A DNA stretch of 64,000 nt from an uncultured Aliiroseovarius sp. (GTDB taxonomy: Bacteria; Pseudomonadota; Alphaproteobacteria; Rhodobacterales; Rhodobacteraceae): positions 1-64,000 of the forward strand of contig NZ_CANLNB010000006.1 of NCBI RefSeq assembly GCF_947492455.1. The letters run 5' to 3'. Shown here piece by piece: positions 1 through 64,000 of this stretch. The notes under the pieces are model-generated. The model saw only the letters and a list, made by a program, of their open reading frames with translations. It did no database searches and was not told where the DNA came from. The position numbers and the translations under genes are program-made. How positions within the stretch are numbered: position 1 is the stretch's first letter; each line of letters opens with the position of its first letter.

Positions 1-72
1 AGCGGGCGAGGCGATTCGAACGCCCGACCCTAACCTTGGCAAGGTTATGCTCTACCCCTGAGCTACGCCCGC
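1..72 (-). tRNA. tRNA-Gly (anticodon GCC)
   Basis: Read on the minus strand this is a full cloverleaf. The seven-base acceptor stem pairs GCGGGCG (66-72) with CGCCCGC (2-8), the D arm contains TAGCTCAGGGGTAGAGCA, the anticodon loop is TTGCCAA giving anticodon GCC, and the T arm carries GTTCGAAT. The discriminator base is at position 1, so any encoded CCA would lie outside the window. The tRNA decodes GGC/GGU glycine codons. Confidence 0.95.
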
Positions 73-278
73 TTCCTTCGGTGAGGCGTGAAATAAGAAA
101 TACGGGCGCGGGCTGCAAGAGGAAAAGCGCGATATTTCAGTTTTTTTTGCCGCGAAGTGGGATGTTTGAGGGGCGGGTATAGAAGACACAAAGAATTGAC
201 CTGAAAATCGCACGATTATTACCTATATTGGAAAGTAGAAGGAGTGTGGGGCTCAGAATCATCCTGGGGGGGTGTGTT

Positions 279-572
279 TTGAAACTAGAAGCTTGCAACT
301 ATCAAAAGGTGGTGACAGAGCGAGAACGCCGTGAGGCGTTGTCCTTGAAACAGTGTGAATGCTGCGGCGTGACGTCCGAAGAACTCGCAGCCCGTGGAGA
401 AAGCCTTGAGGTCTGTGGTGATGAGTTCATGGCCCGATTGGGTGGCGGAGGGCGCGTGCTGACGCCGGTCGCTCTTTGTCCGAAATGTCATGATGAAAAC
501 CACCGCGACGCGCATCATCATCACACTCATTGTCAGATCAAGGCGCGACAAAGCCGCGAGAGCGCGTTCTAA
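279..572 (+). CDS. Small Cys/His-rich protein with degenerate HNH-like layout
   Basis: About 97 residues if translation starts at TTG 279. The open frame reaches back to TTG 228, and GTG codons at 309/312 are other options; no candidate has a convincing Shine-Dalgarno, so the start is unsettled. Two CxxC pairs (CECC and CPKC) frame a LEVC segment and a CHDENHRDAH segment, followed by a run of four histidines. The spacing resembles an HNH endonuclease zinc fold (CxxC, LEVHH, LCxxCH), but the LEVHH catalytic histidines are replaced by LEVCG. It may therefore be a zinc-binding relative without nuclease activity. It stands alone and ends just before a strong terminator shared with the convergent pyc gene. 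Function unknown. Confidence 0.5.
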   Translation: MKLEACNYQKVVTERERREALSLKQCECCGVTSEELAARGESLEVCGDEFMARLGGGGRVLTPVALCPKCHDENHRDAHHHHTHCQIKARQSRESAF

Positions 573-603
573 GCCAGCGCTTAGACATTTGTCGCGAAAA
601 TGA

Positions 604-632
604 AAAACGGCCGCCAAATTGGCGGCCGTTTT
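604..632. terminator. Bidirectional rho-independent terminator
   Basis: A perfect 12-bp stem, 604-615 (AAAACGGCCGCC) with 621-632, and a five-base loop AAATT. A-rich and T-rich flanks on both sides let it serve both the small plus-strand gene ending at 572 and pyc ending at 653. Confidence 0.85.
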
Positions 633-652
633 CGATTTCTTGGTCGTATCTG

Positions 653-3600
653 TTACTCCAGCTCGACCAACAGGTCCTTCGCGTCGATCTGACCACCTGC
701 TTGAACGTGCAGGGCGGTGACCACCGCGTCGCGTTCGGCGTGGATGCCCGTTTCCATCTTCATCGCTTCGATGGTCAGAAGCAGATCGCCTTCATGTACC
801 TGCTGCCCTGCGGCCACAGCAACCGAGGCCACCACGCCCGGCATCGGGGCGCCCACGTGGTTGTGGTTGCCATCCTCGGCCTTCGGACGGGCTTGGGTCG
901 ACGATTTGACCAAGCGGTTCGGCACGCGGATGGTGCGCGGCTGGCCGTTCAATTCAAAGAACACCTTCACTTCGCCGTTCTCGTCGGTCTCGCCCATGGC
1001 TTGCAGACGGATTTCCAGCGTCTTGCCCGGATCGATCTCGGCCGAGATCTCTTCCCCCGGCTCCATGCCGTAGAAGAAGGTCTTGGTCGGCAGAGTGCGG
1101 ACCGGGCCGTATTGGCGGTGGCGGCCCATGTAGTCCAAGAAGACCTTGGGATACATCAGGTAGCCGTTCAGATCCTCGTCATCGACTTTAAAGCCTTCCA
1201 GCTCCTTCGACAGTTTGGCACGCGTGGCTTCCAGGTCTACGGGCTCCAGATGTTTGCCGGGACGCTCAAGGTTCGGCTTCTCGTCCTTCAGAACCTTCTT
1301 GATGATGCTGTCTGGGAAGCCACCGGGCGGTTGGCCCAGATTGCCGCGCATCATGTCGACCACCGAATCCGGGAAGGCCACGTCAGTCTTGGGATCCTCG
1401 ACCTCGTCGCGGGTCAGGCCCTGGCTGACCATCATCAGGGCCATGTCGCCGACAACTTTCGACGACGGGGTCACCTTCACGATGTCGCCAAACATCTGGT
1501 TCACATCCGCATAGCTTTGCGCCACGTCCGGCCATTTCTCTTCCAGACCAAGCGAGCGCGCTTGCGCCTTCAGGTTGGTGAACTGGCCGCCGGGCATCTC
1601 GTGCAGGTAAACCTCGGATGCCGGTGCCTCCAACCCGCTTTCGAAAGCGGCATATTGGTGGCGTACGCCTTCCCAATAGTTCGAGATCTCACGGATCGCG
1701 CCAATGTCCAGCCCGGTATTGCGGTCGGTGTTGCGCAGGGCCTCAACCACCGAGCCCAGACAGGCCTGCGATGTGCCGCCCGAGAACGCGTCCATCGCCA
1801 CGTCCACGGCATCGACGCCCGCATCGGCAGCGGACAGGATGGTCGCACCTGCAATGCCCGAGGTGTCATGCGTGTGGAAGTGGATCGGCAGGCCGACTTC
1901 TTCCTTCAGCGCTTTCACCAGCACGCGGGCTGCGGCGGGTTTCAAAAGGCCAGCCATGTCTTTCAGGCCCAGAACATGGGCGCCTGCGGCCTCTAGCTCT
2001 TTCGCCATGCCGACATAGTACTTCAGGTCATATTTCGAGCGATCCGGGTTCAGGATGTCGCCGGTATAGCAGACCGTGCCTTCGCAGACCTTGCCGGCTT
2101 CGACCACGGCATCCATCGCAACGCGCATGTTTTCGACCCAGTTGAGCGAGTCGAACACGCGGAACACGTCGACACCGGACACCGCTGCCTGACGCACAAA
2201 TTCTTGCACGACGTTGTCCGGGTAGTTGGTGTAGCCCACCCCGTTCGAGGCGCGCAGCAGCATTTGCGTCATCACGTTCGGCATCGCGTTGCGCAGGTCG
2301 CGCAGGCGCTGCCACGGGCATTCCTGCAAGAAGCGATAGGCCACGTCGAAGGTCGCGCCGCCCCAGCATTCGACACTGAACAACTGCGGCAGGTTTGCGG
2401 CGTATGCGGGGGCCACCTTGATCATATCGATCGAGCGCATGCGGGTTGCCAGAAGCGACTGGTGTCCGTCACGCATCGTGGTGTCTGTGATCAGAAGCTG
2501 TCTCTGCGCCTTCATCCAATCGGCGACGGCCTGCGGACCTTCGGCCTCAAGCAGGGTGCGGGTGCCAGCAGCCGGATCCGCGCGCAGAGCAGGGGGCTTC
2601 GGCGCTTTCAGATCGGCGGGCGGGGCCGGGCGATCAGCCGTTTCCGGGTGCCCGTTCACGGTGATGTCCGCGATATAGGTCAGAACCTTGGTGCCGCGGT
2701 CACGACGTTTCGAGAACTTGAACAGCTCCGGCGTCTCGTCGATGAACTTGGTGGTGTACTGGTTGTTCAGGAAGGTCGGGTGCTTCAGCAGGTTCTCGAC
2801 AAACGCGATGTTCGTCGACACGCCGCGCACACGGAACTCGCGCAGCGCGCGGTCCATACGGGCGATCGCCTTTTCGGGCGTCTGTGCCCAGGCCGTCACT
2901 TTGGTCAGCAGCGAATCGTAGTAGCGCGTGATGACACCGCCCGCATAGGCCGTGCCGCCATCCAGACGGATGCCCATGCCAGTGGCCGAGCGATAGGCGG
3001 TGATCCGGCCGTAATCCGGGATGAAGTTGTTCTGCGGATCTTCCGTGGTCACACGGGTTTGCAGCGCGTGGCCGTTCAGACGGATGTCATACTGGCTGGC
3101 TTTGCCGGTGGCCTCGGCCAGCGACTTGCCTTCGGCGATCAGGATCTGCGCCTGCACGATGTCGATGCCGGTGACTTCCTCGGTCACGGTGTGCTCGACC
3201 TGAACGCGGGGGTTCACTTCGATGAAGTAGAACTTGCCCGATTCCATATCCATCAGGAATTCGACCGTGCCCGCGCATTCATAGTTCACGTGGTTACAGA
3301 TCTTGCGGCCAAGCTCGCACAGCTCTTCCCGCTGGGCTTCCGACAGGTACGGCGCAGGTGCACGTTCGACCACTTTTTGGTTGCGGCGCTGGACCGAGCA
3401 GTCGCGCTCATAGAGGTGATAGATGTTGCCGTGGCTGTCGCCGAGGATCTGCACCTCGACGTGACGGGCGCGGGTGATCATCTTTTCCAGATAGCCCTCG
3501 CCGTTGCCGAACGCAGCTTCCGCTTCGCGGCGGCCTTCCAGAACTTTTTCTTCAACCTCATCCGGGCCAAAGATCGGGCGCATGCCGCGTCCGCCGCCGC

Positions 3601-4093
3601 CCCAGCTGGCTTTCAACATTAGGGGATAGCCGATCTCGGCCGCTTCCGACTTGATAGCCTCCATGTCATCGCTAAGCACTTCGGTGGCCGGGATGACCGG
3701 AACACCGGCTGCAATCGCAACCTTACGGGCCGAGGCCTTGTCGCCCAGTGCGCGCATGGTTTCGGCTTTGGGGCCGATGAAGGTGATGCCGTTGGCCGCA
3801 CAGGCGTCCACGAAGTCGGGGTTTTCCGACAAAAGGCCATAGCCCGGGTGGATCGCGTCAGCGCCACTTTCCTTGGCCACCCGGATGATCTCGTCAATCG
3901 ACAGGTAGGCGGCCACCGGGCCCATGCCTTCGCCGATCCGGTACGCCTCGTCCGCTTTGAAGCGGTGCAGGCCCAGCTTGTCCTCTTCGGCATAGACCGC
4001 AACGGTCTTTTTGCCCATCTCGTTCGCCGCCCGCATCACGCGGATTGCAATCTCGCCGCGGTTGGCGATCAGGATTTTCTGAAAGTCGCGCAT
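653..4093 (-). CDS. pyc: Pyruvate carboxylase
   Basis: A 1146-residue single-chain pyruvate carboxylase, the usual length. It makes oxaloacetate from pyruvate, bicarbonate and ATP in the cytosol and so replenishes the TCA cycle. The N-terminal biotin carboxylase / ATP-grasp domain (about 1-455) begins MRDFQKILIANRGEIAIRV. It is followed by the HMGL-like carboxyltransferase domain (TMRDGHQS, about 535-800), the conserved PYC/OADA segment, and a C-terminal biotinyl domain with EAMKMET, biotin on Lys1112. ATG 4093 was chosen because an AAGGGGA Shine-Dalgarno precedes it and family members start here; an upstream in-frame ATG would add about 40 residues unlike the family. The gene follows dprA on the same strand with 137 bp between them, including a palindrome that may be an operator. 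Confidence 0.97.
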   Translation of the reverse strand: MRDFQKILIANRGEIAIRVMRAANEMGKKTVAVYAEEDKLGLHRFKADEAYRIGEGMGPVAAYLSIDEIIRVAKESGADAIHPGYGLLSENPDFVDACAANGITFIGPKAETMRALGDKASARKVAIAAGVPVIPATEVLSDDMEAIKSEAAEIGYPLMLKASWGGGGRGMRPIFGPDEVEEKVLEGRREAEAAFGNGEGYLEKMITRARHVEVQILGDSHGNIYHLYERDCSVQRRNQKVVERAPAPYLSEAQREELCELGRKICNHVNYECAGTVEFLMDMESGKFYFIEVNPRVQVEHTVTEEVTGIDIVQAQILIAEGKSLAEATGKASQYDIRLNGHALQTRVTTEDPQNNFIPDYGRITAYRSATGMGIRLDGGTAYAGGVITRYYDSLLTKVTAWAQTPEKAIARMDRALREFRVRGVSTNIAFVENLLKHPTFLNNQYTTKFIDETPELFKFSKRRDRGTKVLTYIADITVNGHPETADRPAPPADLKAPKPPALRADPAAGTRTLLEAEGPQAVADWMKAQRQLLITDTTMRDGHQSLLATRMRSIDMIKVAPAYAANLPQLFSVECWGGATFDVAYRFLQECPWQRLRDLRNAMPNVMTQMLLRASNGVGYTNYPDNVVQEFVRQAAVSGVDVFRVFDSLNWVENMRVAMDAVVEAGKVCEGTVCYTGDILNPDRSKYDLKYYVGMAKELEAAGAHVLGLKDMAGLLKPAAARVLVKALKEEVGLPIHFHTHDTSGIAGATILSAADAGVDAVDVAMDAFSGGTSQACLGSVVEALRNTDRNTGLDIGAIREISNYWEGVRHQYAAFESGLEAPASEVYLHEMPGGQFTNLKAQARSLGLEEKWPDVAQSYADVNQMFGDIVKVTPSSKVVGDMALMMVSQGLTRDEVEDPKTDVAFPDSVVDMMRGNLGQPPGGFPDSIIKKVLKDEKPNLERPGKHLEPVDLEATRAKLSKELEGFKVDDEDLNGYLMYPKVFLDYMGRHRQYGPVRTLPTKTFFYGMEPGEEISAEIDPGKTLEIRLQAMGETDENGEVKVFFELNGQPRTIRVPNRLVKSSTQARPKAEDGNHNHVGAPMPGVVASVAVAAGQQVHEGDLLLTIEAMKMETGIHAERDAVVTALHVQAGGQIDAKDLLVELE

Positions 4094-4194
4094 CAGTGGT
4101 CCCCTTGTCCCGTTCGTGGAATTGCAGGAGTCGTAGGGCGTGCCGCATTGCAGCGCAATAGTTTTTGTAACGATTGGGTAAGGTTTAGCGCTAA

Positions 4195-4217
4195 ATTGGT
4201 AAAAAGATATTACCAAT
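4195..4217. promoter_or_regulatory. Perfect 8-bp palindrome upstream of pyc
   Basis: ATTGGTAA (4195-4202) and TTACCAAT (4210-4217) form a perfect inverted repeat with a 7-bp spacer. It directly abuts a second palindrome, TTTAGCGCTAAA, at 4184-4195. The site lies about 100 bp upstream of the pyc start and just past the dprA stop. It is AT-rich with no T-tract, which fits a protein-binding operator better than a terminator. The binding protein is unknown. Confidence 0.4.
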
Positions 4218-4230
4218 CTTCCAAATGGGC

Positions 4231-5412
4231 TTATGAGGGCTTCGAAAGAAGCCCCCCAGCTTGGCGCGTGATGCGTCCATCAAGCTCGAGATTCACCAAT
4301 TCCGGTAGAATCTGTTGCGAGCCCAGACCATGTGATTGACCGATATCGCGGATCAGCTGATCCTCGGCCAAGGGGCAAGATCCCAGTCTGGACAGGATCT
4401 GGCCGTGTAGTTTGGCGGTTTCTGCCAATGTCCTTTTATCGCGGGTTCCGGCCTTGGATGTGGCAGCAGAAGCGTCATTTACGTGTGATTTCGCGTCAGT
4501 CGACGCCGGTGATTGTGCCGGACCTATTGCCTCGATCACATCTGCCGCGTTGCGCACCAGCGCCGCGCCGTCCCGGATCAGCATGTTGCACCCATAGGCA
4601 CGGGCATCAAAAGGATGTCCCGGAACGGCCAACACGTCGCGCCCCTGATCCAACGCGTTGCGGGCGGTCAGAAGCGATCCGGATTTCGCCGCGGCCTCGA
4701 CGACCACTACGGCGCGGGCCAGTCCAGAGATCAACCTGTTGCGGCGTGGGAAGTGTCGCGCTTGTGGGGTGACACCCGGCGGCATTTCCGAGATGCGCAG
4801 CCCGTCGCGCGCGATATCCTCGGCCAGATCGGTGTTTTCTTTTGGATAGATGACATCCACGCCGCCGGCCATCACGGCGATGGTCTTGCCGGATTTCAAC
4901 GCGGCTTCGTGGGCGACCGTATCGATCCCGCGCGCGAGGCCCGAAATGACGGTGAACCCTGCCTCGCCCAACTCATTGGCGAGTTTGCGGGCCATGCGCG
5001 TCCCGATCGAGGACGCGTTGCGCGCGCCGATCAGCGCGATAATGGGGCTGTGCAACAGGGTTGTGTCGCCCATCGCCCAGAAAAACGGGGGCGGGTCCGA
5101 GATTTCGGACAGAAGCGCTGGGTAGGCGTCAGTGCCCCAGCAGATCATCTTGGCCCCGGCCATCTGCGCCCGACGGTATTCGTCTTGGGCCACATCTTCG
5201 GGGCAGGAGGCATAATCCTTCACACCCGCCGCCTTCGCGACCTCGGGCAGGGCGTCCAGCGCGGCCTCGGCCGAGCCATGTTCGCCCAGAAGCCTGAAAA
5301 AGGTTGATACGCCGACGCGACGCGAACGCAAAAGACGGATCCACAAGACGGCCTCATCCTCTGTCCTGGGTGAGGGAATGGGGTGAAGAGGTTGGAAAAG
5401 GTCCTTGGTCAT
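4231..5412 (-). CDS. dprA: DNA-processing protein DprA
   Basis: 393 residues from ATG 5412. DprA binds incoming single-stranded DNA during transformation and loads RecA. The Rossmann-like core is clear: GARNASSIGTRMA, VISGLARGIDTVAHEAAL, and FPRRNRLISGLA followed by SGSLLTARNALDQGRDVLAVPG (split here only for length). The C-terminal ~70 residues (LGSCPLAEDQLIRDIG onward) match the winged-helix tail. An in-frame upstream extension to 5493 lacks family similarity, so the downstream ATG is preferred. No other competence genes are in the window; DprA is widespread in bacteria without demonstrated transformation. It reads toward pyc on the same strand, 107 bp downstream of tldD. Confidence 0.93.
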   Translation of the reverse strand: MTKDLFQPLHPIPSPRTEDEAVLWIRLLRSRRVGVSTFFRLLGEHGSAEAALDALPEVAKAAGVKDYASCPEDVAQDEYRRAQMAGAKMICWGTDAYPALLSEISDPPPFFWAMGDTTLLHSPIIALIGARNASSIGTRMARKLANELGEAGFTVISGLARGIDTVAHEAALKSGKTIAVMAGGVDVIYPKENTDLAEDIARDGLRISEMPPGVTPQARHFPRRNRLISGLARAVVVVEAAAKSGSLLTARNALDQGRDVLAVPGHPFDARAYGCNMLIRDGAALVRNAADVIEAIGPAQSPASTDAKSHVNDASAATSKAGTRDKRTLAETAKLHGQILSRLGSCPLAEDQLIRDIGQSHGLGSQQILPELVNLELDGRITRQAGGLLSKPS

Positions 5413-5519
5413 ACGTGATTCCGTCTTTTGCCGGATCAGCATGCAGGGAAATTGGTTAACGGCGGGTGAATCGCCTGAGAGTAAGGTGTCCACCCGCGTT
5501 TGGACTGGGAAAAGGCCCG

Positions 5520-6944
5520 CTAAGCTGCCGAGCCCCCGACCGTCAGCCCACCAATCAGCAACGATGGCTGTCCCACGCCAACCGGAACTGACTGCCCCGC
5601 CTTGCCGCAGGTGCCGACGCCGGGATCCAGCGCCATATCATTCCCGATCGCGCGGATTTGTTTCATCGCTTGCGGGCCGTCTCCGATCAGGGTGGCGCCT
5701 TTCACCGGCGCGCCGACCTTGCCGCCTTCGACGCGATAAGCTTCGGTGCAGGAGAAGACGAATTTGCCGTTGGTAATGTCCACCTGACCGCCGCCAAACC
5801 CGACGGCATAGATGCCGTCTTTCAGCTCGCCCAACACTTCTTCTGGCGTGGCGGTGCCGCCTTCCATGATGGTGTTGGTCATGCGGGGCATGGGCGCGTG
5901 GGCGTAGCTTTGGCGGCGTCCGTTTCCAGTGGCGGGCACACCCATCAGGCGGGCGTTTTGGCGGTCTTGCATATAGCCGACCAGCACGCCGTCTTCGATC
6001 AGGGTGGTCCGGCCCGAGGGCGTGCCTTCGTCATCCACGCTGATCGAGCCGCGGCGGTCGGGCAGGGTGCCATCATCCACGACGGTTACGCCTTTTGCCG
6101 CAACCTGTTGCCCCACAAGGCCCGAGAAGGCCGAGGTGCCCTTGCGGTTGAAGTCACCCTCCAACCCGTGGCCCACCGCCTCGTGCAGCAGAATGCCGGG
6201 CCAACCGTTGCCCAGAACCACGTCCATCACACCCGCAGGCGCAGGCACCGCGTCGAGGTTCACCAATGCAATCCGCAATGCCTCGCGCGCGGTGCTTTGC
6301 CAGTGTTTCGGGTCCATCAACCCGGTCAGTCCGGCACGTCCGCCGCCGCCTGCCGAACCGCTTTCGCGTCGCCCGTCTTCTTCAACTATCACAGACACGT
6401 TCAGCCGTGTCATCGGACGCGTGTCCGACACCAACTGACCGTCCGGGCGCAGGATATGCACCTCTTGCAGAGATGCCGCGATGGTGGCCGAGACCTGCAC
6501 AACGCGCGAATCAAGGTCGCGGGTGAAGGCGTCGATCTCGCGCAGCGTCTCGACCTTCAGGCCAAAGCCCGCATCTGCCATCGGGTCGGCATCTGTATAG
6601 AGCTTGCGGTTGGTGCGGGAAGGGGCATCGGCCCATGTGCCGCCACCATCGCCCACGGCCAGCGCCACGGTCGAGGCCGCACGTTTCAGCGCCGCCTCGC
6701 TGATCTCGGTCGAGTGGGCGTAGCCGGTGGTTTCGCCGTTCACGGCGCGCAGGCCAAAGCCCTCGGAGGCGTCATAGCTGGCGTTGCGCAGGCGGCCGTC
6801 GTCAAAGACCAAGGCCTCGGACCGCATCCGTTCCAGAAACAACTCGCCGTCATCGGCGCCTTGTGTGGTCTGCGCCAGAATCTTTTGGGCCTCATCCTGT
6901 CCAATCAGGGTCTCGAACGGGCGAAATGCGGTGGTGTCGGTCAT
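5520..6944 (-). CDS. tldD: Metalloprotease TldD
   Basis: 474 residues, full length for the TldD/PmbA family. TldD with its partner PmbA (TldE) forms a cytosolic zinc protease that processes ribosomal peptides and unfolded substrates. The zinc motif HEAVGH is at residues 254-259, and the downstream FSCTEAYRVE segment supplies the third-ligand region. Glycine-rich C-terminal repeats (GTCGKAGQSVPVGVGQP) are typical. No pmbA is present here, so the partner must be encoded elsewhere. tldD is divergent from the cytochrome oxidase operon. Confidence 0.95.
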   Translation of the reverse strand: MTDTTAFRPFETLIGQDEAQKILAQTTQGADDGELFLERMRSEALVFDDGRLRNASYDASEGFGLRAVNGETTGYAHSTEISEAALKRAASTVALAVGDGGGTWADAPSRTNRKLYTDADPMADAGFGLKVETLREIDAFTRDLDSRVVQVSATIAASLQEVHILRPDGQLVSDTRPMTRLNVSVIVEEDGRRESGSAGGGGRAGLTGLMDPKHWQSTAREALRIALVNLDAVPAPAGVMDVVLGNGWPGILLHEAVGHGLEGDFNRKGTSAFSGLVGQQVAAKGVTVVDDGTLPDRRGSISVDDEGTPSGRTTLIEDGVLVGYMQDRQNARLMGVPATGNGRRQSYAHAPMPRMTNTIMEGGTATPEEVLGELKDGIYAVGFGGGQVDITNGKFVFSCTEAYRVEGGKVGAPVKGATLIGDGPQAMKQIRAIGNDMALDPGVGTCGKAGQSVPVGVGQPSLLIGGLTVGGSAA

Positions 6945-7150
6945 GGGGGGCCTTTAGTTTGCGCTAAACGCGACGTTGTTCGTTAACTTGCGAAGGTTTT
7001 TCCTTGTTCCCAGCTTACTAATATGGTTTCACACCAATGAGAAACAAGGGATTCCCGCGCCCCATGTGCGGGAGAGGCATGAGCGCGCAGCAGCTTGAAC
7101 CGGAAATCACCGGTGTCGGGCCGCGCCGCACAGGGAAGAGAAAGACGAAT
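6945..7150. promoter_or_regulatory. Divergent tldD / ctaC promoter region
   Basis: This 206-bp gap separates the divergent starts of tldD and ctaC. A candidate -10 box, TAATAT at 7019-7024, faces ctaC, but no good -35 element is spaced for it. An imperfect palindrome of the form TTTAG...CTAAA lies at 6953-6968. An in-frame ATG at 7037 would extend ctaC, but the predicted signal peptide starts at 7151. Confidence 0.3.
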
Positions 7151-8011
7151 ATGATGCGTTTCAGCAGCCTTTTCGCCACTGCAACGGCTATGATGACGGC
7201 GGGTATCGCCTCGGCTCAGGAAAACCTCGAAGTGCTGGGTAAGCCGGTCGACGGTGCAATCGGGTTCCAACCTGCAGCAACCAACATCGCTGAAAATGCG
7301 CAGTGGCTGGACGGTCTGATCAACGTGATCATCATCGCCATCTCGCTGTTCGTGACCGCGCTGCTTCTGTGGGTGATCGTGCGCCACAACCGCCGCGCCA
7401 ACCCTGAACCGGCGACCTTCTCGCACAACACCCCGATTGAAATTGCATGGACCCTGATCCCGGTTGTGATCCTGGTCTTCATCGGTGCGTTCTCGCTGCC
7501 GGTTCTGTTCCAGCAGCAGGTCATCCCCAAAGGTGACGTCGTGATCAAGGTCACCGGGTACCAGTGGTACTGGGGTTACGAATATCCCGAGCACGAGTTC
7601 GGCTTCGACAGCTTCCTTCTGGATAAATCGGCCCTGGAAGACCACGGATACGAGCAGAGCGACTATCTGCTGGCCACCGATACCGCTGTTGTCGTGCCCA
7701 CCGGCAAGAAAGTTGTGATGCAGGTGACTGCTGCCGACGTAATCCACTCGTGGACCATCCCGGCCTTTGGTGTAAAGCAGGACGCTGTTCCCGGTCGTCT
7801 GGCCGAACTGTGGTTCGAAGTTGAGCCCGGCAAGGAAGGCATCTACTTCGGCCAGTGTTCGGAGCTGTGTGGCAAAGACCACGCTTACATGCCGATCACT
7901 GTGAAAGCCGTGACCGAAGCCGAGTACGAAGCTTGGCTGAAAGGCGCGATCGAAGAATATGCAGGCGACGCGACCACCGCACCTGCCATTCAGGTTGCAT
8001 CGGCAAACTGA
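7151..8011 (+). CDS. ctaC: Cytochrome c oxidase subunit II
   Basis: 286 residues. This subunit carries the dinuclear CuA centre that accepts electrons from cytochrome c and passes them to heme a in subunit I. A signal peptide ([16 protein letters not shown]) is followed by two transmembrane helices (about 55-78 and 98-120) and a periplasmic cupredoxin domain. The CuA ligands are visible: His199, Cys236 and Cys240 in [11 protein letters not shown], His244 and Met247. ATG 7151 (or the adjacent 7154) has GGAAGAG upstream and places the signal peptide at the N-terminus. It is the first gene of the cta operon. Subunit I (ctaD) is not in the window, as is common in Rhodobacterales. Confidence 0.97.
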
Positions 8012-8017
8012 TCAGAC

Positions 8018-8065
8018 GGAAGGGGGAAACCCCTTCCCACAAGCCGCCCTTCCCGGGGGCGGTTT
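8018..8065 (+). terminator. Two tandem stem-loops between ctaC and ctaB
   Basis: Just after the ctaC stop, GGAAGGGG (8018-8025) pairs with CCCCTTCC (8030-8037) around a GAAA loop. A second stem, CCGCCC (8044-8049) with GGGCGG (8057-8062), follows and is trailed by TTTCTT. The pair probably acts as a partial terminator or 3' stabiliser, giving more ctaC message than the downstream assembly genes. Confidence 0.6.
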
Positions 8066-8102
8066 CTTACCAAAAAGACTCTAGCCAGAGCGCCAAAACA
8101 TC

Positions 8103-9047
8103 ATGACTGACGCCAGCATCCAAACCACCAAGACCGAAACCGGCGAGGCCGGGTTTGGCGATTATTTCGCGCTGTTGAAGCCGCGCGTTATGTCGCTGGT
8201 GGTGTTCACAGCCCTTGTGGGGCTGCTGGTCGCGCCGGTTGGTGTGAACCCCATCGTTGGTCTGGCCTCGATCCTGTTCATCGCCGTGGGCGGAGGCGCC
8301 TCGGGTGCCCTGAACATGTGGTGGGATGCTGATATCGACCGCAAAATGAAGCGTACTCTGACCCGTCCGATCCCCTCGGGCAAGGTCGAGGAAGGCGAGG
8401 CGTTCGCCATCGGCATTACCCTGTCGGTCATGGCCGTTGTGATGCTGGGATTGGCTGCCAACCTGATGGCCGCAGCCCTGCTGGCCTTCACCATCTTCTT
8501 CTATGTCGTGATCTACACGATGTGGCTGAAACGCTGGACCCCGCAGAACATCGTGATCGGTGGCGCGGCGGGCGCGTTCCCTCCGATGATCGGCTGGGCT
8601 GTGGCCACGGGTGGGATCTCGATCGAAAGCGTTCTGATGTTCGCTTTGACCTTCGCATGGACGCCGCCGCACTTCTGGGCGCTGGCCCTCTTCACCAAGG
8701 GTGATTATGCAAACGCCGGTGTGCCGATGCTGACCGTGACCCACGGCCGCAAAGCGACCCGCAACCATATCCTTGGCTACACATTTGCCTTGGCTGCTGT
8801 TGCCATCGCGCTGGGCCTGACCTCGGTCGGTGGTCCCACCTATATGGTGATCGCGCTGCTCCTGAACGCCATGTTCATCAAAGGTGCATGGGACGTGTTC
8901 CGCCGCACCGACGCGGACAGCGAAGCTGACAGCCATAAGGCCGAACGTGGCCTGTTCAAGCTGTCGCTGGCCTATCTGTTCCTGCACTATGGTGCGCTTC
9001 TGGTCGAAGCCTCGTTGAAACCGTTTGGTCTGGGGGGCTGGGGCTAA
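8103..9047 (+). CDS. ctaB: Protoheme IX farnesyltransferase (heme O synthase)
   Basis: 314 residues, UbiA superfamily, integral membrane. It transfers a farnesyl group to heme b to make heme O, the precursor of heme A in aa3 oxidase. The prenyl-diphosphate site is visible as [19 protein letters not shown], and the second aspartate-rich region near [14 protein letters not shown] is conserved. Around eight or nine hydrophobic helices are evident. It lies 91 bp after ctaC, and its stop TAA overlaps the ATG of the next small gene by one base, so translation is probably coupled. Confidence 0.96.
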
Positions 9048-9208
9048 TGGCGATCAAGGCAGAACACGAAATGCACAAGCGCCGCTTTTCCCGCAATATC
9101 GGGTTGGGCCTTGTTCTGGTTGGCTTTGTTGCCCTTGTCTACGGCCTGACCGTGGCAAAAGTCGGAGAGCTGTATCAACCGGAAGCCGCGTCGGAGGCCA
9201 GCCAATGA
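9047..9208 (+). CDS. Small single-helix membrane protein of the cta operon
   Basis: A 53-residue gene, easily missed because of its size. Its ATG overlaps the ctaB stop by one base and its TGA overlaps the ctaG ATG (ATGA at 9205-9208), so it is sandwiched with translational coupling on both sides. The N-terminus is charged ([17 protein letters not shown]), followed by one transmembrane helix ([20 protein letters not shown]) and a short acidic, presumably periplasmic tail ending EASEASQ-like. Small ORFs at this position are known in related cta/cox operons (often labelled CoxF or hypothetical); an assembly or accessory role in cytochrome oxidase is inferred only from position. Confidence 0.85.
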
Positions 9209-9780
9209 GCTTGACGAAGCCTCAGAAAACCGCGGCAAAGGCCGTTGGCGTGGTCCTTCTGATGGGATCGCTCAGCTGGGCCTCGGTTCCGTTCTATGAC
9301 TGGTTCTGCCGCGTGACCGGCTTTGGCGGTGTCACAGGTGTGGCTGAAACCGCATCCGACGTTGTGCTGGACCGCACCGTGCTGGTCCGCTTCGACGCCT
9401 CAAAAGAGCGCGGCATGCCGTGGGAGTTCAAGCCCGTCCAGCGCGAGATGGAGATCCGTTTGGGCGAGACCGGTCTGGCGTTTTATGAAGCCTACAACCC
9501 GACCGACCGCCCCGTCGCCGGCACCGCCAGCTACAACGTGGCACCTTTCGCCGCGGGTGGCTTCTTCACCAAGATTGACTGCTTCTGCTTTGAACAGCAG
9601 GTGCTGCAACCCGGAGAACGCGTGACCATGCCGGTCACCTTCTACGTGGACCCCGAATTGATCGAGGACGATGAAGGCAAATACGTGAACGCGATCACGT
9701 TGTCCTACACGTTCCACGAAACCGAATTGCCGGAAGAGGTCGCTTCGCTAGACGCACCTCAGACGGTTGTGCAAAACTGA
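9205..9780 (+). CDS. ctaG: Cytochrome c oxidase assembly protein CtaG (Cox11)
   Basis: 191 residues. CtaG/Cox11 is a membrane-anchored periplasmic copper chaperone that delivers Cu to the CuB site of oxidase subunit I. One N-terminal helix (about 12-28) precedes the periplasmic beta-sandwich domain. The copper-binding CFCF motif is at residues 126-129 ([10 protein letters not shown]). ATG 9205 overlaps the preceding small gene (ATGA), which fixes the start; longer in-frame extensions reach back into ctaB and are not real. Confidence 0.96.
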
Positions 9781-9807
9781 CGCCAGAAGAACAGGGACTA
9801 GACGCTT

Positions 9808-10608
9808 ATGGCACACGCAAAGAACCACGATTTTCACATTCTGCCGCCCTCGGTGAACCCGTTCCTGGGTGCCGTGGCAGGCTTCGTTATGCTGTTTGGC
9901 GCCGTCAAATGGATGGCTGAAGGCAACCCTTGGCTGTTCTTCATCGGTCTGGCTGGCGTGTTGTACGTCATGTTCGCTTGGTGGTCGGACGTTGTGCATG
10001 AAGGCGAAACCGGCGACCACACCTCGGTCGTGAAAATCGGCCTGCGCTATGGCGTGATCCTGTTCATCATGTCCGAAGTGATGTTCTTCGTTGCGTGGTT
10101 CTGGAGCTTCTTCAAGCACGCCATGTACCCGATGACCGAGGGCTCGCCCAAGATTGATGGTGTTTGGCCGCCGGTTGGGATCGAGACCTTTGATCCCTGG
10201 CACCTGCCGCTGATCAACACGCTGATCCTGCTTCTGTCGGGCTGTGCCGTAACTTGGGCGCACCACGCCATCGCGCATGAAAACAACCGGAAAGATCTGG
10301 TTTGGGGTCTGACACTGGCCGTGATCCTGGGCGTGATCTTCACCTTTTTCCAGGCCTACGAATATAGCCATGCTGCCTTTGACTTCTCGGGCAACATCTA
10401 TGGCGCCAACTTCTTTATGGCTACCGGCTTCCACGGCTTCCACGTGATCGTCGGCACCATCTTCCTGTTCATCTGCCTGCTGCGTGCGATGAAGGGTCAC
10501 TTTACCCCGGAAAGCCACGTTGGCTTCGAGGCCGCAGCTTGGTACTGGCACTTCGTTGACGTTGTATGGCTGTTCCTGTTCGCCGCTGTTTACGTTTGGG
10601 GCGGTTGA
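9808..10608 (+). CDS. coxC: Cytochrome c oxidase subunit III
   Basis: 266 residues, seven-helix inner-membrane subunit III of the aa3 oxidase, which stabilises the catalytic core and helps proton uptake. It opens [15 protein letters not shown], and typical subunit III stretches include [43 protein letters not shown] and the C-terminal [16 protein letters not shown]. It begins 27 bp after ctaG and is followed by a strong terminator, so this is the last structural gene before the SURF1 gene. Confidence 0.97.
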
Positions 10609-10636
10609 ACCTGACCTGCGATTAGTCCTAATCAGG

Positions 10637-10669
10637 GGCGCGAGGGGAAACCCTCGCGCCTTTCTTTTT
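10637..10669 (+). terminator. Rho-independent terminator after coxC
   Basis: A perfect 10-bp stem, GGCGCGAGGG (10637-10646) with CCCTCGCGCC (10651-10660), has a GAAA tetraloop and is followed by TTTCTTTTT. SURF1 starts only 13 bp later, so some readthrough or a promoter nested in this region is needed for it. Confidence 0.9.
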
Positions 10670-10681
10670 CGGATCTGTATC

Positions 10682-11350
10682 ATGCGCCAAGCCATCGCCA
10701 TCATCCTGTCTATTGCCGTGCTGTCTCTGTTTCTGGGGCTGGGCACATGGCAGGTGCAGCGTTTGCACTGGAAAGAAGGCGTGCTGGCCGAGATCGACGC
10801 ACGCATCGCTGCGGCTCCGGTATCCCTGCCGGAAGTGCCCGACAAGGCGCGTGATACCTATCTGCCCGTCGTGGTCTCGGGGCAGTTTGGAGAAGGCACC
10901 CTGCGCGTGCTGGTATCCACTAAACAGGACGGGGCGGGGTATCGCCTGATCTCACCTTTGCAGACCGATAAAGGTGCAATCCTAATCGACCGGGGTTTTA
11001 TTCGCGTAGCGGACAAGATGCCGCCAGCCCCCGAAGGCCAGGTCAGCATCGAAGGCAACCTGCACTGGCCAGATGACCGCCGCAGCTCGACCCCTGATAA
11101 TGACGTAGAAGGTAATACGTGGTTTGCCCGTGACATTGACCAAATGGCCGAAGTACTAGGTACCCAACCGGTCTTTGTTATCACCCGACAGATGACCCCG
11201 GCTGAGCCGCGCGTGCTTCCACTTCCCGTTACCTCGGACGGGGTTCCCAACCGACACCTTGAATACGCAGGCACATGGTTTTTGCTGGCCCTGACATGGT
11301 CGATGATGACACTTACCTTGCTTTGGCGTAAGAAACGCCGAAACACCTGA
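10682..11350 (+). CDS. SURF1/Shy1-family oxidase assembly protein
   Basis: 222 residues with the SURF1 topology: an N-terminal helix (AIIILSIAVLSLFLGLGTW-like, about 4-22), a periplasmic domain with VVVSGQF and LIDRGFI, and a C-terminal helix (WFLLALTWSMMTLTLLW). SURF1 proteins bind heme A and promote its insertion into oxidase subunit I. ATG 10682 was chosen because it places the first helix at the N-terminus; a longer in-frame extension runs back through the terminator into coxC. It is followed at 14 bp by thrC. Confidence 0.93.
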   Translation: MRQAIAIILSIAVLSLFLGLGTWQVQRLHWKEGVLAEIDARIAAAPVSLPEVPDKARDTYLPVVVSGQFGEGTLRVLVSTKQDGAGYRLISPLQTDKGAILIDRGFIRVADKMPPAPEGQVSIEGNLHWPDDRRSSTPDNDVEGNTWFARDIDQMAEVLGTQPVFVITRQMTPAEPRVLPLPVTSDGVPNRHLEYAGTWFLLALTWSMMTLTLLWRKKRRNT

Positions 11351-11364
11351 AGGACTCACTTTCG

Positions 11365-12762
11365 ATGCGCTATATCTCGACCCGCGGCGACGCACCTGTT
11401 CTCAGCTTTGAAGACGCCATGCTAACCGGCCTTGCCCGTGACGGCGGCCTCTATGTGCCGGAAACCGTGCCGACCATGTCGACCGATGAGATCGCCGCAC
11501 TGGCGGGCCTGTCCTATGAAGAGATCGCGTTCCGCGTGATGCGTCCTTTCGTGGGCGACACCTTCACCGATGAAGAGTTCAAAGAGATCATCGCCAAGGC
11601 CTATGCTGGCTTCGGCCACGACGCCCGTGCACCGTTGGTGCAGCTTGGTCCGAACCACTTCCTGTTGGAGCTTTTCCACGGCCCGACGCTCGCCTTCAAA
11701 GATTTCGCGATGCAGCTGATTGGCCAACTGTTCCAAGTGGCCCTCAGCCGTCGCGGTGAAAAGGTGACCATCGTGGGTGCGACCTCCGGCGACACCGGGT
11801 CGGCCGCCATCGAAGCCTTCAAGGGGCTGGACGCGGTCGACGTGTTTATCCTGTTCCCGCACGGTCGCGTGTCGGACGTACAGCGCCGCCAGATGACCAC
11901 GCCGTCGGAAAGCAACGTCCACGCGCTGGCTGTGGATGGCGACTTTGATGATTGTCAGGCGCGCCTGAAAGACATGTTCAACGATTTCGAGTTCCGCGAT
12001 GGCGTGAAGCTGGCGGGTGTGAACTCGATCAACTGGGCGCGTGTGCTGGCGCAGGTGGTATACTACTTCTCGTCCGCCGTGTCGCTGGGTGCGCCGCATC
12101 GCAAGGTCAGCTTCACCGTGCCAACCGGCAACTTCGGCGACATCTTCGCGGGCTATATCGCCAAGAAGATGGGCCTGCCGATTGACCAGCTGGTGATCGC
12201 GACGAACCAGAACGACATTCTGCACCGCACGATGGAAACCGGCGCCTACACCAAGGCGGGTGTCACGCCCTCGATCAGCCCGTCGATGGACATTCAGGTG
12301 TCCTCGAATTTTGAACGCGCGCTGTTTGACGCTTATGGGCGTGACGGATCAGCCGTGGCGGGTCAGATGGACGATCTGAAAGACGGCGGATTTTCGATCA
12401 GCCAAGGTGCGATGGAATACCTGCGTGAACAGTTTACCTCGGGCCGTGCGTCCGAAGACGAGACCATGGCGCAAATCAAGACCAGCTTTGCCACCACCGG
12501 CGAAGTGCTCTGCCCGCACTCGGCTGTTGGTGTGAAAGTGGCCGAAGAGCATCTGGGCGACAGCCCGATGATCACGCTGGCCACCGCCCATCCCGCCAAA
12601 TTCCCCGCCGCTGTGAAAGACGCTTGCGGAGAAGACGCGCCGCTGCCGCCGCGCATGGCTGACCTGTTTGACCGCGACGAGCGTGTGACCCGCGTGGCCA
12701 ACGATCTGGACGCGCTGAAGTCGCTGATCATGGAACGCACCGGAAAGGCCACCCCTGCATGA
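11365..12762 (+). CDS. thrC: Threonine synthase
   Basis: 465 residues, PLP-dependent fold type II enzyme converting O-phosphohomoserine to threonine. It starts MRYISTRGD as in the long (class II) threonine synthases. The PLP lysine is Lys112 in TLAFKDFAMQ, and the phosphate-binding loop is GATSGDTGSAA. It follows SURF1 closely, and its TGA overlaps the ATG of the M16 protease (ATGA). The association with the oxidase operon is conserved in related bacteria but has no obvious biochemical logic. Confidence 0.96.
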   Translation: MRYISTRGDAPVLSFEDAMLTGLARDGGLYVPETVPTMSTDEIAALAGLSYEEIAFRVMRPFVGDTFTDEEFKEIIAKAYAGFGHDARAPLVQLGPNHFLLELFHGPTLAFKDFAMQLIGQLFQVALSRRGEKVTIVGATSGDTGSAAIEAFKGLDAVDVFILFPHGRVSDVQRRQMTTPSESNVHALAVDGDFDDCQARLKDMFNDFEFRDGVKLAGVNSINWARVLAQVVYYFSSAVSLGAPHRKVSFTVPTGNFGDIFAGYIAKKMGLPIDQLVIATNQNDILHRTMETGAYTKAGVTPSISPSMDIQVSSNFERALFDAYGRDGSAVAGQMDDLKDGGFSISQGAMEYLREQFTSGRASEDETMAQIKTSFATTGEVLCPHSAVGVKVAEEHLGDSPMITLATAHPAKFPAAVKDACGEDAPLPPRMADLFDRDERVTRVANDLDALKSLIMERTGKATPA

Positions 12763-14021
12763 CGGTGCGCTTGGATCGCCTGTCCAACGGCGTACGCGTC
12801 GTGACCGAGCACATGCCGGGGCTGGAAAGCGCCTCACTCGGCGTGTGGGTCATGGCGGGTGGCCGTCACGAAACGCAGGCCCAGAACGGCATCGCGCATT
12901 TCCTTGAGCATATGGCGTTCAAGGGCACCGAAAAGCGCAACGCGCTTGAGATTGCCGAGGCGATCGAGGACGTGGGTGGCTATATCAACGCCTATACCTC
13001 GCGCGAAGTGACAGCATACTACGTGCGTGTGTTGAAAGACGACGTGGCGCTTGGGCTCGACGTGATTTCGGACATCGTGCTGAACCCGGTTTTTGACACG
13101 GGCGAGATCGAGACCGAACGCGGTGTGATCCTGCAGGAAATCGGTCAGGCGCTGGATACGCCCGATGATGTGGTCTTTGACTGGCTGCAGGAAGCCGCCT
13201 TCCCGGATCAGCCCATCGGTCGCACCATCCTTGGCCCGTCCGAGCGGGTGAAATCTTTTGGACGCGACGACCTGTCGGGCTTTGTCGGTCAGCACTACGG
13301 CCCGGAACAACTGATCCTGTCGGCTGCCGGAGCTGTAAACCACGACGAAATCCTGCGCCTTGCCGAAGCCGCGTTCGGTGCGCTGGCCCCACGCCCTGTG
13401 CTGGTGCCAGACGTGGCGCGCTGGACCTCTGGCGCGCGGGTCGAGGTCAACAACACGCTGGAACAGGTGCATTTCACGCTGGGCTTGGAAGCGCCCTCGT
13501 ATCGCGATGACGGGTTTTATGCCGCACAGCTCTTTAGCTCTGCCCTTGGTGGCGGCATGTCCTCGCGCCTCTTCCAAGAAGTGCGCGAGAAACGCGGGCT
13601 GTGCTATTCGATTTTCTCGCAGGTCGGGTCCTATGACGATACCGGCATGATGACCGTCTATGCGGGTACCTCGGGCGACGACATCGCTGCTCTGTCGGGC
13701 CTCTGCATTGACGAGATGAAACGCGCCGCCAGTGACATGTCGGATCGCGAGCTTGAACGCGCGCGGACCCAAATGAAGGCTGGCCTTTTGATGGGATTGG
13801 AAAGCCCGTCCGCCCGCGCCGAGCGTATGGCGCGCCTGGTCGGGATCTGGGGTTACGTGCCAACGCTGGCCGATACGGTCGACAAGATCGAGGCCGTCAC
13901 CCTGCAAGACCTGCGCGATTTCGGGGCGTCTTTGACGAACAGCGCTATGGCGATGGCGGTCTATGGCCCGGCAGACAAGGCCGAGACGCTGGAGGCTCTG
14001 ATGGAAAGGCGCGCTGCCTGA
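12759..14021 (+). CDS. M16-family zinc protease (processing-peptidase-like)
   Basis: 420 residues, single-chain bacterial relative of the mitochondrial processing peptidase beta subunit and PqqL. The inverted zinc motif HFLEH is at residues 47-51, with the distal glutamate in the ETERGVILQEIG segment (about 120-130). The second half (LGGGMSSRLFQEVREKRGL) is the M16 C-terminal domain. Its ATG overlaps the thrC stop and its stop overlaps the ATG of the next gene (TGATG). The natural substrates are not known. Confidence 0.93.
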   Translation: MTVRLDRLSNGVRVVTEHMPGLESASLGVWVMAGGRHETQAQNGIAHFLEHMAFKGTEKRNALEIAEAIEDVGGYINAYTSREVTAYYVRVLKDDVALGLDVISDIVLNPVFDTGEIETERGVILQEIGQALDTPDDVVFDWLQEAAFPDQPIGRTILGPSERVKSFGRDDLSGFVGQHYGPEQLILSAAGAVNHDEILRLAEAAFGALAPRPVLVPDVARWTSGARVEVNNTLEQVHFTLGLEAPSYRDDGFYAAQLFSSALGGGMSSRLFQEVREKRGLCYSIFSQVGSYDDTGMMTVYAGTSGDDIAALSGLCIDEMKRAASDMSDRELERARTQMKAGLLMGLESPSARAERMARLVGIWGYVPTLADTVDKIEAVTLQDLRDFGASLTNSAMAMAVYGPADKAETLEALMERRAA

Positions 14022-14605
14022 TGTTCGCGCGGCCCAAGAAAGTTCGGATCGAAACCGAACGGATGACCCTGCGCCCGCCCATGCATGGCGACTATCGCTC
14101 ATGGGCCGCCCTTCGGGTTGCCAGCCGGGACTTCTTGACACCTTGGGAACCTACATGGGCGGCCGATCACCTGACCCGGAAAAGTTTCACAAATCGCGTT
14201 TATTGGGCCAATCGTTCGGTCACAAGCGGCACCGCGCTTCCACTTTTTATGTTTCGACGTCAGGACGATGCGCTGCTGGGGGCGCTGACGCTGGACAACA
14301 TCCGCCGCGGTCCTTCGCAAGCCGGCACGACCGGATATTGGATCGGCGAACGCTTTGCGCGGCAGGGCTATATGCGCGAAGGGCTCGAGGCATTGGTGCA
14401 TTACGCCTTCAACGAGTTGGACCTGTCGCGTCTTGAGGCCGGGTGCCTGCCAGAAAACGCCGCCTCGCGCGGGGTTCTGGAAAAGGTCGGCTATAAATAC
14501 GAAGGCGTGGCGCAAAGCTATCTTCAGATCAACGGGCGCTGGCGCAATCATGTGCTCTATGCCAACCTCAGATCGGACCGGCGCGGGCGCACGCATGTGG
14601 GCTAA
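14021..14605 (+). CDS. GNAT N-acetyltransferase, RimJ-like
   Basis: 194 residues. The N-terminal ETERMTLRPPMHGDYRSWAAL and the C-terminal GYWIGERFARQGYMREGLEA, NAASRGVLEKVGYKYEG and LQINGRWRNHVLYA segments are characteristic of the RimJ/RimL group, which acetylates N-terminal amino groups of ribosomal or other proteins. The acetyl-CoA pyrophosphate loop is the ERFARQGYM region. Start codon overlaps the M16 protease stop, so the two are translationally coupled. The actual acceptor is unknown. Confidence 0.9.
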   Translation: MFARPKKVRIETERMTLRPPMHGDYRSWAALRVASRDFLTPWEPTWAADHLTRKSFTNRVYWANRSVTSGTALPLFMFRRQDDALLGALTLDNIRRGPSQAGTTGYWIGERFARQGYMREGLEALVHYAFNELDLSRLEAGCLPENAASRGVLEKVGYKYEGVAQSYLQINGRWRNHVLYANLRSDRRGRTHVG

Positions 14606-14650
14606 GCCGCGCTTGGTGATCTGTCTGTGAACCACAAAAGGGGGCGTGAC

Positions 14651-16060
14651 GTGAGATCTGTCGATGCAGCCATCGAAACGCAATTGCGTGCGGCCCTGCC
14701 GGACGCAGCCTTCCGCCCCCTTACCCCGGCCTATTTGGAAGAACCACGCGGGATGTTCCAAGGTGTGGGCGGATTGCTTTTGGCCCCCGGCTCGGTGGAC
14801 GAAGTGTCCACCATCCTGCGCATCTGCAACGACGCCCGCGTCCCCGTCGTGCCCTATGGCGGCGGTACCGGGCTGGTCGGTGGGCAGGTGATGCAAGACG
14901 CCCGCCCGGTGATCCTGAGCCTTGAACGCATGACCCGCATCCGCGCTGTTCACCCGGCCGAGAACGTGCTGGTCGCCGAGGCAGGGGCCATCTTGGCAGA
15001 TGTTCAATCCGCTGCGGAAAACGTGGATCGTTTGTTCCCGCTGTCGCTGGCGTCGGAAGGCTCGTGCCGCATCGGGGGATGCCTGTCGACCAATGCGGGG
15101 GGCGTGAATGTACTGCGCTATGGCACCGCGCGCGAGCTGTGTCTGGGGATCGAGGCCGTGCTGCCCGATGGCACCATCCATCACGGACTGAAGCGGCTGC
15201 GCAAGGACAACACAGGCTATGATCTGCGCGCGCTTCTGTGCGGAGCCGAGGGCACGTTGGGCGTGATCACCGCCGCCAGTCTGCGCCTGTTCCCGCGCCC
15301 GGCGCGTTCCGGAATCGCGCTTCTCTGTGTGCAGGACCCATCCGCCGCTTTGGAGCTTCTGGCGTTGGTGCAATCCCAACTGGGGCAGGGGATCAGCGCA
15401 TTCGAGTTGATCAAGGGCACTGGGTTGGAGTTCCTGACCGAAACTGGTCTGGGCGGACCGCAACCCTTTGCTAAACCGCCCGCGTGGTCAGTGTTGATCG
15501 ATCTGGGCCTTGGCCCGTCCGATGACCCAGAGGCCGCGCTGCTCACGCTCTTTGAGGCCGCGCAAGAAGCAGGCTTGGTGTTCGATGGCGTCATTGCACA
15601 ATCCCAATCCCAACGCGCTGCCCTTTGGAAGCTGCGCGAGGAAATTCCCTTGGCGAACAAAGCAGTAGGGGCCATTAACTCGCATGACATTTCCCTGCCT
15701 TTGTCGGAAATCCCGGCCTTCCTGACGCGCGCATACGACGCCCTCGCGGCCCTCGGCCCGTTCCGCGTGAATGCTTTCGGGCATCTGGGTGACGGAAACT
15801 TGCACTACAACGTTTTCCCGCCCGCGGGCGAAGACAAATCCACGTATATTCCCCAGCGCGATGCCATTCGTCGCGCCGTCTATGACCTTGTGGCGGATCA
15901 CGGCGGATCGTTTAGCGCCGAGCACGGCGTGGGCCGCCTGAAAACCGACGAGCTTGCCCGCTATGCAGATCCCACACGCCTTGCCGCGATGCGTGCGATC
16001 AAACAGACGCTCGATCCAAACGGGATCATGAATCCCGGCGTATTCTTCCCACTCAATTGA
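14651..16060 (+). CDS. FAD-linked 2-hydroxyacid dehydrogenase (GlcD / D-2-hydroxyglutarate type)
   Basis: 469 residues from GTG 14651, which has an AGGGGG Shine-Dalgarno six bases upstream; GTG 14627 would add eight residues. The N-terminal PCMH-type FAD domain shows VVPYGGGTGLVGG and LSTNAGGVNVLRYG. The C-terminal half shows FGHLGDGNLHYN and SAEHGVGRLK, matching the FAD-linked oxidase C domain with its metal/hydroxyacid site. Family members oxidise D-lactate, glycolate or D-2-hydroxyglutarate and pass electrons to the chain. The exact substrate cannot be assigned. It is the last gene of the plus-strand cta-thrC block. Confidence 0.92.
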   Translation: MRSVDAAIETQLRAALPDAAFRPLTPAYLEEPRGMFQGVGGLLLAPGSVDEVSTILRICNDARVPVVPYGGGTGLVGGQVMQDARPVILSLERMTRIRAVHPAENVLVAEAGAILADVQSAAENVDRLFPLSLASEGSCRIGGCLSTNAGGVNVLRYGTARELCLGIEAVLPDGTIHHGLKRLRKDNTGYDLRALLCGAEGTLGVITAASLRLFPRPARSGIALLCVQDPSAALELLALVQSQLGQGISAFELIKGTGLEFLTETGLGGPQPFAKPPAWSVLIDLGLGPSDDPEAALLTLFEAAQEAGLVFDGVIAQSQSQRAALWKLREEIPLANKAVGAINSHDISLPLSEIPAFLTRAYDALAALGPFRVNAFGHLGDGNLHYNVFPPAGEDKSTYIPQRDAIRRAVYDLVADHGGSFSAEHGVGRLKTDELARYADPTRLAAMRAIKQTLDPNGIMNPGVFFPLN

Positions 16061-16084
16061 AACCTCTCTCCTTCCTCTTGCGCG

Positions 16085-16148
16085 AAATACCTTGGGGGAG
16101 CGCCAAAGGCGCGGGGGCAACGCCCCCAACAGGCTCACGACGTGAGCC
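16085..16148. repeat. Extragenic multi-hairpin element, copy 1
   Basis: AAATACCTTGGGGGAG is followed by three consecutive stem-loops: GCGCC/GGCGC (16100-16112), GGGGGC/GCCCCC (16113-16127) and GGCTCAC/GTGAGCC (16132-16148). A shorter relative begins AAATATCCTGGGGTGAG at 46012. Elements of this type appear to be common between convergent genes in Rhodobacteraceae; that statement is from memory. Confidence 0.5.
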
Positions 16149-16153
16149 ACCAG

Positions 16154-16190
16154 AAAAAAAGAAAACGCCCCGCCGGGTAAGCGGGGCGTT
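16154..16190 (-). terminator. Rho-independent terminator of the mtnP-DUF418-apt operon
   Basis: On the minus strand a perfect 10-bp stem (16190-16181 with 16173-16164, AACGCCCCGC) is followed by TTTTCTTTTTTT, 82 bp after the apt stop codon. The plus-strand side has no T-tract, so it serves the minus-strand operon. Confidence 0.85.
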
Positions 16191-16271
16191 GCACTATAGT
16201 CACGTGCTCAAGCAGCGCCCGGGCTCCGACCGGGCAGGAACAGCATTAGGGGCGAATGGTTAAGCGAGGGT

Positions 16272-16802
16272 TCACAAGCCTTCGAATTCGCACAAAACAT
16301 CGACGCCCATGCCAAGCTCTTCCAGCTTCTTGCGCCCGCCCAGTTCCGGAAGGTCGACGATGAAGGAACAGCCCACGATCTCGCCACCCAGACGTTCGAT
16401 CAGTTTGATCCCGGCCTCTGCTGTGCCGCCGGTGGCCAGCAGGTCATCGACCAGCAGCACCTTTTCGCCCGGCTGGATGGCGTCGTCATGGATCTCCATC
16501 ACAGCCTCGCCATATTCCAGCGTATAGGCTTCCGACAGCGTGGCACCGGGCAGTTTGCCCTTTTTGCGGATCGGCACGAACCCCAGCGTCAACTGGTGCG
16601 CAATCGCGCCGCCCAGAATGAAACCACGCGCCTCAAGCCCAACGACCTTGTCGATCTGCATCCCGGCATAAGGGTGCAGCATCTGGTCCACCGCCATGCG
16701 AAACCCGCGCGGATCGGCGAACAGAGTGGTCACATCGCGAAACAGAATCCCTTCATGCGGGAAGTCCACGATGGTGCGGATATAGTCTTTGACGGATTTC
16801 AT
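16272..16802 (-). CDS. apt: Adenine phosphoribosyltransferase
   Basis: 176 residues, normal length. Converts adenine plus PRPP to AMP. The PRPP-binding loop [14 protein letters not shown] is present, with family blocks [17 protein letters not shown] and [14 protein letters not shown]. Its ATG overlaps the stop of the upstream DUF418 gene (4 bp). mtnP, two genes upstream, releases adenine from methylthioadenosine, so the operon probably couples polyamine/methionine by-product recycling to adenine salvage. Confidence 0.97.
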
Positions 16803-17827
16803 GTTTTTCCCTCGGTGATCAGTCGCATGATGGCCTCAATCGGCCCGCGTTTGAACTTATGCGACCACAGCCAACTGAACAACGCGGCAAATGCGCAATA
16901 GGCGATCGAGATCCAGAAAATCTGCATCGGCTGTAGCGATCCGTCGAGCCGCCCCATTGCCTCGAGCGTGCCTATACCGATCAGGATATGCGCGACATAG
17001 TGCGTCAGGGTCTGGCGCCCGGCGACGATCATTGCGTCGCACAGGCGTCGGAAGATGGGCAAAGCCAACAAAAGCGGCGTGATCAGCAACACCGTGCCCA
17101 GAACCGCCACCGCTGTGGCCCCGCTCGCCAGCATATAGAGCGGCCCCGCCGGGACCGGTTCGGTGCTCATCAGGGCACCAATCTCGGGCTCGCGGATCAG
17201 GACCGCGCTGGCTTGATGGGCCGCGACCGCCACCAACGCGCCGCCCAGCACCATGCCGATTTGGACCGTCCAACGGCTAAGTTTCAGACGCCCAAGCCAC
17301 ATGCCCCACAGCAGGAACGCCGCCCACGGAAAGACCGGATGCCAGCCGTTGAACAGCGAGTGACGCAGGAAGCCCTCGATCGTCCAGACGTCGTGATAGG
17401 AAAGCGTGGCCCAACTCCAGCCGCGGTCGAAATCCAGCATCAGCTGCGCCACGAACCCGACGAGGATGAACACAGCGACGCCCAAAAGAAGGCTGTTGTT
17501 TGACCGGCGCATGAAGACCATCGCGACAATGAAGTAGAGCGCATAGAAATGCAGGATGTCCGCGTCGAAGATCAGCATGTTCAGCATGCCGACGACGAAC
17601 AGGAAGAGCGCGCGGCGTAGGGTCAGGTGCCACGGCACACGGCCCAGACTGGCCCCGACACCTGCCAACACAACGAACAGAGCTGCGGCGCGGCCCTCCA
17701 AGTTGTCGGTGATCAGCGACCCGATATCCGAGCCTCCGCTGACTTCAGATGCCAGACGGAAGTTCACCAGAACCATTCCGACAAACGCAAGGTATCGCGC
17801 GATGTCGACGCCGTTCAGACGGTTCAC
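16799..17827 (-). CDS. DUF418-type multi-pass membrane protein
   Basis: 342 residues with about nine or ten hydrophobic helices. It begins [20 protein letters not shown], which matches the R-x-x-G-x-D-x-x-R-x-x-A opening of the DUF418/DUF1624 group, and ends [13 protein letters not shown], similar to the DUF418 C-terminal signature (GPLE...R...T). Members resemble membrane acyltransferases but have no firmly established activity. It overlaps mtnP upstream by 4 bp and apt downstream by 4 bp, so all three are translationally coupled. A transport or modification role linked to nucleoside/base salvage is conceivable but purely positional. Confidence 0.85.
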
Positions 17828-18693
17828 AACACCCGACCCGCAATCGCGTCCAGCTTGGCCAGAAGCGCGGGATCACGTTTTCCGGGGGCGGTCATGATCG
17901 CCATGTTCAGCGCGCGGTCGCAGCCATGGGTGCAGGGGGCACGATCCACGCCGAGACGCGCGGGCAGTCCTGCCACCATCCGTTTCGCTTTGTCGCCATT
18001 GCCGGTCAGCGTCGCAATCACCTGTGCCACGTCGACCTCGTCATGGTCCGGGTGCCAGCAGTCGTAATCCGTCACCATCGCGACCGAGGCGTAGCAGAGC
18101 TCGGCCTCGCGGGCGAGCTTGGCTTCGGGCATGTTGGTCATGCCAATCACATGCGCCCCCCATTGGTCGCGATACATCCGGCTTTCGGCGAGCGTGGAAA
18201 ACTGCGGCCCTTCCATCGCCAGATAGGTGCCGCCCTCATGCACCGTGACGCCCGCCGCGCGGGCGGCGTCTACGCAGGCCGAAGACAGGCGCGGGCAGGT
18301 TGGATGGGCAAACCCCACATGGGCCACGCAGCCCGAACCAAAGAAGCTTTTCGATCGCGCGAAAGTTCGGTCAATGAATTGATCTACAATGACAAAATCA
18401 CCCGGCGCCATTTCCTCGCGAAACGACCCACAAGCGGAAACGCTGATCACATCCGTGACGCCCAGCCGTTTCAGCGCATCGATATTCGCACGGTACGGCA
18501 CATCCGACGGGGAATGCACATGCCCCCGTCCGTGACGCGGCAGAAAGGACATGGCAACGCCGTTCAAACGGCCCGTCAGGATCTGGTCCGACGGTGCGCC
18601 CCACGGGCTGTCCACATCCACCCAACGCGCGTCTTCCAGCCCGTCCATCTGATAGATGCCCGACCCACCGATGATCCCAATATGCGTGTCCAT
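17824..18693 (-). CDS. mtnP: S-methyl-5'-thioadenosine phosphorylase
   Basis: 289 residues. Phosphorolyses methylthioadenosine to adenine and 5-methylthioribose-1-phosphate. Family signatures: IGIIGGSGIYQMDGL, FLPRHGRGHVHSPSDVPYRAN, SVSACGSFREEMAPGDFVI, and AMEGPQFSTLAESRMYR. The adenine-pocket region VTDYDCWHPDHDEVD is MTA-phosphorylase-like. It is first in the operon with DUF418 and apt. No mtnA-type genes for further methylthioribose recycling are in the window. Confidence 0.95.
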   Translation of the reverse strand: MDTHIGIIGGSGIYQMDGLEDARWVDVDSPWGAPSDQILTGRLNGVAMSFLPRHGRGHVHSPSDVPYRANIDALKRLGVTDVISVSACGSFREEMAPGDFVIVDQFIDRTFARSKSFFGSGCVAHVGFAHPTCPRLSSACVDAARAAGVTVHEGGTYLAMEGPQFSTLAESRMYRDQWGAHVIGMTNMPEAKLAREAELCYASVAMVTDYDCWHPDHDEVDVAQVIATLTGNGDKAKRMVAGLPARLGVDRAPCTHGCDRALNMAIMTAPGKRDPALLAKLDAIAGRVL

Positions 18694-18850
18694 GCCTGCC
18701 TCCTGTTCTGCTTTGGCCGCAGCCTATCGCGCGCGTTGCCGCCACGCCATGCAATAGTTGCAGGGCAGCAAGTCATCTGAGGCATTGCCCGACAGGCCCG
18801 AAGCCGTTAGACAGCCCCATCGCGAACAATTCCCCATAAGAGGTGACCCC

Positions 18851-20482
18851 GTGGCCCGAGCCCTTCTGGCAAGCTTTGCCAATCGTATCGAACGCCCTGA
18901 TCTGCGCTTGTCGCCGAACGATGAGCTGACGCCGTCGCGGATCAAAACCGAGCTGTTGTCGGGCCTGACCGTGGCCCTGGCCCTCGTGCCCGAGGCCGTG
19001 GCGTTTGCCTTCGTCGCGGGCGTGCACCCGCTGGTGGGCCTGTATGCGGCCTTCATGGTTGGCCTGATCACCGCCGTGATCGGCGGGCGTCCCGGCATGA
19101 TCTCGGGCGCAACCGGCGCGCTGGCCGTTGTGATGGTCGCTCTGGTCGCCGAACACGGTGTTGAGTACCTGTTCGCAACCGTTGTTTTGATGGGGATTTT
19201 GCAGATTTTCGCGGGCGTGATGCATTGGGGTAAGTTCATCCGCCTTGTGCCGCACCCGGTGATGTTGGGCTTTGTGAACGGTCTTGCGATCGTTATTTTC
19301 TTGGCGCAGATGACCCAGTTCAAGGAACCGGGCAATCCCGATGCCTGGCTGTCTGGTATGTCACTTTATATGATGCTGGGGCTTGTGGGCCTGACCATGT
19401 TGATCATTTGGGGGCTGCCGAAACTGACCTCGTTCATCCCGGCACCTCTGGCTGGGATTGGCGTTGTCGCCGGGCTTGTTATTGCCTTTGGCATCGACGT
19501 GCCGACCGTTGGGGACATGGCCTCGATCAAGGGTGGCCTCCCCAGCTTCCACAACCCGTTTGGCACGGGTGAAGGGCTGTATGGCACCGCGCTGGCCCCA
19601 TTCACGCTGGAAACGCTCTGGATCATCTTGCCTTACGCCGTGATCCTCGCCGCCATTGGCTTGATTGAAAGCTTGCTGACCCTGAACCTAGTGGGCGAAA
19701 TGACCGGCCAGCGTGGCGGCGCGTCGCAGGAGTGCATCGCGCAGGGGACGTCCAACGTGATCACCGGCTTCTTCGGCGGCATGGGGGGCTGTGCGATGAT
19801 CGGTCAGTCGATGATCAACGTGCGCTCGGGCGGTCGTACCCGCATCGCCGGCATCGCCGCCGCGCTGTTCCTGCTGCTGTTCATCGTTGTCGCTTCCAGC
19901 TGGATCGAGATGATCCCGCTGGCGGCCTTGGTCGGCGTGATGTTCATGGTGGTGATTGGTACCTTTGCGTGGAACTCGCTGAAGATCCTGCGCCGCGTAC
20001 CGCGCACGGACGCCTTCGTGATCCTGCTGGTAACCGCTGTCACCGTGGCGGAAGACCTTGCTGTTGCTGTTGTGGTGGGCGTGATCGTGTCCGCTCTGGC
20101 CTATGCTTGGAACGCCGCCGCGCGCATCCACGCTGTCACCCGAGAAGAGGACGGCGCCAAGGTTTATGACGTGGAAGGCCCGCTGTTCTTCGGCTCGTCA
20201 GACGGGTTCATTGAACTCTTCGACGTGAAAAACGACCCCGATCTGGTGGTGATCGAATTCGCCCGCTCGCGCGTCGTTGACCAATCGGCCTTGCAAGCGA
20301 TCGAGGCTGTGGCCGCCAAATACGAAGCGCTGGGCAAGAAGGTGCAGCTGCGCCATCTCAGCCGTGATTGCCACGACCTGCTGACCAAGGCGGGTCATCT
20401 GATGGTCGACAGCGATGACGACCCCGATTACGAGGTCGCCGTGGACTATTCGGTCAAAACCGGCATCCTTGGTGGACACTGA
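18851..20482 (+). CDS. SulP-family anion transporter with STAS domain
   Basis: 543 residues from GTG 18851, which has AGAGGTG upstream; longer in-frame starts run into the divergent promoter region. The membrane domain begins LLSGLTVALALVPEAVAFAFVAGV and contains the SulP core (GLYAAFMVGLITAVIGGRPGM, about 10-12 helices). The C-terminal STAS domain (about 440-535) includes VVIEFARSRVVDQSALQAIE. SulP proteins carry sulfate, bicarbonate, dicarboxylates or other anions; the substrate cannot be assigned here. It stands alone with its own terminator. Confidence 0.93.
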   Translation: MARALLASFANRIERPDLRLSPNDELTPSRIKTELLSGLTVALALVPEAVAFAFVAGVHPLVGLYAAFMVGLITAVIGGRPGMISGATGALAVVMVALVAEHGVEYLFATVVLMGILQIFAGVMHWGKFIRLVPHPVMLGFVNGLAIVIFLAQMTQFKEPGNPDAWLSGMSLYMMLGLVGLTMLIIWGLPKLTSFIPAPLAGIGVVAGLVIAFGIDVPTVGDMASIKGGLPSFHNPFGTGEGLYGTALAPFTLETLWIILPYAVILAAIGLIESLLTLNLVGEMTGQRGGASQECIAQGTSNVITGFFGGMGGCAMIGQSMINVRSGGRTRIAGIAAALFLLLFIVVASSWIEMIPLAALVGVMFMVVIGTFAWNSLKILRRVPRTDAFVILLVTAVTVAEDLAVAVVVGVIVSALAYAWNAAARIHAVTREEDGAKVYDVEGPLFFGSSDGFIELFDVKNDPDLVVIEFARSRVVDQSALQAIEAVAAKYEALGKKVQLRHLSRDCHDLLTKAGHLMVDSDDDPDYEVAVDYSVKTGILGGH

Positions 20483-20483
20483 C

Positions 20484-20509
20484 AAAAAGGCGCCTTTGGG
20501 CGCCTTTTT
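20484..20509. terminator. Bidirectional rho-independent terminator
   Basis: AAAAAGGCGCC (20484-20494) pairs perfectly with GGCGCCTTTTT (20499-20509) around a TTTG loop. It lies two bases after the SulP stop and serves the convergent flavin reductase gene as well. Confidence 0.92.
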
Positions 20510-20520
20510 CATGTCCGACG

Positions 20521-21126
20521 TTATTCGCCGGGGCGTTTCAGGGTGAAACTGTCGCGCACGACGGAATAATCGCGATAGCCCAACCGCGCCAAGGGCCGCG
20601 CACGGGTGATGTCGAAGATCCCGTCGACGATACAGTCATCCCGCATATGGATCCCGGTCACCTCGCCGAAGCAGACGTAATTCGCCTCGCCCGGTAATTG
20701 CGTGATCTGCGTCAGTTTGCATTCAAGTGCGGCAGGGGCGGCGGGCAGGCGGACGGCGTCGATGGTTTCGCACGCGACCCGCTCCAATCCGGCCTCGTCG
20801 ATCTCGTTGATCTCGCGCCCGAAACTGGCAGCGCTGATGTTCATCGCATCGGTCAGCTCTTCTGACACCATGTGCACGCAAAACACGCCGGTCTGGTGGA
20901 TGTTGTCCAGCGAATCCTTGCCCATTTCCCGGTCCGCCTTACCCGAGGTCGTCGCAAACATCACCTGTGGCGGGTCATAGGCGACGCCGTTGAAGAACGA
21001 ATAAGGGGCAAGGTTGTCGCGCCCATCCGCATCGCGCGTGGTGATCCAGGCAATTGGGCGCGGGACAATCAGGGCGTTGAACGGGTTATGCGGCAGCCCA
21101 TGTCCGTTTTCGGGTTTGTAGAACAC
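20521..21126 (-). CDS. Flavin reductase-like FMN-binding protein
   Basis: 201 residues of the flavin reductase-like / DIM6-NTAB family. The N-terminal ALIVPRPIAWITTRDADGRD, NLAPYSFFNGV and DNIHQTGVFCVHMVS blocks are the flavin-binding fold. These cytosolic proteins usually supply reduced flavin to a monooxygenase or act as small FMN oxidoreductases. No partner monooxygenase is adjacent, so the role is open. It is divergent from the downstream GNAT gene. Confidence 0.9.
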   Translation of the reverse strand: MFYKPENGHGLPHNPFNALIVPRPIAWITTRDADGRDNLAPYSFFNGVAYDPPQVMFATTSGKADREMGKDSLDNIHQTGVFCVHMVSEELTDAMNISAASFGREINEIDEAGLERVACETIDAVRLPAAPAALECKLTQITQLPGEANYVCFGEVTGIHMRDDCIVDGIFDITRARPLARLGYRDYSVVRDSFTLKRPGE

Positions 21127-21207
21127 TGGCTTATCCCTTCCGTTTCATGGCCTTGCCGTGATAGCAGGAACCTAAAGAGAAGCCAAAGGCAACACGAGGG
21201 CAGGCAG

Positions 21208-21708
21208 CTGTATCATCTGTCTCAGGAAACGCAGGAAGATTGGTGGGAGGTCGAAGCCCTCTATGACCTGTGCTTTGCGCCTGGGCGCGAGGCGCTGTCA
21301 TCCTATCGTCTGCGCGATAATGTGCCGCCTATTCCAGAGCTGTCCATGGTGGCCCGTGACGCAGACGGCGTTCTGGCTGGGGCGATCCGCTATTGGCCCA
21401 TCGCCATTGTCGGAGCGCAAAAGCACAAAGCGCTGTTGCTGGGGCCGGTGGCTGTGCACCCCACCCGTCAGGGCGAGGGGCTGGGTGGCCATCTAATCCG
21501 TCAAAGCCTTGGACGGGCGGCCGAACTGGGTTGGAATCGTGTGATGCTGGTGGGGGATGCGCCCTATTACCAGCGGTTCGGATTCACCCGGTTAGAAGGG
21601 GTGGTTATGCCGCCGCCCACCAACCCTGACCGGGTTCTCGCCTATGATCAGGACTGTGGGTCGTGGCGTGGTGTGGCGGGTGTTGTTCGTAGGTTTGACG
21701 ACGCCTAG
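21208..21708 (+). CDS. GNAT acetyltransferase with no ordinary start codon
   Basis: About 166 residues. The acetyl-CoA site is clear: LLLGPVAVHPTRQGEGLGGH (Q/R-x-x-G-x-G/A), then MLVGDAPYYQRFGF and the ending VVMPPPTNPDRVLAYD. Similarity to the family begins around EDWWEVEALYDLCF, but no in-frame ATG, GTG or TTG occurs just upstream. The nearest ATG (21100) lies inside the divergent flavin reductase gene and would create a 27-bp overlap of divergent starts. CTG at 21208, after GAGGGCAGG, is the best candidate, making this either a CTG-started gene or a slightly damaged one. Confidence 0.7.
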   Translation: MYHLSQETQEDWWEVEALYDLCFAPGREALSSYRLRDNVPPIPELSMVARDADGVLAGAIRYWPIAIVGAQKHKALLLGPVAVHPTRQGEGLGGHLIRQSLGRAAELGWNRVMLVGDAPYYQRFGFTRLEGVVMPPPTNPDRVLAYDQDCGSWRGVAGVVRRFDDA

Positions 21709-21726
21709 CGCGATGCTGGAAGTACC

Positions 21727-22098
21727 TTAGCGAAAGGTGGGTTGGTTTCGACGCACCGATGTGAATACACAAAATGTCGTGGGTCGGGCCTGCGTGCCGA
21801 TGGTTTGCCGCGCCATGCGTTCTAGCCGCTGTTGCCAGTAGGGGGACTGTCGATTGTATGACAGCGGGTGCCAGATCCGCGGGGCGCGTGCATCGCGTGA
21901 TTGATCCAACTGCCATTGACGCGAGGGGGCAGGCAGCTTGGGGGCTGTGATGGTCAGGACGCCCATTCCAATGACGGCAAATCCGGCGAAAACGGCGTAG
22001 GCCGCGAAGGCAGCAAGCGGCCCAAGCCCCTGCGAAAACGCCGTGACGGCGGCGATGGAACCGGTGAACACTCCAGTGACGAGTACACGAAACAGCAT
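21727..22098 (-). CDS. Small membrane protein of unknown function
   Basis: 123 residues from ATG 22098, which has a near-perfect AAAGGAGA Shine-Dalgarno eight bases upstream; longer in-frame starts lack one. The first ~50 residues contain two closely spaced hydrophobic helices rich in Gly, Ala and Phe (VFTGSIAAVTAF, AAFAAYAVFAGFAVIG). The C-terminal half is basic and tryptophan/arginine-rich (RQWQLDQSRDARAPRIWHPL) and likely cytoplasmic. No recognised family. It converges on the GNAT gene with 18 bp between stop codons. Confidence 0.7.
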   Translation of the reverse strand: MLFRVLVTGVFTGSIAAVTAFSQGLGPLAAFAAYAVFAGFAVIGMGVLTITAPKLPAPSRQWQLDQSRDARAPRIWHPLSYNRQSPYWQQRLERMARQTIGTQARPTTFCVFTSVRRNQPTFR

Positions 22099-22289
22099 GG
22101 GTCTCTCCTTTCGCGGGCGGTCCAGGCAATGCGCCGCAGGCCGAGCCGCAGTGTGATCTTCCAAGGTACGTGCGGTTCGACTGGCCCGGTCATGGGGGAT
22201 CGAAGCGCCCGCGTCGCTGTTCTACGATTGTTCTAATTGTCTGAAGATTTTCCTAACCGGGCGTGACGCGGGGCGAAACGGATTGTTTC

Positions 22290-24536
22290 TTACACCGCGT
22301 TTTCCGCCAGCCACGCCTTTACCGTTGGACGGACCGATTGCTCACCCGACAGGCGTGCCGCGTCGATAAGTTCGCGCAGGTCATCCAAGTTCGTGCGTCT
22401 TATCAGGCTTTTGACCGGACCGATCGAGGCCGGCCGCATAGACAGATGCCGCATGCCAAGCGCTGCAAAGCACACCGCTTCCAGCGGGCGACCAGCGTCT
22501 TCACCACAGAAACTGAGCGGCGTACGCGCCGCGTCGCACCGGGTCACGATCTCTTCAATCAGGTTCAGGAAAGACACGTTCAGCGTATCATAGCGTCGTC
22601 GCACCCGTTCGTTTTCGCGGTCCGCCGCATAGAAAAACTGCTTCAGATCGTTGCCGCCGATCGAGATGAAATCGGCCATCTCGAAGAACTGCTGCGGGGC
22701 AAAGACCATCGAGGGCGTTTCCAGCATGGCGCCGATTTCGACCTTCTCGGGCAGGATATGTCCCAGAGCCCGTTCGCGCTCGATCTCGGCCAGCAGCATT
22801 TCGCGGGCATCGCGGAATTCGTCCAACTGCGCGATGAAGGGGAACATGACGGTCAGGCGGCGCCCAGCGGCGGCACGGATCAGCGCCTGAAGCTGCATCC
22901 GCATGACCCCCGGCTTGTCCAGCCCAACGCGGATCGCACGCCAGCCTAAAGCGGGATTCGGTTCGTCCAGCGGGTTCATATAGGGCAGCACTTTATCCGA
23001 CCCGATGTCGAGCGTGCGGAAGGTCACCCGCTTTCCTTTCGCGGCATCCAACACGCGGGCATAGGTCGCCGCCAGATCGCCCCGGCGCGGCACACGGTCT
23101 ACGGTCAGGAATTGTAACTCGGTGCGGAACAGGCCCACGCCATACGCACCCGAGCTTTCCAGCGAGGGCAGATCGGCCATCAGGCCCGCATTCATGTGCA
23201 GCTTCACTTCGGTTCCGCACAGACCCATCGCAGGCTTGTCGCGCAGGCTTTGATAGCGTTCCTGCTTCGTGGCCTCCATCGCCATCTTGTCGCGGAAAGC
23301 CGAGATAATCGTGTCTTCGGGGCGCAGGTGGACCACACCGTTTTCCCCATCCACAAGGATGTGGTCGCCGTTCAGCGCCTCGGTCGCGATGTGGCCTGCC
23401 TGAATGATCAGCGGGATCGCGAAGGCGCGCGCCACGATTGCGGCGTGGCTGGCGACCGAGCCTTCTTCCAGCACGATCCCCTTCAGGCCGCGCCCATATT
23501 CCAGAAGCTCGCCCGGCCCGATATTTGTGGCGATCAGAATCGGATTTTCCGGCATTTCGGCGCCGGTATCCTTGCCCTGTCCGGTCAGGATGCGCAGCAG
23601 GCGGTTGGACAGGTCATCCAGATCATGCAGACGTTCGCGCAGGTAAGGGTCCGGCACCTGGCTCATTCGGGCACGCGCGGCGGATTGTTCCTTTTCAACC
23701 GCGGCTTCGGCGGACAGACCGCGCGAGATATCTTCGGCCATGCGCCGCATCCAGCCCTTGGAATTGGCGAACATCCGATAGGCTTCCAGAACCTGCATCT
23801 GTTCCTTGTCGGTGGTCTGGGCGTTTTCCAGCATCTCATCGACAGAGACGCGCAGCATGTCGACCGCGTCATTCAGGCGCTTCAGTTCCACATCCGGATC
23901 ATCCGCCACCGGGTTGGTCACCACCACACGGGGTTCATGCAGCCAGACATGGCCCTCGGCCGCGCCTTCCTGCCCGATGCTGCCCTTGAAGGTGACTGGC
24001 CGCTGGTGCAGTGCGCCCATCGCCTCGCCTTCACCGACGAAGGCGCCCAGCTCGGTCATTTCGGCCAGCACCATGGCGACCACTTCGATGCCATAGATCT
24101 CGTCTGCTGAGAAGACGCGCGCGTCCTTCGACTGGATGACCAGCACGCCCAGCTTTTCGCCGAGACGCTGAATGGGTACGCCAAGGAAGCTCGAGTAAAT
24201 CTCTTCCCCCGTTTCCGGCATGTACCGGAACCCGCGCGCCGACGGGGCGTCTTCGGTGTTCACCACCCGGCCCGAGCGCGCCACGCGCCCCACAAGCCCC
24301 TCGCCCACGCGCAGGCGGGTCTGGTGTACAGCTTCGGCTTTCAGGCCTTCAGTCGCACAGAGTTCCAGCGTTTCAGCATCCCGGAACAGATAGATCGAGC
24401 ACACCTCGACCCCCAAGCTTTCCGCAATCAGAGACGTAATGCGGTCAAGCCTCTCCTGCCCCTCGGACGCTGCCGCAAGGGTCTCGCGCAGGCTGACCAA
24501 AAGCTTGCGGCTGTCGCTTGTCTGGCTTTCTGCCAT
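22290..24536 (-). CDS. ptsP: Phosphoenolpyruvate-protein phosphotransferase PtsP (EI-Ntr)
   Basis: 748 residues. First enzyme of the nitrogen phosphotransferase system: it autophosphorylates from PEP and passes phosphate to NPr. An N-terminal GAF domain (about 15-165; VGEGLVGRVARSGRVVNTEDA) distinguishes EI-Ntr from sugar EI. The phosphohistidine is His364 in EEGSVASHAAIVARA. The PEP-binding barrel follows (GVGLFRTELQFL, MLETPSMVFAPQQF, ISIGGNDLKQFFYA, LSFCGEDAG). ATG 24536 was chosen because the longer in-frame extension lacks family similarity. In many alphaproteobacteria lysC lies directly upstream; here lysC is 20 kb away on the same strand. Confidence 0.96.
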   Translation of the reverse strand: MAESQTSDSRKLLVSLRETLAAASEGQERLDRITSLIAESLGVEVCSIYLFRDAETLELCATEGLKAEAVHQTRLRVGEGLVGRVARSGRVVNTEDAPSARGFRYMPETGEEIYSSFLGVPIQRLGEKLGVLVIQSKDARVFSADEIYGIEVVAMVLAEMTELGAFVGEGEAMGALHQRPVTFKGSIGQEGAAEGHVWLHEPRVVVTNPVADDPDVELKRLNDAVDMLRVSVDEMLENAQTTDKEQMQVLEAYRMFANSKGWMRRMAEDISRGLSAEAAVEKEQSAARARMSQVPDPYLRERLHDLDDLSNRLLRILTGQGKDTGAEMPENPILIATNIGPGELLEYGRGLKGIVLEEGSVASHAAIVARAFAIPLIIQAGHIATEALNGDHILVDGENGVVHLRPEDTIISAFRDKMAMEATKQERYQSLRDKPAMGLCGTEVKLHMNAGLMADLPSLESSGAYGVGLFRTELQFLTVDRVPRRGDLAATYARVLDAAKGKRVTFRTLDIGSDKVLPYMNPLDEPNPALGWRAIRVGLDKPGVMRMQLQALIRAAAGRRLTVMFPFIAQLDEFRDAREMLLAEIERERALGHILPEKVEIGAMLETPSMVFAPQQFFEMADFISIGGNDLKQFFYAADRENERVRRRYDTLNVSFLNLIEEIVTRCDAARTPLSFCGEDAGRPLEAVCFAALGMRHLSMRPASIGPVKSLIRRTNLDDLRELIDAARLSGEQSVRPTVKAWLAENAV

Positions 24537-24900
24537 GTTACCAATCCCTGTGTGCCACGGCGTCTTTGCTGTCCCGTTCGCCAAGACACGCGCCGTTTGA
24601 TCAAGCCTTATCCTAGCGGCTCGCTGCCACCTATGCCAGAAACTCGTTGCGTCCACATCAGCAAAAACCTGCGTGTTTTTGTCCGACCTACGTTTTGCCC
24701 GCATAATGCGCGGCCCGGCCAGGGTTTGTGCGGAACAGAAACGCAGCGGGTTGGGGAAATCTGGGACGATGCGACGGGCACCTATCGCGATACATGAATT
24801 TCAGTCTTTTTCGCGCGGGGCGGGTTTTGACTGCGCGGATCGCGGCTTAGGTTTAAGCTCAAAGAACAATGGAACTCGTGTATCGCGAAAGGACAATTCC
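24537..24900. other. 364-bp intergenic region between divergent ptsP and cysK
   Basis: No gene is supported here. Open frames that cross it are in-frame extensions of the neighbours without coding character. Near cysK there is a TTGACT (24827-24832) followed by TAGGTT/GTTTAA around 24848-24856, a possible sigma-70 promoter with poor spacing, and an AAAGGAC Shine-Dalgarno just before the cysK ATG. Nothing resembling a known riboswitch was recognised. Confidence 0.5.
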
Positions 24901-25968
24901 ATGGCACCTCGACAGACCAATGGGCGCGGCACGCGCTATGACAGCATTCTGGATACCGTAGGCGACACGCCCGTCATCCGCATCAACCGCATCGCGCCCG
25001 AAGGCGTGAACATGTTCGTGAAGATGGAGGCGTTCAATCCGGCGGGCTCCGTCAAGGACCGCCTTGCTCTGAACATCATCGAAGCCGCCGAGGCTTCAGG
25101 CGCGCTGAAGCCCGGCCAAACGGTGGTCGAGGCCACATCCGGCAACACCGGCATCGGCCTTGCTATGGTCTGCGCGGCCAAGGGCTATCCGCTGGTTGTG
25201 ACGATGGCTGAAAGCTTTTCGGTCGAGCGGCGCAAGCTGATGCGCTTTCTTGGTGCGAAGGTCGTAATGACCCCGAAAGAGCTGAAGGGCTTCGGTATGT
25301 ATTCCAAAGCCAAAGAACTGGCCGAGGCAAACGGCTGGTTCCTTGCCAGCCAGTTCGAAACCGACGCCAATGCCGACATCCACGAAAACACCACTGCGCG
25401 CGAGATCCTTGCCGATTTCGAGGGCGAGCGTCTGGACTATCTGGTCACCGGCTATGGCACCGGCGGCACCGTGACGGGCATCGGGCGTGTCTTGAAGAAA
25501 GAACGCCCCGACACCAAGATCATCCTGACCGAACCGGCCAACGCCGCGATTGTCGCGTCCGGTTACGTGAACACCCGCAACGAGGCAAACCAGCCTACCG
25601 AAGGCCACCCGGATTTCAACCCGCACCCCATTCAGGGCTGGACCCCGGACTTCATCCCCCACGTCCTGCAAGAGGCGCTGGACAACGGGCTTTACGACGA
25701 GCTGACCTCGGTCCCCGGCCCGGAGGGCATCAAGTGGTCGCAACGTCTGGCCGCCGAGGAAGGCATCTTCGTCGGCATCTCGGCCGGCGCAACCTTCGCC
25801 ACAGCGATCGAGGTAGCCAAGAACGCTCCCGAGGGCGCCAACATCCTGGTCATGCTGCCCGACACCGGTGAGCGCTACCTGTCTACGCCGCTGTTTGAAG
25901 GCGTCGAAGAGGTGATGAGTGACGAGGAGTTGGAAATCTCTCGCTCGACGCCTTACGGGCAGATGTAA
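24901..25968 (+). CDS. cysK: Cysteine synthase A-type PLP enzyme
   Basis: 355 residues. O-acetylserine sulfhydrylase: makes cysteine from O-acetylserine and sulfide. PLP lysine is Lys52 in NPAGSVKDRLALN, and the phosphate cleft loops are TSGNTGIG and YGTGGTVTGIG. It is longer than the ~310-residue classical CysK, mainly because of insertions between about residues 220 and 260 and at the C-terminus (EVMSDEELEISRSTPYGQM), a variant seen in related bacteria. ATG 24901 has an AAAGGAC Shine-Dalgarno; the in-frame extension upstream is non-coding in character. It converges with the next gene at a 12-bp gap. Confidence 0.93.
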   Translation: MAPRQTNGRGTRYDSILDTVGDTPVIRINRIAPEGVNMFVKMEAFNPAGSVKDRLALNIIEAAEASGALKPGQTVVEATSGNTGIGLAMVCAAKGYPLVVTMAESFSVERRKLMRFLGAKVVMTPKELKGFGMYSKAKELAEANGWFLASQFETDANADIHENTTAREILADFEGERLDYLVTGYGTGGTVTGIGRVLKKERPDTKIILTEPANAAIVASGYVNTRNEANQPTEGHPDFNPHPIQGWTPDFIPHVLQEALDNGLYDELTSVPGPEGIKWSQRLAAEEGIFVGISAGATFATAIEVAKNAPEGANILVMLPDTGERYLSTPLFEGVEEVMSDEELEISRSTPYGQM

Positions 25969-25980
25969 AGCGCAGCGCGA

Positions 25981-26520
25981 TCACCAAAGACTTGGGTCAT
26001 TGAAAGCTTCTACGCATTGTGAAGGTCCGATCAACGGCTCAAGTTCTGCATTTGACAGCGATTGTCCCAGCCACCCTTCAGGGTATTGCAAGGGTAGGGG
26101 CGGTGCTACCTCGTCTGTGGTGATCGCGCGAAAACCGACCTTGCCGTAATATGCGGGATCGCCATAGGTCAAAGCAACGTCGCAATCCTGCGCCTTGATT
26201 TCATCTAATCCGAAACGGATGAGGGCTTGCCCAGTCCCGCGGCCCTGTTGTGCCGTTGCAACGGCAACCGGCGCCAGGATGAAGACCGACCGCGAATCCT
26301 TTGGAAATCGCAGGCGTGAGAAGAAGATACAGCCCAACAACGTCTCTGCGTCCCACGCCGTGCAACACAGAATGTCTTGCTGTTGGTCTGACTGCATCAG
26401 TCTGGATGTCAGTTGCGAAACAATCCGCCCCTCTTCTTCCCCTTCAGACGCGGTAAACGTGTTGAGGAAAAGCTTTTCAATGTCATTTGTATGGCCAGCG
26501 TGACCAGTCTTGAACTTCAT
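25981..26520 (-). CDS. GNAT acetyltransferase, YhbS-like
   Basis: 179 residues from ATG 26520 (GGAGACGAT upstream). The fold is visible from ILAPVAVATAQQGRGTGQAL (acetyl-CoA loop), DVALTYGDPAYYGKVGFRA and the C-terminal PEGWLGQSL region, matching the YhbS/ArgA-like GNAT subgroup. Substrate unknown. A few codons upstream another in-frame ATG (26532) exists. The gene is divergent from the DMT transporter gene and convergent with cysK. Codon choice is less GC-biased than in the core genes nearby. Confidence 0.85.
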   Translation of the reverse strand: MKFKTGHAGHTNDIEKLFLNTFTASEGEEEGRIVSQLTSRLMQSDQQQDILCCTAWDAETLLGCIFFSRLRFPKDSRSVFILAPVAVATAQQGRGTGQALIRFGLDEIKAQDCDVALTYGDPAYYGKVGFRAITTDEVAPPLPLQYPEGWLGQSLSNAELEPLIGPSQCVEAFNDPSLW

Positions 26521-26657
26521 ATCGTCTCCATCGCGAACCAAACTGTTCGGGTAAATGATTGCGCGCAAGAACCGGATTGGAGAAGCTGCTCTTGTCTGTC
26601 AAGCATGCGTTCTAGTGTTTCGTCACCCAAGGTTTATGGTCTTTGATAGATACGAGA

Positions 26658-27545
26658 ATGAATAACACCGCATGGATCATGCTGATCGCTCTGGCGGCTG
26701 TTTGGGGCGGGTCGTTCTTCTTTGCCGAGGTCGCGCTGGGCGAGGTGCCGCCGCTAACCATCACGCTGCATCGCGTGTTCTGGACCATTCCTATTCTGGC
26801 GGTGATCGTGGCGATGAAGCGCATCCCCATTCCGCGCAGCCCTCGCATTTGGCTGGGCTATCTGGGTATGGGCGCGCTCAACAACGCGATCCCGTTTTCG
26901 CTGATTTTCTGGGGGCAGACGCAGATTGAAAGTGGCCTTGCTTCGATCCTGAACGGGACCACGGCGATGTTTGGCGCGGTGGTCGCCGGCGTGCTGCTGG
27001 CCGACGAGCCCCTCACCGCCCGCAAGATCGGCGGGGCGGTACTGGGCCTCATCGGCGTTGGCGTCATCATGGGCCCCGAGGCCGTGTCGGGCTTCAACCC
27101 CGCCAACCTCGCCCAACTGGCCATCCTCGGCGCCGCGCTGTCATACGCCTTTGCCAGCGTCTGGGGTCGGGTCATGTTGGCGGGCCAGCCACCGCTTATG
27201 AATGCGCTGGGCATGGTGAGTGCCAGCGCCCTGATTATGACCCCCGTGGTCTGGATGGTGGATGGCGCGCCAACCCTCGCTCTGACCGCACCCACATGGG
27301 GCGCTCTCCTCGGCCTCGCAGCCCTGTCCACCGCGCTGGCCTATGTGCTCTACTTCGCCATCCTCGCCCGGGCAGGGGCCGCAAACCTGATGCTCGTCAC
27401 CCTTCTGATCCCGCCCTTCGCCATCGCCCTCGGCGCGATGTTCCTAGGTGAGCGCATCGGTCCCGAAGCATGGGTGGGCTTCGCCATCATCGCAGTGGGG
27501 TTCGCGGTGAATGACGGGCGGGTGTTTGGGAAGCTTCGCAGATAG
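26658..27545 (+). CDS. EamA/DMT-family transporter
   Basis: 295 residues with ten predicted helices in two EamA repeats (about 1-135 and 150-290). It starts MNNTAWIMLIALAAVWGGSF, the usual EamA opening, and LGERIGPEAWVGFAIIAVGF closes the second repeat. These proteins export amino acids or other metabolites, sometimes import them; the substrate is not predictable. TTG 26643 is an alternative start. It stands as a single gene between the divergent GNAT and the FAD oxidoreductase. Confidence 0.9.
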   Translation: MNNTAWIMLIALAAVWGGSFFFAEVALGEVPPLTITLHRVFWTIPILAVIVAMKRIPIPRSPRIWLGYLGMGALNNAIPFSLIFWGQTQIESGLASILNGTTAMFGAVVAGVLLADEPLTARKIGGAVLGLIGVGVIMGPEAVSGFNPANLAQLAILGAALSYAFASVWGRVMLAGQPPLMNALGMVSASALIMTPVVWMVDGAPTLALTAPTWGALLGLAALSTALAYVLYFAILARAGAANLMLVTLLIPPFAIALGAMFLGERIGPEAWVGFAIIAVGFAVNDGRVFGKLRR

Positions 27546-27631
27546 CCGATAAACCCGCCCGCGTATTGTTGCTTGCAACGGGGCTACAATGCCTCTCTAG
27601 TCGGCGATGAAACGAGGCATCGGGGGCTGAC

Positions 27632-28933
27632 ATGCCACATAAGAACTTTGACACGGATGTTCTGGTCATCGGCGGCGGTACAGCAGGGTTCGGCGCCGCA
27701 GTCGCTGCCGGTCGCCAAGGCCTTCGCGTGATGCTTTTAGAGGCCACCCAGAAAGTCGGCGGCGTCATGGCGTTTTGCCCCGGCATGCCGTGGGGCGGGG
27801 GCTTTCCGGTCGATCAGATCATCGGCGGGCTGATGGAAGAGCTGACAGACCGCCTTGCCGCAATGATCCCACCTGCCGCCGAGAAACGCCCCTGCACGCT
27901 TGATAATTTCGGGCCAGAGATCCTGTACGACCACGACATCGCCACCCTGACAATGTTCGAGATGCTTGAAGAGGCGGGCGTTGAGGTCCGGCTGGGGGCA
28001 ACCGCGCTGACGCCGCATCTTGAAGGGGACAAGATCGCCCGAGTGGAGTGCTGTGATCGGAACGGGCTGTTCACGGTCACGCCCGGCGTGGTCATCGACT
28101 GCTCGGGCGACGGGGACATCTCGGCCAAGGCAGGCGTGCCTTATGCGCTGGGCGATGCGTCGGGCAGCATGATGGCGGTCACGATCTCGTTCCACATGGT
28201 CGGTGTAGACTGGGACACGGCCTTCGCCGATCCCGATCCATACTTCCAAACCCACGCTGCGCGCGGCATCGCCGAGGGGCGCCTGCATCCCGATCTTGCG
28301 CAGCTTTACCTGATGCGCGGGTTTCATGCGGGCACGGTGTTTTGCAATTCCGTGCATATCCGCAACGTGGACGGGACCGATCCGGTGGCGGTGGGGCGTG
28401 CCACACAAGAGGGGCGGCGGCGCTGCCTGCAACTGGCGCAGTTCCTGCAAAGCGACGTACCGGGATTTGAGAGCGCACATATGTCGCTGCTCTCGCCAAC
28501 CGTCGGCGTGCGCGAGACACGTAAGTTGGAGGGCGTGTATCGCCTGACCGGCGAAGATCTTGCCGTTGCTACGAAGTTCCCGGACGGCATCGTGGCTTGC
28601 GACAATCCTATCGACGATGTGATGCGCTCGGACGGGGATATGACCCACCACGCGGCGATCTCAAAAGGTGACTACTACACCATCCCGTTTCGGTCCCTGA
28701 TCCCGGCGGCGGTCGAGAACCTGATGTTCGCAGGGCGCATTCTATCCGCCGACCCCGTGGCTTTTGCCTCAGTGCGGGGGATGCCGCAATGCATGGCGAT
28801 GGGGCAGGCGACAGGGACCGCCGCTGCCTTGGCGCTGCGCGATGGCCAACCCGTTCAACGCATTGCGATGGACAGGCTGGTCGCCGCACTGACTGCCCAA
28901 GGGGTCAATCGACTTCAGACCGCAGGCGCATAG
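27632..28933 (+). CDS. FAD-dependent oxidoreductase (FAD_oxidored family)
   Basis: 433 residues. An N-terminal dinucleotide-binding fold, DVLVIGGGTAGFGAAVAAGRQG, is followed by VMLLEATQKVGGVM and ends with the FAD-closing segment NLMFAGRILSADPVAFASV and GMPQCMAMGQATGTAAALA. This is the PF12831-type arrangement found in diverse, mostly uncharacterised FAD dehydrogenases. An ATGCCTC/GAGGCAT inverted repeat (27589-27620) sits in its leader. Its 3' end overlaps the convergent NAD(P)-binding gene by 19 bp. Function cannot be assigned further. Confidence 0.88.
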   Translation: MPHKNFDTDVLVIGGGTAGFGAAVAAGRQGLRVMLLEATQKVGGVMAFCPGMPWGGGFPVDQIIGGLMEELTDRLAAMIPPAAEKRPCTLDNFGPEILYDHDIATLTMFEMLEEAGVEVRLGATALTPHLEGDKIARVECCDRNGLFTVTPGVVIDCSGDGDISAKAGVPYALGDASGSMMAVTISFHMVGVDWDTAFADPDPYFQTHAARGIAEGRLHPDLAQLYLMRGFHAGTVFCNSVHIRNVDGTDPVAVGRATQEGRRRCLQLAQFLQSDVPGFESAHMSLLSPTVGVRETRKLEGVYRLTGEDLAVATKFPDGIVACDNPIDDVMRSDGDMTHHAAISKGDYYTIPFRSLIPAAVENLMFAGRILSADPVAFASVRGMPQCMAMGQATGTAAALALRDGQPVQRIAMDRLVAALTAQGVNRLQTAGA

Positions 28934-29616
28934 GCCCGCGCACTTTCCGTCCCCGCCCCGCAAATCGCGGGCGCTTTCCCAATTAGCGCGTCGTTTCGCA
29001 GCGCCTCGACCATGAACAGGGCAAAGTCGATCCGGCGGGTCATGTTGGAGGCCAGCACCGGGTCTTGCACGTGTTCGGACCAAACGGGGAGCCCTTGGCT
29101 GTCGCCTTCCTCAAGGTCCGAGCCACGCACAACGGTCCATTTGGTGTCTGAGTTGAAGATCAGTTCACAAGCCAGCACTTGGTCGTCGATCTCGACTAGA
29201 CGCAGCCAGCGGGTCAACTTGGTCGCCACCGAAAGCAGCGTGCGAAAAGTGCGCGAGTATTGGTCCTGCCCGTCCAAAGTGATGTGCCACCCGCACGAGA
29301 AGATTAGCCGCGCGTCTGGTTCAGCGAAGTCCATCACGGCCTGCGCTGTGCCAGACGAATATTGCTGCACGCCCCACGGCGCCAGCACGGTCAGCACGCC
29401 TTCGCAGCCCTTCACCGCTTGCCGGATCACCTCGCGGTCATTGGTCTTGCCGGGGTAGAGCGTGATGCGGTCACCATGTTCGGCCAACACCGCGTCCAGC
29501 TTCCCCACGCTCTTTTCGCGGCACACACCATTCACGTGATAGCCACGCTCCAGCGCGTGTTTCAGCATATATTGTCCCAGCTTGCCCGAGATCCCGACGA
29601 TGCAGATGCGTTTCAT
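28915..29616 (-). CDS. NAD(P)-binding protein, NmrA/atypical SDR type
   Basis: 233 residues. The N-terminal GxxGxxG motif is ICIVGISGKLGQYMLKHALE, with further Rossmann elements GVLTVLAPWGVQQY and TKWTVVRGSDLEEGD, as in NmrA-like / NAD(P)H-binding atypical short-chain dehydrogenases. No YxxxK catalytic pair is obvious, so it may be a sensor or reductase of unknown substrate. Its promoter region is shared with the divergent tetR gene and contains two matching palindromic operators, so it is very probably the regulated target. Confidence 0.88.
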   Translation of the reverse strand: MKRICIVGISGKLGQYMLKHALERGYHVNGVCREKSVGKLDAVLAEHGDRITLYPGKTNDREVIRQAVKGCEGVLTVLAPWGVQQYSSGTAQAVMDFAEPDARLIFSCGWHITLDGQDQYSRTFRTLLSVATKLTRWLRLVEIDDQVLACELIFNSDTKWTVVRGSDLEEGDSQGLPVWSEHVQDPVLASNMTRRIDFALFMVEALRNDALIGKAPAICGAGTESARAYAPAV

Positions 29617-29630
29617 ATCTTTGATCCTTT

Positions 29631-29645
29631 ACTTACGGTGTAAGT
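29631..29645. promoter_or_regulatory. TetR-type operator 1
   Basis: ACTTACGGTGTAAGT is a perfect 6+3+6 palindrome. It sits 14 bp upstream of the NAD(P)-binding gene and is a close copy of the site at 29666-29680. Confidence 0.8.
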
Positions 29646-29665
29646 TAACTTGGGGCTTGATATAA

Positions 29666-29680
29666 ACTTACACTGTAAGT
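29666..29680. promoter_or_regulatory. TetR-type operator 2
   Basis: ACTTACACTGTAAGT has the same ACTTAC-N3-GTAAGT arms as operator 1, 35 bp away centre to centre. It sits 16 bp upstream of the tetR ATG, so the regulator probably represses both divergent genes including its own. Confidence 0.8.
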
Positions 29681-29696
29681 AAATCAAGAGAGGGCA

Positions 29697-30377
29697 ATGA
29701 GAGAGGCGCAAGTGGCTCGAAAATCAGGGAAAACATCAAAGCTGACCCGCGAGGTGATCCTCGCCGCTGCCGTGAAACTGGCGGACGAGGCCGGGTCCGA
29801 TTCGCTGTCCATGCGCAAACTCGCCGCCGCGCTGGGGGTCGAGGCGATGTCGCTCTACAACCATTTCGCCAACAAGGATGCGCTGCTGATGGGCATGGCA
29901 GACTGGGCCATCGCGCAGATCCCACTGCCCAATCCGGACGGGCCGTGGCAAGAGGAACTCCGCGCCCGCGCCCACAACGCCCGCGCCGTATTTAAACGCC
30001 ACCCGTGGACGATACAGCTGATGGTGTCTTTGCCCAACACAGGCCCTAACGTTCTGGCTTATGTCGAGGCGACGCTGGCCGTGATGACCAACGCGGGCAT
30101 TGATCTGATCGACGCCGACCACGCTTGGAACCTGATGGATAGCCATATCTATGGATTCACGCTTCAGGAGTTAAACTTCCCTTTCGCACCCGAAGACTAC
30201 GCCGAGGTCACCCAAGCCCACCTCCACCTGATCCCCGCCGAGACCTATCCCAACCTGCGCGCCATGGCCGAAAAAGTTGCCGCTCGCAAATATGACGGCC
30301 TGCACAACTTCGCGCAGGGGGTCGAGCTGATTATTGCGGGGTTGGAGGGGGAGCGGGGCGTTTTGCCGGAAAGCTGA
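29697..30377 (+). CDS. TetR/AcrR-family transcriptional regulator
   Basis: 226 residues. The N-terminal helix-turn-helix is clear (LTREVILAAAVKLADEAG, SMRKLAAALGVEAMSLYNHF, ANKDALL; about 17-65). The C-terminal ligand domain is alpha-helical and resembles the TetR_C group with a GLEG-like end. It is divergent from the NAD(P)-binding gene, and two identical-arm palindromes lie between the two starts, a textbook autoregulated local repressor. The inducing ligand is unknown. Confidence 0.94.
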   Translation: MREAQVARKSGKTSKLTREVILAAAVKLADEAGSDSLSMRKLAAALGVEAMSLYNHFANKDALLMGMADWAIAQIPLPNPDGPWQEELRARAHNARAVFKRHPWTIQLMVSLPNTGPNVLAYVEATLAVMTNAGIDLIDADHAWNLMDSHIYGFTLQELNFPFAPEDYAEVTQAHLHLIPAETYPNLRAMAEKVAARKYDGLHNFAQGVELIIAGLEGERGVLPES

Positions 30378-30425
30378 TCGCTGCTATCATCCAAAACTAC
30401 ACCAGATGAAGAATAGGTGCAGGAC

Positions 30426-31349
30426 ATGACAAGGAAGTTGCCACATGACAGTGACAGGAAATTCCTAGCTTACACAGGTACAGGGACCGATCTGATATTT
30501 AATCACGGTTTGGAACTGCCGGGATTTGCTTCTTTTCCTCTACTCGATAACTCAGAAACCCGGAGTATTCTTGCTGGGCAAATGCACACGTTAATCCAAT
30601 TGGCGGGCGAAATGGATATCGGGTGTATTCTCGATACGCCAACATGGATGGCGAACGCTGATCGTGCCGCGCCTTTGGGATACGGCGGCGAACGTCTTGC
30701 CGGCGTCAATCGGGATGCTGCGTCCTTAATGGATGATGTGCGCCGATCGGCGGGGCGCGAAGACATTTTGGTCTCGGCTTGTATCGGACCATGTGCCGAT
30801 CCCTACGCAAAGATGTCTGTGATGTCTGTGGATGAGGCGCGCGCTTATCACACCGCGCAACTTTCTGTTTTACGCGAGACCGCCGTCGATATGGCGACCG
30901 CCTATACATTCAACCGACGCAGCGAAGCCGCAGGATGTATTCTGGCAGCACGTGACGTAGGGCTGCCAATCGTCATGTCATTGGTCGTCGAAACTGATGG
31001 CTGCCTTGCAGACGGTACACCGCTTACAGACGCGATTGATCAGATAGACGCAGATAGTGGGAGCAGTGCTGCTTACTTCATGATTAACTGCGCTCACCCA
31101 TCACATTTTGCCGGGTCGCTTAATGCGCACCCAAGGTTGCGCGGCGTTGTGGCAAATGCTTCGCGCTGTTCGCATGCCGAGCTCGATGAAGCTGAGAAGC
31201 TTGATGAAGGCGATCCGCGTCAACTAGGTCGCGAAATCGCAGATATTGTGAAAAGCAACCCGGCCATAACTGTGTTTGGCGGGTGTTGCGGGACTGACAT
31301 GCGTCATCTGAGAGAAATGGTGCGCGCGGTGAATGGCGGCACGGGATAG
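30426..31349 (+). CDS. Homocysteine S-methyltransferase-family protein
   Basis: 307 residues. Zinc-dependent methyltransferases of this family move a methyl group from S-methylmethionine, betaine or a similar onium donor to homocysteine. The three zinc cysteines are present: one in MINCAHPSHF and two in VFGGCCGTDMRHL. LLDNSETRSILAGQ-like N-terminal sequence departs from the usual DGAMGT opening (here TGTGTDLIFNHGLELP), so the donor may differ from characterised members. ATG 30426 has AGGTG six bases upstream; GTG 30417 is an alternative. GC content drops in this gene compared with core genes. Confidence 0.85.
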   Translation: MTRKLPHDSDRKFLAYTGTGTDLIFNHGLELPGFASFPLLDNSETRSILAGQMHTLIQLAGEMDIGCILDTPTWMANADRAAPLGYGGERLAGVNRDAASLMDDVRRSAGREDILVSACIGPCADPYAKMSVMSVDEARAYHTAQLSVLRETAVDMATAYTFNRRSEAAGCILAARDVGLPIVMSLVVETDGCLADGTPLTDAIDQIDADSGSSAAYFMINCAHPSHFAGSLNAHPRLRGVVANASRCSHAELDEAEKLDEGDPRQLGREIADIVKSNPAITVFGGCCGTDMRHLREMVRAVNGGTG

Positions 31350-31415
31350 ACACGCTCTACGCGGCCCCTAAAGAAAAAACGGCCCCGCATCTCTGCGTGA
31401 CGCATTCCGTCCGAT

Positions 31416-31510
31416 AGGAGGCTTCCCATCATGTCCTGCCGAACTATTTCCGGCAGGACATTGATTTCTATTTGAATTTCGAATTCAAAGTCGACGACAG
31501 ATCGGCCTGA
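31416..31510 (+). pseudogene. Possible frameshifted small gene or gene remnant before a terminator
   Basis: A perfect AGGAGG (31416-31421) lies nine bases before ATG 31431, but that frame ends after 14 codons. The frame from CTG 31436 to TGA 31508 reads LPNYFRQDIDFYLNFEFKV and ends DDRSA, with ordinary codon use, and stops two bases before a strong terminator. One frameshift just after the ATG would join the Shine-Dalgarno start to this frame. It could be a small gene with an indel, the decayed 3' end of a larger one, or chance. The 11-bp hairpin 31431-31461 overlaps it. Confidence 0.35.
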
Positions 31511-31511
31511 T

Positions 31512-31544
31512 GCCCGGGACCTCGCAGTCCCGGGCTTCGTTTTT
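31512..31544 (+). terminator. Rho-independent terminator
   Basis: GCCCGGGAC (31512-31520) pairs perfectly with GTCCCGGGC (31527-31535) around CTCGCA and is followed by TTCGTTTTT. It ends whatever transcript comes from the small coding-like segment and probably the methyltransferase gene upstream. Confidence 0.85.
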
Positions 31545-31599
31545 GCGAGTTTTGGCCAATATAACAATCAGCGGGAAACGCCATGGCAAAACTGAAGGT

Positions 31600-31609
31600 G
31601 GGGGGGGGG
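31600..31609 (+). repeat. G10 homopolymer at the start of the transposase-like gene
   Basis: Ten consecutive G residues lie between an ATG at 31583 and the body of the long open frame. With ten G, ATG 31583 is out of frame; with 8 or 11 it would be in frame. The tract also serves as a Shine-Dalgarno-like purine run before TTG 31612. Confidence 0.9.
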
Positions 31610-31611
31610 CT

Positions 31612-33948
31612 TTGTTCGAGAGCATTGAAAACCTATCGCTCGACCAGATTTACCCAGAGGTTGTCGGCCGAGTAAACTTGAACACATGCGGAAATCCGGA
31701 TTGCGGAAATTTTGGCTTCGCATTTAATCCTGACATTCCTGATCCTCGTGGGGGGTCTTCGAAATTCAAACTGGCGGCTGCTTCGAGCGCAGCGATTTCC
31801 GCAGGTGTCGGGCAATACAAGCTGTCTTCCTCGGGCAAGAAAGAAGATGCGCGGGTTTCTTCCATCCTCGAATACGGGAACGAGCCAAGAGCATGGATGG
31901 ATACAAGAACCATTGTATGCCAGCACAAGGCTGGGAATCGAAAATGTGGCTTGGGTCAGAAGGTTCTTTCCAATGCTCACTTCGTGGCGGAAACAAATCG
32001 CCTAAGGTCGATGAACGGCGTTCTGGATGGACCAAGATGCGGTAGCTGCGGAAAGCGGTATCTTGAAGAGCCGACTGCGTTTGCCCTCGATGGTGCCAAC
32101 GGCAAGACCACGCCCAGAAAAGGTAGCCGGAAGGGTGGAAAGCCCCTCGGAATGCGTGTCGTTTGCAAAGCATGCAAAGGCCAAAGAGGCTCGCGGTTTA
32201 CGGTGTCAGCACCGCATCGCCGGCAGAAGGAAAGAACTGAAAACATCCAAATCCTGAACCACCTGGTCAATGAGTCAGGAATGAGTGATATGCGCCGAAT
32301 TTTCAGAAGCCCTGATGGCAGGCGACAGGTTGGCATGTCGCGGTTCTACGATCGCATATTTTGGCTTGAGGAAGTCCTCCTTGCTTATGAAAAGGCCCAG
32401 TTGGACAAGTGGCGTAAGGACCACGAACGCCTCGGGAAATTTCGCCATCACAAAATTGCCCATGACGATATTGTTCTTTCGGTGAACTGGGAGACGCGCA
32501 CTGACCGCCGCCTGACACAGTTGAATTGTTCGATCAGTGCAGACATCGATTCTGGCTACATTTACCGAATAGATGTCGATTTCGATCCTACCATTGATCC
32601 CGCCAATTATCTGCTCGACCACTACGGTGGTCGCAAAGGGCCAGTGAAGATCAGAAAGACTTATACCAAGGCAGATGGAACAACGTTCACCGCGCCCCTT
32701 TTGGAATTCCAACGACCCTCTGGGCGGTATGAAGAAGGAGCACTCTTCGCAGCTGCCGAGTCAGAATTCCGCCTCTTCGGTGAGAAGGTTCATGAAAAGC
32801 TCAAGCGAGCGAAGAGGACACCCGACGCGAGCCTTCAATTCGAGCTCGACAGAGCTGAGGAAAGGCGGCTCTCGCTCAGCTTCCTTCGCAGGTTCTATTT
32901 CAATTTCCCCGCGTCAGAGCGTGATACGCGCAACTCATTTTCGGGCATTATGACGCGCGATACCTACACAAAAGCGGCGCATCTCGAATGCCTGAGAGAA
33001 ATGTTGCCCTCCGGAAAGATAACGCTCGTCAGTGAACAAGAAGCGGCAATGGCGCGGGTAGTTCCGCACATCTTCCGGGAAGACATTAAGGAGGATTTGT
33101 TTGAATGGCTTGTCGTGAGCTTCAACAAGAAGGCAACCAAGGGTCAGATCACCTCGAAGTTCAACCGATACGACGCATCGCTCAGAAGGTTTCGGAATGC
33201 CAATCCGAACCTTGCGCCATATGAAGCGCTGCATGCATGGACTGAAGCCAGGCTGAAGCCTGCCTACAAACCTGGACGATCCGGGGATGCTCGGCCGTTT
33301 CCTATATCAAATTTTGCGACACGTGCCTTCCCTGATCTCTGGATTCGAAGTCCTGTCCAGTTTGGCGGCGAGACAGACAAGGTTGTCGGATTCCCAGTCC
33401 TGTCGCGCCGATACAGGGAACAATTCAAAGCTTTGGGCATAGACTCTCAGATCAAGGATCCTGATCTTTGCAAGGCCATTACAAGGCGCGTTGTCCGGGC
33501 GACATTGCAGCCGGCTTCGAGCTTTATGGAGGCTGTTCGCGAACGCATCAGTATGACTGATCGCGCAAGCAGCGGCGGGGCTCGAAAAGGTCCCTCGTTT
33601 GAGAACGGTGCCAGCTACAATCCCAGGGTTCTGATCGCGATCCTGAACATCTTCAGGGTTCACTATAATTTTTTCGAGTTTCGCCAATATGTAACATCTC
33701 GGAACAAGCATGACGAAACCGAAGAAGTAGAAATGACCATGAGCTCTATCGCAGTTCCCGGTGAAAATATACGGATTCCCGTAGAGAAACACCGAAAACG
33801 GGCACCTATTGAGAACACGCCAGCCATTCGCTTGGGAGTTCAAAAAGTGTCGTCGGAAGATGAGCAGCCTTCGCTTCCGAACCTTTCTCGGGTTCTTTAC
33901 AAGCCATGGCTTCTATACGGCACGCCTCTTTGGACGCGGCTGTCGTAA
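31612..33948 (+). CDS. Large zinc-ribbon, transposase-like protein
   Basis: 778 residues if started at TTG 31612, immediately after the G10 tract. Two zinc ribbons are visible: CGNPDCGNFG (about 26-33) with a C...C pair near 104-112 (VCQHKAGNRKCGL), and CGSC with CKAC (about 145-200). A basic helical segment resembling a helix-turn-helix follows (HLVNESGMSDMRRIF, GMSRFYDRIFWLEE). Then comes an RNase H-like stretch, HDDIVLSVNWETRTDRRLTQ and CSISADIDSGYIYRIDVDF, with a second candidate strand ITLVSEQEAAMARVV. This order resembles DDE transposases with N-terminal zinc ribbons, but the acidic triad is not certain. Base composition is strikingly low in GC (for example 26 of 60 bases at 31681-31740), suggesting horizontal acquisition. 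No terminal inverted repeats or target duplications were found. Confidence 0.75.
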   Translation: MFESIENLSLDQIYPEVVGRVNLNTCGNPDCGNFGFAFNPDIPDPRGGSSKFKLAAASSAAISAGVGQYKLSSSGKKEDARVSSILEYGNEPRAWMDTRTIVCQHKAGNRKCGLGQKVLSNAHFVAETNRLRSMNGVLDGPRCGSCGKRYLEEPTAFALDGANGKTTPRKGSRKGGKPLGMRVVCKACKGQRGSRFTVSAPHRRQKERTENIQILNHLVNESGMSDMRRIFRSPDGRRQVGMSRFYDRIFWLEEVLLAYEKAQLDKWRKDHERLGKFRHHKIAHDDIVLSVNWETRTDRRLTQLNCSISADIDSGYIYRIDVDFDPTIDPANYLLDHYGGRKGPVKIRKTYTKADGTTFTAPLLEFQRPSGRYEEGALFAAAESEFRLFGEKVHEKLKRAKRTPDASLQFELDRAEERRLSLSFLRRFYFNFPASERDTRNSFSGIMTRDTYTKAAHLECLREMLPSGKITLVSEQEAAMARVVPHIFREDIKEDLFEWLVVSFNKKATKGQITSKFNRYDASLRRFRNANPNLAPYEALHAWTEARLKPAYKPGRSGDARPFPISNFATRAFPDLWIRSPVQFGGETDKVVGFPVLSRRYREQFKALGIDSQIKDPDLCKAITRRVVRATLQPASSFMEAVRERISMTDRASSGGARKGPSFENGASYNPRVLIAILNIFRVHYNFFEFRQYVTSRNKHDETEEVEMTMSSIAVPGENIRIPVEKHRKRAPIENTPAIRLGVQKVSSEDEQPSLPNLSRVLYKPWLLYGTPLWTRLS

Positions 33949-34406
33949 AGGCCCATCGCAAAACAGCTATTCCGGGCTTGCAATTATTCGTTGGCATGGT
34001 TTCTAAAAAGCTATCGGTCCACATCGGACATTCGTCGCAACAGACGCGAATGACCGTAGGGTGCCCACATTGACTCAATGCTGCAGTTCGCTCGAATGAA
34101 AGTGACAGGTCCAGAATGGACACCCTTGGGTGTGATGACACCCCGTTCTGTCTCTTAAAAAAGATCCGAAAACTCACCTGCATATGCCACTCAAGGATTT
34201 GCATCTAAGACGTATTCGTTGGAGCGAAGGTCACTGTGCACGAGCTTAGCTGTGACATTTTACCTGTAAGCAATTGTACATGATTCAAAATTCTTTTCAG
34301 TTTTTTACTCTTGGGCCTATCGGTACAAATCATCTCTACAAATAAGGCGAATTTTGGTTTGGAGCGTTTCTCTGCCCCTGTTTCGCCGATGACAAGGAGG
34401 AAAGAA
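33949..34406. other. 458-bp intergenic region without a supported gene
   Basis: AT-rich compared with the window. It contains small inverted repeats, such as ACACCC/GGGTGT near 34121-34134, and ends with an excellent AAGGAGG Shine-Dalgarno (34395-34401) for the binding-protein gene. The part around 34030-34110 (ACATTCGTCGC, GACGCGAATGACC, TTCGCTCGAATG) looks like decayed sequence and has faint resemblance to 44470-44540. Short open frames here have no coding character. Confidence 0.45.
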
Positions 34407-35378
34407 ATGTTCAAGATTTCAACGGGACTCGGGTGTGTATTTGCTGCCGCAATCACCGCCTCGGCGGCTCAGGCAAACGAATGCGGTGAAGTATCTATCA
34501 TGCAAGGCGACTGGGGGTCTGCACAGATCGTCACAGCGGTTGCGAAGTTCCTGATGGAGCAAGGTTACGGGTGCGACGTCACCGCAATGCCGCTCTCGAG
34601 CAACCCTGCGCTGGCATCCGTATCCGAGACCGGAGAACCTGATATTCTGACTGAAATCTGGACAAACGGCGCGCCGGCTTACCAAGGTCTGGTTGACTCA
34701 GGTGCGATCATTCCGGTGACCGAAGTTCTGTCAGATGGCGGAGTCGAAGGGTTCTTTGTTCCGAACTATCTTGTGGAGAAACATCCCGAACTGGCGACAA
34801 TTGAAGGCATCGCAGCCAACCCCGAACTCGTCGGAAATCGCTTTCACAACTGCCCCGAGGGATGGACTTGTCTGAATGTCAGCACCAACCTGCTGAAGGC
34901 TGGTGGGTTGATTGATGCAGGCATTGATAACTTTGTGCATGGATCAGGCGAAACCCTTGCGGCTTCGATCGCGGCCGCTTACGGCAACAAGGAGCCGTGG
35001 TTCGGCTTTTATTGGGCGCCGACATCGGTACTGGGTAAATACCCGATGACCCTGGTCGAAATGGGCCCCCATGACCCTGAAAAGCATGCCTGCAACATCA
35101 CGGCGGAATGCGCGACGCCAGAAATGAGCGCCTTCCCCCGCAGTGAAGTCGTTACAGTTCTGTCGAAAGAATTCATGGCCGAAAACGCAGCAGTGTCTGA
35201 CCTGATGACAAATCTGTCCTTCACCAACGCACAGATGGGCGAAACGCTGGCATGGGTTGAAGACAACAATGCCTCTTACGATGAAGGCGCGGTGCATTTC
35301 CTGACGACCAACAAGGATGTCTGGGGGGCATGGCTTAACGATGCGGCGCGCGACAATCTTTCTGCACTGCTGCAGTAA
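34407..35378 (+). CDS. Periplasmic substrate-binding protein of a betaine/choline-type ABC transporter
   Basis: 323 residues with a cleavable signal peptide (LGCVFAAAITASAAQA). The OpuAC/ProX-like domain follows: VSIMQGDWGSAQIVTAVAKF, EPDILTEIWTNGAPAYQ, and several conserved tryptophans that form the aromatic cage used to bind quaternary amines. C-terminal FLTTNKDVWGAWLNDAAR is typical. ATG 34407 has a strong AAGGAGG Shine-Dalgarno; the longer in-frame version does not carry the signal peptide at its end. It is first of three transporter genes and is separated from the permease by a stem-loop that should favour its expression. Ligand: glycine betaine, choline, carnitine or a related onium compound. 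Confidence 0.92.
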   Translation: MFKISTGLGCVFAAAITASAAQANECGEVSIMQGDWGSAQIVTAVAKFLMEQGYGCDVTAMPLSSNPALASVSETGEPDILTEIWTNGAPAYQGLVDSGAIIPVTEVLSDGGVEGFFVPNYLVEKHPELATIEGIAANPELVGNRFHNCPEGWTCLNVSTNLLKAGGLIDAGIDNFVHGSGETLAASIAAAYGNKEPWFGFYWAPTSVLGKYPMTLVEMGPHDPEKHACNITAECATPEMSAFPRSEVVTVLSKEFMAENAAVSDLMTNLSFTNAQMGETLAWVEDNNASYDEGAVHFLTTNKDVWGAWLNDAARDNLSALLQ

Positions 35379-35389
35379 ATTGCACGGAC

Positions 35390-35413
35390 AGGGGCATCCT
35401 CAGCGATGCCCCT
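35390..35413 (+). other. Intercistronic stem-loop after the binding-protein gene
   Basis: AGGGGCATC (35390-35398) pairs perfectly with GATGCCCCT (35405-35413) around CTCAGC, with no T-tract. It lies 12 bp past the binding-protein stop and probably protects that part of the transcript, a common way to over-express the binding protein relative to the permease and ATPase. Confidence 0.6.
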
Positions 35414-35444
35414 AACGCACTGAAGTAGACGGAAAGTGGGATAA

Positions 35445-36473
35445 ATGGCCTTCTATGACAAGCTATTCAGCACCTTAGGTTTGAGCGACTGGTGCGGCGA
35501 TTCCGGCGATGAAGCGCCTCTTTCGCTGGCGGACCTTGCGGCGCGAGCAGGGGGAGAGGAGGCCTCTGGGCCGCTAGTTCCGATTCCCTCGTTTGATAAT
35601 CTGCATGAAAGCTGCAACCGGGTTTGGCAGTCGCGCGATGTAACCAACGGGATCGAAGAAGGGTTTCTGGCAGCCAAACCGGCTCTGAAAACTGTTCTGG
35701 ACCCGATCACACAGCCGCTGAGCTGGATGTTGGATGGCGCACTATGGCTGTTTGAAGCGATGCCGTGGTTCATCATGGTCCCGCTTCTGGTGGCGATTTC
35801 CTGGTACGCCTCGCGTTCGCGCCCTGTGACGATCTTCGTCGCCGTCTCGATTATGCTGCTGGCTGTCGTAGATCACTACGATGTGGCGATGCAGACTCTG
35901 TCGATCATCTTTGTATGTACGACGATATCGGTGCTGTTCGGTGTGCCCATTGGCATTGCCATGTCGAAATCCGACCGATTGCAAAAAAGCGTGGTTCCGT
36001 TACTCGACCTGCTGCAGACCCTGCCGACCTTCGTGTACCTGATCCCTCTAATTTTCTTGTTCTCGGTCACGGAATCCAAACTGTATGGGATTGCAATCAT
36101 CCTTTACGCGATTGTGCCGGTGATCCGTTTGACCGACCTTGGCATCCGCCTTGTCGACAGGGACGTGATTGAGGCGGCCAATGCCTTTGGCATGAATGAC
36201 CGCCAGAAACTGATGCGAGTACAATTGCCGCTGGCGCTACCGAACATCATGGCCGGGATCAACCAGACCATCATGATGAGCCTTGCCATGGTCGTGATCG
36301 CCTCTCTTGTTTCGGCCCCTGGCCTTGGCGTGAACGTGTTGCGCGGTATCCGAAACCTTGAACTGGGTGTGGGCATCGTCGCTGGCATCGGCATTGTTTT
36401 GCTGGCCGTGATCCTTGACCGCGTGTCCAAGGCAGCTCTCACACGGGTCGATAAGACCCAAGTCAAACACTAA
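35445..36473 (+). CDS. ABC transporter permease, ProW/ChoW type
   Basis: 342 residues. A soluble N-terminal extension of about 85 residues is followed by helices (LWLFEAMPWFIMVPLLVAIS onward) and the binding-protein-dependent transport core. The ATPase-contact EAA-like loop is DVIEAANAFGMNDRQKLMRVQLPLALPNIM in part. Such an N-terminal extension is common in alphaproteobacterial ProW/ChoW proteins. It sits between the binding-protein gene and the ATPase gene (12 bp gap), forming the transmembrane homodimer of the importer. Confidence 0.93.
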   Translation: MAFYDKLFSTLGLSDWCGDSGDEAPLSLADLAARAGGEEASGPLVPIPSFDNLHESCNRVWQSRDVTNGIEEGFLAAKPALKTVLDPITQPLSWMLDGALWLFEAMPWFIMVPLLVAISWYASRSRPVTIFVAVSIMLLAVVDHYDVAMQTLSIIFVCTTISVLFGVPIGIAMSKSDRLQKSVVPLLDLLQTLPTFVYLIPLIFLFSVTESKLYGIAIILYAIVPVIRLTDLGIRLVDRDVIEAANAFGMNDRQKLMRVQLPLALPNIMAGINQTIMMSLAMVVIASLVSAPGLGVNVLRGIRNLELGVGIVAGIGIVLLAVILDRVSKAALTRVDKTQVKH

Positions 36474-36485
36474 GGAGCCCGTTCG

Positions 36486-37544
36486 ATGACACAACCAATG
36501 GTCAGCCTGTCCGGGCTCTATAAAATCTTTGGCGCCCGCGACAAGGACGTGTTGCAGCATGTCAAAGGAGGCATGGGCAAGGAAGAGTTGTTGGCACAGC
36601 ACGGGCACGTGTTGGGTCTCAACAACATCAACGTCGATATGCAGGCGGGCGAAATCACGGTTGTCATGGGCCTGTCAGGCTCGGGCAAATCCACGCTGAT
36701 CCGCCACCTGAACCGGTTGATCGAACCCACTGCGGGCGAGATCATCGTGCAGGGTGAGGACGTTATGAGCCTGTCCGAGGACGGGTTGCGTCATGCTCGT
36801 CAGGAAAAGATGTCGATGGTGTTCCAGAAATTCGCGCTATTGCCGCACAAGACTGTGCTGAAGAACGCGGGCATGCCACTGTCGGTGCGTGGCGAAGACG
36901 AGGTCACCTGCGACCGCGAAGCCGCGAAATGGCTGGACCGCGTCGGTCTGAGCGGGTTCGAGAACCATTATCCAGCGCAGTTGTCTGGTGGCATGCAACA
37001 GCGGGTGGGCATTGCCCGGGCGCTGACCGCAAACACACCGATCATGCTGATGGACGAGGCTTTCTCGGCCCTTGATCCGCTGATCCGGACTGACATGCAG
37101 GACCTGCTTCTCGAGCTGCAAAAAGAGCTGCACAAGACCATCATCTTCATCACTCACGATCTTGATGAGGCGCTGAAGCTGGCCGATCACCTTGTAATCC
37201 TGAAGGACGGCTTTGTCGTGCAACAAGGCGAGCCACAGTTTATCTTGCTGAACCCTAACGATCCCTACATCGAAGACTTCGTGAGCGACATCAACCGCGC
37301 ACGGGTTCTGCGGGTGCGCTCGATTATGACCCCGCTTGTAGGCGGCAAAGTGCCAAAAGATGCGCATGGCGAAGTGGACGTGAACGACACGCTCGAAAGC
37401 ATGATCGCGCGGTCTGGCGGCGATACGTCACACGCCTATATCGTCAAAGATGGGGAGCAGACGGTCGGCACACTGGATATGACCGAACTGGTTCGCGCTC
37501 TTGTCCCTCGCGTCGCATCCGAAGCCGGTGCGCGTCAGCACTGA
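36486..37544 (+). CDS. ABC transporter ATP-binding protein, ProV/ChoV type
   Basis: 352 residues. Walker A GLSGSGKST, signature LSGGMQQRVGIARAL, Walker B IMLMDEAFSALD, and the switch histidine in IFITHDLDEAL. The ~30-residue insertion before the core (GARDKDVLQHVKGGMGKEEL) is typical of the glycine betaine/proline subfamily (OpuAA/ProV). C-terminally a single CBS-like repeat (DTLESMIARSGGDTSHAYIV) may sense ionic strength or nucleotide. It completes the three-gene importer and converges on the LysR gene. Confidence 0.95.
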   Translation: MTQPMVSLSGLYKIFGARDKDVLQHVKGGMGKEELLAQHGHVLGLNNINVDMQAGEITVVMGLSGSGKSTLIRHLNRLIEPTAGEIIVQGEDVMSLSEDGLRHARQEKMSMVFQKFALLPHKTVLKNAGMPLSVRGEDEVTCDREAAKWLDRVGLSGFENHYPAQLSGGMQQRVGIARALTANTPIMLMDEAFSALDPLIRTDMQDLLLELQKELHKTIIFITHDLDEALKLADHLVILKDGFVVQQGEPQFILLNPNDPYIEDFVSDINRARVLRVRSIMTPLVGGKVPKDAHGEVDVNDTLESMIARSGGDTSHAYIVKDGEQTVGTLDMTELVRALVPRVASEAGARQH

Positions 37545-37577
37545 CGCGCGCTGACGGCAGAGCTGTAAGTCAACAGA

Positions 37578-38501
37578 TCAGGCCCGGAAGAACCGCATGG
37601 TTGGGTCGGCCTCGATCTGTTCGAACAGCCAGTCGATAAATGTATCGAGCTTGGGGTTGGGTGCACGCTCTTTTTGCGTCGCCAGATACCAGCGGCCTGG
37701 CTCGGGTACTGAAATGTCGAAGGGTCTAACCAGACGCCCCCTCTCAAGATCACGCGCGCAAAACGGTGCCCTTGCGACGCTGATACCGTGATTATTTAGA
37801 ACAGCCTCACGGACAAGCGGGTAATTGTCGAAAACAGAGCCAAATTTCATCGTTTCGCGATCTAAGCCCGCCGCATCCAACCAACAGTCCCAGTCATCCG
37901 GCTCATTCCATGTGTTTGGGACACTCAGCAACAGGAAATTTCTTAGCTCTTCCAGCGGCATTCCACCGCTTGGCGCATTCAAGGCCTCCGGAGCACATAC
38001 CGGGTAGATATCCGTTTCGAACAAGGGGCTATAGTCAAACCGTTTGTCAAATGGTGGCGCGTTGAACACGCCCACATCGAACCGGTGCATGTCATAATCA
38101 CCGTCTTCAAAGGTAGAGACGATGCGCACACGCGTGTCCGGATTATCCTGAAGAAAGTCCGCCAATCTGGGCTGAAGCCACATTGTATTGAAACTTGCGT
38201 AGGACTGAACGAGCAACACGTCCGGTTCCTCAGGTGTCTGGATGCGCCGTGTGGCTTTGATAATGCCCTGAATGTGCTCGCGGACCGGCGGGTAATATTG
38301 CTCCCCGGCCGGTGTCAGTTCGACCGAACGGCTTGTGCGTTCCAGCAGTTTAACGCCGATTGATGTTTCCAGTGCTTTGACTTGGTGGCTGACTGCCGCA
38401 TGGGTCACACAAATCTCTTCTGCAGCCTTTCGGAAACTCTTGTGACGCGCCACCGCCTCAAAAGCGCGCAGTGAAACCAGCGTGGGCATGTGAGTGGTCA
38501 T
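37578..38501 (-). CDS. LysR-family regulator, GcvA-like
   Basis: 307 residues. The N-terminal winged helix is clear (SLRAFEAVARHKSFRKAAEE, VTHAAVSHQVKALETSIGVK, ERTSRSVELTPAGE), followed by the LysR effector-binding domain. The fit is best to the GcvA/AmpR-like branch. It is divergent from the acyl-CoA ligase operon and adjacent to the transporter genes, so it is the natural candidate activator of the catabolic operon and perhaps the transporter. The 215-bp divergent region contains palindromes suited to LysR binding. Effector unknown. Confidence 0.94.
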   Translation of the reverse strand: MTTHMPTLVSLRAFEAVARHKSFRKAAEEICVTHAAVSHQVKALETSIGVKLLERTSRSVELTPAGEQYYPPVREHIQGIIKATRRIQTPEEPDVLLVQSYASFNTMWLQPRLADFLQDNPDTRVRIVSTFEDGDYDMHRFDVGVFNAPPFDKRFDYSPLFETDIYPVCAPEALNAPSGGMPLEELRNFLLLSVPNTWNEPDDWDCWLDAAGLDRETMKFGSVFDNYPLVREAVLNNHGISVARAPFCARDLERGRLVRPFDISVPEPGRWYLATQKERAPNPKLDTFIDWLFEQIEADPTMRFFRA

Positions 38502-38716
38502 TGCTGCATCTCCTCGATGAAATCAATTCTGCTTACCCTCAAGCAGAGTTATCCGACGACGGGCGCGAATGTAGCAGGGTTTTGATACTCTTTTCATAAC
38601 CTGTCAGGGGGTAGCACGCAATTCGCAGCGCGATGTGATCGGTTAGAATTTCTTGATGAAAGGAAATTTCTTTCAATTCTTCATCTGGGTGAGAAATGCC
38701 AGATTAGCAGATAGAG
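38502..38716. promoter_or_regulatory. Divergent LysR / ligase-operon control region
   Basis: Two inverted repeats are visible. TCTGCTT (38529-38535) and AAGCAGA (38542-38548) with a 6-bp centre lie close to the lysR start and fit autoregulation. GATGAA (38655-38660) and TTCATC (38680-38685) enclose a GAAATTTC core (38663-38670) close to the ligase start. LysR proteins bind interrupted dyads of this kind, but binding is not shown. Confidence 0.5.
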
Positions 38717-40342
38717 ATGTTATGGGATTCCACCTTCATGCCACCACTTTCACCTTCGCCAAATGCATATGGCTATCCGTTGCTGATTAAACACTTGCTG
38801 GCCGGATCCCAGCTCGCGTCAGCCAGCCAAGAGATCGTCAGCGGCACCGAAATGCGACTGAGCTACGCGGACTTGGGCAAACGCGTGCGCCAACTTGCCA
38901 ATTCTTTAAAGGCGAGCGGGATACATGAGGGCATGCGCGTCGGTGTCATGGATTGGGATACGCACCGTTATCTTGAGTGTTTTTTCGCGATCCCGATGAT
39001 GGGCGCGTCCCTTTTCACGATCAACGTGCGTCTGTCTCCTGCTCAGGTTCTTTATACGATCAACCATGGGCAACCGGATCTGATCATCGTGCACCGCGAT
39101 TTCATGCCGCTCATTGAGGGTATCAAATCGGGCTTTGATCGGGACATCACCATCGTGCCGATTGGAGACGGAGAAGGATATGAAGAGTGGATAGGCAAAG
39201 CCCCAGGCAGCTTTGACTTCCCGGACTTCGATGAAAAACAAACGGCAACCTTGTTTTATACGACCGGGACCACCGGCAATCCCAAGGGGGTGAGCTATTC
39301 ACATCGGCAGTTGGTCCTTCACACCTTGGGTCTGATCGCTGGTTTCGGCGCGTGGCCCGGGAATGCCGGGTTTCATCGCGGCGACGTTTACATGCCGCTG
39401 ACGCCCTTGTTTCATGTCCACGGCTGGGGATTTCCATATGCCGCAACGATGCTGGGGCTGCGTCAGGTCTATCCCGGTCGATATGACCCTGACACAATCT
39501 TGCGATTGATTGCCGACGAAAACGTCACCTTTTCCCACTGCGTGCCCACGGTTCTGTCAATGGTGCTCGACCATCCGGGCTGCCCACAAATTGACCTGGA
39601 CAGATGGAAAGTGATCATTGGCGGGGCCGCTTTGCCGCGCAATTTGCAGGACCGGGCGGCGGCGGCAGGCATATCCTTGCATGCGGCCTATGGGATGTCC
39701 GAGACCTGTCCGTTTCTGACGGTGGCCGATTTGTCCAGCAATGACCCCGAGATGCAGGCGCAAACCGGCTTTCCCGGCCCGCTTGTCGACCTTCGTGTTG
39801 TGACACCGGATATGCAGGACGTTCCACATGACGGCGAAACAACCGGCGAAGTTGTTGCTCGGGCTCCCTGGTTGACACAAGGCTATCTGGATAATGCGCA
39901 AGCCTCGGATGAGCTTTGGGACGGTGGGTATCTGCATACCGGGGATGTTGGGTATATCCGTCGGAATGGATCGTTGCAGATTACTGACCGCCTCAAGGAT
40001 GTGATCAAGACCGGCGGCGAATGGATTTCCTCGCTGGCACTGGAAAACATAGCATCGTCTTGTAGCGGCGTTGAGGACGTCGCGGCAATCGGGTTGCCGC
40101 ACGCGAAATGGGGCGAAAGGCCGGTCTTGGTTGCTCAAGCCGCAAAAGATGTCGACCCGGATCTTGTGCGCTTGAGAGTCATGGAAGAAATCCAGTCGCG
40201 GGTTGACGCAGGCGAGATCTCAAAATGGGCAGTTCCAGACGAGATAATCTTTGTCGCCCGCCTACCTAAAACCAGCGTCGGCAAGCTCGACAAGAAACTC
40301 GTGCGGAAAGATATTTCAACGCGCTCGGACTTTAAATCATGA
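38717..40342 (+). CDS. Acyl-CoA ligase (AMP-forming), DmdB-like
   Basis: 541 residues, adenylate-forming enzyme. The ATP loop is FYTTGTTGNPKGVSYSH; other motifs are YGMSETCPF, GYLHTGDVGYI, TDRLKDVIKTGGEWIS and the C-terminal catalytic lysine region PKTSVGKLDK. The N-terminus (NAYGYPLLIKHLL) and overall layout resemble the medium-chain/methylmercaptopropionate (DmdB) ligases of roseobacters. It should activate the pathway's carboxylate to its CoA thioester. ATG 38717 or 38738 may be the start. First gene of the operon, with a 4-bp overlap (ATGA) with the cupin gene. Confidence 0.92.
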   Translation: MLWDSTFMPPLSPSPNAYGYPLLIKHLLAGSQLASASQEIVSGTEMRLSYADLGKRVRQLANSLKASGIHEGMRVGVMDWDTHRYLECFFAIPMMGASLFTINVRLSPAQVLYTINHGQPDLIIVHRDFMPLIEGIKSGFDRDITIVPIGDGEGYEEWIGKAPGSFDFPDFDEKQTATLFYTTGTTGNPKGVSYSHRQLVLHTLGLIAGFGAWPGNAGFHRGDVYMPLTPLFHVHGWGFPYAATMLGLRQVYPGRYDPDTILRLIADENVTFSHCVPTVLSMVLDHPGCPQIDLDRWKVIIGGAALPRNLQDRAAAAGISLHAAYGMSETCPFLTVADLSSNDPEMQAQTGFPGPLVDLRVVTPDMQDVPHDGETTGEVVARAPWLTQGYLDNAQASDELWDGGYLHTGDVGYIRRNGSLQITDRLKDVIKTGGEWISSLALENIASSCSGVEDVAAIGLPHAKWGERPVLVAQAAKDVDPDLVRLRVMEEIQSRVDAGEISKWAVPDEIIFVARLPKTSVGKLDKKLVRKDISTRSDFKS

Positions 40343-41025
40343 CAGACAAGCAACGCCGTATTCAGGCGCTTATTCAATCCATTGTCACCTATCTGCAGGC
40401 TCACAGAGCTGCCACGCGCGGCGTTGATCTGACGTTGGACAAGCTGGCAGCCATGGACCTGAAGGGTGAGAGGCTCTTTGATTTACCTCCCCAAGGAACC
40501 CGGCACGATGAGGTTCTGAAGAACGCCATCGCCGGGATTGTCGCCCCCGAATTGCAAGAAATCGCACGTTGTCTGAAAGCGGCCAAGGATGATCTGATCT
40601 GGCGCGAAGACAACGCCCAATTCTATCCCCCTGGTGCCGAATTGGGCGAGGGATACACAAAGTGTAACCTACATACTCTGCTGATTGGGCCAGACGCATG
40701 TGGACATCACCATCCCGATTTCAACCTTGGCATTTTCATGCTGGGCCCAAGGACGCTGTATCGCGACCACAACCACGACGCGCCAGAGCTGTACCTGAAC
40801 CTGTCCGAGAAATCTGGTTGGCGGTTTGGCACCCGTGACTGGCAGGATTATCCGGCTGGATCACTTATCTGGAACGCGGCGGGCGATCCCCACGCCACCC
40901 GGGTCTATGACCAGCCATTCATCTCCGTCTTTGTCTGGCTCGAGAACGTGAATTCACCCTGCAATGTAATCCACTTCGACGATTGGGCAGAGATCGAACA
41001 AGATCTTGCCAAGCAGTCCAATTGA
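40339..41025 (+). CDS. DMSP-lyase-like cupin protein
   Basis: 228 residues. The C-terminal cupin barrel has the signature of the DMSP lyase family (DddL/DddQ/DddK/DddW; Pfam DMSP_lyase): His144 and His146 in YRDHNHDAPELY, Glu150, the catalytic-type Tyr152, and His185 in GDPHATRV. The N-terminal ~115 residues are helical as in DddQ/DddL. Established members cleave DMSP to acrylate and dimethyl sulfide by beta-elimination; many relatives have no known substrate. Sitting between a CoA ligase and beta-oxidation-type genes, it could remove an onium leaving group from the pathway substrate. Whether it acts on DMSP itself cannot be told from sequence. Confidence 0.82.
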   Translation: MTDKQRRIQALIQSIVTYLQAHRAATRGVDLTLDKLAAMDLKGERLFDLPPQGTRHDEVLKNAIAGIVAPELQEIARCLKAAKDDLIWREDNAQFYPPGAELGEGYTKCNLHTLLIGPDACGHHHPDFNLGIFMLGPRTLYRDHNHDAPELYLNLSEKSGWRFGTRDWQDYPAGSLIWNAAGDPHATRVYDQPFISVFVWLENVNSPCNVIHFDDWAEIEQDLAKQSN

Positions 41026-41036
41026 GGTTTCCAAAC

Positions 41037-43157
41037 ATGATTTCCATTAAACACACCGAGGGTGTCGCTTTCATTGAGCTGAATGCCCCGCCAGTGAACG
41101 CTCTTGGCCTGAAGATGCGGCAGGCGCTTTCCTCGGCCATCCACGAGTTGGATGCCGATGAACAGGTCAAAGCTATCGTTCTATGCTCGGCTCTGCCGCT
41201 CTTTTGCGGCGGCGCTGACATCGTCGAGTTCCGTACCGGGGCAGTTTGGGACAAGCCTGACCTGCCAGACCTGTGTGTAACGATTGAAACCTGCAAGAAA
41301 CCCATTATCGCCGCGATAGCAGGTCCCGCGATGGGTGGTGCGCTTGAGATCGCGCTTGCCTGTGATTACCGTGTCGCAACGCCGGATGCAGTGATGGGGC
41401 TACCAGAGATCAAGCTGGGGTTGCTGCCAGGCGCCGGGGGCACCCAAAGGCTGCCACGGATTGCCGGGCTGGAAGCGGCAACGCAAATGATCCTTTCGGG
41501 TGATCCCGTGAAAGGCGAATATGCCTCGTCTTGCGGGTTGGTCGACGCGCTTTTTGAAAATGATCAGGAATTTCGCGCGCATGTTTTGGGTTTCGCCACC
41601 CGTGTCAGCCATGAGGGCGATCCGAAACGCAGTTGCGCGGATATGATCGTCATACACCCTGATCCGAAGGGTTATCTCGCGGGTTTCCGAGATCAGATAG
41701 CACCAAAGTCCAAAAACCTTGTCGCCCCTGAACGATGCTTGGTATCCATCGAGGCCGCGTGCGAATTGCCGCTGGCCGAGGGCTTGGCACAAGAGAAGGC
41801 AGGTTTCGCCGAACTGCTCGACACACCTCAATCGCGCGCGGGGCGGCATCTGTTCTTTGCAGAGCGTGAATGCTCCAAGGTTCCGGGCGTTACCCGTGCT
41901 GACCAACCACGTGACATTTCATCAGTCGCAGTGATCGGTGCCGGAACAATGGGGCGCGGCATTGCCATCGCCTTTCTTCAGGCAGGGTATCGGGTCACGT
42001 TTCTGGAAACCATGCAAAGTGCGCTTGAACAGGGGCTGGAAAAGGTCCGGGAGCATTTCCAGCGTGCGGCCCAAAAAGGGCGGCTCAGTGCCGATCGGGC
42101 AGAGGCCTTCGCATCCAACGCCACCGGGACGCTCAGCTACGGCGACCTCGCAGAGGCCGACCTGATCATTGAAGCGGCGTTTGAAAGCATGAATGTCAAA
42201 CGCCAGATTTTCGAAGCGTTGGACCAGCACGCCAAACCTGGCGCGATACTGGCCTCGAACACATCGACGTTGGATCTTGATGAAATCGCCGCGGTCACCT
42301 CCCGCCCGGAGGATGTGATTGGCCTCCATTTCTTCAGTCCAGCGAATGTCATGCGCTTGCTGGAGGTGGTGCGCGGCGTCAAGACCGCTCCGGATGTCAT
42401 CGCAACGGCAATCACGGTCGCAAAGAAGATCCGAAAGCTCCCAGTCACGGTTGGCGTGTGCTACGGCTTTGTTGGAAACCGGATGCTGGAGCCATACTTT
42501 CGCGAAGGATCTCGTCTGCTTCTTGAGGGGGCTACGCCGAAACAGGTGGATGAAGTCCTTGAGAGCTTTGGCATGGCCATGGGCATTCACGCGATGGCGG
42601 ATCTGGCTGGGGTCGATGTGGGTGCACGCGTGCGTCAGGAGCGGCGAAGTGAAATCGCACATGACCCAACATACCAGGCCGTGCAGGACAGGTTGTTTGA
42701 ACTGGGCCGACTGGGTCAGAAAACCGGGCGTGGAAGCTATGTTTACGAGGGACGGACACGGGTCGAAGACGCTGAGATGGTTCAAATCAGTTCCGAGCTG
42801 GCGGATCTGCATGGCGTGAAACGCAGGGACATCGACGATCAGGAAATCCTTGAGCGATGTCTCTATCCCCTGATCAACGAGGGCTTTTTGATCCTTGAAG
42901 AGGGCATTGCAACGCGCCCGGGTGATTGCGACCTGATCTGGGTCAATGGCTATGGCTTTCCAAATTGGCGCGGCGGCCCGTTGCACTATGCCGATGAGAT
43001 TGGATTGAGCCAGATTCTGGAACGCATGACCCACTATCGGCAGTCGCTTGGCACCTATGGCGAAATGTGGTTCACGCCTGCGCCTTTGTTGGAAGACCTC
43101 GTAACCTCGGGCATGACACTTGCCGCGCATTTTGATGCCAGAAAGGAAACATCATGA
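41037..43157 (+). CDS. Bifunctional enoyl-CoA hydratase / 3-hydroxyacyl-CoA dehydrogenase
   Basis: 706 residues, FadB/FadJ-type architecture. The N-terminal crotonase domain has the oxyanion-hole stretch [16 protein letters not shown] and both catalytic glutamates (Glu104, Glu124 in [19 protein letters not shown]). The NAD domain begins [14 protein letters not shown] (301-306) and contains His431 in [15 protein letters not shown], the dehydrogenase catalytic histidine; a C-terminal 3HCDH repeat follows. It should hydrate an enoyl-CoA and oxidise the 3-hydroxyacyl-CoA to 3-ketoacyl-CoA. ATG 41037 follows a GAGG. It lies 11 bp after the cupin and overlaps the thiolase by 4 bp. No acyl-CoA dehydrogenase gene is adjacent. 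Confidence 0.94.
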
Positions 43158-44338
43158 GAGAAGCCGTTATCGTCTCAACCGCCCGAACTCCGATTGGGGT
43201 TGCCTTCAAGGGTGCTCTGAACAACATCAAATCCCCTACCATGATGGGGCACGCCATTCAGCACGCGGTTGAACGTGCAGGTGTGGACCCCGGTTCGATA
43301 GAAGATGTCGTCATCGGATCGGTCCTGACTGCGGGAACCGCAGGCATGAATGTCGCTCGTTTGTCGGCGCTGGCGGCGGGCCTTCCCAATACGGTGGCAG
43401 GACAGACGATCGACAGGCAATGTTCCTCCGGGTTGATGGCCATTGCGACAGCTGCAAAGCAGGTCATTGTGGATGGTCAGAACGTTGCCGTGGCGGGCGG
43501 GCAGGAAAACATTTCCGCCCTGCAGAATGCTTATCTGAAATGGGCGGGCGATGAGAAAGATCCAAACGTTATCGCCCAATCAGAGCATGCCTATATGCCG
43601 ATGCTGATGACCGCGGAAAACGTGGCGCGGACCTATAGGATCAGCCGCGAGGTGCAGGATGAATACGCTGCACTTTCCCAAGGTCGGACGGCTCGGGCTC
43701 AGGCCGCTGGCGCCTTTGATGACGAGATCGTTCCGATCACTGCGATAAAGCGGGTCAAGAACCGCGAAACCGGAGAGGAAACCCTGGAAGAGGTGACCTT
43801 GTCAAAAGACGAAGGCAATCGACCGAATACGACGACCGAAGCACTGGGCGGGCTGAACCCGGTTGTCGAAGGAGGCGTGATTACCCCAGGAAACGCAAGC
43901 CAGCTCTCAGATGGAGCTTCCGCTTGCGTTCTCATGGAAGGCAAATTGGCTGAGCAACAGGGGCTCACACCGCTCGGCATTTATCGCGGTATGGCAGTTG
44001 CAGGAAACGCACCGGAAGAGATGGGTGTCGGCCCGATCTATGCCATTCCAAAGCTGCTGAAGAATGCAGGTCTTCGCATCGAAGACATCGGCCTTTGGGA
44101 GCTTAACGAAGCCTTCGCCTGCCAGGTTCTGTATTGCCGCGATCATCTTGGTATTGATCCGGAAGTCTACAACGTGAATGGCGGTGCCATTTCGATTGGC
44201 CACCCCTACGGTATGACGGGCGCGAGACAAGTCGGGCATGCTTTGCTTGAAGGTAGGCGCCGTGGCGTAAAGTACGTGGTTACGTCCATGTGCATTGGCG
44301 GAGGTATGGGGGCCGCAGCTTTGTTCGAAGTCGCCTGA
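43154..44338 (+). CDS. Acetyl-CoA acyltransferase (thiolase)
   Basis: 394 residues. Nucleophilic Cys90 in TIDRQCSSGL, His350 in ISIGHPYGMTG, and Cys380 in SMCIGGGMG complete the thiolase active site. It cleaves a 3-ketoacyl-CoA with CoA to acetyl-CoA plus a shortened acyl-CoA, or runs in reverse. Its presence means the pathway product entering it has at least four carbons in the acyl chain, which argues against simple three-carbon acrylate metabolism. ATGA overlap with the upstream gene. Last gene of the operon. Confidence 0.94.
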   Translation: MREAVIVSTARTPIGVAFKGALNNIKSPTMMGHAIQHAVERAGVDPGSIEDVVIGSVLTAGTAGMNVARLSALAAGLPNTVAGQTIDRQCSSGLMAIATAAKQVIVDGQNVAVAGGQENISALQNAYLKWAGDEKDPNVIAQSEHAYMPMLMTAENVARTYRISREVQDEYAALSQGRTARAQAAGAFDDEIVPITAIKRVKNRETGEETLEEVTLSKDEGNRPNTTTEALGGLNPVVEGGVITPGNASQLSDGASACVLMEGKLAEQQGLTPLGIYRGMAVAGNAPEEMGVGPIYAIPKLLKNAGLRIEDIGLWELNEAFACQVLYCRDHLGIDPEVYNVNGGAISIGHPYGMTGARQVGHALLEGRRRGVKYVVTSMCIGGGMGAAALFEVA

Positions 44339-44671
44339 CCTCACTGAAAGGAGTGCAAACCGGGCGTTGTCTGGATGAGATTTTGACAACCTGTCATTTT
44401 CGAAACCCGCCTTGTTTCAAGTCGGACGCTACATGCAAACAGATTAGTCATTTGGAAGCTCGGAGCGAATGTCGTGATAGTCCCGCTTTTGCGGACTTTG
44501 ATGCTCATCGCAGCGAACGGTTCTTTTCCGCCCAATCTATCAAAATTGGCTCCACCGTTTTTCGGTGGAGCCAACCAAAGCTCTGCGGCTTATTACCAAT
44601 TGCCTCCTACAGCACGGAATGCGTCAATCTCTGCGAGGCCGTTCTCATTTCAACCCTAAGGGCCGTATCTC
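44339..44671. other. 333-bp intergenic region between the thiolase operon and lysC
   Basis: The two genes converge here. An imperfect hairpin, GTCCCGC-TTTT-GCGGAC (44480-44496) followed by TTTG, may be a weak terminator for the thiolase operon, and the lysC terminator is at 44541-44574. A GAAAGGAG at 44345 looks like a Shine-Dalgarno, but the frame after it lacks coding character. The stretch 44470-44540 has decayed-looking sequence with some likeness to 34030-34110. Confidence 0.5.
44541..44574 (-). terminator. Rho-independent terminator of lysC
   Basis: A perfect 12-bp stem, TTGGCTCCACCG (44546-44557) with 44563-44574, around TTTTT. On the minus strand the stem is followed by TTTTG, and it lies about 100 bp past the lysC stop. 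Confidence 0.85.
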
Positions 44672-45907
44672 TTACGCTTTTTCCAGCTCGAACGCGTCGT
44701 GCAGTGCCTGCACGGCCAGCTCCATGTATTTGCGGTCGATCAGGACCGAGATCTTGATCTCGGAGGTGGTGATAACCTTGATGTTGATGCCCTCGTTGGA
44801 CAGCACGTCGAACATTTTTGCCGCGATACCAGCCTGCGAGCGCATGCCGATGCCGACGATCGACACCTTCGCCACGTCCTGATCTGCCACGATGTCATGG
44901 AAGTTGATGTCGCCGGCGGCTTTTGCGTCCGACATGGCTTTCTCAGCGCGTGCCACCTGATCGACAGGGCACGAGAAGGTCATGTCCGTGCGACCCTCTT
45001 CCGAGATGTTCTGCACGATCATGTCCACGTTCACGCCGGCGTCTGCTAGCGGGGTGAAGATGGCCGACGCGATGCCGGGGCGGTCCGCCACCGAGATAAG
45101 GGTCATTTTCGCTTCGTCGCGGCTGTATGCGACGCCAGAAACTACATTGCTTTCCACGATATCCTCCTCGTCGCAGACCAGCGTGCCTGCTTCCGGGTCA
45201 TATTCTTCAAAACTGCTCAGAACCCGCAGTTTCACCTTATAGCGCATTGCCAGCTCGACCGAGCGGGTTTGCAGAACCTTGGCGCCCAGAGATGCCAGTT
45301 CCAGCATTTCTTCGAATGCAATTTTGTCCAGCTTGCGCGCCTTATCCGAGATGCGCGGATCGGTCGTGTAAACGCCGTCCACATCGGTGTAGATGTCGCA
45401 CCGTTCCGCATCAAAGGCGGCAGCGAAGGCCACGGCGGTGGTATCCGATCCGCCACGACCCAGCGTGGTGATCCGGCCATCATCCGCGATGCCCTGGAAG
45501 CCCGCCACAACGGCGACGCGCATGCCTTCGCCGAACTTGGCCATGATGTTATCGGACGGGATTTCCTCGATCCGCGCGGCCGAGTGCACGCCGGTGGTTT
45601 TCACCGGCACCTGCCAGCCCTGCCAGCTGCGTGCGGGCACGTCCATTTCCTGCAGGCGCAGCGCCATCAGGCCCGCGGTCACTTGCTCACCCGAGCTGAC
45701 CACCGCGTCGTATTCGCGTGCGTCATACAGATGCGAGGTTTCGTTCACCCAGCCCACCAGCTCGTTGGTCTTGCCCGACATGGCCGAGACAATGACGATC
45801 ACGTCATAGCCATTGGCCACCTCACGCGCGACCCGCTTCGAGGCCCGGTGGATCCGATCCAGATTGGCGACCGATGTGCCGCCGAATTTCATCACCAGAA
45901 TTGGCAT
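44672..45907 (-). CDS. lysC: Aspartate kinase
   Basis: 411 residues. Phosphorylates aspartate, the first step to lysine, threonine, methionine and diaminopimelate. It begins MPILVMKFGGTSVANLDRI with the aspartokinase signature KFGGTS (7-12). The kinase core contains LGRGGSDTTAVAFAAAFDAE, and two ACT domains occupy the C-terminal third (about 265-411; feedback sites such as GIGMRSQAGIAAKMFDVL). A single gene with its own terminator. In related alphaproteobacteria ptsP follows immediately downstream; here 20 kb of other genes intervene. Confidence 0.97.
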   Translation of the reverse strand: MPILVMKFGGTSVANLDRIHRASKRVAREVANGYDVIVIVSAMSGKTNELVGWVNETSHLYDAREYDAVVSSGEQVTAGLMALRLQEMDVPARSWQGWQVPVKTTGVHSAARIEEIPSDNIMAKFGEGMRVAVVAGFQGIADDGRITTLGRGGSDTTAVAFAAAFDAERCDIYTDVDGVYTTDPRISDKARKLDKIAFEEMLELASLGAKVLQTRSVELAMRYKVKLRVLSSFEEYDPEAGTLVCDEEDIVESNVVSGVAYSRDEAKMTLISVADRPGIASAIFTPLADAGVNVDMIVQNISEEGRTDMTFSCPVDQVARAEKAMSDAKAAGDINFHDIVADQDVAKVSIVGIGMRSQAGIAAKMFDVLSNEGINIKVITTSEIKISVLIDRKYMELAVQALHDAFELEKA

Positions 45908-46011
45908 GGAACCCCATCCCTTCCTTTACGTCCGGCTTCTCTTACGCAGGAGGGGGCAAAAGGGCAAGGGCAGAGCGCGATTGACCCAGGCAGACTGCAT
46001 TTTCTTGTCTT

Positions 46012-46057
46012 AAATATCCTGGGGTGAGGTCGGAACGGCCGAGGGGCAAAGCCCCTC
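46012..46057. repeat. Extragenic hairpin element, copy 2
   Basis: AAATATCCTGGGGTGAGG begins the element, which ends in the stem-loop GAGGGGC (46041-46047) with GCCCCTC (46051-46057), only two bases from the SDR stop. The opening resembles the element at 16085. The hairpin probably terminates or stabilises the SDR transcript on the minus strand. Confidence 0.5.
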
Positions 46058-46059
46058 TC

Positions 46060-46704
46060 TTAATACGGATGCTCCCGACCATCCCACGTCTCGAAACACC
46101 CTGCGCTGTCCATCGACAAAGCCGCGAACCGCTTGATCAATCCGCTGGCCGAGGTTTCGGAGTCTATCTCACCATCACTGCCGCCCATATCTGTACGGAC
46201 CCAGCCGGGGTGGTAGATGCCAACCGCGACACCGTCATCCGCCAGATCCGCCGCCAGATTGCGGCCGAGGTTCAGCGCGGCGGCTTTGGATGCGCGATAG
46301 ATGTAGCTTCCGCCCGGCGCGCGGGTGTGGCTGGCCATCTGGGACGAGATGATGGCAATCTTGCCCTTGGCGTCCTGGACATTCTCCAACAGCGCCTGCA
46401 CCGTCAGAAAGACGCCAGTGACATTGGTCGCAAACCCCTCGGCCCACATCTGGGCAGGGTAGCCTTCGGGCATTTCCTCGAACTTGTCTGGATAGATGCC
46501 CGCGTTACAGATCAGCAGATCATCCCCCGCCGTGCCAACCGCGTCTTGCAGTCCCTGAAACGCCTGAGGATCGGTCACATCCAGCGCGACCAAATCGCCT
46601 TCGCCGCTGCGCGAGGTGCCGATCACCTCGTGCCCGTCGGCCTGATAGCGATCATAAAGCTCTTTGCCGATGCCACGGCTGGCCCCTGTTATGACAATGC
46701 GCAT
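46060..46704 (-). CDS. Short-chain dehydrogenase/reductase
   Basis: 214 residues from ATG 46704 (AAAGGAG upstream). Classical SDR: RIVITGASRGIGKELYDRY (cofactor loop), LLICNAGIYPD, active-site Ser and SYIYRASKAAALN with the YxxxK pair, then PGWVRTDMGG. Probably NADP-dependent; substrate unknown. Close homologues are annotated as C-factor-like or carbonyl-reductase-like SDRs. It lies on the same strand as, and 60 bp downstream of, the GNAT gene. Confidence 0.92.
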   Translation of the reverse strand: MRIVITGASRGIGKELYDRYQADGHEVIGTSRSGEGDLVALDVTDPQAFQGLQDAVGTAGDDLLICNAGIYPDKFEEMPEGYPAQMWAEGFATNVTGVFLTVQALLENVQDAKGKIAIISSQMASHTRAPGGSYIYRASKAAALNLGRNLAADLADDGVAVGIYHPGWVRTDMGGSDGEIDSETSASGLIKRFAALSMDSAGCFETWDGREHPY

Positions 46705-46764
46705 GTGAACTCCTTTAGCAGGCAATTGAATGGTGTAGAAATGAGGCGATCAGATTGCGCGGCC

Positions 46765-47217
46765 CTAGTCCTTCTTCGCGTATTTAATAAACGGCGTCCG
46801 CGTGGCGACCTGATCATACAGCATCCGGCCCTTGTAGTTGAACTCTTGCGTCAGCCAGTAGGTGCCTGAACAGCCATTGTCCTTTGCGATCGTGTGGACG
46901 GCTTCGATCAGTTTCCGGCCCACGCCACCCCCGCGCAGGCTGGGATCGACATAGAGGTCCATCAGATAGCAGGTGTTCTCGATGCTCCACATCGAGCGGT
47001 GAAACAGGTAGTGAGTCAGGCCGACAAGCACGCCGTCTTGCTCGGCCACCAGCCCCTGAAACTCGCCGGGGTCGCCCGACAGCATCCGCGCGAACGAGCT
47101 GTTATAGACCGTGTCGTCCAGTTTGGTCTCGTAAAAGTCCAAATAGGCCGTCCACAGCGCGCGCCAGGCGGGTTTGTCGTCGGCGCGAACCGGGCGGATA
47201 GTGATGGTGTCGGGCAT
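46765..47217 (-). CDS. GNAT acetyltransferase
   Basis: 150 residues from ATG 47217 (MPDTITIRPVRADDKPAWRAL). The fold is recognisable in CYLMDLYVDPSLRGGGVGRK (acetyl-CoA loop R-G-G-G-V-G), AKDNGCSGTYWLTQEFN and the C-terminal GRMLYDQVATRTPFIKY. This subgroup is related to diamine/aminoalkyl acetyltransferases, but the substrate is not predictable. Longer upstream starts lack similarity. Confidence 0.9.
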   Translation of the reverse strand: MPDTITIRPVRADDKPAWRALWTAYLDFYETKLDDTVYNSSFARMLSGDPGEFQGLVAEQDGVLVGLTHYLFHRSMWSIENTCYLMDLYVDPSLRGGGVGRKLIEAVHTIAKDNGCSGTYWLTQEFNYKGRMLYDQVATRTPFIKYAKKD

Positions 47218-47282
47218 GGCAGCGTCCTGCAATGGGTGTCGTTGGCGACAGCCTAGACGAATGCCATCCAATCTCAAGGCGC

Positions 47283-47765
47283 CTAGTTCACCTTGCGGGT
47301 CGGCGTGAAGGGCAGGGGCATTACAGGCACCCCGTCTTCGATCAGTTCTTTGGCGTCTTCCAGCTTGGTCTCGCCATAGATCGCGCGTTCGGGCGCGTCG
47401 CCCAGATGCATGGCGCGTGCTTCCTTGGCGAAATCGGCGCCCACATAATCGCTTTCAGCCTCGACCTTGGCACGCAATTTGGCGATTTCGGCTTCGATCT
47501 CGGCCTGCACTTCAGGGGGCGGCGCCACATGCGGGGCGGGGGCAGATGGGGCAGGCGCAGGGGCCGTATCGGGAGCCGCGGGCTTCGCCGCAGCGCTGCG
47601 CGCCGGACGCACCTTGGGGGCCATCAGCGACTTTTCCACCTTGGTGGACCCGCAATCCGGGCATGCAACATGACCGGCCGCCTTTAACGCTTCAAAGGCG
47701 TTGGCGTTCTGGAACCAGCTTTCAAACTTGTGGTTCTGGTCACATTTCAAGGCATAGCGGATCAT
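47283..47765 (-). CDS. DUF1178 family protein
   Basis: 160 residues. It begins MIRYALKCDQNHKFESWFQ and has a CPDC zinc-knuckle (VACPDCGSTKVEKSLM), the hallmark of DUF1178. A Pro/Ala-rich linker (about 55-82) separates this from a helical C-terminus ending LPFTPTRKVN. Function unknown; widespread in alphaproteobacteria. It lies upstream of the GNAT gene and downstream of the NUDIX gene, same strand. Confidence 0.9.
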   Translation of the reverse strand: MIRYALKCDQNHKFESWFQNANAFEALKAAGHVACPDCGSTKVEKSLMAPKVRPARSAAAKPAAPDTAPAPAPSAPAPHVAPPPEVQAEIEAEIAKLRAKVEAESDYVGADFAKEARAMHLGDAPERAIYGETKLEDAKELIEDGVPVMPLPFTPTRKVN

Positions 47766-47853
47766 GGGGCGCGTGCGTCCAAGTGGTGTCGTGTTAAAGA
47801 TATATGAAACTCGGCGCGGGCTTGTGCAAGACCCCAGCGATGTGTGCAGAAGG

Positions 47854-48360
47854 TCAGCGCAGGGCTTTCGGGTCGAAATCCTTGATAATCTGCCGCAACT
47901 CAGGCTCGCCCACCATCTGGGCGGCTTTCTTGGCGCTGACCCATTTGCGGCGGCGTTCGTGCTTTTCCCGATAAGACTTCAACTGCTTTTTCACCTTCAG
48001 GGGAAACACCGCGACGACACAGGGCAGCCGTTCGCCTGCAAACCCCTTGTCATAGGCATAGAAGCCCAAGACCTGATGATACAGTTTCCCCTCGACACCA
48101 GCCTCTTCAATGGCTTCGGTCGCAGCCGCGCCAGCAGGGGTTTCGCCGTCCATTGGCCAGCCCTTGGGAATGATCCAGCGCCCTGTCCCGCGCGAGGTGA
48201 TCAGCAGGATTTCGACCTTGCCATCATGAATGCGGAAGGGCAGCGCGCCAAACTGCGTACGTACAGAGCGCTTGTCAGAAAGCGACAGCCGGATCGGCTT
48301 TTGTTTGCCCTTCGCAATCGTCAACTTTTTGCTGCCTTTTGTCCCCATGGTTCCGGTCAT
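47854..48360 (-). CDS. NUDIX hydrolase
   Basis: 168 residues. The Nudix box is GWPMDGETPAGAAATEAIEEAGV, split between residues about 66 and 90; the usual Arg of the REUXEE core is Thr here (TEAIEEAG), while the metal-binding glutamates remain. The N-terminal QFGALPFRIHDGKVEILLIT and the RWIIPKGWP segment resemble diphosphoinositol-polyphosphate / diadenosine-polyphosphate hydrolases (DIPP-like). A basic N-terminal tail (KGSKKLTIAKGKQK) is present. ATG at codon 5 is an alternative start. Confidence 0.9.
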   Translation of the reverse strand: MTGTMGTKGSKKLTIAKGKQKPIRLSLSDKRSVRTQFGALPFRIHDGKVEILLITSRGTGRWIIPKGWPMDGETPAGAAATEAIEEAGVEGKLYHQVLGFYAYDKGFAGERLPCVVAVFPLKVKKQLKSYREKHERRRKWVSAKKAAQMVGEPELRQIIKDFDPKALR

Positions 48361-48490
48361 CTTACCCGGTTATTGTTATTCTTCTTTGAAGATAGCCAGT
48401 TTCGGGGCGAAATAAAGGAAATTTGGCTGATTTGGTGCCCATGTGGGCTGAGACCGCTATATCGGGTGCGTTTGCGACGAATTGGTCGCA

Positions 48491-48521
48491 AAAAACGCCC
48501 CGACCATCAGGCGGGGCGTTT
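48491..48521 (-). terminator. Rho-independent terminator of metG
   Basis: AAACGCCCCG (48493-48502) pairs with CGGGGCGTTT (48512-48521). On the minus strand the stem is followed by six T residues, 22 bp after the metG stop. Confidence 0.9.
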
Positions 48522-48542
48522 CGAAAATCACGGGCAATCTGT

Positions 48543-50258
48543 TTAATCGCGCGTGCCTGCGAAGCGCTCTTGCCACTCTTCACGCTGCTCGTCGGCGATT
48601 TTGGCAAAGAGGTTCTCCGGAACCGTGAACGCGTGGCCCGCTTTCAGCGTATCCAGTGCCTCGGCCACGTCGCCGGGCCAGTCCATGTCGGTGTTCATCG
48701 CCGTGCGAAGGGTTTCAGCCGCATCAGGGATGAACGGGGCCGACAGCACCGCGTAAAGACGGATCAGGTTCAGAGCCAGACGGATTTGCGCGGCGGCCTG
48801 ATCGGGGTCGGTTTTGAAGGTCGCCCACGGTGCGGCGGCTTGCAGGTATTCGTTGCCCGCCACCCAGATCGAGCGCAACTCTTGTGCGGCTTTGCGCACG
48901 TCCATCGCCTCCATGTGGCCTTCATAGGCGCGGACTTTGGTGGTCAGATCGGCGATCAGCGCGGCCTCGGCCTCGCCGTATTCACCACCTTCCGGCACCG
49001 CTTCCGAAAACTTCGAGCGGCAGAACTTGGTCACGCGGCTGACAAAGTTGCCCAGCACGTCAGCGAGGTCTTTGTTCACGCTGGTCTGGAAGTTCTCCCA
49101 CGTGAATTCTGCGTCCGAGTTTTCCGGTGCGTGGCTTAGCAGCCACCAGCGCCAGTAATCCGCGGGCAGGATCGACAATGCCTGATCCATAAACACGCCG
49201 CGCCCTTTCGAGGTCGAGAACTGCCCACCATCGTAGTTCAGATAGTTGAACGACTTGATGTAATCGACCAGCTTCCACGGCTCTTGCGAGCCCATGATCG
49301 TGGCCGGGAAGGACAGGGTGTGGAACGGCACGTTGTCTTTGCCCATGAACTGGACATAGCGCACGTCGTCTGCACCCTTGTCGGTGCGCCACCAGCGCTC
49401 CCAGAACTCGGGGCCTTCGCCTTTTTCGTCCGCTAGCTCGGCGGTGGCGGCGATGTATTCGATGGGCGCGTCGAACCAGACATAGAAGACCTTGCCTTCC
49501 ATGCCGGGCCAATCTTCGTCCCCCTTTTTCACCGGCACGCCCCAGTCCAGATCGCGCGTGATGCCGCGATCTTGCAGGCCGTCACCGTCATGCAGCCATT
49601 TCTTTGCGATCGAGGTCGTCAGCACGGGCCAATCGGACTTCTGGTCGATCCACGCATCCAGTTTGTCCTTCAGCGCGGACTGCTTCAGATACAAGTGCTT
49701 GGTTTCGCGCACTTCCAGATCGGTCGAGCCCGAAATGGCCGAGCGCGGGTTGATCAGGTCGGTCGGATCCAGCTGCTTGGTGCAGTTTTCACATTGGTCG
49801 CCACGCGCGCCGTCATAGCCGCAGTTCGGGCATTCCCCCTCGATGTAGCGGTCGGGCAGGAAGCGGCCATCGGCGTTCGAATAGACCTGCTTTTCGCTCA
49901 CTTCCTCGATGAACCCGTTGTCCGCCAACTTGCCCGCAAAATGCTGGGTCAGCTTATGGTTCTGAGGCGAGGACGAGCGTCCGAAGTTGTCAAAGGACAG
50001 ACGGAAGCCACGCGCGATCTCGGCCTGAACCTCGTGCATTTCGGCGCAGAACTCGGCCACGGGCTTGCCAGCTTTCGCGGCGGCCAACTCGGCCGGGGTG
50101 CCGTGCTCGTCGGTTGCGCAGATGAACATGACCTCGCGGCCCCGGCAGCGGTTATAGCGTGCATACAGGTCAGCTGGCAGCTGCGAGCCTACCAGATTGC
50201 CAAGGTGCTTGATCCCGTTGATGTAAGGGATCGCCGAAGTGATGAGGACGCGGTTCAT
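48543..50258 (-). CDS. metG: Methionyl-tRNA synthetase
   Basis: 571 residues from ATG 50258 (GGGAGC upstream). Class I synthetase. The HIGH-equivalent is [10 protein letters not shown], the zinc knuckle is [17 protein letters not shown], and the KMSKS-equivalent is FSTSKGRG, the variant common in alphaproteobacterial MetG1-type enzymes. The C-terminal anticodon-binding helices run from about 400 to the end; there is no C-terminal tRNA-binding (EMAP-like) extension. Charges tRNA-Met in the cytosol. Confidence 0.97.
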
Positions 50259-50321
50259 GTGAGCTCCCAATACGTGTTTGCGGTTGTTTAGGCTGAAATC
50301 CCCGAAAGGGCCAGTGCCGAC

Positions 50322-51560
50322 TTACCCTGTGGCCAAGGCAAGCCCGTCAACCACGGCGGTGAAGGCTTCGGACTGTTCCAGCCGGACAGCGGGGCAGGTG
50401 GCGGTGACCTCGTCCGCGACCAGGCGCATCAGGCTGGAGCCGCCGACCAGAATGGCGGTGTTGATCGCGGTCGGCGCCACGCCCGCACGCATGCAGGTTT
50501 CATACATCGCCATGCGCAGATCGTCCCGAAATCCTTGAAGTGCTGCGTTCATGCTGCCGGCCGTGATCGGGGCGCTTAGTCCGCGCTCGATTAATCCCAT
50601 CGCAATCCGCGCCTGTGCCTGATCCGCATTGGCGGCGATTTTGCCGTCTTCCACGGCGAAGGCAAGTTCGTGGCCTAACCGGTGGGTGATCACCTCTTGC
50701 AGACGAGCCAGCTTTTCCGGCTCGACCGCATGGGCCAGCAGGTCTTCCACTTTGCGCTCAGTCTCGCGCGCGTACAAGAATGGGATCTTCGCCCATGTGG
50801 CCAGCTCGTTGAATATGGCGTTCGGCATGGGCAGCAACTCGTCCCCGAAGGTCCGCCGCAATTGTCCGCCATAGCCCAAAAGGGGCATCACGTGGGCGAC
50901 CGAAATCTTCTGGTCGAAATCCGTGCCGCCCAGCCGGATCCCATGGCTGGCCAGAACCTCGATTTTGTCGCCCTCTGTGCGATAGACGCTGAAATCCGAG
51001 GTGCCGCCGCCAATGTCGACGATCAGCCCGATCCCTTGCGTGTCCCCCAGATCTCGACAGGCCAGTGCTGCCGCCTCGGGTTCATACAGGAAATCGACCG
51101 CCTCAAATCCTGCTGCGTGATAGCAGGCCCGCAGATCGTCTTCGGCCTGTTGGTCCCGCGCTGCATTGTCGGAATGAAACTGCACCGGACGACCCGAGAG
51201 CACCCGCCTAAACTCCTGCCCCGACTGTGCCTCGGCGCGGGCTTTGAACGCTACCAGAAAGGACGTGACCACATCTGCCAAGGTTTGACGTTTGCCGCCG
51301 ACCAAACGGCTTTCGTGCAGCAACTCATGCCCAAGGATGCTTTTCAGCGCTCGCATATAGCGCCCGTCGTCGCCATCAATCAGCGCTGTACTGGCCGCGC
51401 GCCCGATGCGCATCTCGCTGCCATCCGTGGGAAAGAACACCGCAGTGGGCAGCGTATCGGCGTCTCCTTCAATCGGAATGCGCCGGACCGCGCCTGCCTT
51501 TAAAACAGCGGCTGCCGAATTCGAAGTGCCGAAATCCACGGCAAGCACAGAAGAGGTCAT
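50322..51560 (-). CDS. Hsp70-family protein, YegD-like
   Basis: 412 residues. Actin-like ATPase fold with phosphate loop 1 VLAVDFGTSNSAAAV, phosphate loop 2 GLIVDIGGGTSDFSV and adenosine motif AILVGGSSLMRLV. The segment FLYEPEAAALAC is Hsp70-like. There is no C-terminal substrate-binding domain, so it matches the YegD group of short, uncharacterised Hsp70 relatives rather than DnaK. It stands between metG and an MFS gene on the minus strand. Client and role unknown. Confidence 0.9.
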   Translation of the reverse strand: MTSSVLAVDFGTSNSAAAVLKAGAVRRIPIEGDADTLPTAVFFPTDGSEMRIGRAASTALIDGDDGRYMRALKSILGHELLHESRLVGGKRQTLADVVTSFLVAFKARAEAQSGQEFRRVLSGRPVQFHSDNAARDQQAEDDLRACYHAAGFEAVDFLYEPEAAALACRDLGDTQGIGLIVDIGGGTSDFSVYRTEGDKIEVLASHGIRLGGTDFDQKISVAHVMPLLGYGGQLRRTFGDELLPMPNAIFNELATWAKIPFLYARETERKVEDLLAHAVEPEKLARLQEVITHRLGHELAFAVEDGKIAANADQAQARIAMGLIERGLSAPITAGSMNAALQGFRDDLRMAMYETCMRAGVAPTAINTAILVGGSSLMRLVADEVTATCPAVRLEQSEAFTAVVDGLALATG

Positions 51561-51618
51561 ATCGGCGTTCCGTTCCTTAAAAGAAAGGGCGCGTGACTAC
51601 TCAGCGCAGTGCAGACTG

Positions 51619-52854
51619 TCAACCATTGTCGCCGGATTTGTCCCGTAGCTTGCCAAACAGTCGCCCCATCGAGAAGGACGTGCGCGGCGTGTAGGTATAG
51701 GGTGTGCGATCTTCGCTGGTCGGGCGGCGCCGCATCCGTGCCACGCTGAAGGCGACAAGGACCAGATGTCCAAAGGCGACCATCGCGAACAGGGCGGGCG
51801 GGCCGAAGCTTTCGATCAGGTTGGACGCCAACAGGGGCGAGGCGATGGCCCCTACGGCGTAATAGAACATCAGAGCGGCGGAGAGCTCGACCCGTTCTTC
51901 GCTGCTGGCGAAGTCGTTTGCGTGTGCCGCCGCGACCGAGAAGATCGGGAAGGTGGTAAAGCCGAACAGGCCGGCGGCTAGAAACACGCCCGCGACACCG
52001 GATCCGGCGGCCATCACCGTGATCGCGCAGCTGGCAATGGCGGCAACGGACAGCCAGATCAGCACCCAGCGGCGGTCATACCGGTCGGCCAGCCATCCTG
52101 TCGGGAACTGCGCAAAGGCACCCCCCAGAACGAAGGCGGCCAGGAACCATGCCAGCTGGTGCGTCTGAAGCCCAACCTCGTTGCCGTAGATTGGGCCAAC
52201 CATCCGAAACGCGGCGGTTGTGATCCCTGAGGTCACCACCGCGGCCACCGCCAGCGGAGATCGACCCCACGCCAACGCTGGGCGCAGACGTGGCGCGCTT
52301 GGGGTGTGAGGCTCGCGGGTAGGGGTCAAGACCAAGGGCAGGATGGCCGCGCAGCAGGCAATGGCAAGGATGTTGTAGCTGATGTAATGAGCGGGTTCTA
52401 ATACAGCGATCAGCAATTGGGCGCTGAGCGATCCGCCCAGATCCACGATGCGATAACCTCCGGTCAGGCGCCCGCGCGTCTCGTTCGTGACGCGTGCGTT
52501 GATCCAGCTTTCAATCACCGTATAGCTGCCGGCGATGCACAGACCCGTCGCCATCCGCATCACCGCCCACGCATAGGGATCGATCCAAATCATATGCGCC
52601 AACAGCCCAATGGCCCCCAGCGCGGCAAATCCCGCAAATGTGCGGGCGTGTCCGACGGCCCCCATCAGCCGCGGCGCCCACCAGCACCCCACGAAGAACC
52701 CGATGAAATGCGCGGATCCTAATAGCCCCACCTGAGATTTCGTGAAGCCCAGCGTTAGCCCGGACACCGCATCCAAGGGTGCCGCCCCGCCCGAGCTAAG
52801 CTGAAGCAGCACGACGGACAGCAAAAGAGGGGTGAAGCTTAGAAACAATCGCAT
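51619..52854 (-). CDS. MFS transporter
   Basis: 411 residues with twelve predicted helices. Motif-A-like sequence occurs after helix 2 (GCWWAPRLMGAVGHAR) and a matching GWLADRYDRRWVLI loop in the second half, which is the typical MFS motif A. The overall layout resembles the YcaD-like branch of small-molecule exporters. Substrate unknown. Its start is 183 bp from the divergent ABC ATPase gene. Confidence 0.92.
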   Translation of the reverse strand: MRLFLSFTPLLLSVVLLQLSSGGAAPLDAVSGLTLGFTKSQVGLLGSAHFIGFFVGCWWAPRLMGAVGHARTFAGFAALGAIGLLAHMIWIDPYAWAVMRMATGLCIAGSYTVIESWINARVTNETRGRLTGGYRIVDLGGSLSAQLLIAVLEPAHYISYNILAIACCAAILPLVLTPTREPHTPSAPRLRPALAWGRSPLAVAAVVTSGITTAAFRMVGPIYGNEVGLQTHQLAWFLAAFVLGGAFAQFPTGWLADRYDRRWVLIWLSVAAIASCAITVMAAGSGVAGVFLAAGLFGFTTFPIFSVAAAHANDFASSEERVELSAALMFYYAVGAIASPLLASNLIESFGPPALFAMVAFGHLVLVAFSVARMRRRPTSEDRTPYTYTPRTSFSMGRLFGKLRDKSGDNG

Positions 52855-53037
52855 GGGGTACCTCGCGTCCCTTCAGCTTGGCAGCTTTGGCGCGCGTCTC
52901 CGTCCTGTCCGCGACCTCTTGCCCCTTTGGCTGTCGTTTTTCGCTGTTTCGCTTGCGGGGCGTCGGGGGGGCTGCTAAGCGAGGGAAACCTGATGGAAAC
53001 AATAGGATTTGCGTCAGAAGGTGGGAAGGCACTGTAG

Positions 53038-54129
53038 ATGGACATGACACTCCAAAGCACGGCGCGGTTGGAAGTGCGCGGGTTGAAGCGCAATTTTGGC
53101 GGGCTGGATGTTGTGCGCGAGGTCTCGCTGTCGCTTGAGGCTGGCCAGGTGACCGGGCTTCTGGGACCGTCCGGCTGCGGTAAGTCCACCACGCTGCGGA
53201 TCATCGCGGGTGTCGATCGCCAGACCGAAGGCGAGGTTTGGATCGACGGCGAAATGGTTGCAGGTCCCGGCGTGTTTGTCCCGCCCGAGAAACGCCATAT
53301 CGGCCTGATGTTTCAGGATTTTGCCCTGTTTCCGCACCTGTCTGTCGGCGACAACGTGGCTTTCGGTCTCACCGGCACCCGGACGGAAAAACGCCAGCGT
53401 GTCCATGTCCTTCTTGAGAAGGTCGGACTGCGCAATTTCGTCGACAAGTTCCCGCACGAGCTGTCGGGTGGCGAACAGCAACGGGTCGCTTTGGCGCGCG
53501 CGCTGGCGCCCAAACCCTCGATCATGCTGATGGACGAGCCGTTCTCGGGCCTCGATAATCGTTTGCGCGATGGGATCCGCGATGAGGCGCTCAGCATCCT
53601 GAAAGAGGAAGGCGCAGCCGTGCTTCTGGTGACGCACGAACCTGAAGAAGCGATGCGCATGGCCGACGAGATCGCCCTGATGCGCGCGGGCCAGATCGTG
53701 CAGCGCGGTGCGCCCTATAACCTTTATAATGCGCCGGTCGATCTGCAGGCCGCCGCCTTCTTTTCCGACGTCAATGTGATCTCGGGCACGGTGGATGGCG
53801 CGCTGACGCAAACCGCATTCGGCCAGTTTCTGGCGCCGGGCGTGCCGGACGGATCCAAAGTGGACATCGTCATCCGCCCGCAGCACCTGAAGATCGACTT
53901 CGATCGTGGCGGCGTCGGCCCCAGCCCGACACCTGATCACGGCGTTTGGGCCCGCGGGTTGGTCAAACGGGCGCGTTTTATCGGCAAGGAAAGCCTTGTG
54001 GAATTCCAGATGGAGCGGGATGGCAGCATCCTGACGGCCTCGGTCCCGTCTGTGTTCCTACCCAAACCGGAAACGCCCCTTTGGATCGCCATCCGCCGCG
54101 ACCGCTGCTTTGTGTTTCCGCGCCGCTGA
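53038..54129 (+). CDS. Orphan ABC ATPase of the Fe(III)/FbpC type
   Basis: 363 residues. Walker A GPSGCGKST, signature LSGGEQQRVALARAL, Walker B IMLMDEPFSGLD and the ADEIALMRAGQIVQ region; a C-terminal TOBE domain follows (about 280-360; VDIVIRPQHLKIDF). Best fit is the FbpC/PotA-like importer ATPases for ferric iron or similar. No permease or binding-protein gene is adjacent, so it is an orphan in this window. Immediately upstream of the tat operon with its own 216-bp gap. ATG at codon 3 is an alternative start. Confidence 0.92.
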   Translation: MDMTLQSTARLEVRGLKRNFGGLDVVREVSLSLEAGQVTGLLGPSGCGKSTTLRIIAGVDRQTEGEVWIDGEMVAGPGVFVPPEKRHIGLMFQDFALFPHLSVGDNVAFGLTGTRTEKRQRVHVLLEKVGLRNFVDKFPHELSGGEQQRVALARALAPKPSIMLMDEPFSGLDNRLRDGIRDEALSILKEEGAAVLLVTHEPEEAMRMADEIALMRAGQIVQRGAPYNLYNAPVDLQAAAFFSDVNVISGTVDGALTQTAFGQFLAPGVPDGSKVDIVIRPQHLKIDFDRGGVGPSPTPDHGVWARGLVKRARFIGKESLVEFQMERDGSILTASVPSVFLPKPETPLWIAIRRDRCFVFPRR

Positions 54130-54307
54130 TGTGACAGAATCGCCGCGCACCCGATGATCAAATTCGGCCCCTTGGTGGTGACTTATCTGACAGCTTGCTG
54201 ACATCACGCGTCAGATATCGCGAAAACCCTGCCGTTTTCGCAGTTTTTTCCCTTTGGGGCTTTGAACTTCCCGCGCGACACAATAAATGTTCAGGGCGAC
54301 ATATATG

Positions 54308-54329
54308 CGAAAGCTGCAATAAGCTTTCG
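54308..54329 (+). other. Hairpin in the tatA leader
   Basis: CGAAAGCT (54308-54315) pairs perfectly with AGCTTTCG (54322-54329), ending 16 bases before the tatA ATG and just before its GGGAGA Shine-Dalgarno. It could influence translation or mRNA stability. Confidence 0.45.
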
Positions 54330-54345
54330 GACTAGGGAGAAAAAT

Positions 54346-54561
54346 ATGCTCAACAATATCGGCCTTCCGGGCCTTCTGCTGATTGCCGTCGTGGTGCTGG
54401 TTCTGTTCGGCCGCGGCAAAATCTCGTCGCTGATGGGCGAAGTGGGCAAAGGCATCACCGCCTTCAAGAAAGGTGTTGATGACGGCAAGAAGGAAATCGA
54501 AGACGAAGCCGCTTCTGTTGCCAAGGACGTGACGCCCGAGGGCGAAAAAGACAAGGCGTAA
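54346..54561 (+). CDS. tatA: Sec-independent translocase protein TatA
   Basis: 71 residues. One N-terminal membrane helix ([19 protein letters not shown]), the FGRGK hinge and an amphipathic helix ([19 protein letters not shown]), as in TatA. It oligomerises to form the twin-arginine translocation pore. ATG 54346 has GGGAGA upstream and gives a normal length; longer starts are not supported. 24 bp before tatB. Confidence 0.95.
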
Positions 54562-54585
54562 GCCGCCTAAGGAAAGGCGCTGCCT

Positions 54586-55170
54586 ATGTTCGATATCGGG
54601 TTTACCGAGCTTCTGGTCATCGGCGTGGTGGCCTTGATCGTGGTGGGTCCAAAGGACCTGCCCGGCATGTTCCGCACGCTTGGTCGCTTCACGGCGCGTG
54701 CGCGTCAGATGGGACGCGAATTCACGCAGGCGATGAACGACGCGGCGGATGAAAGCGGCATCAAGGATGTCTCCTCGACACTGAAGTCGGCCACATCGCC
54801 CAAGTCGATGGGGCTGGATGCGTTGAACAAAGCCGCTGAAGGGTTCGAGAAATGGGACCCCTCCAAGGCCTTGCGCGACCAGAAAGAGGCAGACGCTGCC
54901 CTGAAAGCCAAAGAGGCCGAAGAGCGCGCGAAGCTGGCGGAAGACACCACCAAGGTTGCAGAGAAAATCAGCACTGCCAGCGCGAAGCCTGCCGCCAAGG
55001 CAAAGGACGATGCGGCAGAGAAACCCGCAGCCAAGTCCAAACCCGCCAAGAAACCCGCTGCGAAAAAGCCCGCCACCAAGAAGGCGCCCGCCAAGACACC
55101 AGCCGCCAAGAAACCGGCTGCGAAGAAACCGGCGGCCAAGCCCAAATCCACGGACACATCTGACGCATGA
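54586..55170 (+). CDS. tatB: Sec-independent translocase protein TatB
   Basis: 194 residues. The N-terminal [20 protein letters not shown] helix and [15 protein letters not shown] hinge define TatB, the substrate-receptor partner of TatC. The C-terminal ~60 residues are a lysine/alanine/proline repeat of the KPAAKK kind, strongly basic and probably unstructured. It overlaps tatC by 4 bp (ATGA). The basic tail is opposite in charge to the acidic tail of the TatC encoded next. Confidence 0.95.
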
Positions 55171-56117
55171 GCGACACTGACGAGATCGAAGACAGCTCGG
55201 CCCCGCTGATCGAGCATCTGGCCGAGCTGCGCACGCGGCTGATCCATTCCGCGATCGCTTTCATCATTGGCATGGTGATCTGCTTTACGGTCTGGAACCC
55301 GATTTTCAACTTTCTGACGGACCCGCTGTGTTCGACTATGGCCGAACGTGGTCAGGCCGATTGCGGACTGATCCTGATTAAACTGCAAGAAGGTTTCTTC
55401 GTCGCGGTCTCGATCTCGCTCTTCGGTGGGCTGGTGTTGTCCTTCCCCTATATCAGCTATCAGTTGTGGCGCTTTGTGGCGCCGGGCCTGTACAAAAACG
55501 AAAAAAGCGCGTTTCTGCCGTTCCTGTTCGCCTCGCCAATCATGTTCCTGTTGGGCGCAAGCTTTGCGTTCTATGTGGTCATGCCGCTGGCGTTCGACTT
55601 CTTCCTTGGCTTCCAGCAATCCGGCAATGTCGGCGAAACCGGGGTCGAGGCATCCATCGACTTCCAGGGCTCGGTGCAGGAATATCTGCGCCTGTCGATC
55701 AAGTTCATCGTGGCCTTTGGCCTCTGCTTTCAGCTGCCCGTGCTGCTGACCCTGATGGGGAAGGCTGGTCTGGTGTCTTCGCAAGGTCTGGCCGATGTGC
55801 GCAAATACGCCGTCGTGGGCATTCTGGTTCTGGCCGCTCTGGTCACGCCGCCCGATGTCATCACGCAGGTTATTCTGTTCGTTGTGGTCTATGGCCTTTA
55901 CGAGATTTCGATCCAGCTGGTGAAGCGGGTTGAAACCAAACGCGAGGCTGACTTGCGCGCGCAAGGCTTGTGGTTCGACGACGAGGACGAGGAAGCCGAA
56001 GACGAGCTGATGGCCGAGTTCGACGAGGACGAGGATGACGACGGTGACGACGACCCCGATGGTGGTCCGGATGACGATCCCGAGGATGATCCGGGCATGG
56101 TCGAAACCGGTCGCTGA
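55167..56117 (+). CDS. tatC: Sec-independent translocase protein TatC
   Basis: 316 residues. Six transmembrane helices with the conserved N-terminal [12 protein letters not shown] and the periplasmic loop region [14 protein letters not shown]; it binds the twin-arginine signal peptide. The C-terminal ~50 residues are extremely acidic, with runs of D and E ([20 protein letters not shown]), longer than in typical TatC. Coupled to tatB by ATGA overlap and followed by a strong terminator. Confidence 0.96.
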
Positions 56118-56141
56118 TCCCGCATATGTCACAAGACACCA

Positions 56142-56168
56142 AAGCGCGCCCATCGGGCGCGCTTTTTT
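56142..56168 (+). terminator. Rho-independent terminator of tatABC
   Basis: AAGCGCGCCC (56142-56151) pairs perfectly with GGGCGCGCTT (56155-56164) around ATC and continues into four more T residues. Confidence 0.92.
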
Positions 56169-56255
56169 CATCTGCGGGGTGGCTTAGACCTTTAAAAGCC
56201 GCCCCATCCGCGCTTTAAAGGTTCAGGATTTTCGACCAGAAGAAGGACCATCCCC

Positions 56256-57101
56256 ATGGCGGATCAGGACATGATGAAACGCATTGCCGAGGCTTTGGAG
56301 CGCATGTCACCCGCACCGTTCGAAGCACCGGATTTTGACAGTGCTGACGCCTTCGTCTGGCATGTCTCGCCCGATCGGTTGGAGCCTGTCCAGAAGGTCT
56401 CGCGCGTGGCGTTGGAACTGCTGGTCGGCGTAAACCGCTCGCGCGATACGCTTTTGGAGAACACCCTGCAATTTGCCGACGGGCTGCCCGCAAACAACGC
56501 ACTGCTTTGGGGCGCACGGGGCATGGGGAAATCGTCCTTGGTTAAGGCCGTTCACGCCGAGGTTCTGAGCCGCGGAAAGCCTTTGAAGATCGTGGAATTA
56601 CAGCGCGAAGACCTACCATCTGTGGCGCGTCTTTTGAATCTTCTGCGCGGCTCGCAGCATCGCTTTTTGCTCTTCTGTGATGACCTCTCGTTCAGTCACG
56701 ACGACCAGCACTATAAGTCGCTGAAAGCCGTGCTGGATGGCGGGATCGAAGGCCGCCCAGACAACGTGGTCTTCTACGCCACCTCAAACCGCCGCCACCT
56801 GATGCCGCGCGATATGATCGAGAACGAACGCCAGTCGGCGATCAACCCGTCTGAGGCGGTGGAAGAAAAAGTCTCGCTGTCGGATCGTTTCGGCCTATGG
56901 CTGGGCTTCCATCCCTGTGATCAGGACGAATATCTGGCGATGATCCGCGGCTATTGTGCCGCCTATGGGGTCGAGATCGACGACGACACCCTGTGGGCCG
57001 AGGCCATTGAATGGCAAGCCACACGCGGCGCGCGTTCGGGCCGTGTGGCGTGGCAATACTTTACGGATCTGGCGGGGCGAAAGGGCGTCACGCTGGACTA
57101 A
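56256..57101 (+). CDS. DUF815 AAA-type ATPase
   Basis: 281 residues. Walker A GARGMGKSS (residues 86-94), Walker B-like FLLFCDDLSF, sensor region FYATSNRRHLMPRDM, and the family-typical ENERQSAINPSEAVEEKVSL. This is DUF815 (a conserved alpha/gammaproteobacterial P-loop ATPase). Its molecular target is unknown. Plus strand after the tat terminator. Confidence 0.92.
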   Translation: MADQDMMKRIAEALERMSPAPFEAPDFDSADAFVWHVSPDRLEPVQKVSRVALELLVGVNRSRDTLLENTLQFADGLPANNALLWGARGMGKSSLVKAVHAEVLSRGKPLKIVELQREDLPSVARLLNLLRGSQHRFLLFCDDLSFSHDDQHYKSLKAVLDGGIEGRPDNVVFYATSNRRHLMPRDMIENERQSAINPSEAVEEKVSLSDRFGLWLGFHPCDQDEYLAMIRGYCAAYGVEIDDDTLWAEAIEWQATRGARSGRVAWQYFTDLAGRKGVTLD

Positions 57102-57172
57102 GCCGGCCCCGTCAAAAGGCTTCTCAACCCATCGTGGCATGTTAAGCTTCGGTATCCAAAACCGAGGCTAAC

Positions 57173-58318
57173 ATGAAACGTATCGCCATTTTCTGTGACG
57201 GAACCTGGAATCGCTCCGACGCGCAAAATCCAACCCATGTGTTGCGCATTGCCCAAGCGATCCGCCCGACGGCGCGCGATGGCGTCACGCAGGTCGTGCA
57301 TTATCTGCCCGGCGTGGGCAGCGGTCAGGGCGTGACGAAACTGTCCAGATTCATGGACAAGGTGCTTGGCGGTGCGCTGGGCTGGGGTTTGGATGACCGC
57401 ATTCTGGAAGCCTACCGCGCGCTTCTGTTCACTTACGAGCCCGGCGACCAGATCTACATTTTCGGGTTTTCCCGCGGGGCCTACACCGCGCGCTCGCTTG
57501 CCGGCATGATCCGCACGGCGGGCATTCTGCCATCCAATCGGACCGATATGATTCCCGAAGCCATGCGCAGGTACCGCGCACGTGAAGGGCGTAAATCGCA
57601 CCCCGACAGCGAAAGCTCCATGGCCGCGCGCCTGTCCATGTCGCCCGATGTTGCCACCAGCCCCAAGGACGCAGAGTGGCGCAGGGCGCAGGGGATCGAC
57701 TGTCACCTGCTGGACATCACCTATGTCGGCGTCTGGGACACGGTGGGCGCGCTGGGGGTGCCCGCCTTCCTCGGGCCGCTCGCCCGGTTCCTGAATGCGC
57801 GCTACGCCTTTCACGATGCGGACCTGTCGCGATCCGTCGGTGCAGCACGACATGCGGTGGCGATTGACGAACGCCGCAAACACTTTCCACCCGCACTCTG
57901 GACCAATCTGGACAAGCTGAACGGAGAGATCACGGGCAGCACCTCGCGCTATCAGCAGCTATGGTTTGCGGGCAATCACGGGATTGTCGGGGGATCGGGC
58001 GCAGCCCCGGAACTGTCCGCATTTCCAACGGCGTGGATCGTCGCAGGCGCGCAGGAACGCGCGCTAGATTTCAACCCGTCGCGACTACAAGAGCTTCTGA
58101 CCGTCGCTGATGTGAACGCCGATGATCGCGGGGCAGCGCTGCAACCTGCGTGGCGCAATCTGTGGGGGCTTTTGCTGTGTGATCGTACCCTGCTGCGGGA
58201 TCCCGAAAGCCAAGACATCCCGGCCCGTCAGATATCAGGAGCCGCAAAAGAAAGGGCGCGCCAGACCTCTTATCGTCCGCGCACCCTTGATCCCGTCATT
58301 GAGGATCTTCTGAAGTAG
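57173..58318 (+). CDS. DUF2235 alpha/beta-hydrolase-like protein
   Basis: 381 residues. It begins MKRIAIFCDGTWNRSD and has the nucleophile elbow FGFSRGAYTARSLAG with Ser100, the DUF2235 hallmark; the GVWDTVGALGVP block with its aspartate and WFAGNHGIVGG with histidine complete a likely Ser-Asp-His triad. DUF2235 includes T6SS phospholipase effectors (Tle1) but also many housekeeping or phage-associated proteins. No VgrG, PAAR or immunity-like gene is adjacent, so an effector role is not supported. It converges on serS at a 9-bp gap. Confidence 0.88.
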   Translation: MKRIAIFCDGTWNRSDAQNPTHVLRIAQAIRPTARDGVTQVVHYLPGVGSGQGVTKLSRFMDKVLGGALGWGLDDRILEAYRALLFTYEPGDQIYIFGFSRGAYTARSLAGMIRTAGILPSNRTDMIPEAMRRYRAREGRKSHPDSESSMAARLSMSPDVATSPKDAEWRRAQGIDCHLLDITYVGVWDTVGALGVPAFLGPLARFLNARYAFHDADLSRSVGAARHAVAIDERRKHFPPALWTNLDKLNGEITGSTSRYQQLWFAGNHGIVGGSGAAPELSAFPTAWIVAGAQERALDFNPSRLQELLTVADVNADDRGAALQPAWRNLWGLLLCDRTLLRDPESQDIPARQISGAAKERARQTSYRPRTLDPVIEDLLK

Positions 58319-58327
58319 GTCAGTTGG

Positions 58328-59620
58328 TTAAACCAACTTGCCTTCAGCCGTGATCCGGGTTTTGCCGCCCAGATAGGGGTGTAGTGCCTCGGGCAGAGTG
58401 ACCGATCCGTCCTCTTCCTGACCGTTTTCCAGAACTGCGATCAGCGCACGGCCAACCGCAAGACCCGAGCCGTTCAGCGTGTGCAGGAACACCGGCTTGC
58501 CGCCCTCGGTGGGTTTCATTCGTGCGTTCATGCGACGCGCTTGGAAGTCACCACAGGTCGAGACCGAGCTGATCTCGCGATAGGTGTTCTGACCGGGCAG
58601 CCAGACCTCGATGTCGTGCGTGCGGATTGCGCCGAAGCCGATGTCGCCGGTGCACAGAACCACAGTGCGATAGGGCAGGCCAAGACGCTCCAGAATATCC
58701 TCGGCACAGCGGGTCATGCGCTTGTGTTCGGCCTCGCTCTCGTCGGGTTTGGTGATCGACACCATCTCGACCTTTTCAAACTGGTGCTGACGCAGCATAC
58801 CTGCCGTGTCGCGCCCAGCCGAGCCCGCTTCCGAGCGGAAACATTGGGTGTGGGCGACATAGCGGCGGGGCAGATAGCCTTCTTCGATCGTGGCACCGTT
58901 GACGATATTGGTCAGCGGCACTTCGGCAGTCGGCACCAGCCACCAGCCGTTGGTGGTCTGATAGCTGTCCTCGCCGAACTTCGGCAACTGGCCCGTTCCG
59001 CGCATCATGTCTTCCTTGACCAACACAGGCGTCCAGGTCTCGGTCAACTCGTTCTCATTGACGTGTACGTCCAGCATGAACTGGGCCAGAGCGCGGTGCA
59101 GGCGGGCGACGGCGCCCGACAGAACCATGAAGCGCGAGCCGGACAGCTTCGCGGCGGTTTCGAAATCCAGACCGTCCTGAACGGCGGGCAGTTCATAGTG
59201 CTCAACCGGCTTGAACGAGAATTCGCGCGGTGTGCCCCAGCGGTTGATCTCGACATTGTCGTCTTCGTCTTCGCCGTCCGGCACGTCGTCGGCCACGATG
59301 TTGGGCAGACCCATCAGCATGTCGGTCAGTTGCGCGTCGAGCTCTTTCGCTTGCTCGTTCAGGCTGGCGATCTCGGCCTTCTTCTCACCGACCAGTGCGC
59401 GCAGGCGTTCGAATTCAGCCTCGTCGCCAGACGCTTTCGCGGCCCCAACCGACTTGGCGGCCTTGTTGGCCTCGGCCTGTGCGGTTTCGGCGGCCAGAAT
59501 GGCGGCGCGACGATTTTCATCCAGCGACAAAACCTCGCCCGACAGTGCCGAAAGGCCCCGACGGGCCATAGCCTTGTCGAACGCTTCGGGGTTGTCGCGG
59601 ATCAGGCGGATATCATGCAT
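58328..59620 (-). CDS. serS: Seryl-tRNA synthetase
   Basis: 430 residues from ATG 59620. The N-terminal long coiled-coil tRNA-binding arm (about 30-100, rich in Ala, Lys, Glu) precedes the class II core: motif 2 [20 protein letters not shown] and motif 3 [14 protein letters not shown]. Charges tRNA-Ser, and also tRNA-Sec where present. A 17-bp palindrome (58322-58338) covers its stop codon. An in-frame upstream extension lacks similarity. It is oriented opposite to both its neighbours. Confidence 0.96.
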
Positions 59621-59785
59621 GGATCTGTCCTTTGATTTTACCTGACGCGCATATGCCAGATGGGCGCGCCGGGGGGAAGAGAAAACCACCCCCCTGCTTG
59701 CTGGACAACCCTCAGACCCCCATATAGGGTGCGCCGGACATTTGGGCGGACACAGGGACCAGCCCACGAAGAAAGGGACATAACG

Positions 59786-60115
59786 ATGTTTGTAACTCCT
59801 GCTTTTGCACAAGCCGCGGGCGCGCCTGCGGGCGGACTTCTGAACGGGATGCTGGTCCCGATGGTGCTGGTTTTCGCCATCATGTATTTCTTCATGATCC
59901 GCCCCCAGCAGAAGAAAATGAAAGAGCATCAGGCGATGCTGGGTGCGCTGCGCAAGGGCGACCAGATCGTCACGCAGGGCGGTGTGATCGGTAAGATCAC
60001 CAAGGTCAAAGATGACACCGAGGTTGAAGTCGAAATCGCATCGGGCGTGAAGGTCCGTATCGTGCGTGCGACCATCACGACCGTCATGGGCAAGACCGAG
60101 CCGGTCGAAAGCTGA
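59786..60115 (+). CDS. yajC: Preprotein translocase subunit YajC
   Basis: 109 residues. One membrane helix ([18 protein letters not shown]) followed by the family signature [14 protein letters not shown] and [17 protein letters not shown]. YajC associates with SecDF in the inner membrane. ATG 59786 has AAAGGGA upstream. The 58-bp gap to secDF suggests one transcript. Confidence 0.96.
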
Positions 60116-60173
60116 ACTGCGCGGGTTACCGACCCAACCAACTGAAGAGTAAGAATTTATAGGGCAGGGGCAC

Positions 60174-62804
60174 ATGCTTCAAATCGCAACTTGGAAACGT
60201 CTTGTGATCTGGGGGCTGGTGCTCCTTGGCCTGTATTTCGCGTCGCCGAACGGGTTCTATGACCGCGTCGAGACGCATAATGATGCGGTGGCCACGATCG
60301 AAGCCACCGGCACCACGGCTGAGCTTGAGGCAGATCGGTCCGCATGGCCCGATTGGGCGCCGAATGCGCTGGTCAATCTGGGGCTCGACCTGCGTGGCGG
60401 TGCGCATTTGCTGGCCGAGGTTCAGGTCGCGGATGTCTATGAGGCGCGGATGGATGGCTATTGGCCGGAGATCCGCAACGCGCTGCGGGACGAGCGCGCC
60501 ACCATCGGCACCATTCGCCGTCAGGACAGCGACCCGTCTGAACTGCGTGTGAAAATTTCGAAGCCCGAGGCTCTGCCACAAGCGATTGAAATCGTACGTG
60601 GTTTGGCGCAGCCGGTGGTTAGCCTGTCGGGTGTCGGTTCGACCGATATCGAGGTGAACGCGGGCCGCGAAGGCGAGTTCGTCGTCACCCTGTCCGAGGC
60701 CGAACGCGTTGCCACGGATGACCGCACCATCCAGCAATCGCTTGAAATCATTCGCCGCCGCGTGGACGAGGTTGGCACCCGCGAACCCACCATTCAGCGT
60801 CAGGGCGATACACGCATTCTGATTCAGGTGCCGGGCATCGGTTCGGCGTCCGAGCTGAAAGAGATTATCGGTAAAACCGCGAAGCTGACCTTCCACCCGG
60901 TTGTCACGCGCACCACCGACGACACCACCACGCCCGGTCCGCGCAATGTTCTGTACCCGTCGATTGACGAAGAGGGCATCTTCTATGTGCTGGAACAGAC
61001 CCCGGTTGTCACCGGCGAGCAGTTGAACGACGCACAGCCCGCTTTCGACCAGAACGGCCAGCCCGCAGTGAACTTCCGCTTCAATGTTTCGGGCGCGCGT
61101 CTGTTCTGTGACTATACCGGCGCCAATGTGGGTGCGCCCTTTGCGATTGTGCTGGATGAAGAGGTCATCTCGGCCCCGCGGATCAACGAACAGATCTGCG
61201 GCGGCTCTGGCATCATCACCGGCAACTTCTCGATCGAAGAATCGACCAATCTGGCTGTGCTGCTGCGTGCCGGTGCTCTGCCGGCCGAGTTGACCTATGT
61301 TGAAGAACGCACCATTGGTCCGGAACTGGGGCAGGACAGTATTGATGCGGGCAAGATCGCGTCGCTTGTCGCTTTCGCCGCCGTGCTGATTTTCATGGTG
61401 GCCTCGTATGGTTGGTTTGGCGTGATCGCCAATGTCGCGCTGATCCTGAACGTGGGCATGATCTTCGGCCTTCTGTCGATGATCGGCGCCACGCTGACCC
61501 TGCCGGGCATCGCGGGCATCGTGCTGACCATCGGTATGGCGGTGGACGCCAACGTGCTGGTCTTTGAACGCATTCGCGAAGAGCTGAAAGCCGGTCGCGG
61601 CCCCGCCCGGGCCATCGAGCTTGGCTATGAAAAAGCCCTTTCCGCCATTCTGGACGCCAACATCACCACCTTCATCACCGCTGTGATCCTGTTCATTATG
61701 GGCTCGGGTCCGGTGCGCGGCTTCTCGGTCACGCTGGGGCTGGGGATCATCACCTCGGTCTTTACCGCGATCTTCCTGACGCGCCTGATGGTCGTCATGT
61801 GGTTCGAACGTAAACGCCCCCGCACCTTCGAGATCAAAGGCATCCGCCTTGCCCCGCAGGGTCGCGTGTTTGATTTCTTCAAACGCTCGATTGCGACATT
61901 GGGCGCTTCGGGGTTGGCCATGGTCGCCTCAGTCGTGCTGTTCCTTGTGATCGGCCTGAACTTCGGCATCGACTTCCGTGGCGGCACGACGATCCGCACC
62001 GAAAGCACGCAGGCCGTGGATGTAGGCGCATACCGTGACGCGCTGACGCCGCTGGCGCTTGGCGATATCTCGATTGTTCAGGTGAACGACGTGAACTTCC
62101 GCGCCGACCAGCATGTCAGCCAGATCCGCATCGAAGCCCAAGAGGGACAAGAGGCGATCACACCGGAAACCATGACCCTGATCGAACAAGCGCTGGCCAA
62201 TGTCGATCCCGCCATCACCTTCCCCAGCGTGGAAAGCGTGGGGCCGAAAGTCTCGGGCGAGCTGGTGACCACGGCTGTTCTGGCTGTTGTCGCCGCGATT
62301 GCCGCCGTTCTGGTCTATATCTGGCTACGTTTCGAATGGCAGTTCTCGCTTGGGGCGGTGGCCGCGCTTGTGCACGACGTGGTGCTGACCATCGGGATTT
62401 TCAGCCTGCTGGGCATCAAGTTCGACCTCGCCATCATCGCAGCGCTTCTGACCATCGTGGGCTATTCGCTGAACGACACCGTGGTCGTCTTCGACCGCGT
62501 GCGCGAGAACCTGCGCCGCTACAAGAAGATGGACCTGAAAGAGGTTCTGAACCTGTCGATCAACGAAACGCTGGCGCGTACCATGATGACCTCGGTTACC
62601 ACGCTGCTGGCGCTGATCGCGCTGTATGTGCTGGGTGGAGACGTTATCCGCGGCTTCGTCTTCGCGATGATCTGGGGCGTGATCGTGGGGACGTATTCGT
62701 CGATCTTCGTGGCTTCGGCCATCCTGCTGCGCCTTGGCGTGAAGCGGGATTGGTCCAAGCCCGATGCCACCGCGGGCAACCAGTTTGCCAACGTAGATGC
62801 ATGA
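60174..62804 (+). CDS. secDF: Fused protein-export protein SecDF
   Basis: 876 residues combining SecD (about 1-555) and SecF (about 570-876), the natural fusion found in Rhodobacterales and some other bacteria. SecD signature [11 protein letters not shown]; the large periplasmic P1 region lies between helices 1 and 2; the RND-like helix block is [23 protein letters not shown]. SecF signature [16 protein letters not shown] and [20 protein letters not shown]. It uses the proton gradient to pull proteins through SecYEG. Its last codons overlap the next gene by 8 bp. Confidence 0.96.
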
Positions 62805-63552
62805 TCTGCTGACCCAAGCTCTGGCCTTGCCGGGGCTTGGTTGGCTTCTTGCCATTGCCTTTACAGCCGGGCTTGTGCGCGGCTTTGCAGGCTTTGGTAC
62901 AGCCTTGATTTTCTTGCCAGTTGCGGCCCAGATCGTTGATCCGGTCTGGGCCATTGCCATTTTGATCGTGATGGATCTGGCCGGGCCTGCGCCCGCGATC
63001 CCGCGCGCACTAAAAGACGGCCACCCGCGCGATCTGGTGCGCCTGACACTGAGCATGGCGCTGACCTTACCGCTGGGCTTGGCGGCTTTGTTCATCGTAG
63101 ACCCCATCGTGTTCAAGCTGGCCGTGTCCTTGGTCAGCCTTGCGATGCTCGCCGCGCTGGTTAGCGGGTGGCGTTATCAAGGGCAAATGACCGCGAAAAT
63201 GGTCTGGGCCACCGGCGGTGCGTCGGGCCTGTTGGGCGGCGCTGCGGGCATCCCCGGACCGCCGGTTATCCTGCTCTACATGGCGTCCCCCCATAACCCC
63301 CGCGTAATTCGCGCCAACATCACGGCGTTTCTGTTCCTCTATGATGTGCTGATGTTGGGCGTGTTCATGAGCTTGGGGAAACTGCTGGGCATGCCGCTGG
63401 CCTTGGGGCTAATCGCGATGCTGCCCAATCTGGCGGGCAATCTGCTGGGCGGGTGGATTTTCAATCCCGCACACGAAAAGCTATATCGTCGCGTCGCCTA
63501 TGCAATCATTGCAGGATCGGCCCTGTCGGGGCTATACGCTGCCCTAGGTTAA
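62797..63552 (+). CDS. TSUP-family (TauE/SafE) sulfite/sulfonate-type permease
   Basis: 251 residues with about eight helices in the TauE/SafE (DUF81) pattern: GLVRGFAGFGTALIFLPVAA near the start, and GLLGGAAGIPGPPVILLYMA in the second half. Members export sulfite, sulfoacetate or other organosulfur anions, or transport unknown anions. It overlaps secDF and is followed at 10 bp by the Mth938-like gene. Confidence 0.9.
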   Translation: MHDLLTQALALPGLGWLLAIAFTAGLVRGFAGFGTALIFLPVAAQIVDPVWAIAILIVMDLAGPAPAIPRALKDGHPRDLVRLTLSMALTLPLGLAALFIVDPIVFKLAVSLVSLAMLAALVSGWRYQGQMTAKMVWATGGASGLLGGAAGIPGPPVILLYMASPHNPRVIRANITAFLFLYDVLMLGVFMSLGKLLGMPLALGLIAMLPNLAGNLLGGWIFNPAHEKLYRRVAYAIIAGSALSGLYAALG

Positions 63553-63562
63553 GGAGATCCCG

Positions 63563-63916
63563 ATGCAGTTTCACGAAGTCCGATATGACAGCGCGCAACC
63601 GGTCGACAGCTATGGCCCCGGCTTTTTCCGTGTCGCGGGCGAGGTGATCGAAGGCCCGGTGCTGGTCACGGCGGAAACCGCTACCGGCTGGGGCGGGCTT
63701 GAGGACATCGCGACCCTGACCGCCCTGAAAGGCCAGATCGACGTTCTGTTTCTGGGCATGGGAGCCGAGATCGCACATCCCCCCGCACCCTTGCGCGACG
63801 CGCTCGAGGACGCCGGGATCGGGATCGAGATGATGGCATCCGCGCAGGCCTGCCGCACCTATAACGTCCTGATCGCCGAGGGCCGCCGCATTGCGCTGGC
63901 CGCCCTTCCGGTCTAA
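63563..63916 (+). CDS. Mth938-like domain protein (DUF498/NDUFAF3-like)
   Basis: 117 residues. The Mth938 fold is recognisable in GPGFFRVAGEVIEGPVLVTA, DVLFLGMGAEI and MASAQACRTYNVLIAEGRRI. Mitochondrial relatives (NDUFAF3) assist complex I assembly; the bacterial protein's role is unproven. Encoded between secDF/TSUP and ccmA, a conserved neighbourhood in Rhodobacterales. Confidence 0.9.
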   Translation: MQFHEVRYDSAQPVDSYGPGFFRVAGEVIEGPVLVTAETATGWGGLEDIATLTALKGQIDVLFLGMGAEIAHPPAPLRDALEDAGIGIEMMASAQACRTYNVLIAEGRRIALAALPV

Positions 63917-63926
63917 GGCTGTCTGC

Positions 63927-64000
63927 ATGGAACTTCGGGTCGAAAATCTGACCGTGGCACGCGGAGGCGTGCCGGTGCTGGAGGGGTTGGACTTCACCCT
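63927..64000 (+). CDS. ccmA: Start of CcmA, heme exporter ATPase (partial)
   Basis: Only the first ~24 codons are in the window (MELRVENLTVARGGVPVLEG). This matches the N-terminal strand of an ABC ATPase, and the position after secDF and the Mth938-like gene is where cytochrome c maturation gene ccmA occurs in related bacteria. Identification rests partly on context. Confidence 0.75.
   Translation, partial: MELRVENLTVARGGVPVLEGLDFT

Follow-up and report, generated by a model that had tools for sequence, protein, structure and literature searches.

The stretch of DNA analysed here (the window; 64,000 nucleotides from an uncultured Aliiroseovarius sp.) contains what its borders mark as a unit transposon of 13,229 bp (31398-44626), enclosing a whole module of genes for uptake and degradation (Table 1). 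Import and CoA-dependent breakdown of a DMSP-like sulfonium acid, taken in general, is the probable role of the module, the cargo appearing as a self-contained catabolic operon for such an acid. Our overall reading, a transposon-borne operon of this kind with gonyol as the best single substrate, is favoured with some reserve, and the chance that gonyol itself is the substrate stays clearly below even. The first-pass annotation had proposed an uptake and CoA-dependent degradation module for an onium acid at 34407-44338; the proposal is supported, and these limits hold for the extent of the cargo, although the unit proved larger. The gene inventory then given (importer, LysR regulator and divergent ligase-cupin-hydratase/dehydrogenase-thiolase operon) is matched by open frames and Pfam domains, and the operon spacing was as described (4-bp overlap, 11-bp gap, 4-bp overlap). 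The transposon is directly evident from the sequence, and a single transposition moves the full set of functions for uptake, regulation and catabolism.

Table 1. Features of the transposon and of its cargo in the window.
Feature	Position	Strand	Remarks
Target-site duplication, left copy, 9 bp	31389..31397	.	same letters as 44627-44635
Terminal inverted repeat, left, 25 nt	31398..31422	+	likewise present in L004, L007
Transposase candidate, 812 aa	31510..33948	+	between inverted ends; no family match
DmpX-like substrate-binding protein	34407..35378	+	OpuAC; open frame from 34311
DmpW-like permease	35445..36473	+	BPD_transp_1
DmpV-like ATPase	36486..37544	+	ABC_tran; ProV subfamily 327.7 bits, cut-off 326.6
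LysR regulator	37578..38501	-	nearest is the GcvA model, below its cut-off
Conserved block, divergent promoter region	38641..38682	+	candidate regulator/promoter site
AMP-forming acyl-CoA ligase	38717..40342	+	AMP-binding and C-terminal domain
DddQ-fold cupin, probable onium-acid lyase	40339..41025	+	PF16867; 4-bp overlap with ligase
Enoyl-CoA hydratase / 3-hydroxyacyl-CoA dehydrogenase	41037..43157	+	ECH_1, 3HCDH_N, 3HCDH; 11-bp gap after cupin
Thiolase	43154..44338	+	Thiolase_N and _C; solved thiolases; 4-bp overlap with hydratase/dehydrogenase
Terminal inverted repeat, right, 25 nt	44602..44626	-	
Target-site duplication, right copy, 9 bp	44627..44635	.	perfect repeat

The inverted ends of the element are complementary at 22 of 25 nt, and the same element was found in two Aliiroseovarius genomes, at different sites and each time with a 9-bp duplication of its own; among three insertions compared, the 9-bp repeat was different in each. 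The importer and regulator genes move as cargo together with the cupin operon. When an empty site was sought in another genome of the genus (G373), the left-neighbour gene of the element was without an ortholog there (26%). The 812-aa protein encoded between the ends is a candidate transposase with no match in Pfam, NCBIfam, PHROGs or PDB at the thresholds used. Its relatives occur in 18 of 388 genomes of the family, several of the copies being broken, and a plasmid search for homologues returned two weak matches only. Seven regions around such relatives were fetched, one of which (L132, broken and at a contig end) was left out of the end search; similar inverted ends and 9-bp duplications flanked five of the six examined, no inverted-end pair being found around the relative in L128. 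These solo copies, whose ends are of the same type, support the transposase role. The open-licence literature searched on DMSP lyases and transposons or transfer describes, in its accessible text, no such transposon.

Among the cargo proteins, the binding protein of the importer (its queries began at 34401, two residues early) has the DMSP-bound DmpX 7yle as its best solved relative (E 4e-117, 58% identity). The DMSP pocket of DmpX is formed by Trp35, Thr64, Trp84, Glu113, Trp152, Ala153, Tyr200 and Trp202 (PMC10030565), and five of these eight residues are kept in the window protein, three being changed. The four-tryptophan cage and Glu113 are invariant across the 24 aligned rows of the module type, a few of which represent a single gene that appears in two loci. 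Tyr200 is replaced by Phe in 24/24 rows and Ala153 by Thr or Val, and Thr64 has become Ser everywhere but in L029, which keeps Thr, and L035, which has Gly. Contact with the sulfonium group was attributed to Tyr200 (PMC10030565). With three pocket positions altered, the ligand of the importer may therefore not be DMSP, and a quaternary ammonium head becomes possible, which counts against the sulfonium reading.

The cupin scores 79.9 bits against the DMSP_lyase family PF16867 (cut-off 27) and is the only protein of the host genome to match it. All six residues listed for the DddQ active site (Tyr120, His123, His125, Glu129, Tyr131 and His163; PMC4437653) are kept. In a fold search with the predicted cupin model (pLDDT 82, low at 111-122), the six best PDB matches were all DddQ (E 8e-12 to 2e-10; next 2e-7), with TM-scores by target of 0.72-0.77 over 210-219 columns. 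Trp178 of DddQ, which we take to belong to the same active-site set, is also kept. With an identity to solved DddQ of 16-19%, the cupin is not filed as DddQ, and it falls short of the 40% or more to a ratified lyase that PMC13310141, in its accessible text, asks of DddK and DddU among others, not of DddQ, for which the figure is borrowed here. In six comparisons of the cupin gene dN was lower than dS (0.004-0.119 vs 0.032-1.846). Distant cupins, including neighbours of oxygenases best matched by the glycine betaine monooxygenase model, keep the active-site signature too, so that it is no proof of DMSP as substrate. The kinship of the importer with DmpXWV, the DddQ fold and the six active-site residues nevertheless make a DMSP-like sulfonium acid likelier than carnitine. 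The earlier preference for carnitine or another betaine was not sustained, the binding protein being nearest to DMSP-bound DmpX and the cupin having the DddQ fold.

Among the 25 of 104 NCBIfam matches listed for the ligase, only the general long-chain ligase subfamily is exceeded at its cut-off (546 vs 476), and no carnitine model appears. Among solved proteins it is closest to an acyl-ACP synthetase (E 3e-160), followed by a long-chain fatty-acid ligase (4e-97), a kinship to fatty-acid enzymes that counts against the sulfonium-acid reading. An assignment as DmdB was dropped, as the score with the DmdB model, 376 bits, lies under its cut-off of 822.

Cupin loci numbered 35 in the named genome collection, 15 of them with the full eight-gene order, and many being recent copies of one another. 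The ligase lies directly before the cupin in 24 loci, and hydratase/dehydrogenase and thiolase follow in all 22 of those whose contig goes on; the linkage of the four genes foreseen in the first-pass annotation was thus found and exceeds what chance would give, though 11 of the 35 loci are without an adjoining ligase. The latter indicate that the cupin can work alone and were counted against the best explanation. The LysR gene adjoins the cupin even without the ligase (L029, L032, L033), and the conserved promoter block is visible in 8 of 10 aligned loci. A survey of 388 whole family genomes, with two candidates scored in each, detected the hydratase/dehydrogenase in five (E 1e-200 or better), none of them without the cupin; the same five are the holders of a cupin at an identity of at least 81% among 394 family genomes. 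A gammaproteobacterial bin (L030), with a cupin of 72% identity, retains the ligase-cupin overlap and gene order, and a search for the cupin across 398 genomes of the phylum gave 3 matches, one of them new. Alternative importers were also met among the loci; like the transposon and the cupins that stand without a ligase, they are absent from the first-pass annotation.

The gene families, the ends and target duplications of the transposon, the linkage of the genes and the active-site residues of the cupin are read directly from the sequence; the mechanism built on them is a proposal. In the proposed mechanism, the DmpXWV-like importer would take up a dimethylsulfonio acid and the LysR protein would turn on the divergent operon, whose ligase, dehydrogenase and thiolase would perform one round of beta-oxidation from a 3-hydroxy acid with a chain longer than that of DMSP. 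Such an acid is gonyol, 5-dimethylsulfonio-3-hydroxypentanoate. Acyl-CoA dehydrogenase is unnecessary for a 3-hydroxy acid, and the presence of a thiolase together with the missing acyl-CoA dehydrogenase would fit a substrate of this type. Gonyol would be converted by the ligase to gonyol-CoA, by the dehydrogenase to the 3-oxo thioester and by the thiolase to acetyl-CoA and DMSP-CoA. Dimethyl sulfide (DMS) might be lost either from DMSP, the cupin stripping it by beta-elimination from the free DMSP-type acid, or from DMSP-CoA through the hydratase domain, and acryloyl-CoA would pass to an AcuI-family enzyme encoded elsewhere. Judged by their genes, bacteria bearing the module probably release DMS gas.

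Every haptophyte and dinoflagellate surveyed contained gonyol, and all four bacteria tested took it up; R. pomeroyi used it fully without release of DMS or MeSH, and no strain released DMS from it, as far as the accessible text extends (PMC7221440). There, an alternative, unidentified pathway is invoked for bacterial gonyol use (PMC7221440). None of the 35 cupin loci is from an R. pomeroyi record, and gonyol use is therefore possible without the module. The description of gonyol as a DMSP lyase inhibitor (PMC9695272) also counts against it. The accessible text of the open-licence literature searched, on gonyol and on cupin DMSP lyases with operon and acyl-CoA, contains no gene set for gonyol. 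That the module is the first gonyol-breakdown gene set, spread from one marine bacterium to another by a transposon of a family whose transposase Pfam lacks, is a speculative and rather unlikely proposal. If true, gonyol would yield acetyl-CoA together with either DMSP or DMSP-CoA, from which DMS would follow. Algae of the sea commonly contain gonyol and further relatives of DMSP. The patchy use of such compounds by marine bacteria would be explained by a mobile operon that includes a lyase-type cupin, and this operon would supply a marker gene.

Plain DMSP (or DMSOP) could be the substrate instead. The cupin would cleave it to acrylate plus DMS (or DMSO), the acrylate would become acryloyl-CoA through the ligase and then 3-hydroxypropionyl-CoA through the hydratase, and dehydrogenase and thiolase would serve general acyl-CoA turnover. 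The importer and cupin kinships agree with this, the ligase-less cupins of other genomes would suit a stand-alone lyase, and all known DMSP lyases tested cleave DMSOP as well (PMC10686828). We regard this route as unlikely, however: the binding-protein pocket is changed at three positions, the thiolase is hard to place after 3-oxopropionyl-CoA (the earlier annotation, too, took it as an argument against a plain acrylate route), and the host has dmdA (657 bits, cut-off 410) and an AcuI-family reductase, side by side with a BCCT carrier. Two-domain DddD was not seen in the host genome, where the three CoA-transferase frames are each of at most 405 aa, and DddP was not found among five of seven M24 frames scanned (405-458 aa; best 27.6 bits, cut-off 600), those outside the scan having 748 and 326 aa. 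These host findings (dmdA, AcuI-family reductase and BCCT carrier present, DddD and, among the frames scanned, DddP not seen) were counted in favour of the preferred reading. A scheme that starts with the cupin, whose substrate would be a beta-onium acid with at least four carbons, would place every enzyme in one line: the 2-enoate formed would explain the missing acyl-CoA dehydrogenase, for which the cupin would stand in, and ligase, hydratase, dehydrogenase and thiolase would follow in the usual order. We know of no abundant natural acid of this description, and the scheme is improbable.

Conversion of carnitine or another betaine to a CoA ester, which would then undergo oxidation and be split into betainyl-CoA and acetyl-CoA, needs on paper only the ligase, 3-hydroxyacyl-CoA dehydrogenase and thiolase, and both the loss of Tyr200 from the binding protein and the oxygenases adjoining distant family cupins would suit it. 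It is nonetheless decidedly improbable, as it leaves the cupin without a role, R. pomeroyi DmpX bound little betaine, choline or carnitine in the accessible data of PMC10030565, and, among the matches listed, no choline or glycine betaine transporter equivalog reached its cut-off, the general ProV subfamily alone just doing so. Finally, the least credible alternative is that the operon serves ordinary fatty-acid beta-oxidation and that the function of its cupin is unrelated; the subfamily and solved relatives of the ligase speak for it, but importer and regulator travel with the cupin, every genome in which the hydratase/dehydrogenase ortholog was seen has the cupin as well, and the arrangement in L030 retains the ligase-cupin overlap.

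Compared with known systems, the preferred sulfonium-acid operon resides in an element that resembles unit transposons bounded by inverted ends and 9-bp duplications, having 25-nt ends and one large transposase candidate, but the latter differs in its lack of matches in the four databases. The hydratase/dehydrogenase and thiolase have the domain make-up of FadB/FadA; they are far under the model cut-offs of FadB, FadJ and FadA, and in contrast to FadB/FadA beta-oxidation the operon is without acyl-CoA dehydrogenase. The importer shares with DmpXWV the X-W-V order, the clustering of three homologous genes and the onium cage, differing from DmpX at Thr64, Ala153 and Tyr200. With DddQ the cupin has in common PF16867, the six active-site residues and the fold over most of the chain, whereas identity is low and its setting is a beta-oxidation-type operon. 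DddU is a cupin lyase of marine Rhodobacterales. A coastal study counted dddU among its two main lyase genes and traced the ddd and dmdA genes chiefly to Amylibacter and Planktomarina (PMC13310141). None of the 35 cupin loci bears an Amylibacter or Neptunicoccus title, several being bins named only to family. Planktomarina is a link common to both, a relative of the cupin occurring in Planktomarina bin L028, and the cupin could belong to DddU.

The firmest new result of the analysis is the mobile element that carries the module. DNA similarity to near copies that include the X-W-V importer (binding protein, permease and ATPase akin to the DMSP importer DmpXWV) begins at 34046-34262 and ends at 44338-44472 (91-93%), and similarity to the Aliiroseovarius loci L004 and L007 extends from 31371-31374 to 44626-44627 (95-96%). 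Terminal inverted repeats are found at the limits of the latter tract, and the 24-27 bp by which the alignment passes the left repeat are taken as run-over. A perfect 9-bp duplication, ATCTCTGCG, lies immediately outside the repeats in the window; the ends are shared by L004 and L007, whose outside duplications are GGTTGGGAC and AGAGATCCG. That each of the three insertions has a duplication of its own is hard to explain except by transposition. Such ends, at up to 4 mismatches, were found in none of 40 other loci scanned, some of which were too short.

Relatives of an 812-aa frame within the element were detected in 18 of 388 genomes of the family, several of them with internal stops. Five of the six relatives examined lie between like ends (15-19 of 20 positions matching) flanked by 9-bp duplications free of mismatches; these elements measure 2.9, 2.9, 4.5, 5.8 and 8.5 kb. 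No inverted-end pair was found for the sixth (L128). The window protein has no match in Pfam, NCBIfam, PHROGs or PDB, and a profile of five relatives found none in PDB; we infer that it is the transposase. The family (the window element and L128-L134) is characterized by ends such as TGACGCATTCCG or TGGCGCATTCCGG, 9-bp duplications and the 812-aa transposase candidate, and it occurs both solo (2.9 kb) and bearing cargo. In L133 the cargo includes a patatin phospholipase together with a DncV-like nucleotidyltransferase, as in CBASS anti-phage systems; in L134 it includes a metallo-beta-lactamase-fold protein, an MFS transporter and, by eye, a LysR-like frame.

Coordinates of the element, its flanks and related features (window positions unless a locus or contig is named)
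Feature	Position	Description	Remark
Left host flank	30417-31349	homocysteine S-methyltransferase-family gene (Pfam)	flank, not cargo
Terminal inverted repeats	31398-31422 and 44602-44626	25 nt, 22 matching	
Transposase candidate	31510-33948	812 aa	
Conserved block	38641-38682	between LysR and operon	
Right host flank	44672-45907	apparent aspartate kinase gene lysC (by eye)	flank, not cargo
Cargo-bearing relative	L133:1063-6870		transposase split in two frames
Cargo-bearing relative	L134:1245-9734		transposase region interrupted
Host gene group	G000:C5:191236-195501 (L110)	DMSP demethylase, AcuI-family reductase and BCCT carrier, adjoining	
Second DmpXWV-like importer of the host	G000:C2:35711-38721 (L111)	own permease and ATPase frames after the binding protein	

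The window belongs to contig C6 of a host genome of 3.09 Mb in 12 contigs; the nearest named relatives among the cupin loci are roseobacters, and the host is probably one as well. The eight genes of the module, with the positions, overlaps and gap described in the first-pass annotation, are borne out as open reading frames, and their family assignments agree with Pfam. Among 35 cupin loci from a named genome collection, the full set of X-W-V, LysR, ligase, cupin, hydratase/dehydrogenase and thiolase is present in 15 (L002-L008, L010-L015, L017 and L035), with one further locus of this kind (L018) on a contig that ends after the cupin. Six loci have the same genes without X-W-V (L009, L016, L020, L021, L023 and L027, the last with a contig end just past LysR), L030, from a Cocleimonas bin (Gammaproteobacteria), has LysR, X, ligase, cupin, hydratase/dehydrogenase and thiolase, and L036 has ligase-cupin and is truncated. 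The ligase thus precedes the cupin in 24 of the 35, many of them recent, non-independent copies; stronger evidence of linkage comes from the divergent loci L017, L020, L027, L030 and L036, with cupin identities of 68-82%. A full module is also present on the Phaeobacter inhibens plasmid pP72_b. No ligase precedes the cupin in the other 11 loci (L019, L022, L024, L025, L026, L028, L029 and L031-L034). In L029 the cupin still has X and LysR as neighbours, and in L028 some 70 residues of a ligase end stand immediately 5' of it; that lineage therefore seems to have lost the ligase and kept the cupin.

Of 394 whole genomes of the family, 36 contain the cupin at E 1e-10 or better, with identities of at least 81% in five, 58% in one and 43% or less in the others. 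When two candidates were scored in each genome, the hydratase/dehydrogenase reached the E 1e-200 threshold in 5 of 388, and these are the same five. In a tree of 40 cupin rows, drawn on solely for this point, the layouts are interleaved; its branches are long and many forks open.

In the Leisingera loci L020, L021 and L023 and the Leisingera plasmid locus L069, X-W-V is replaced by a family-5 binding protein and a fatty-acid-hydroxylase-family membrane protein. The same pair accompanies LysR and cupin, without ligase, in L032 and L033, and a family-5 binding protein occurs in L009 and L016 (assignments rest on Pfam for the L033 pair and for the hydroxylase of L020, and on BLAST similarity or record annotation for the other swap genes). 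The hydroxylase-family protein recurs near the cupin in L072, L028, L032, L033, L020 and L069, even at 31% cupin identity. PMC13360808 describes the enzyme oxidising DMSP to DMSOP as not yet identified. The conserved block is recognisable in eight of ten aligned loci, L030 and L029 included; it is weak in L032, and in L033 the LysR-operon space is too short. In L029 it precedes the cupin itself, and the block suggests that LysR may control the cupin.

Against PDB, the binding protein matches DMSP-bound DmpX (7yle, E 4e-117; 58% identity over the aligned length), the sole other match being at E 2e-5. PMC10030565 lists eight pocket residues of DmpX and says that Tyr200 bonds the sulfonium. In 24 module-type rows, a few of them one gene in two loci, Trp35, Trp84, Glu113, Trp152 and Trp202 are always retained and Tyr200 is always Phe; Ala153 is replaced by Thr or Val, and Thr64 by Ser in all rows but L029, which has Thr, and L035, which has Gly. 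The onium cage is thus kept, and the remaining pocket differs. The binding protein of the second host importer (L111) shares 35% identity with that of the window and retains Thr64 and Tyr200. Elsewhere in the host, the DMSP demethylase scores above its model cut-off and the AcuI-family reductase reaches 435 bits against a subfamily cut-off of 297, and on the AcuI equivalog model 420.7 bits, where the cut-off is 440; DddP was not found in the five of seven M24 frames scanned, and no two-domain DddD was seen in the genome.

DddQ acts by beta-elimination of DMS, and gonyol is a dimethylsulfonio 3-hydroxy acid. A ligase, dehydrogenase and thiolase without acyl-CoA dehydrogenase would suit a 3-hydroxy acid: one oxidation round on gonyol would yield acetyl-CoA and DMSP-CoA, the cupin acting once the chain is shortened and not on gonyol itself. 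In PMC7221440, gonyol is reported in all haptophytes and dinoflagellates surveyed, and a DddQ-type enzyme is argued to be unable to act on gonyol itself. Against gonyol, that paper reports DMS from gonyol in no strain, and R. pomeroyi, which consumed gonyol fully (PMC7221440), has no record among the 35 cupin loci of the collection. Also against gonyol, it is described as a DMSP lyase inhibitor in PMC9695272, and the best solved relatives of the ligase are fatty-acid enzymes. The first-pass annotation had proposed degradation of an onium acid such as carnitine, another betaine or a DMSP-like sulfonium; the kind of pathway holds, and the kinships favour a sulfonium acid over carnitine.

The cupin, the sole PF16867 match in the host genome, is judged from dN of 0.004-0.119 against dS of 0.032-1.846 (six comparisons) to be under evolutionary constraint. 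It has Trp178, a residue of the DddQ pocket. All DddQ active-site residues named in PMC4437653 are present as well. The signature occurs in every cupin row (E below 1e-12, some being one gene in two loci) that covers those columns, L065 alone having Leu for Trp178. Among these rows are cupins that neighbour oxygenases with a glycine betaine monooxygenase subunit as their best NCBIfam model, at scores far below its cut-off (from a scan of three proteins in L073 and L078, and from BLAST for the others), and the signature by itself does not name the substrate. Another branch of the family (L073, L075, L078, L079 and similar) sits with one or two such oxygenases, and ABC importer genes are also near in L073, L075 and L079. 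For an AlphaFold2 model built with 18 orthologs (pLDDT 82, five models 72.7-82.0, weak stretch at 111-122), DddQ structures take the first six places in PDB (E 7.8e-12 to 1.9e-10; next 1.9e-7). The cupin resembles DddQ in build and, at an identity of 16-19%, is not DddQ itself.
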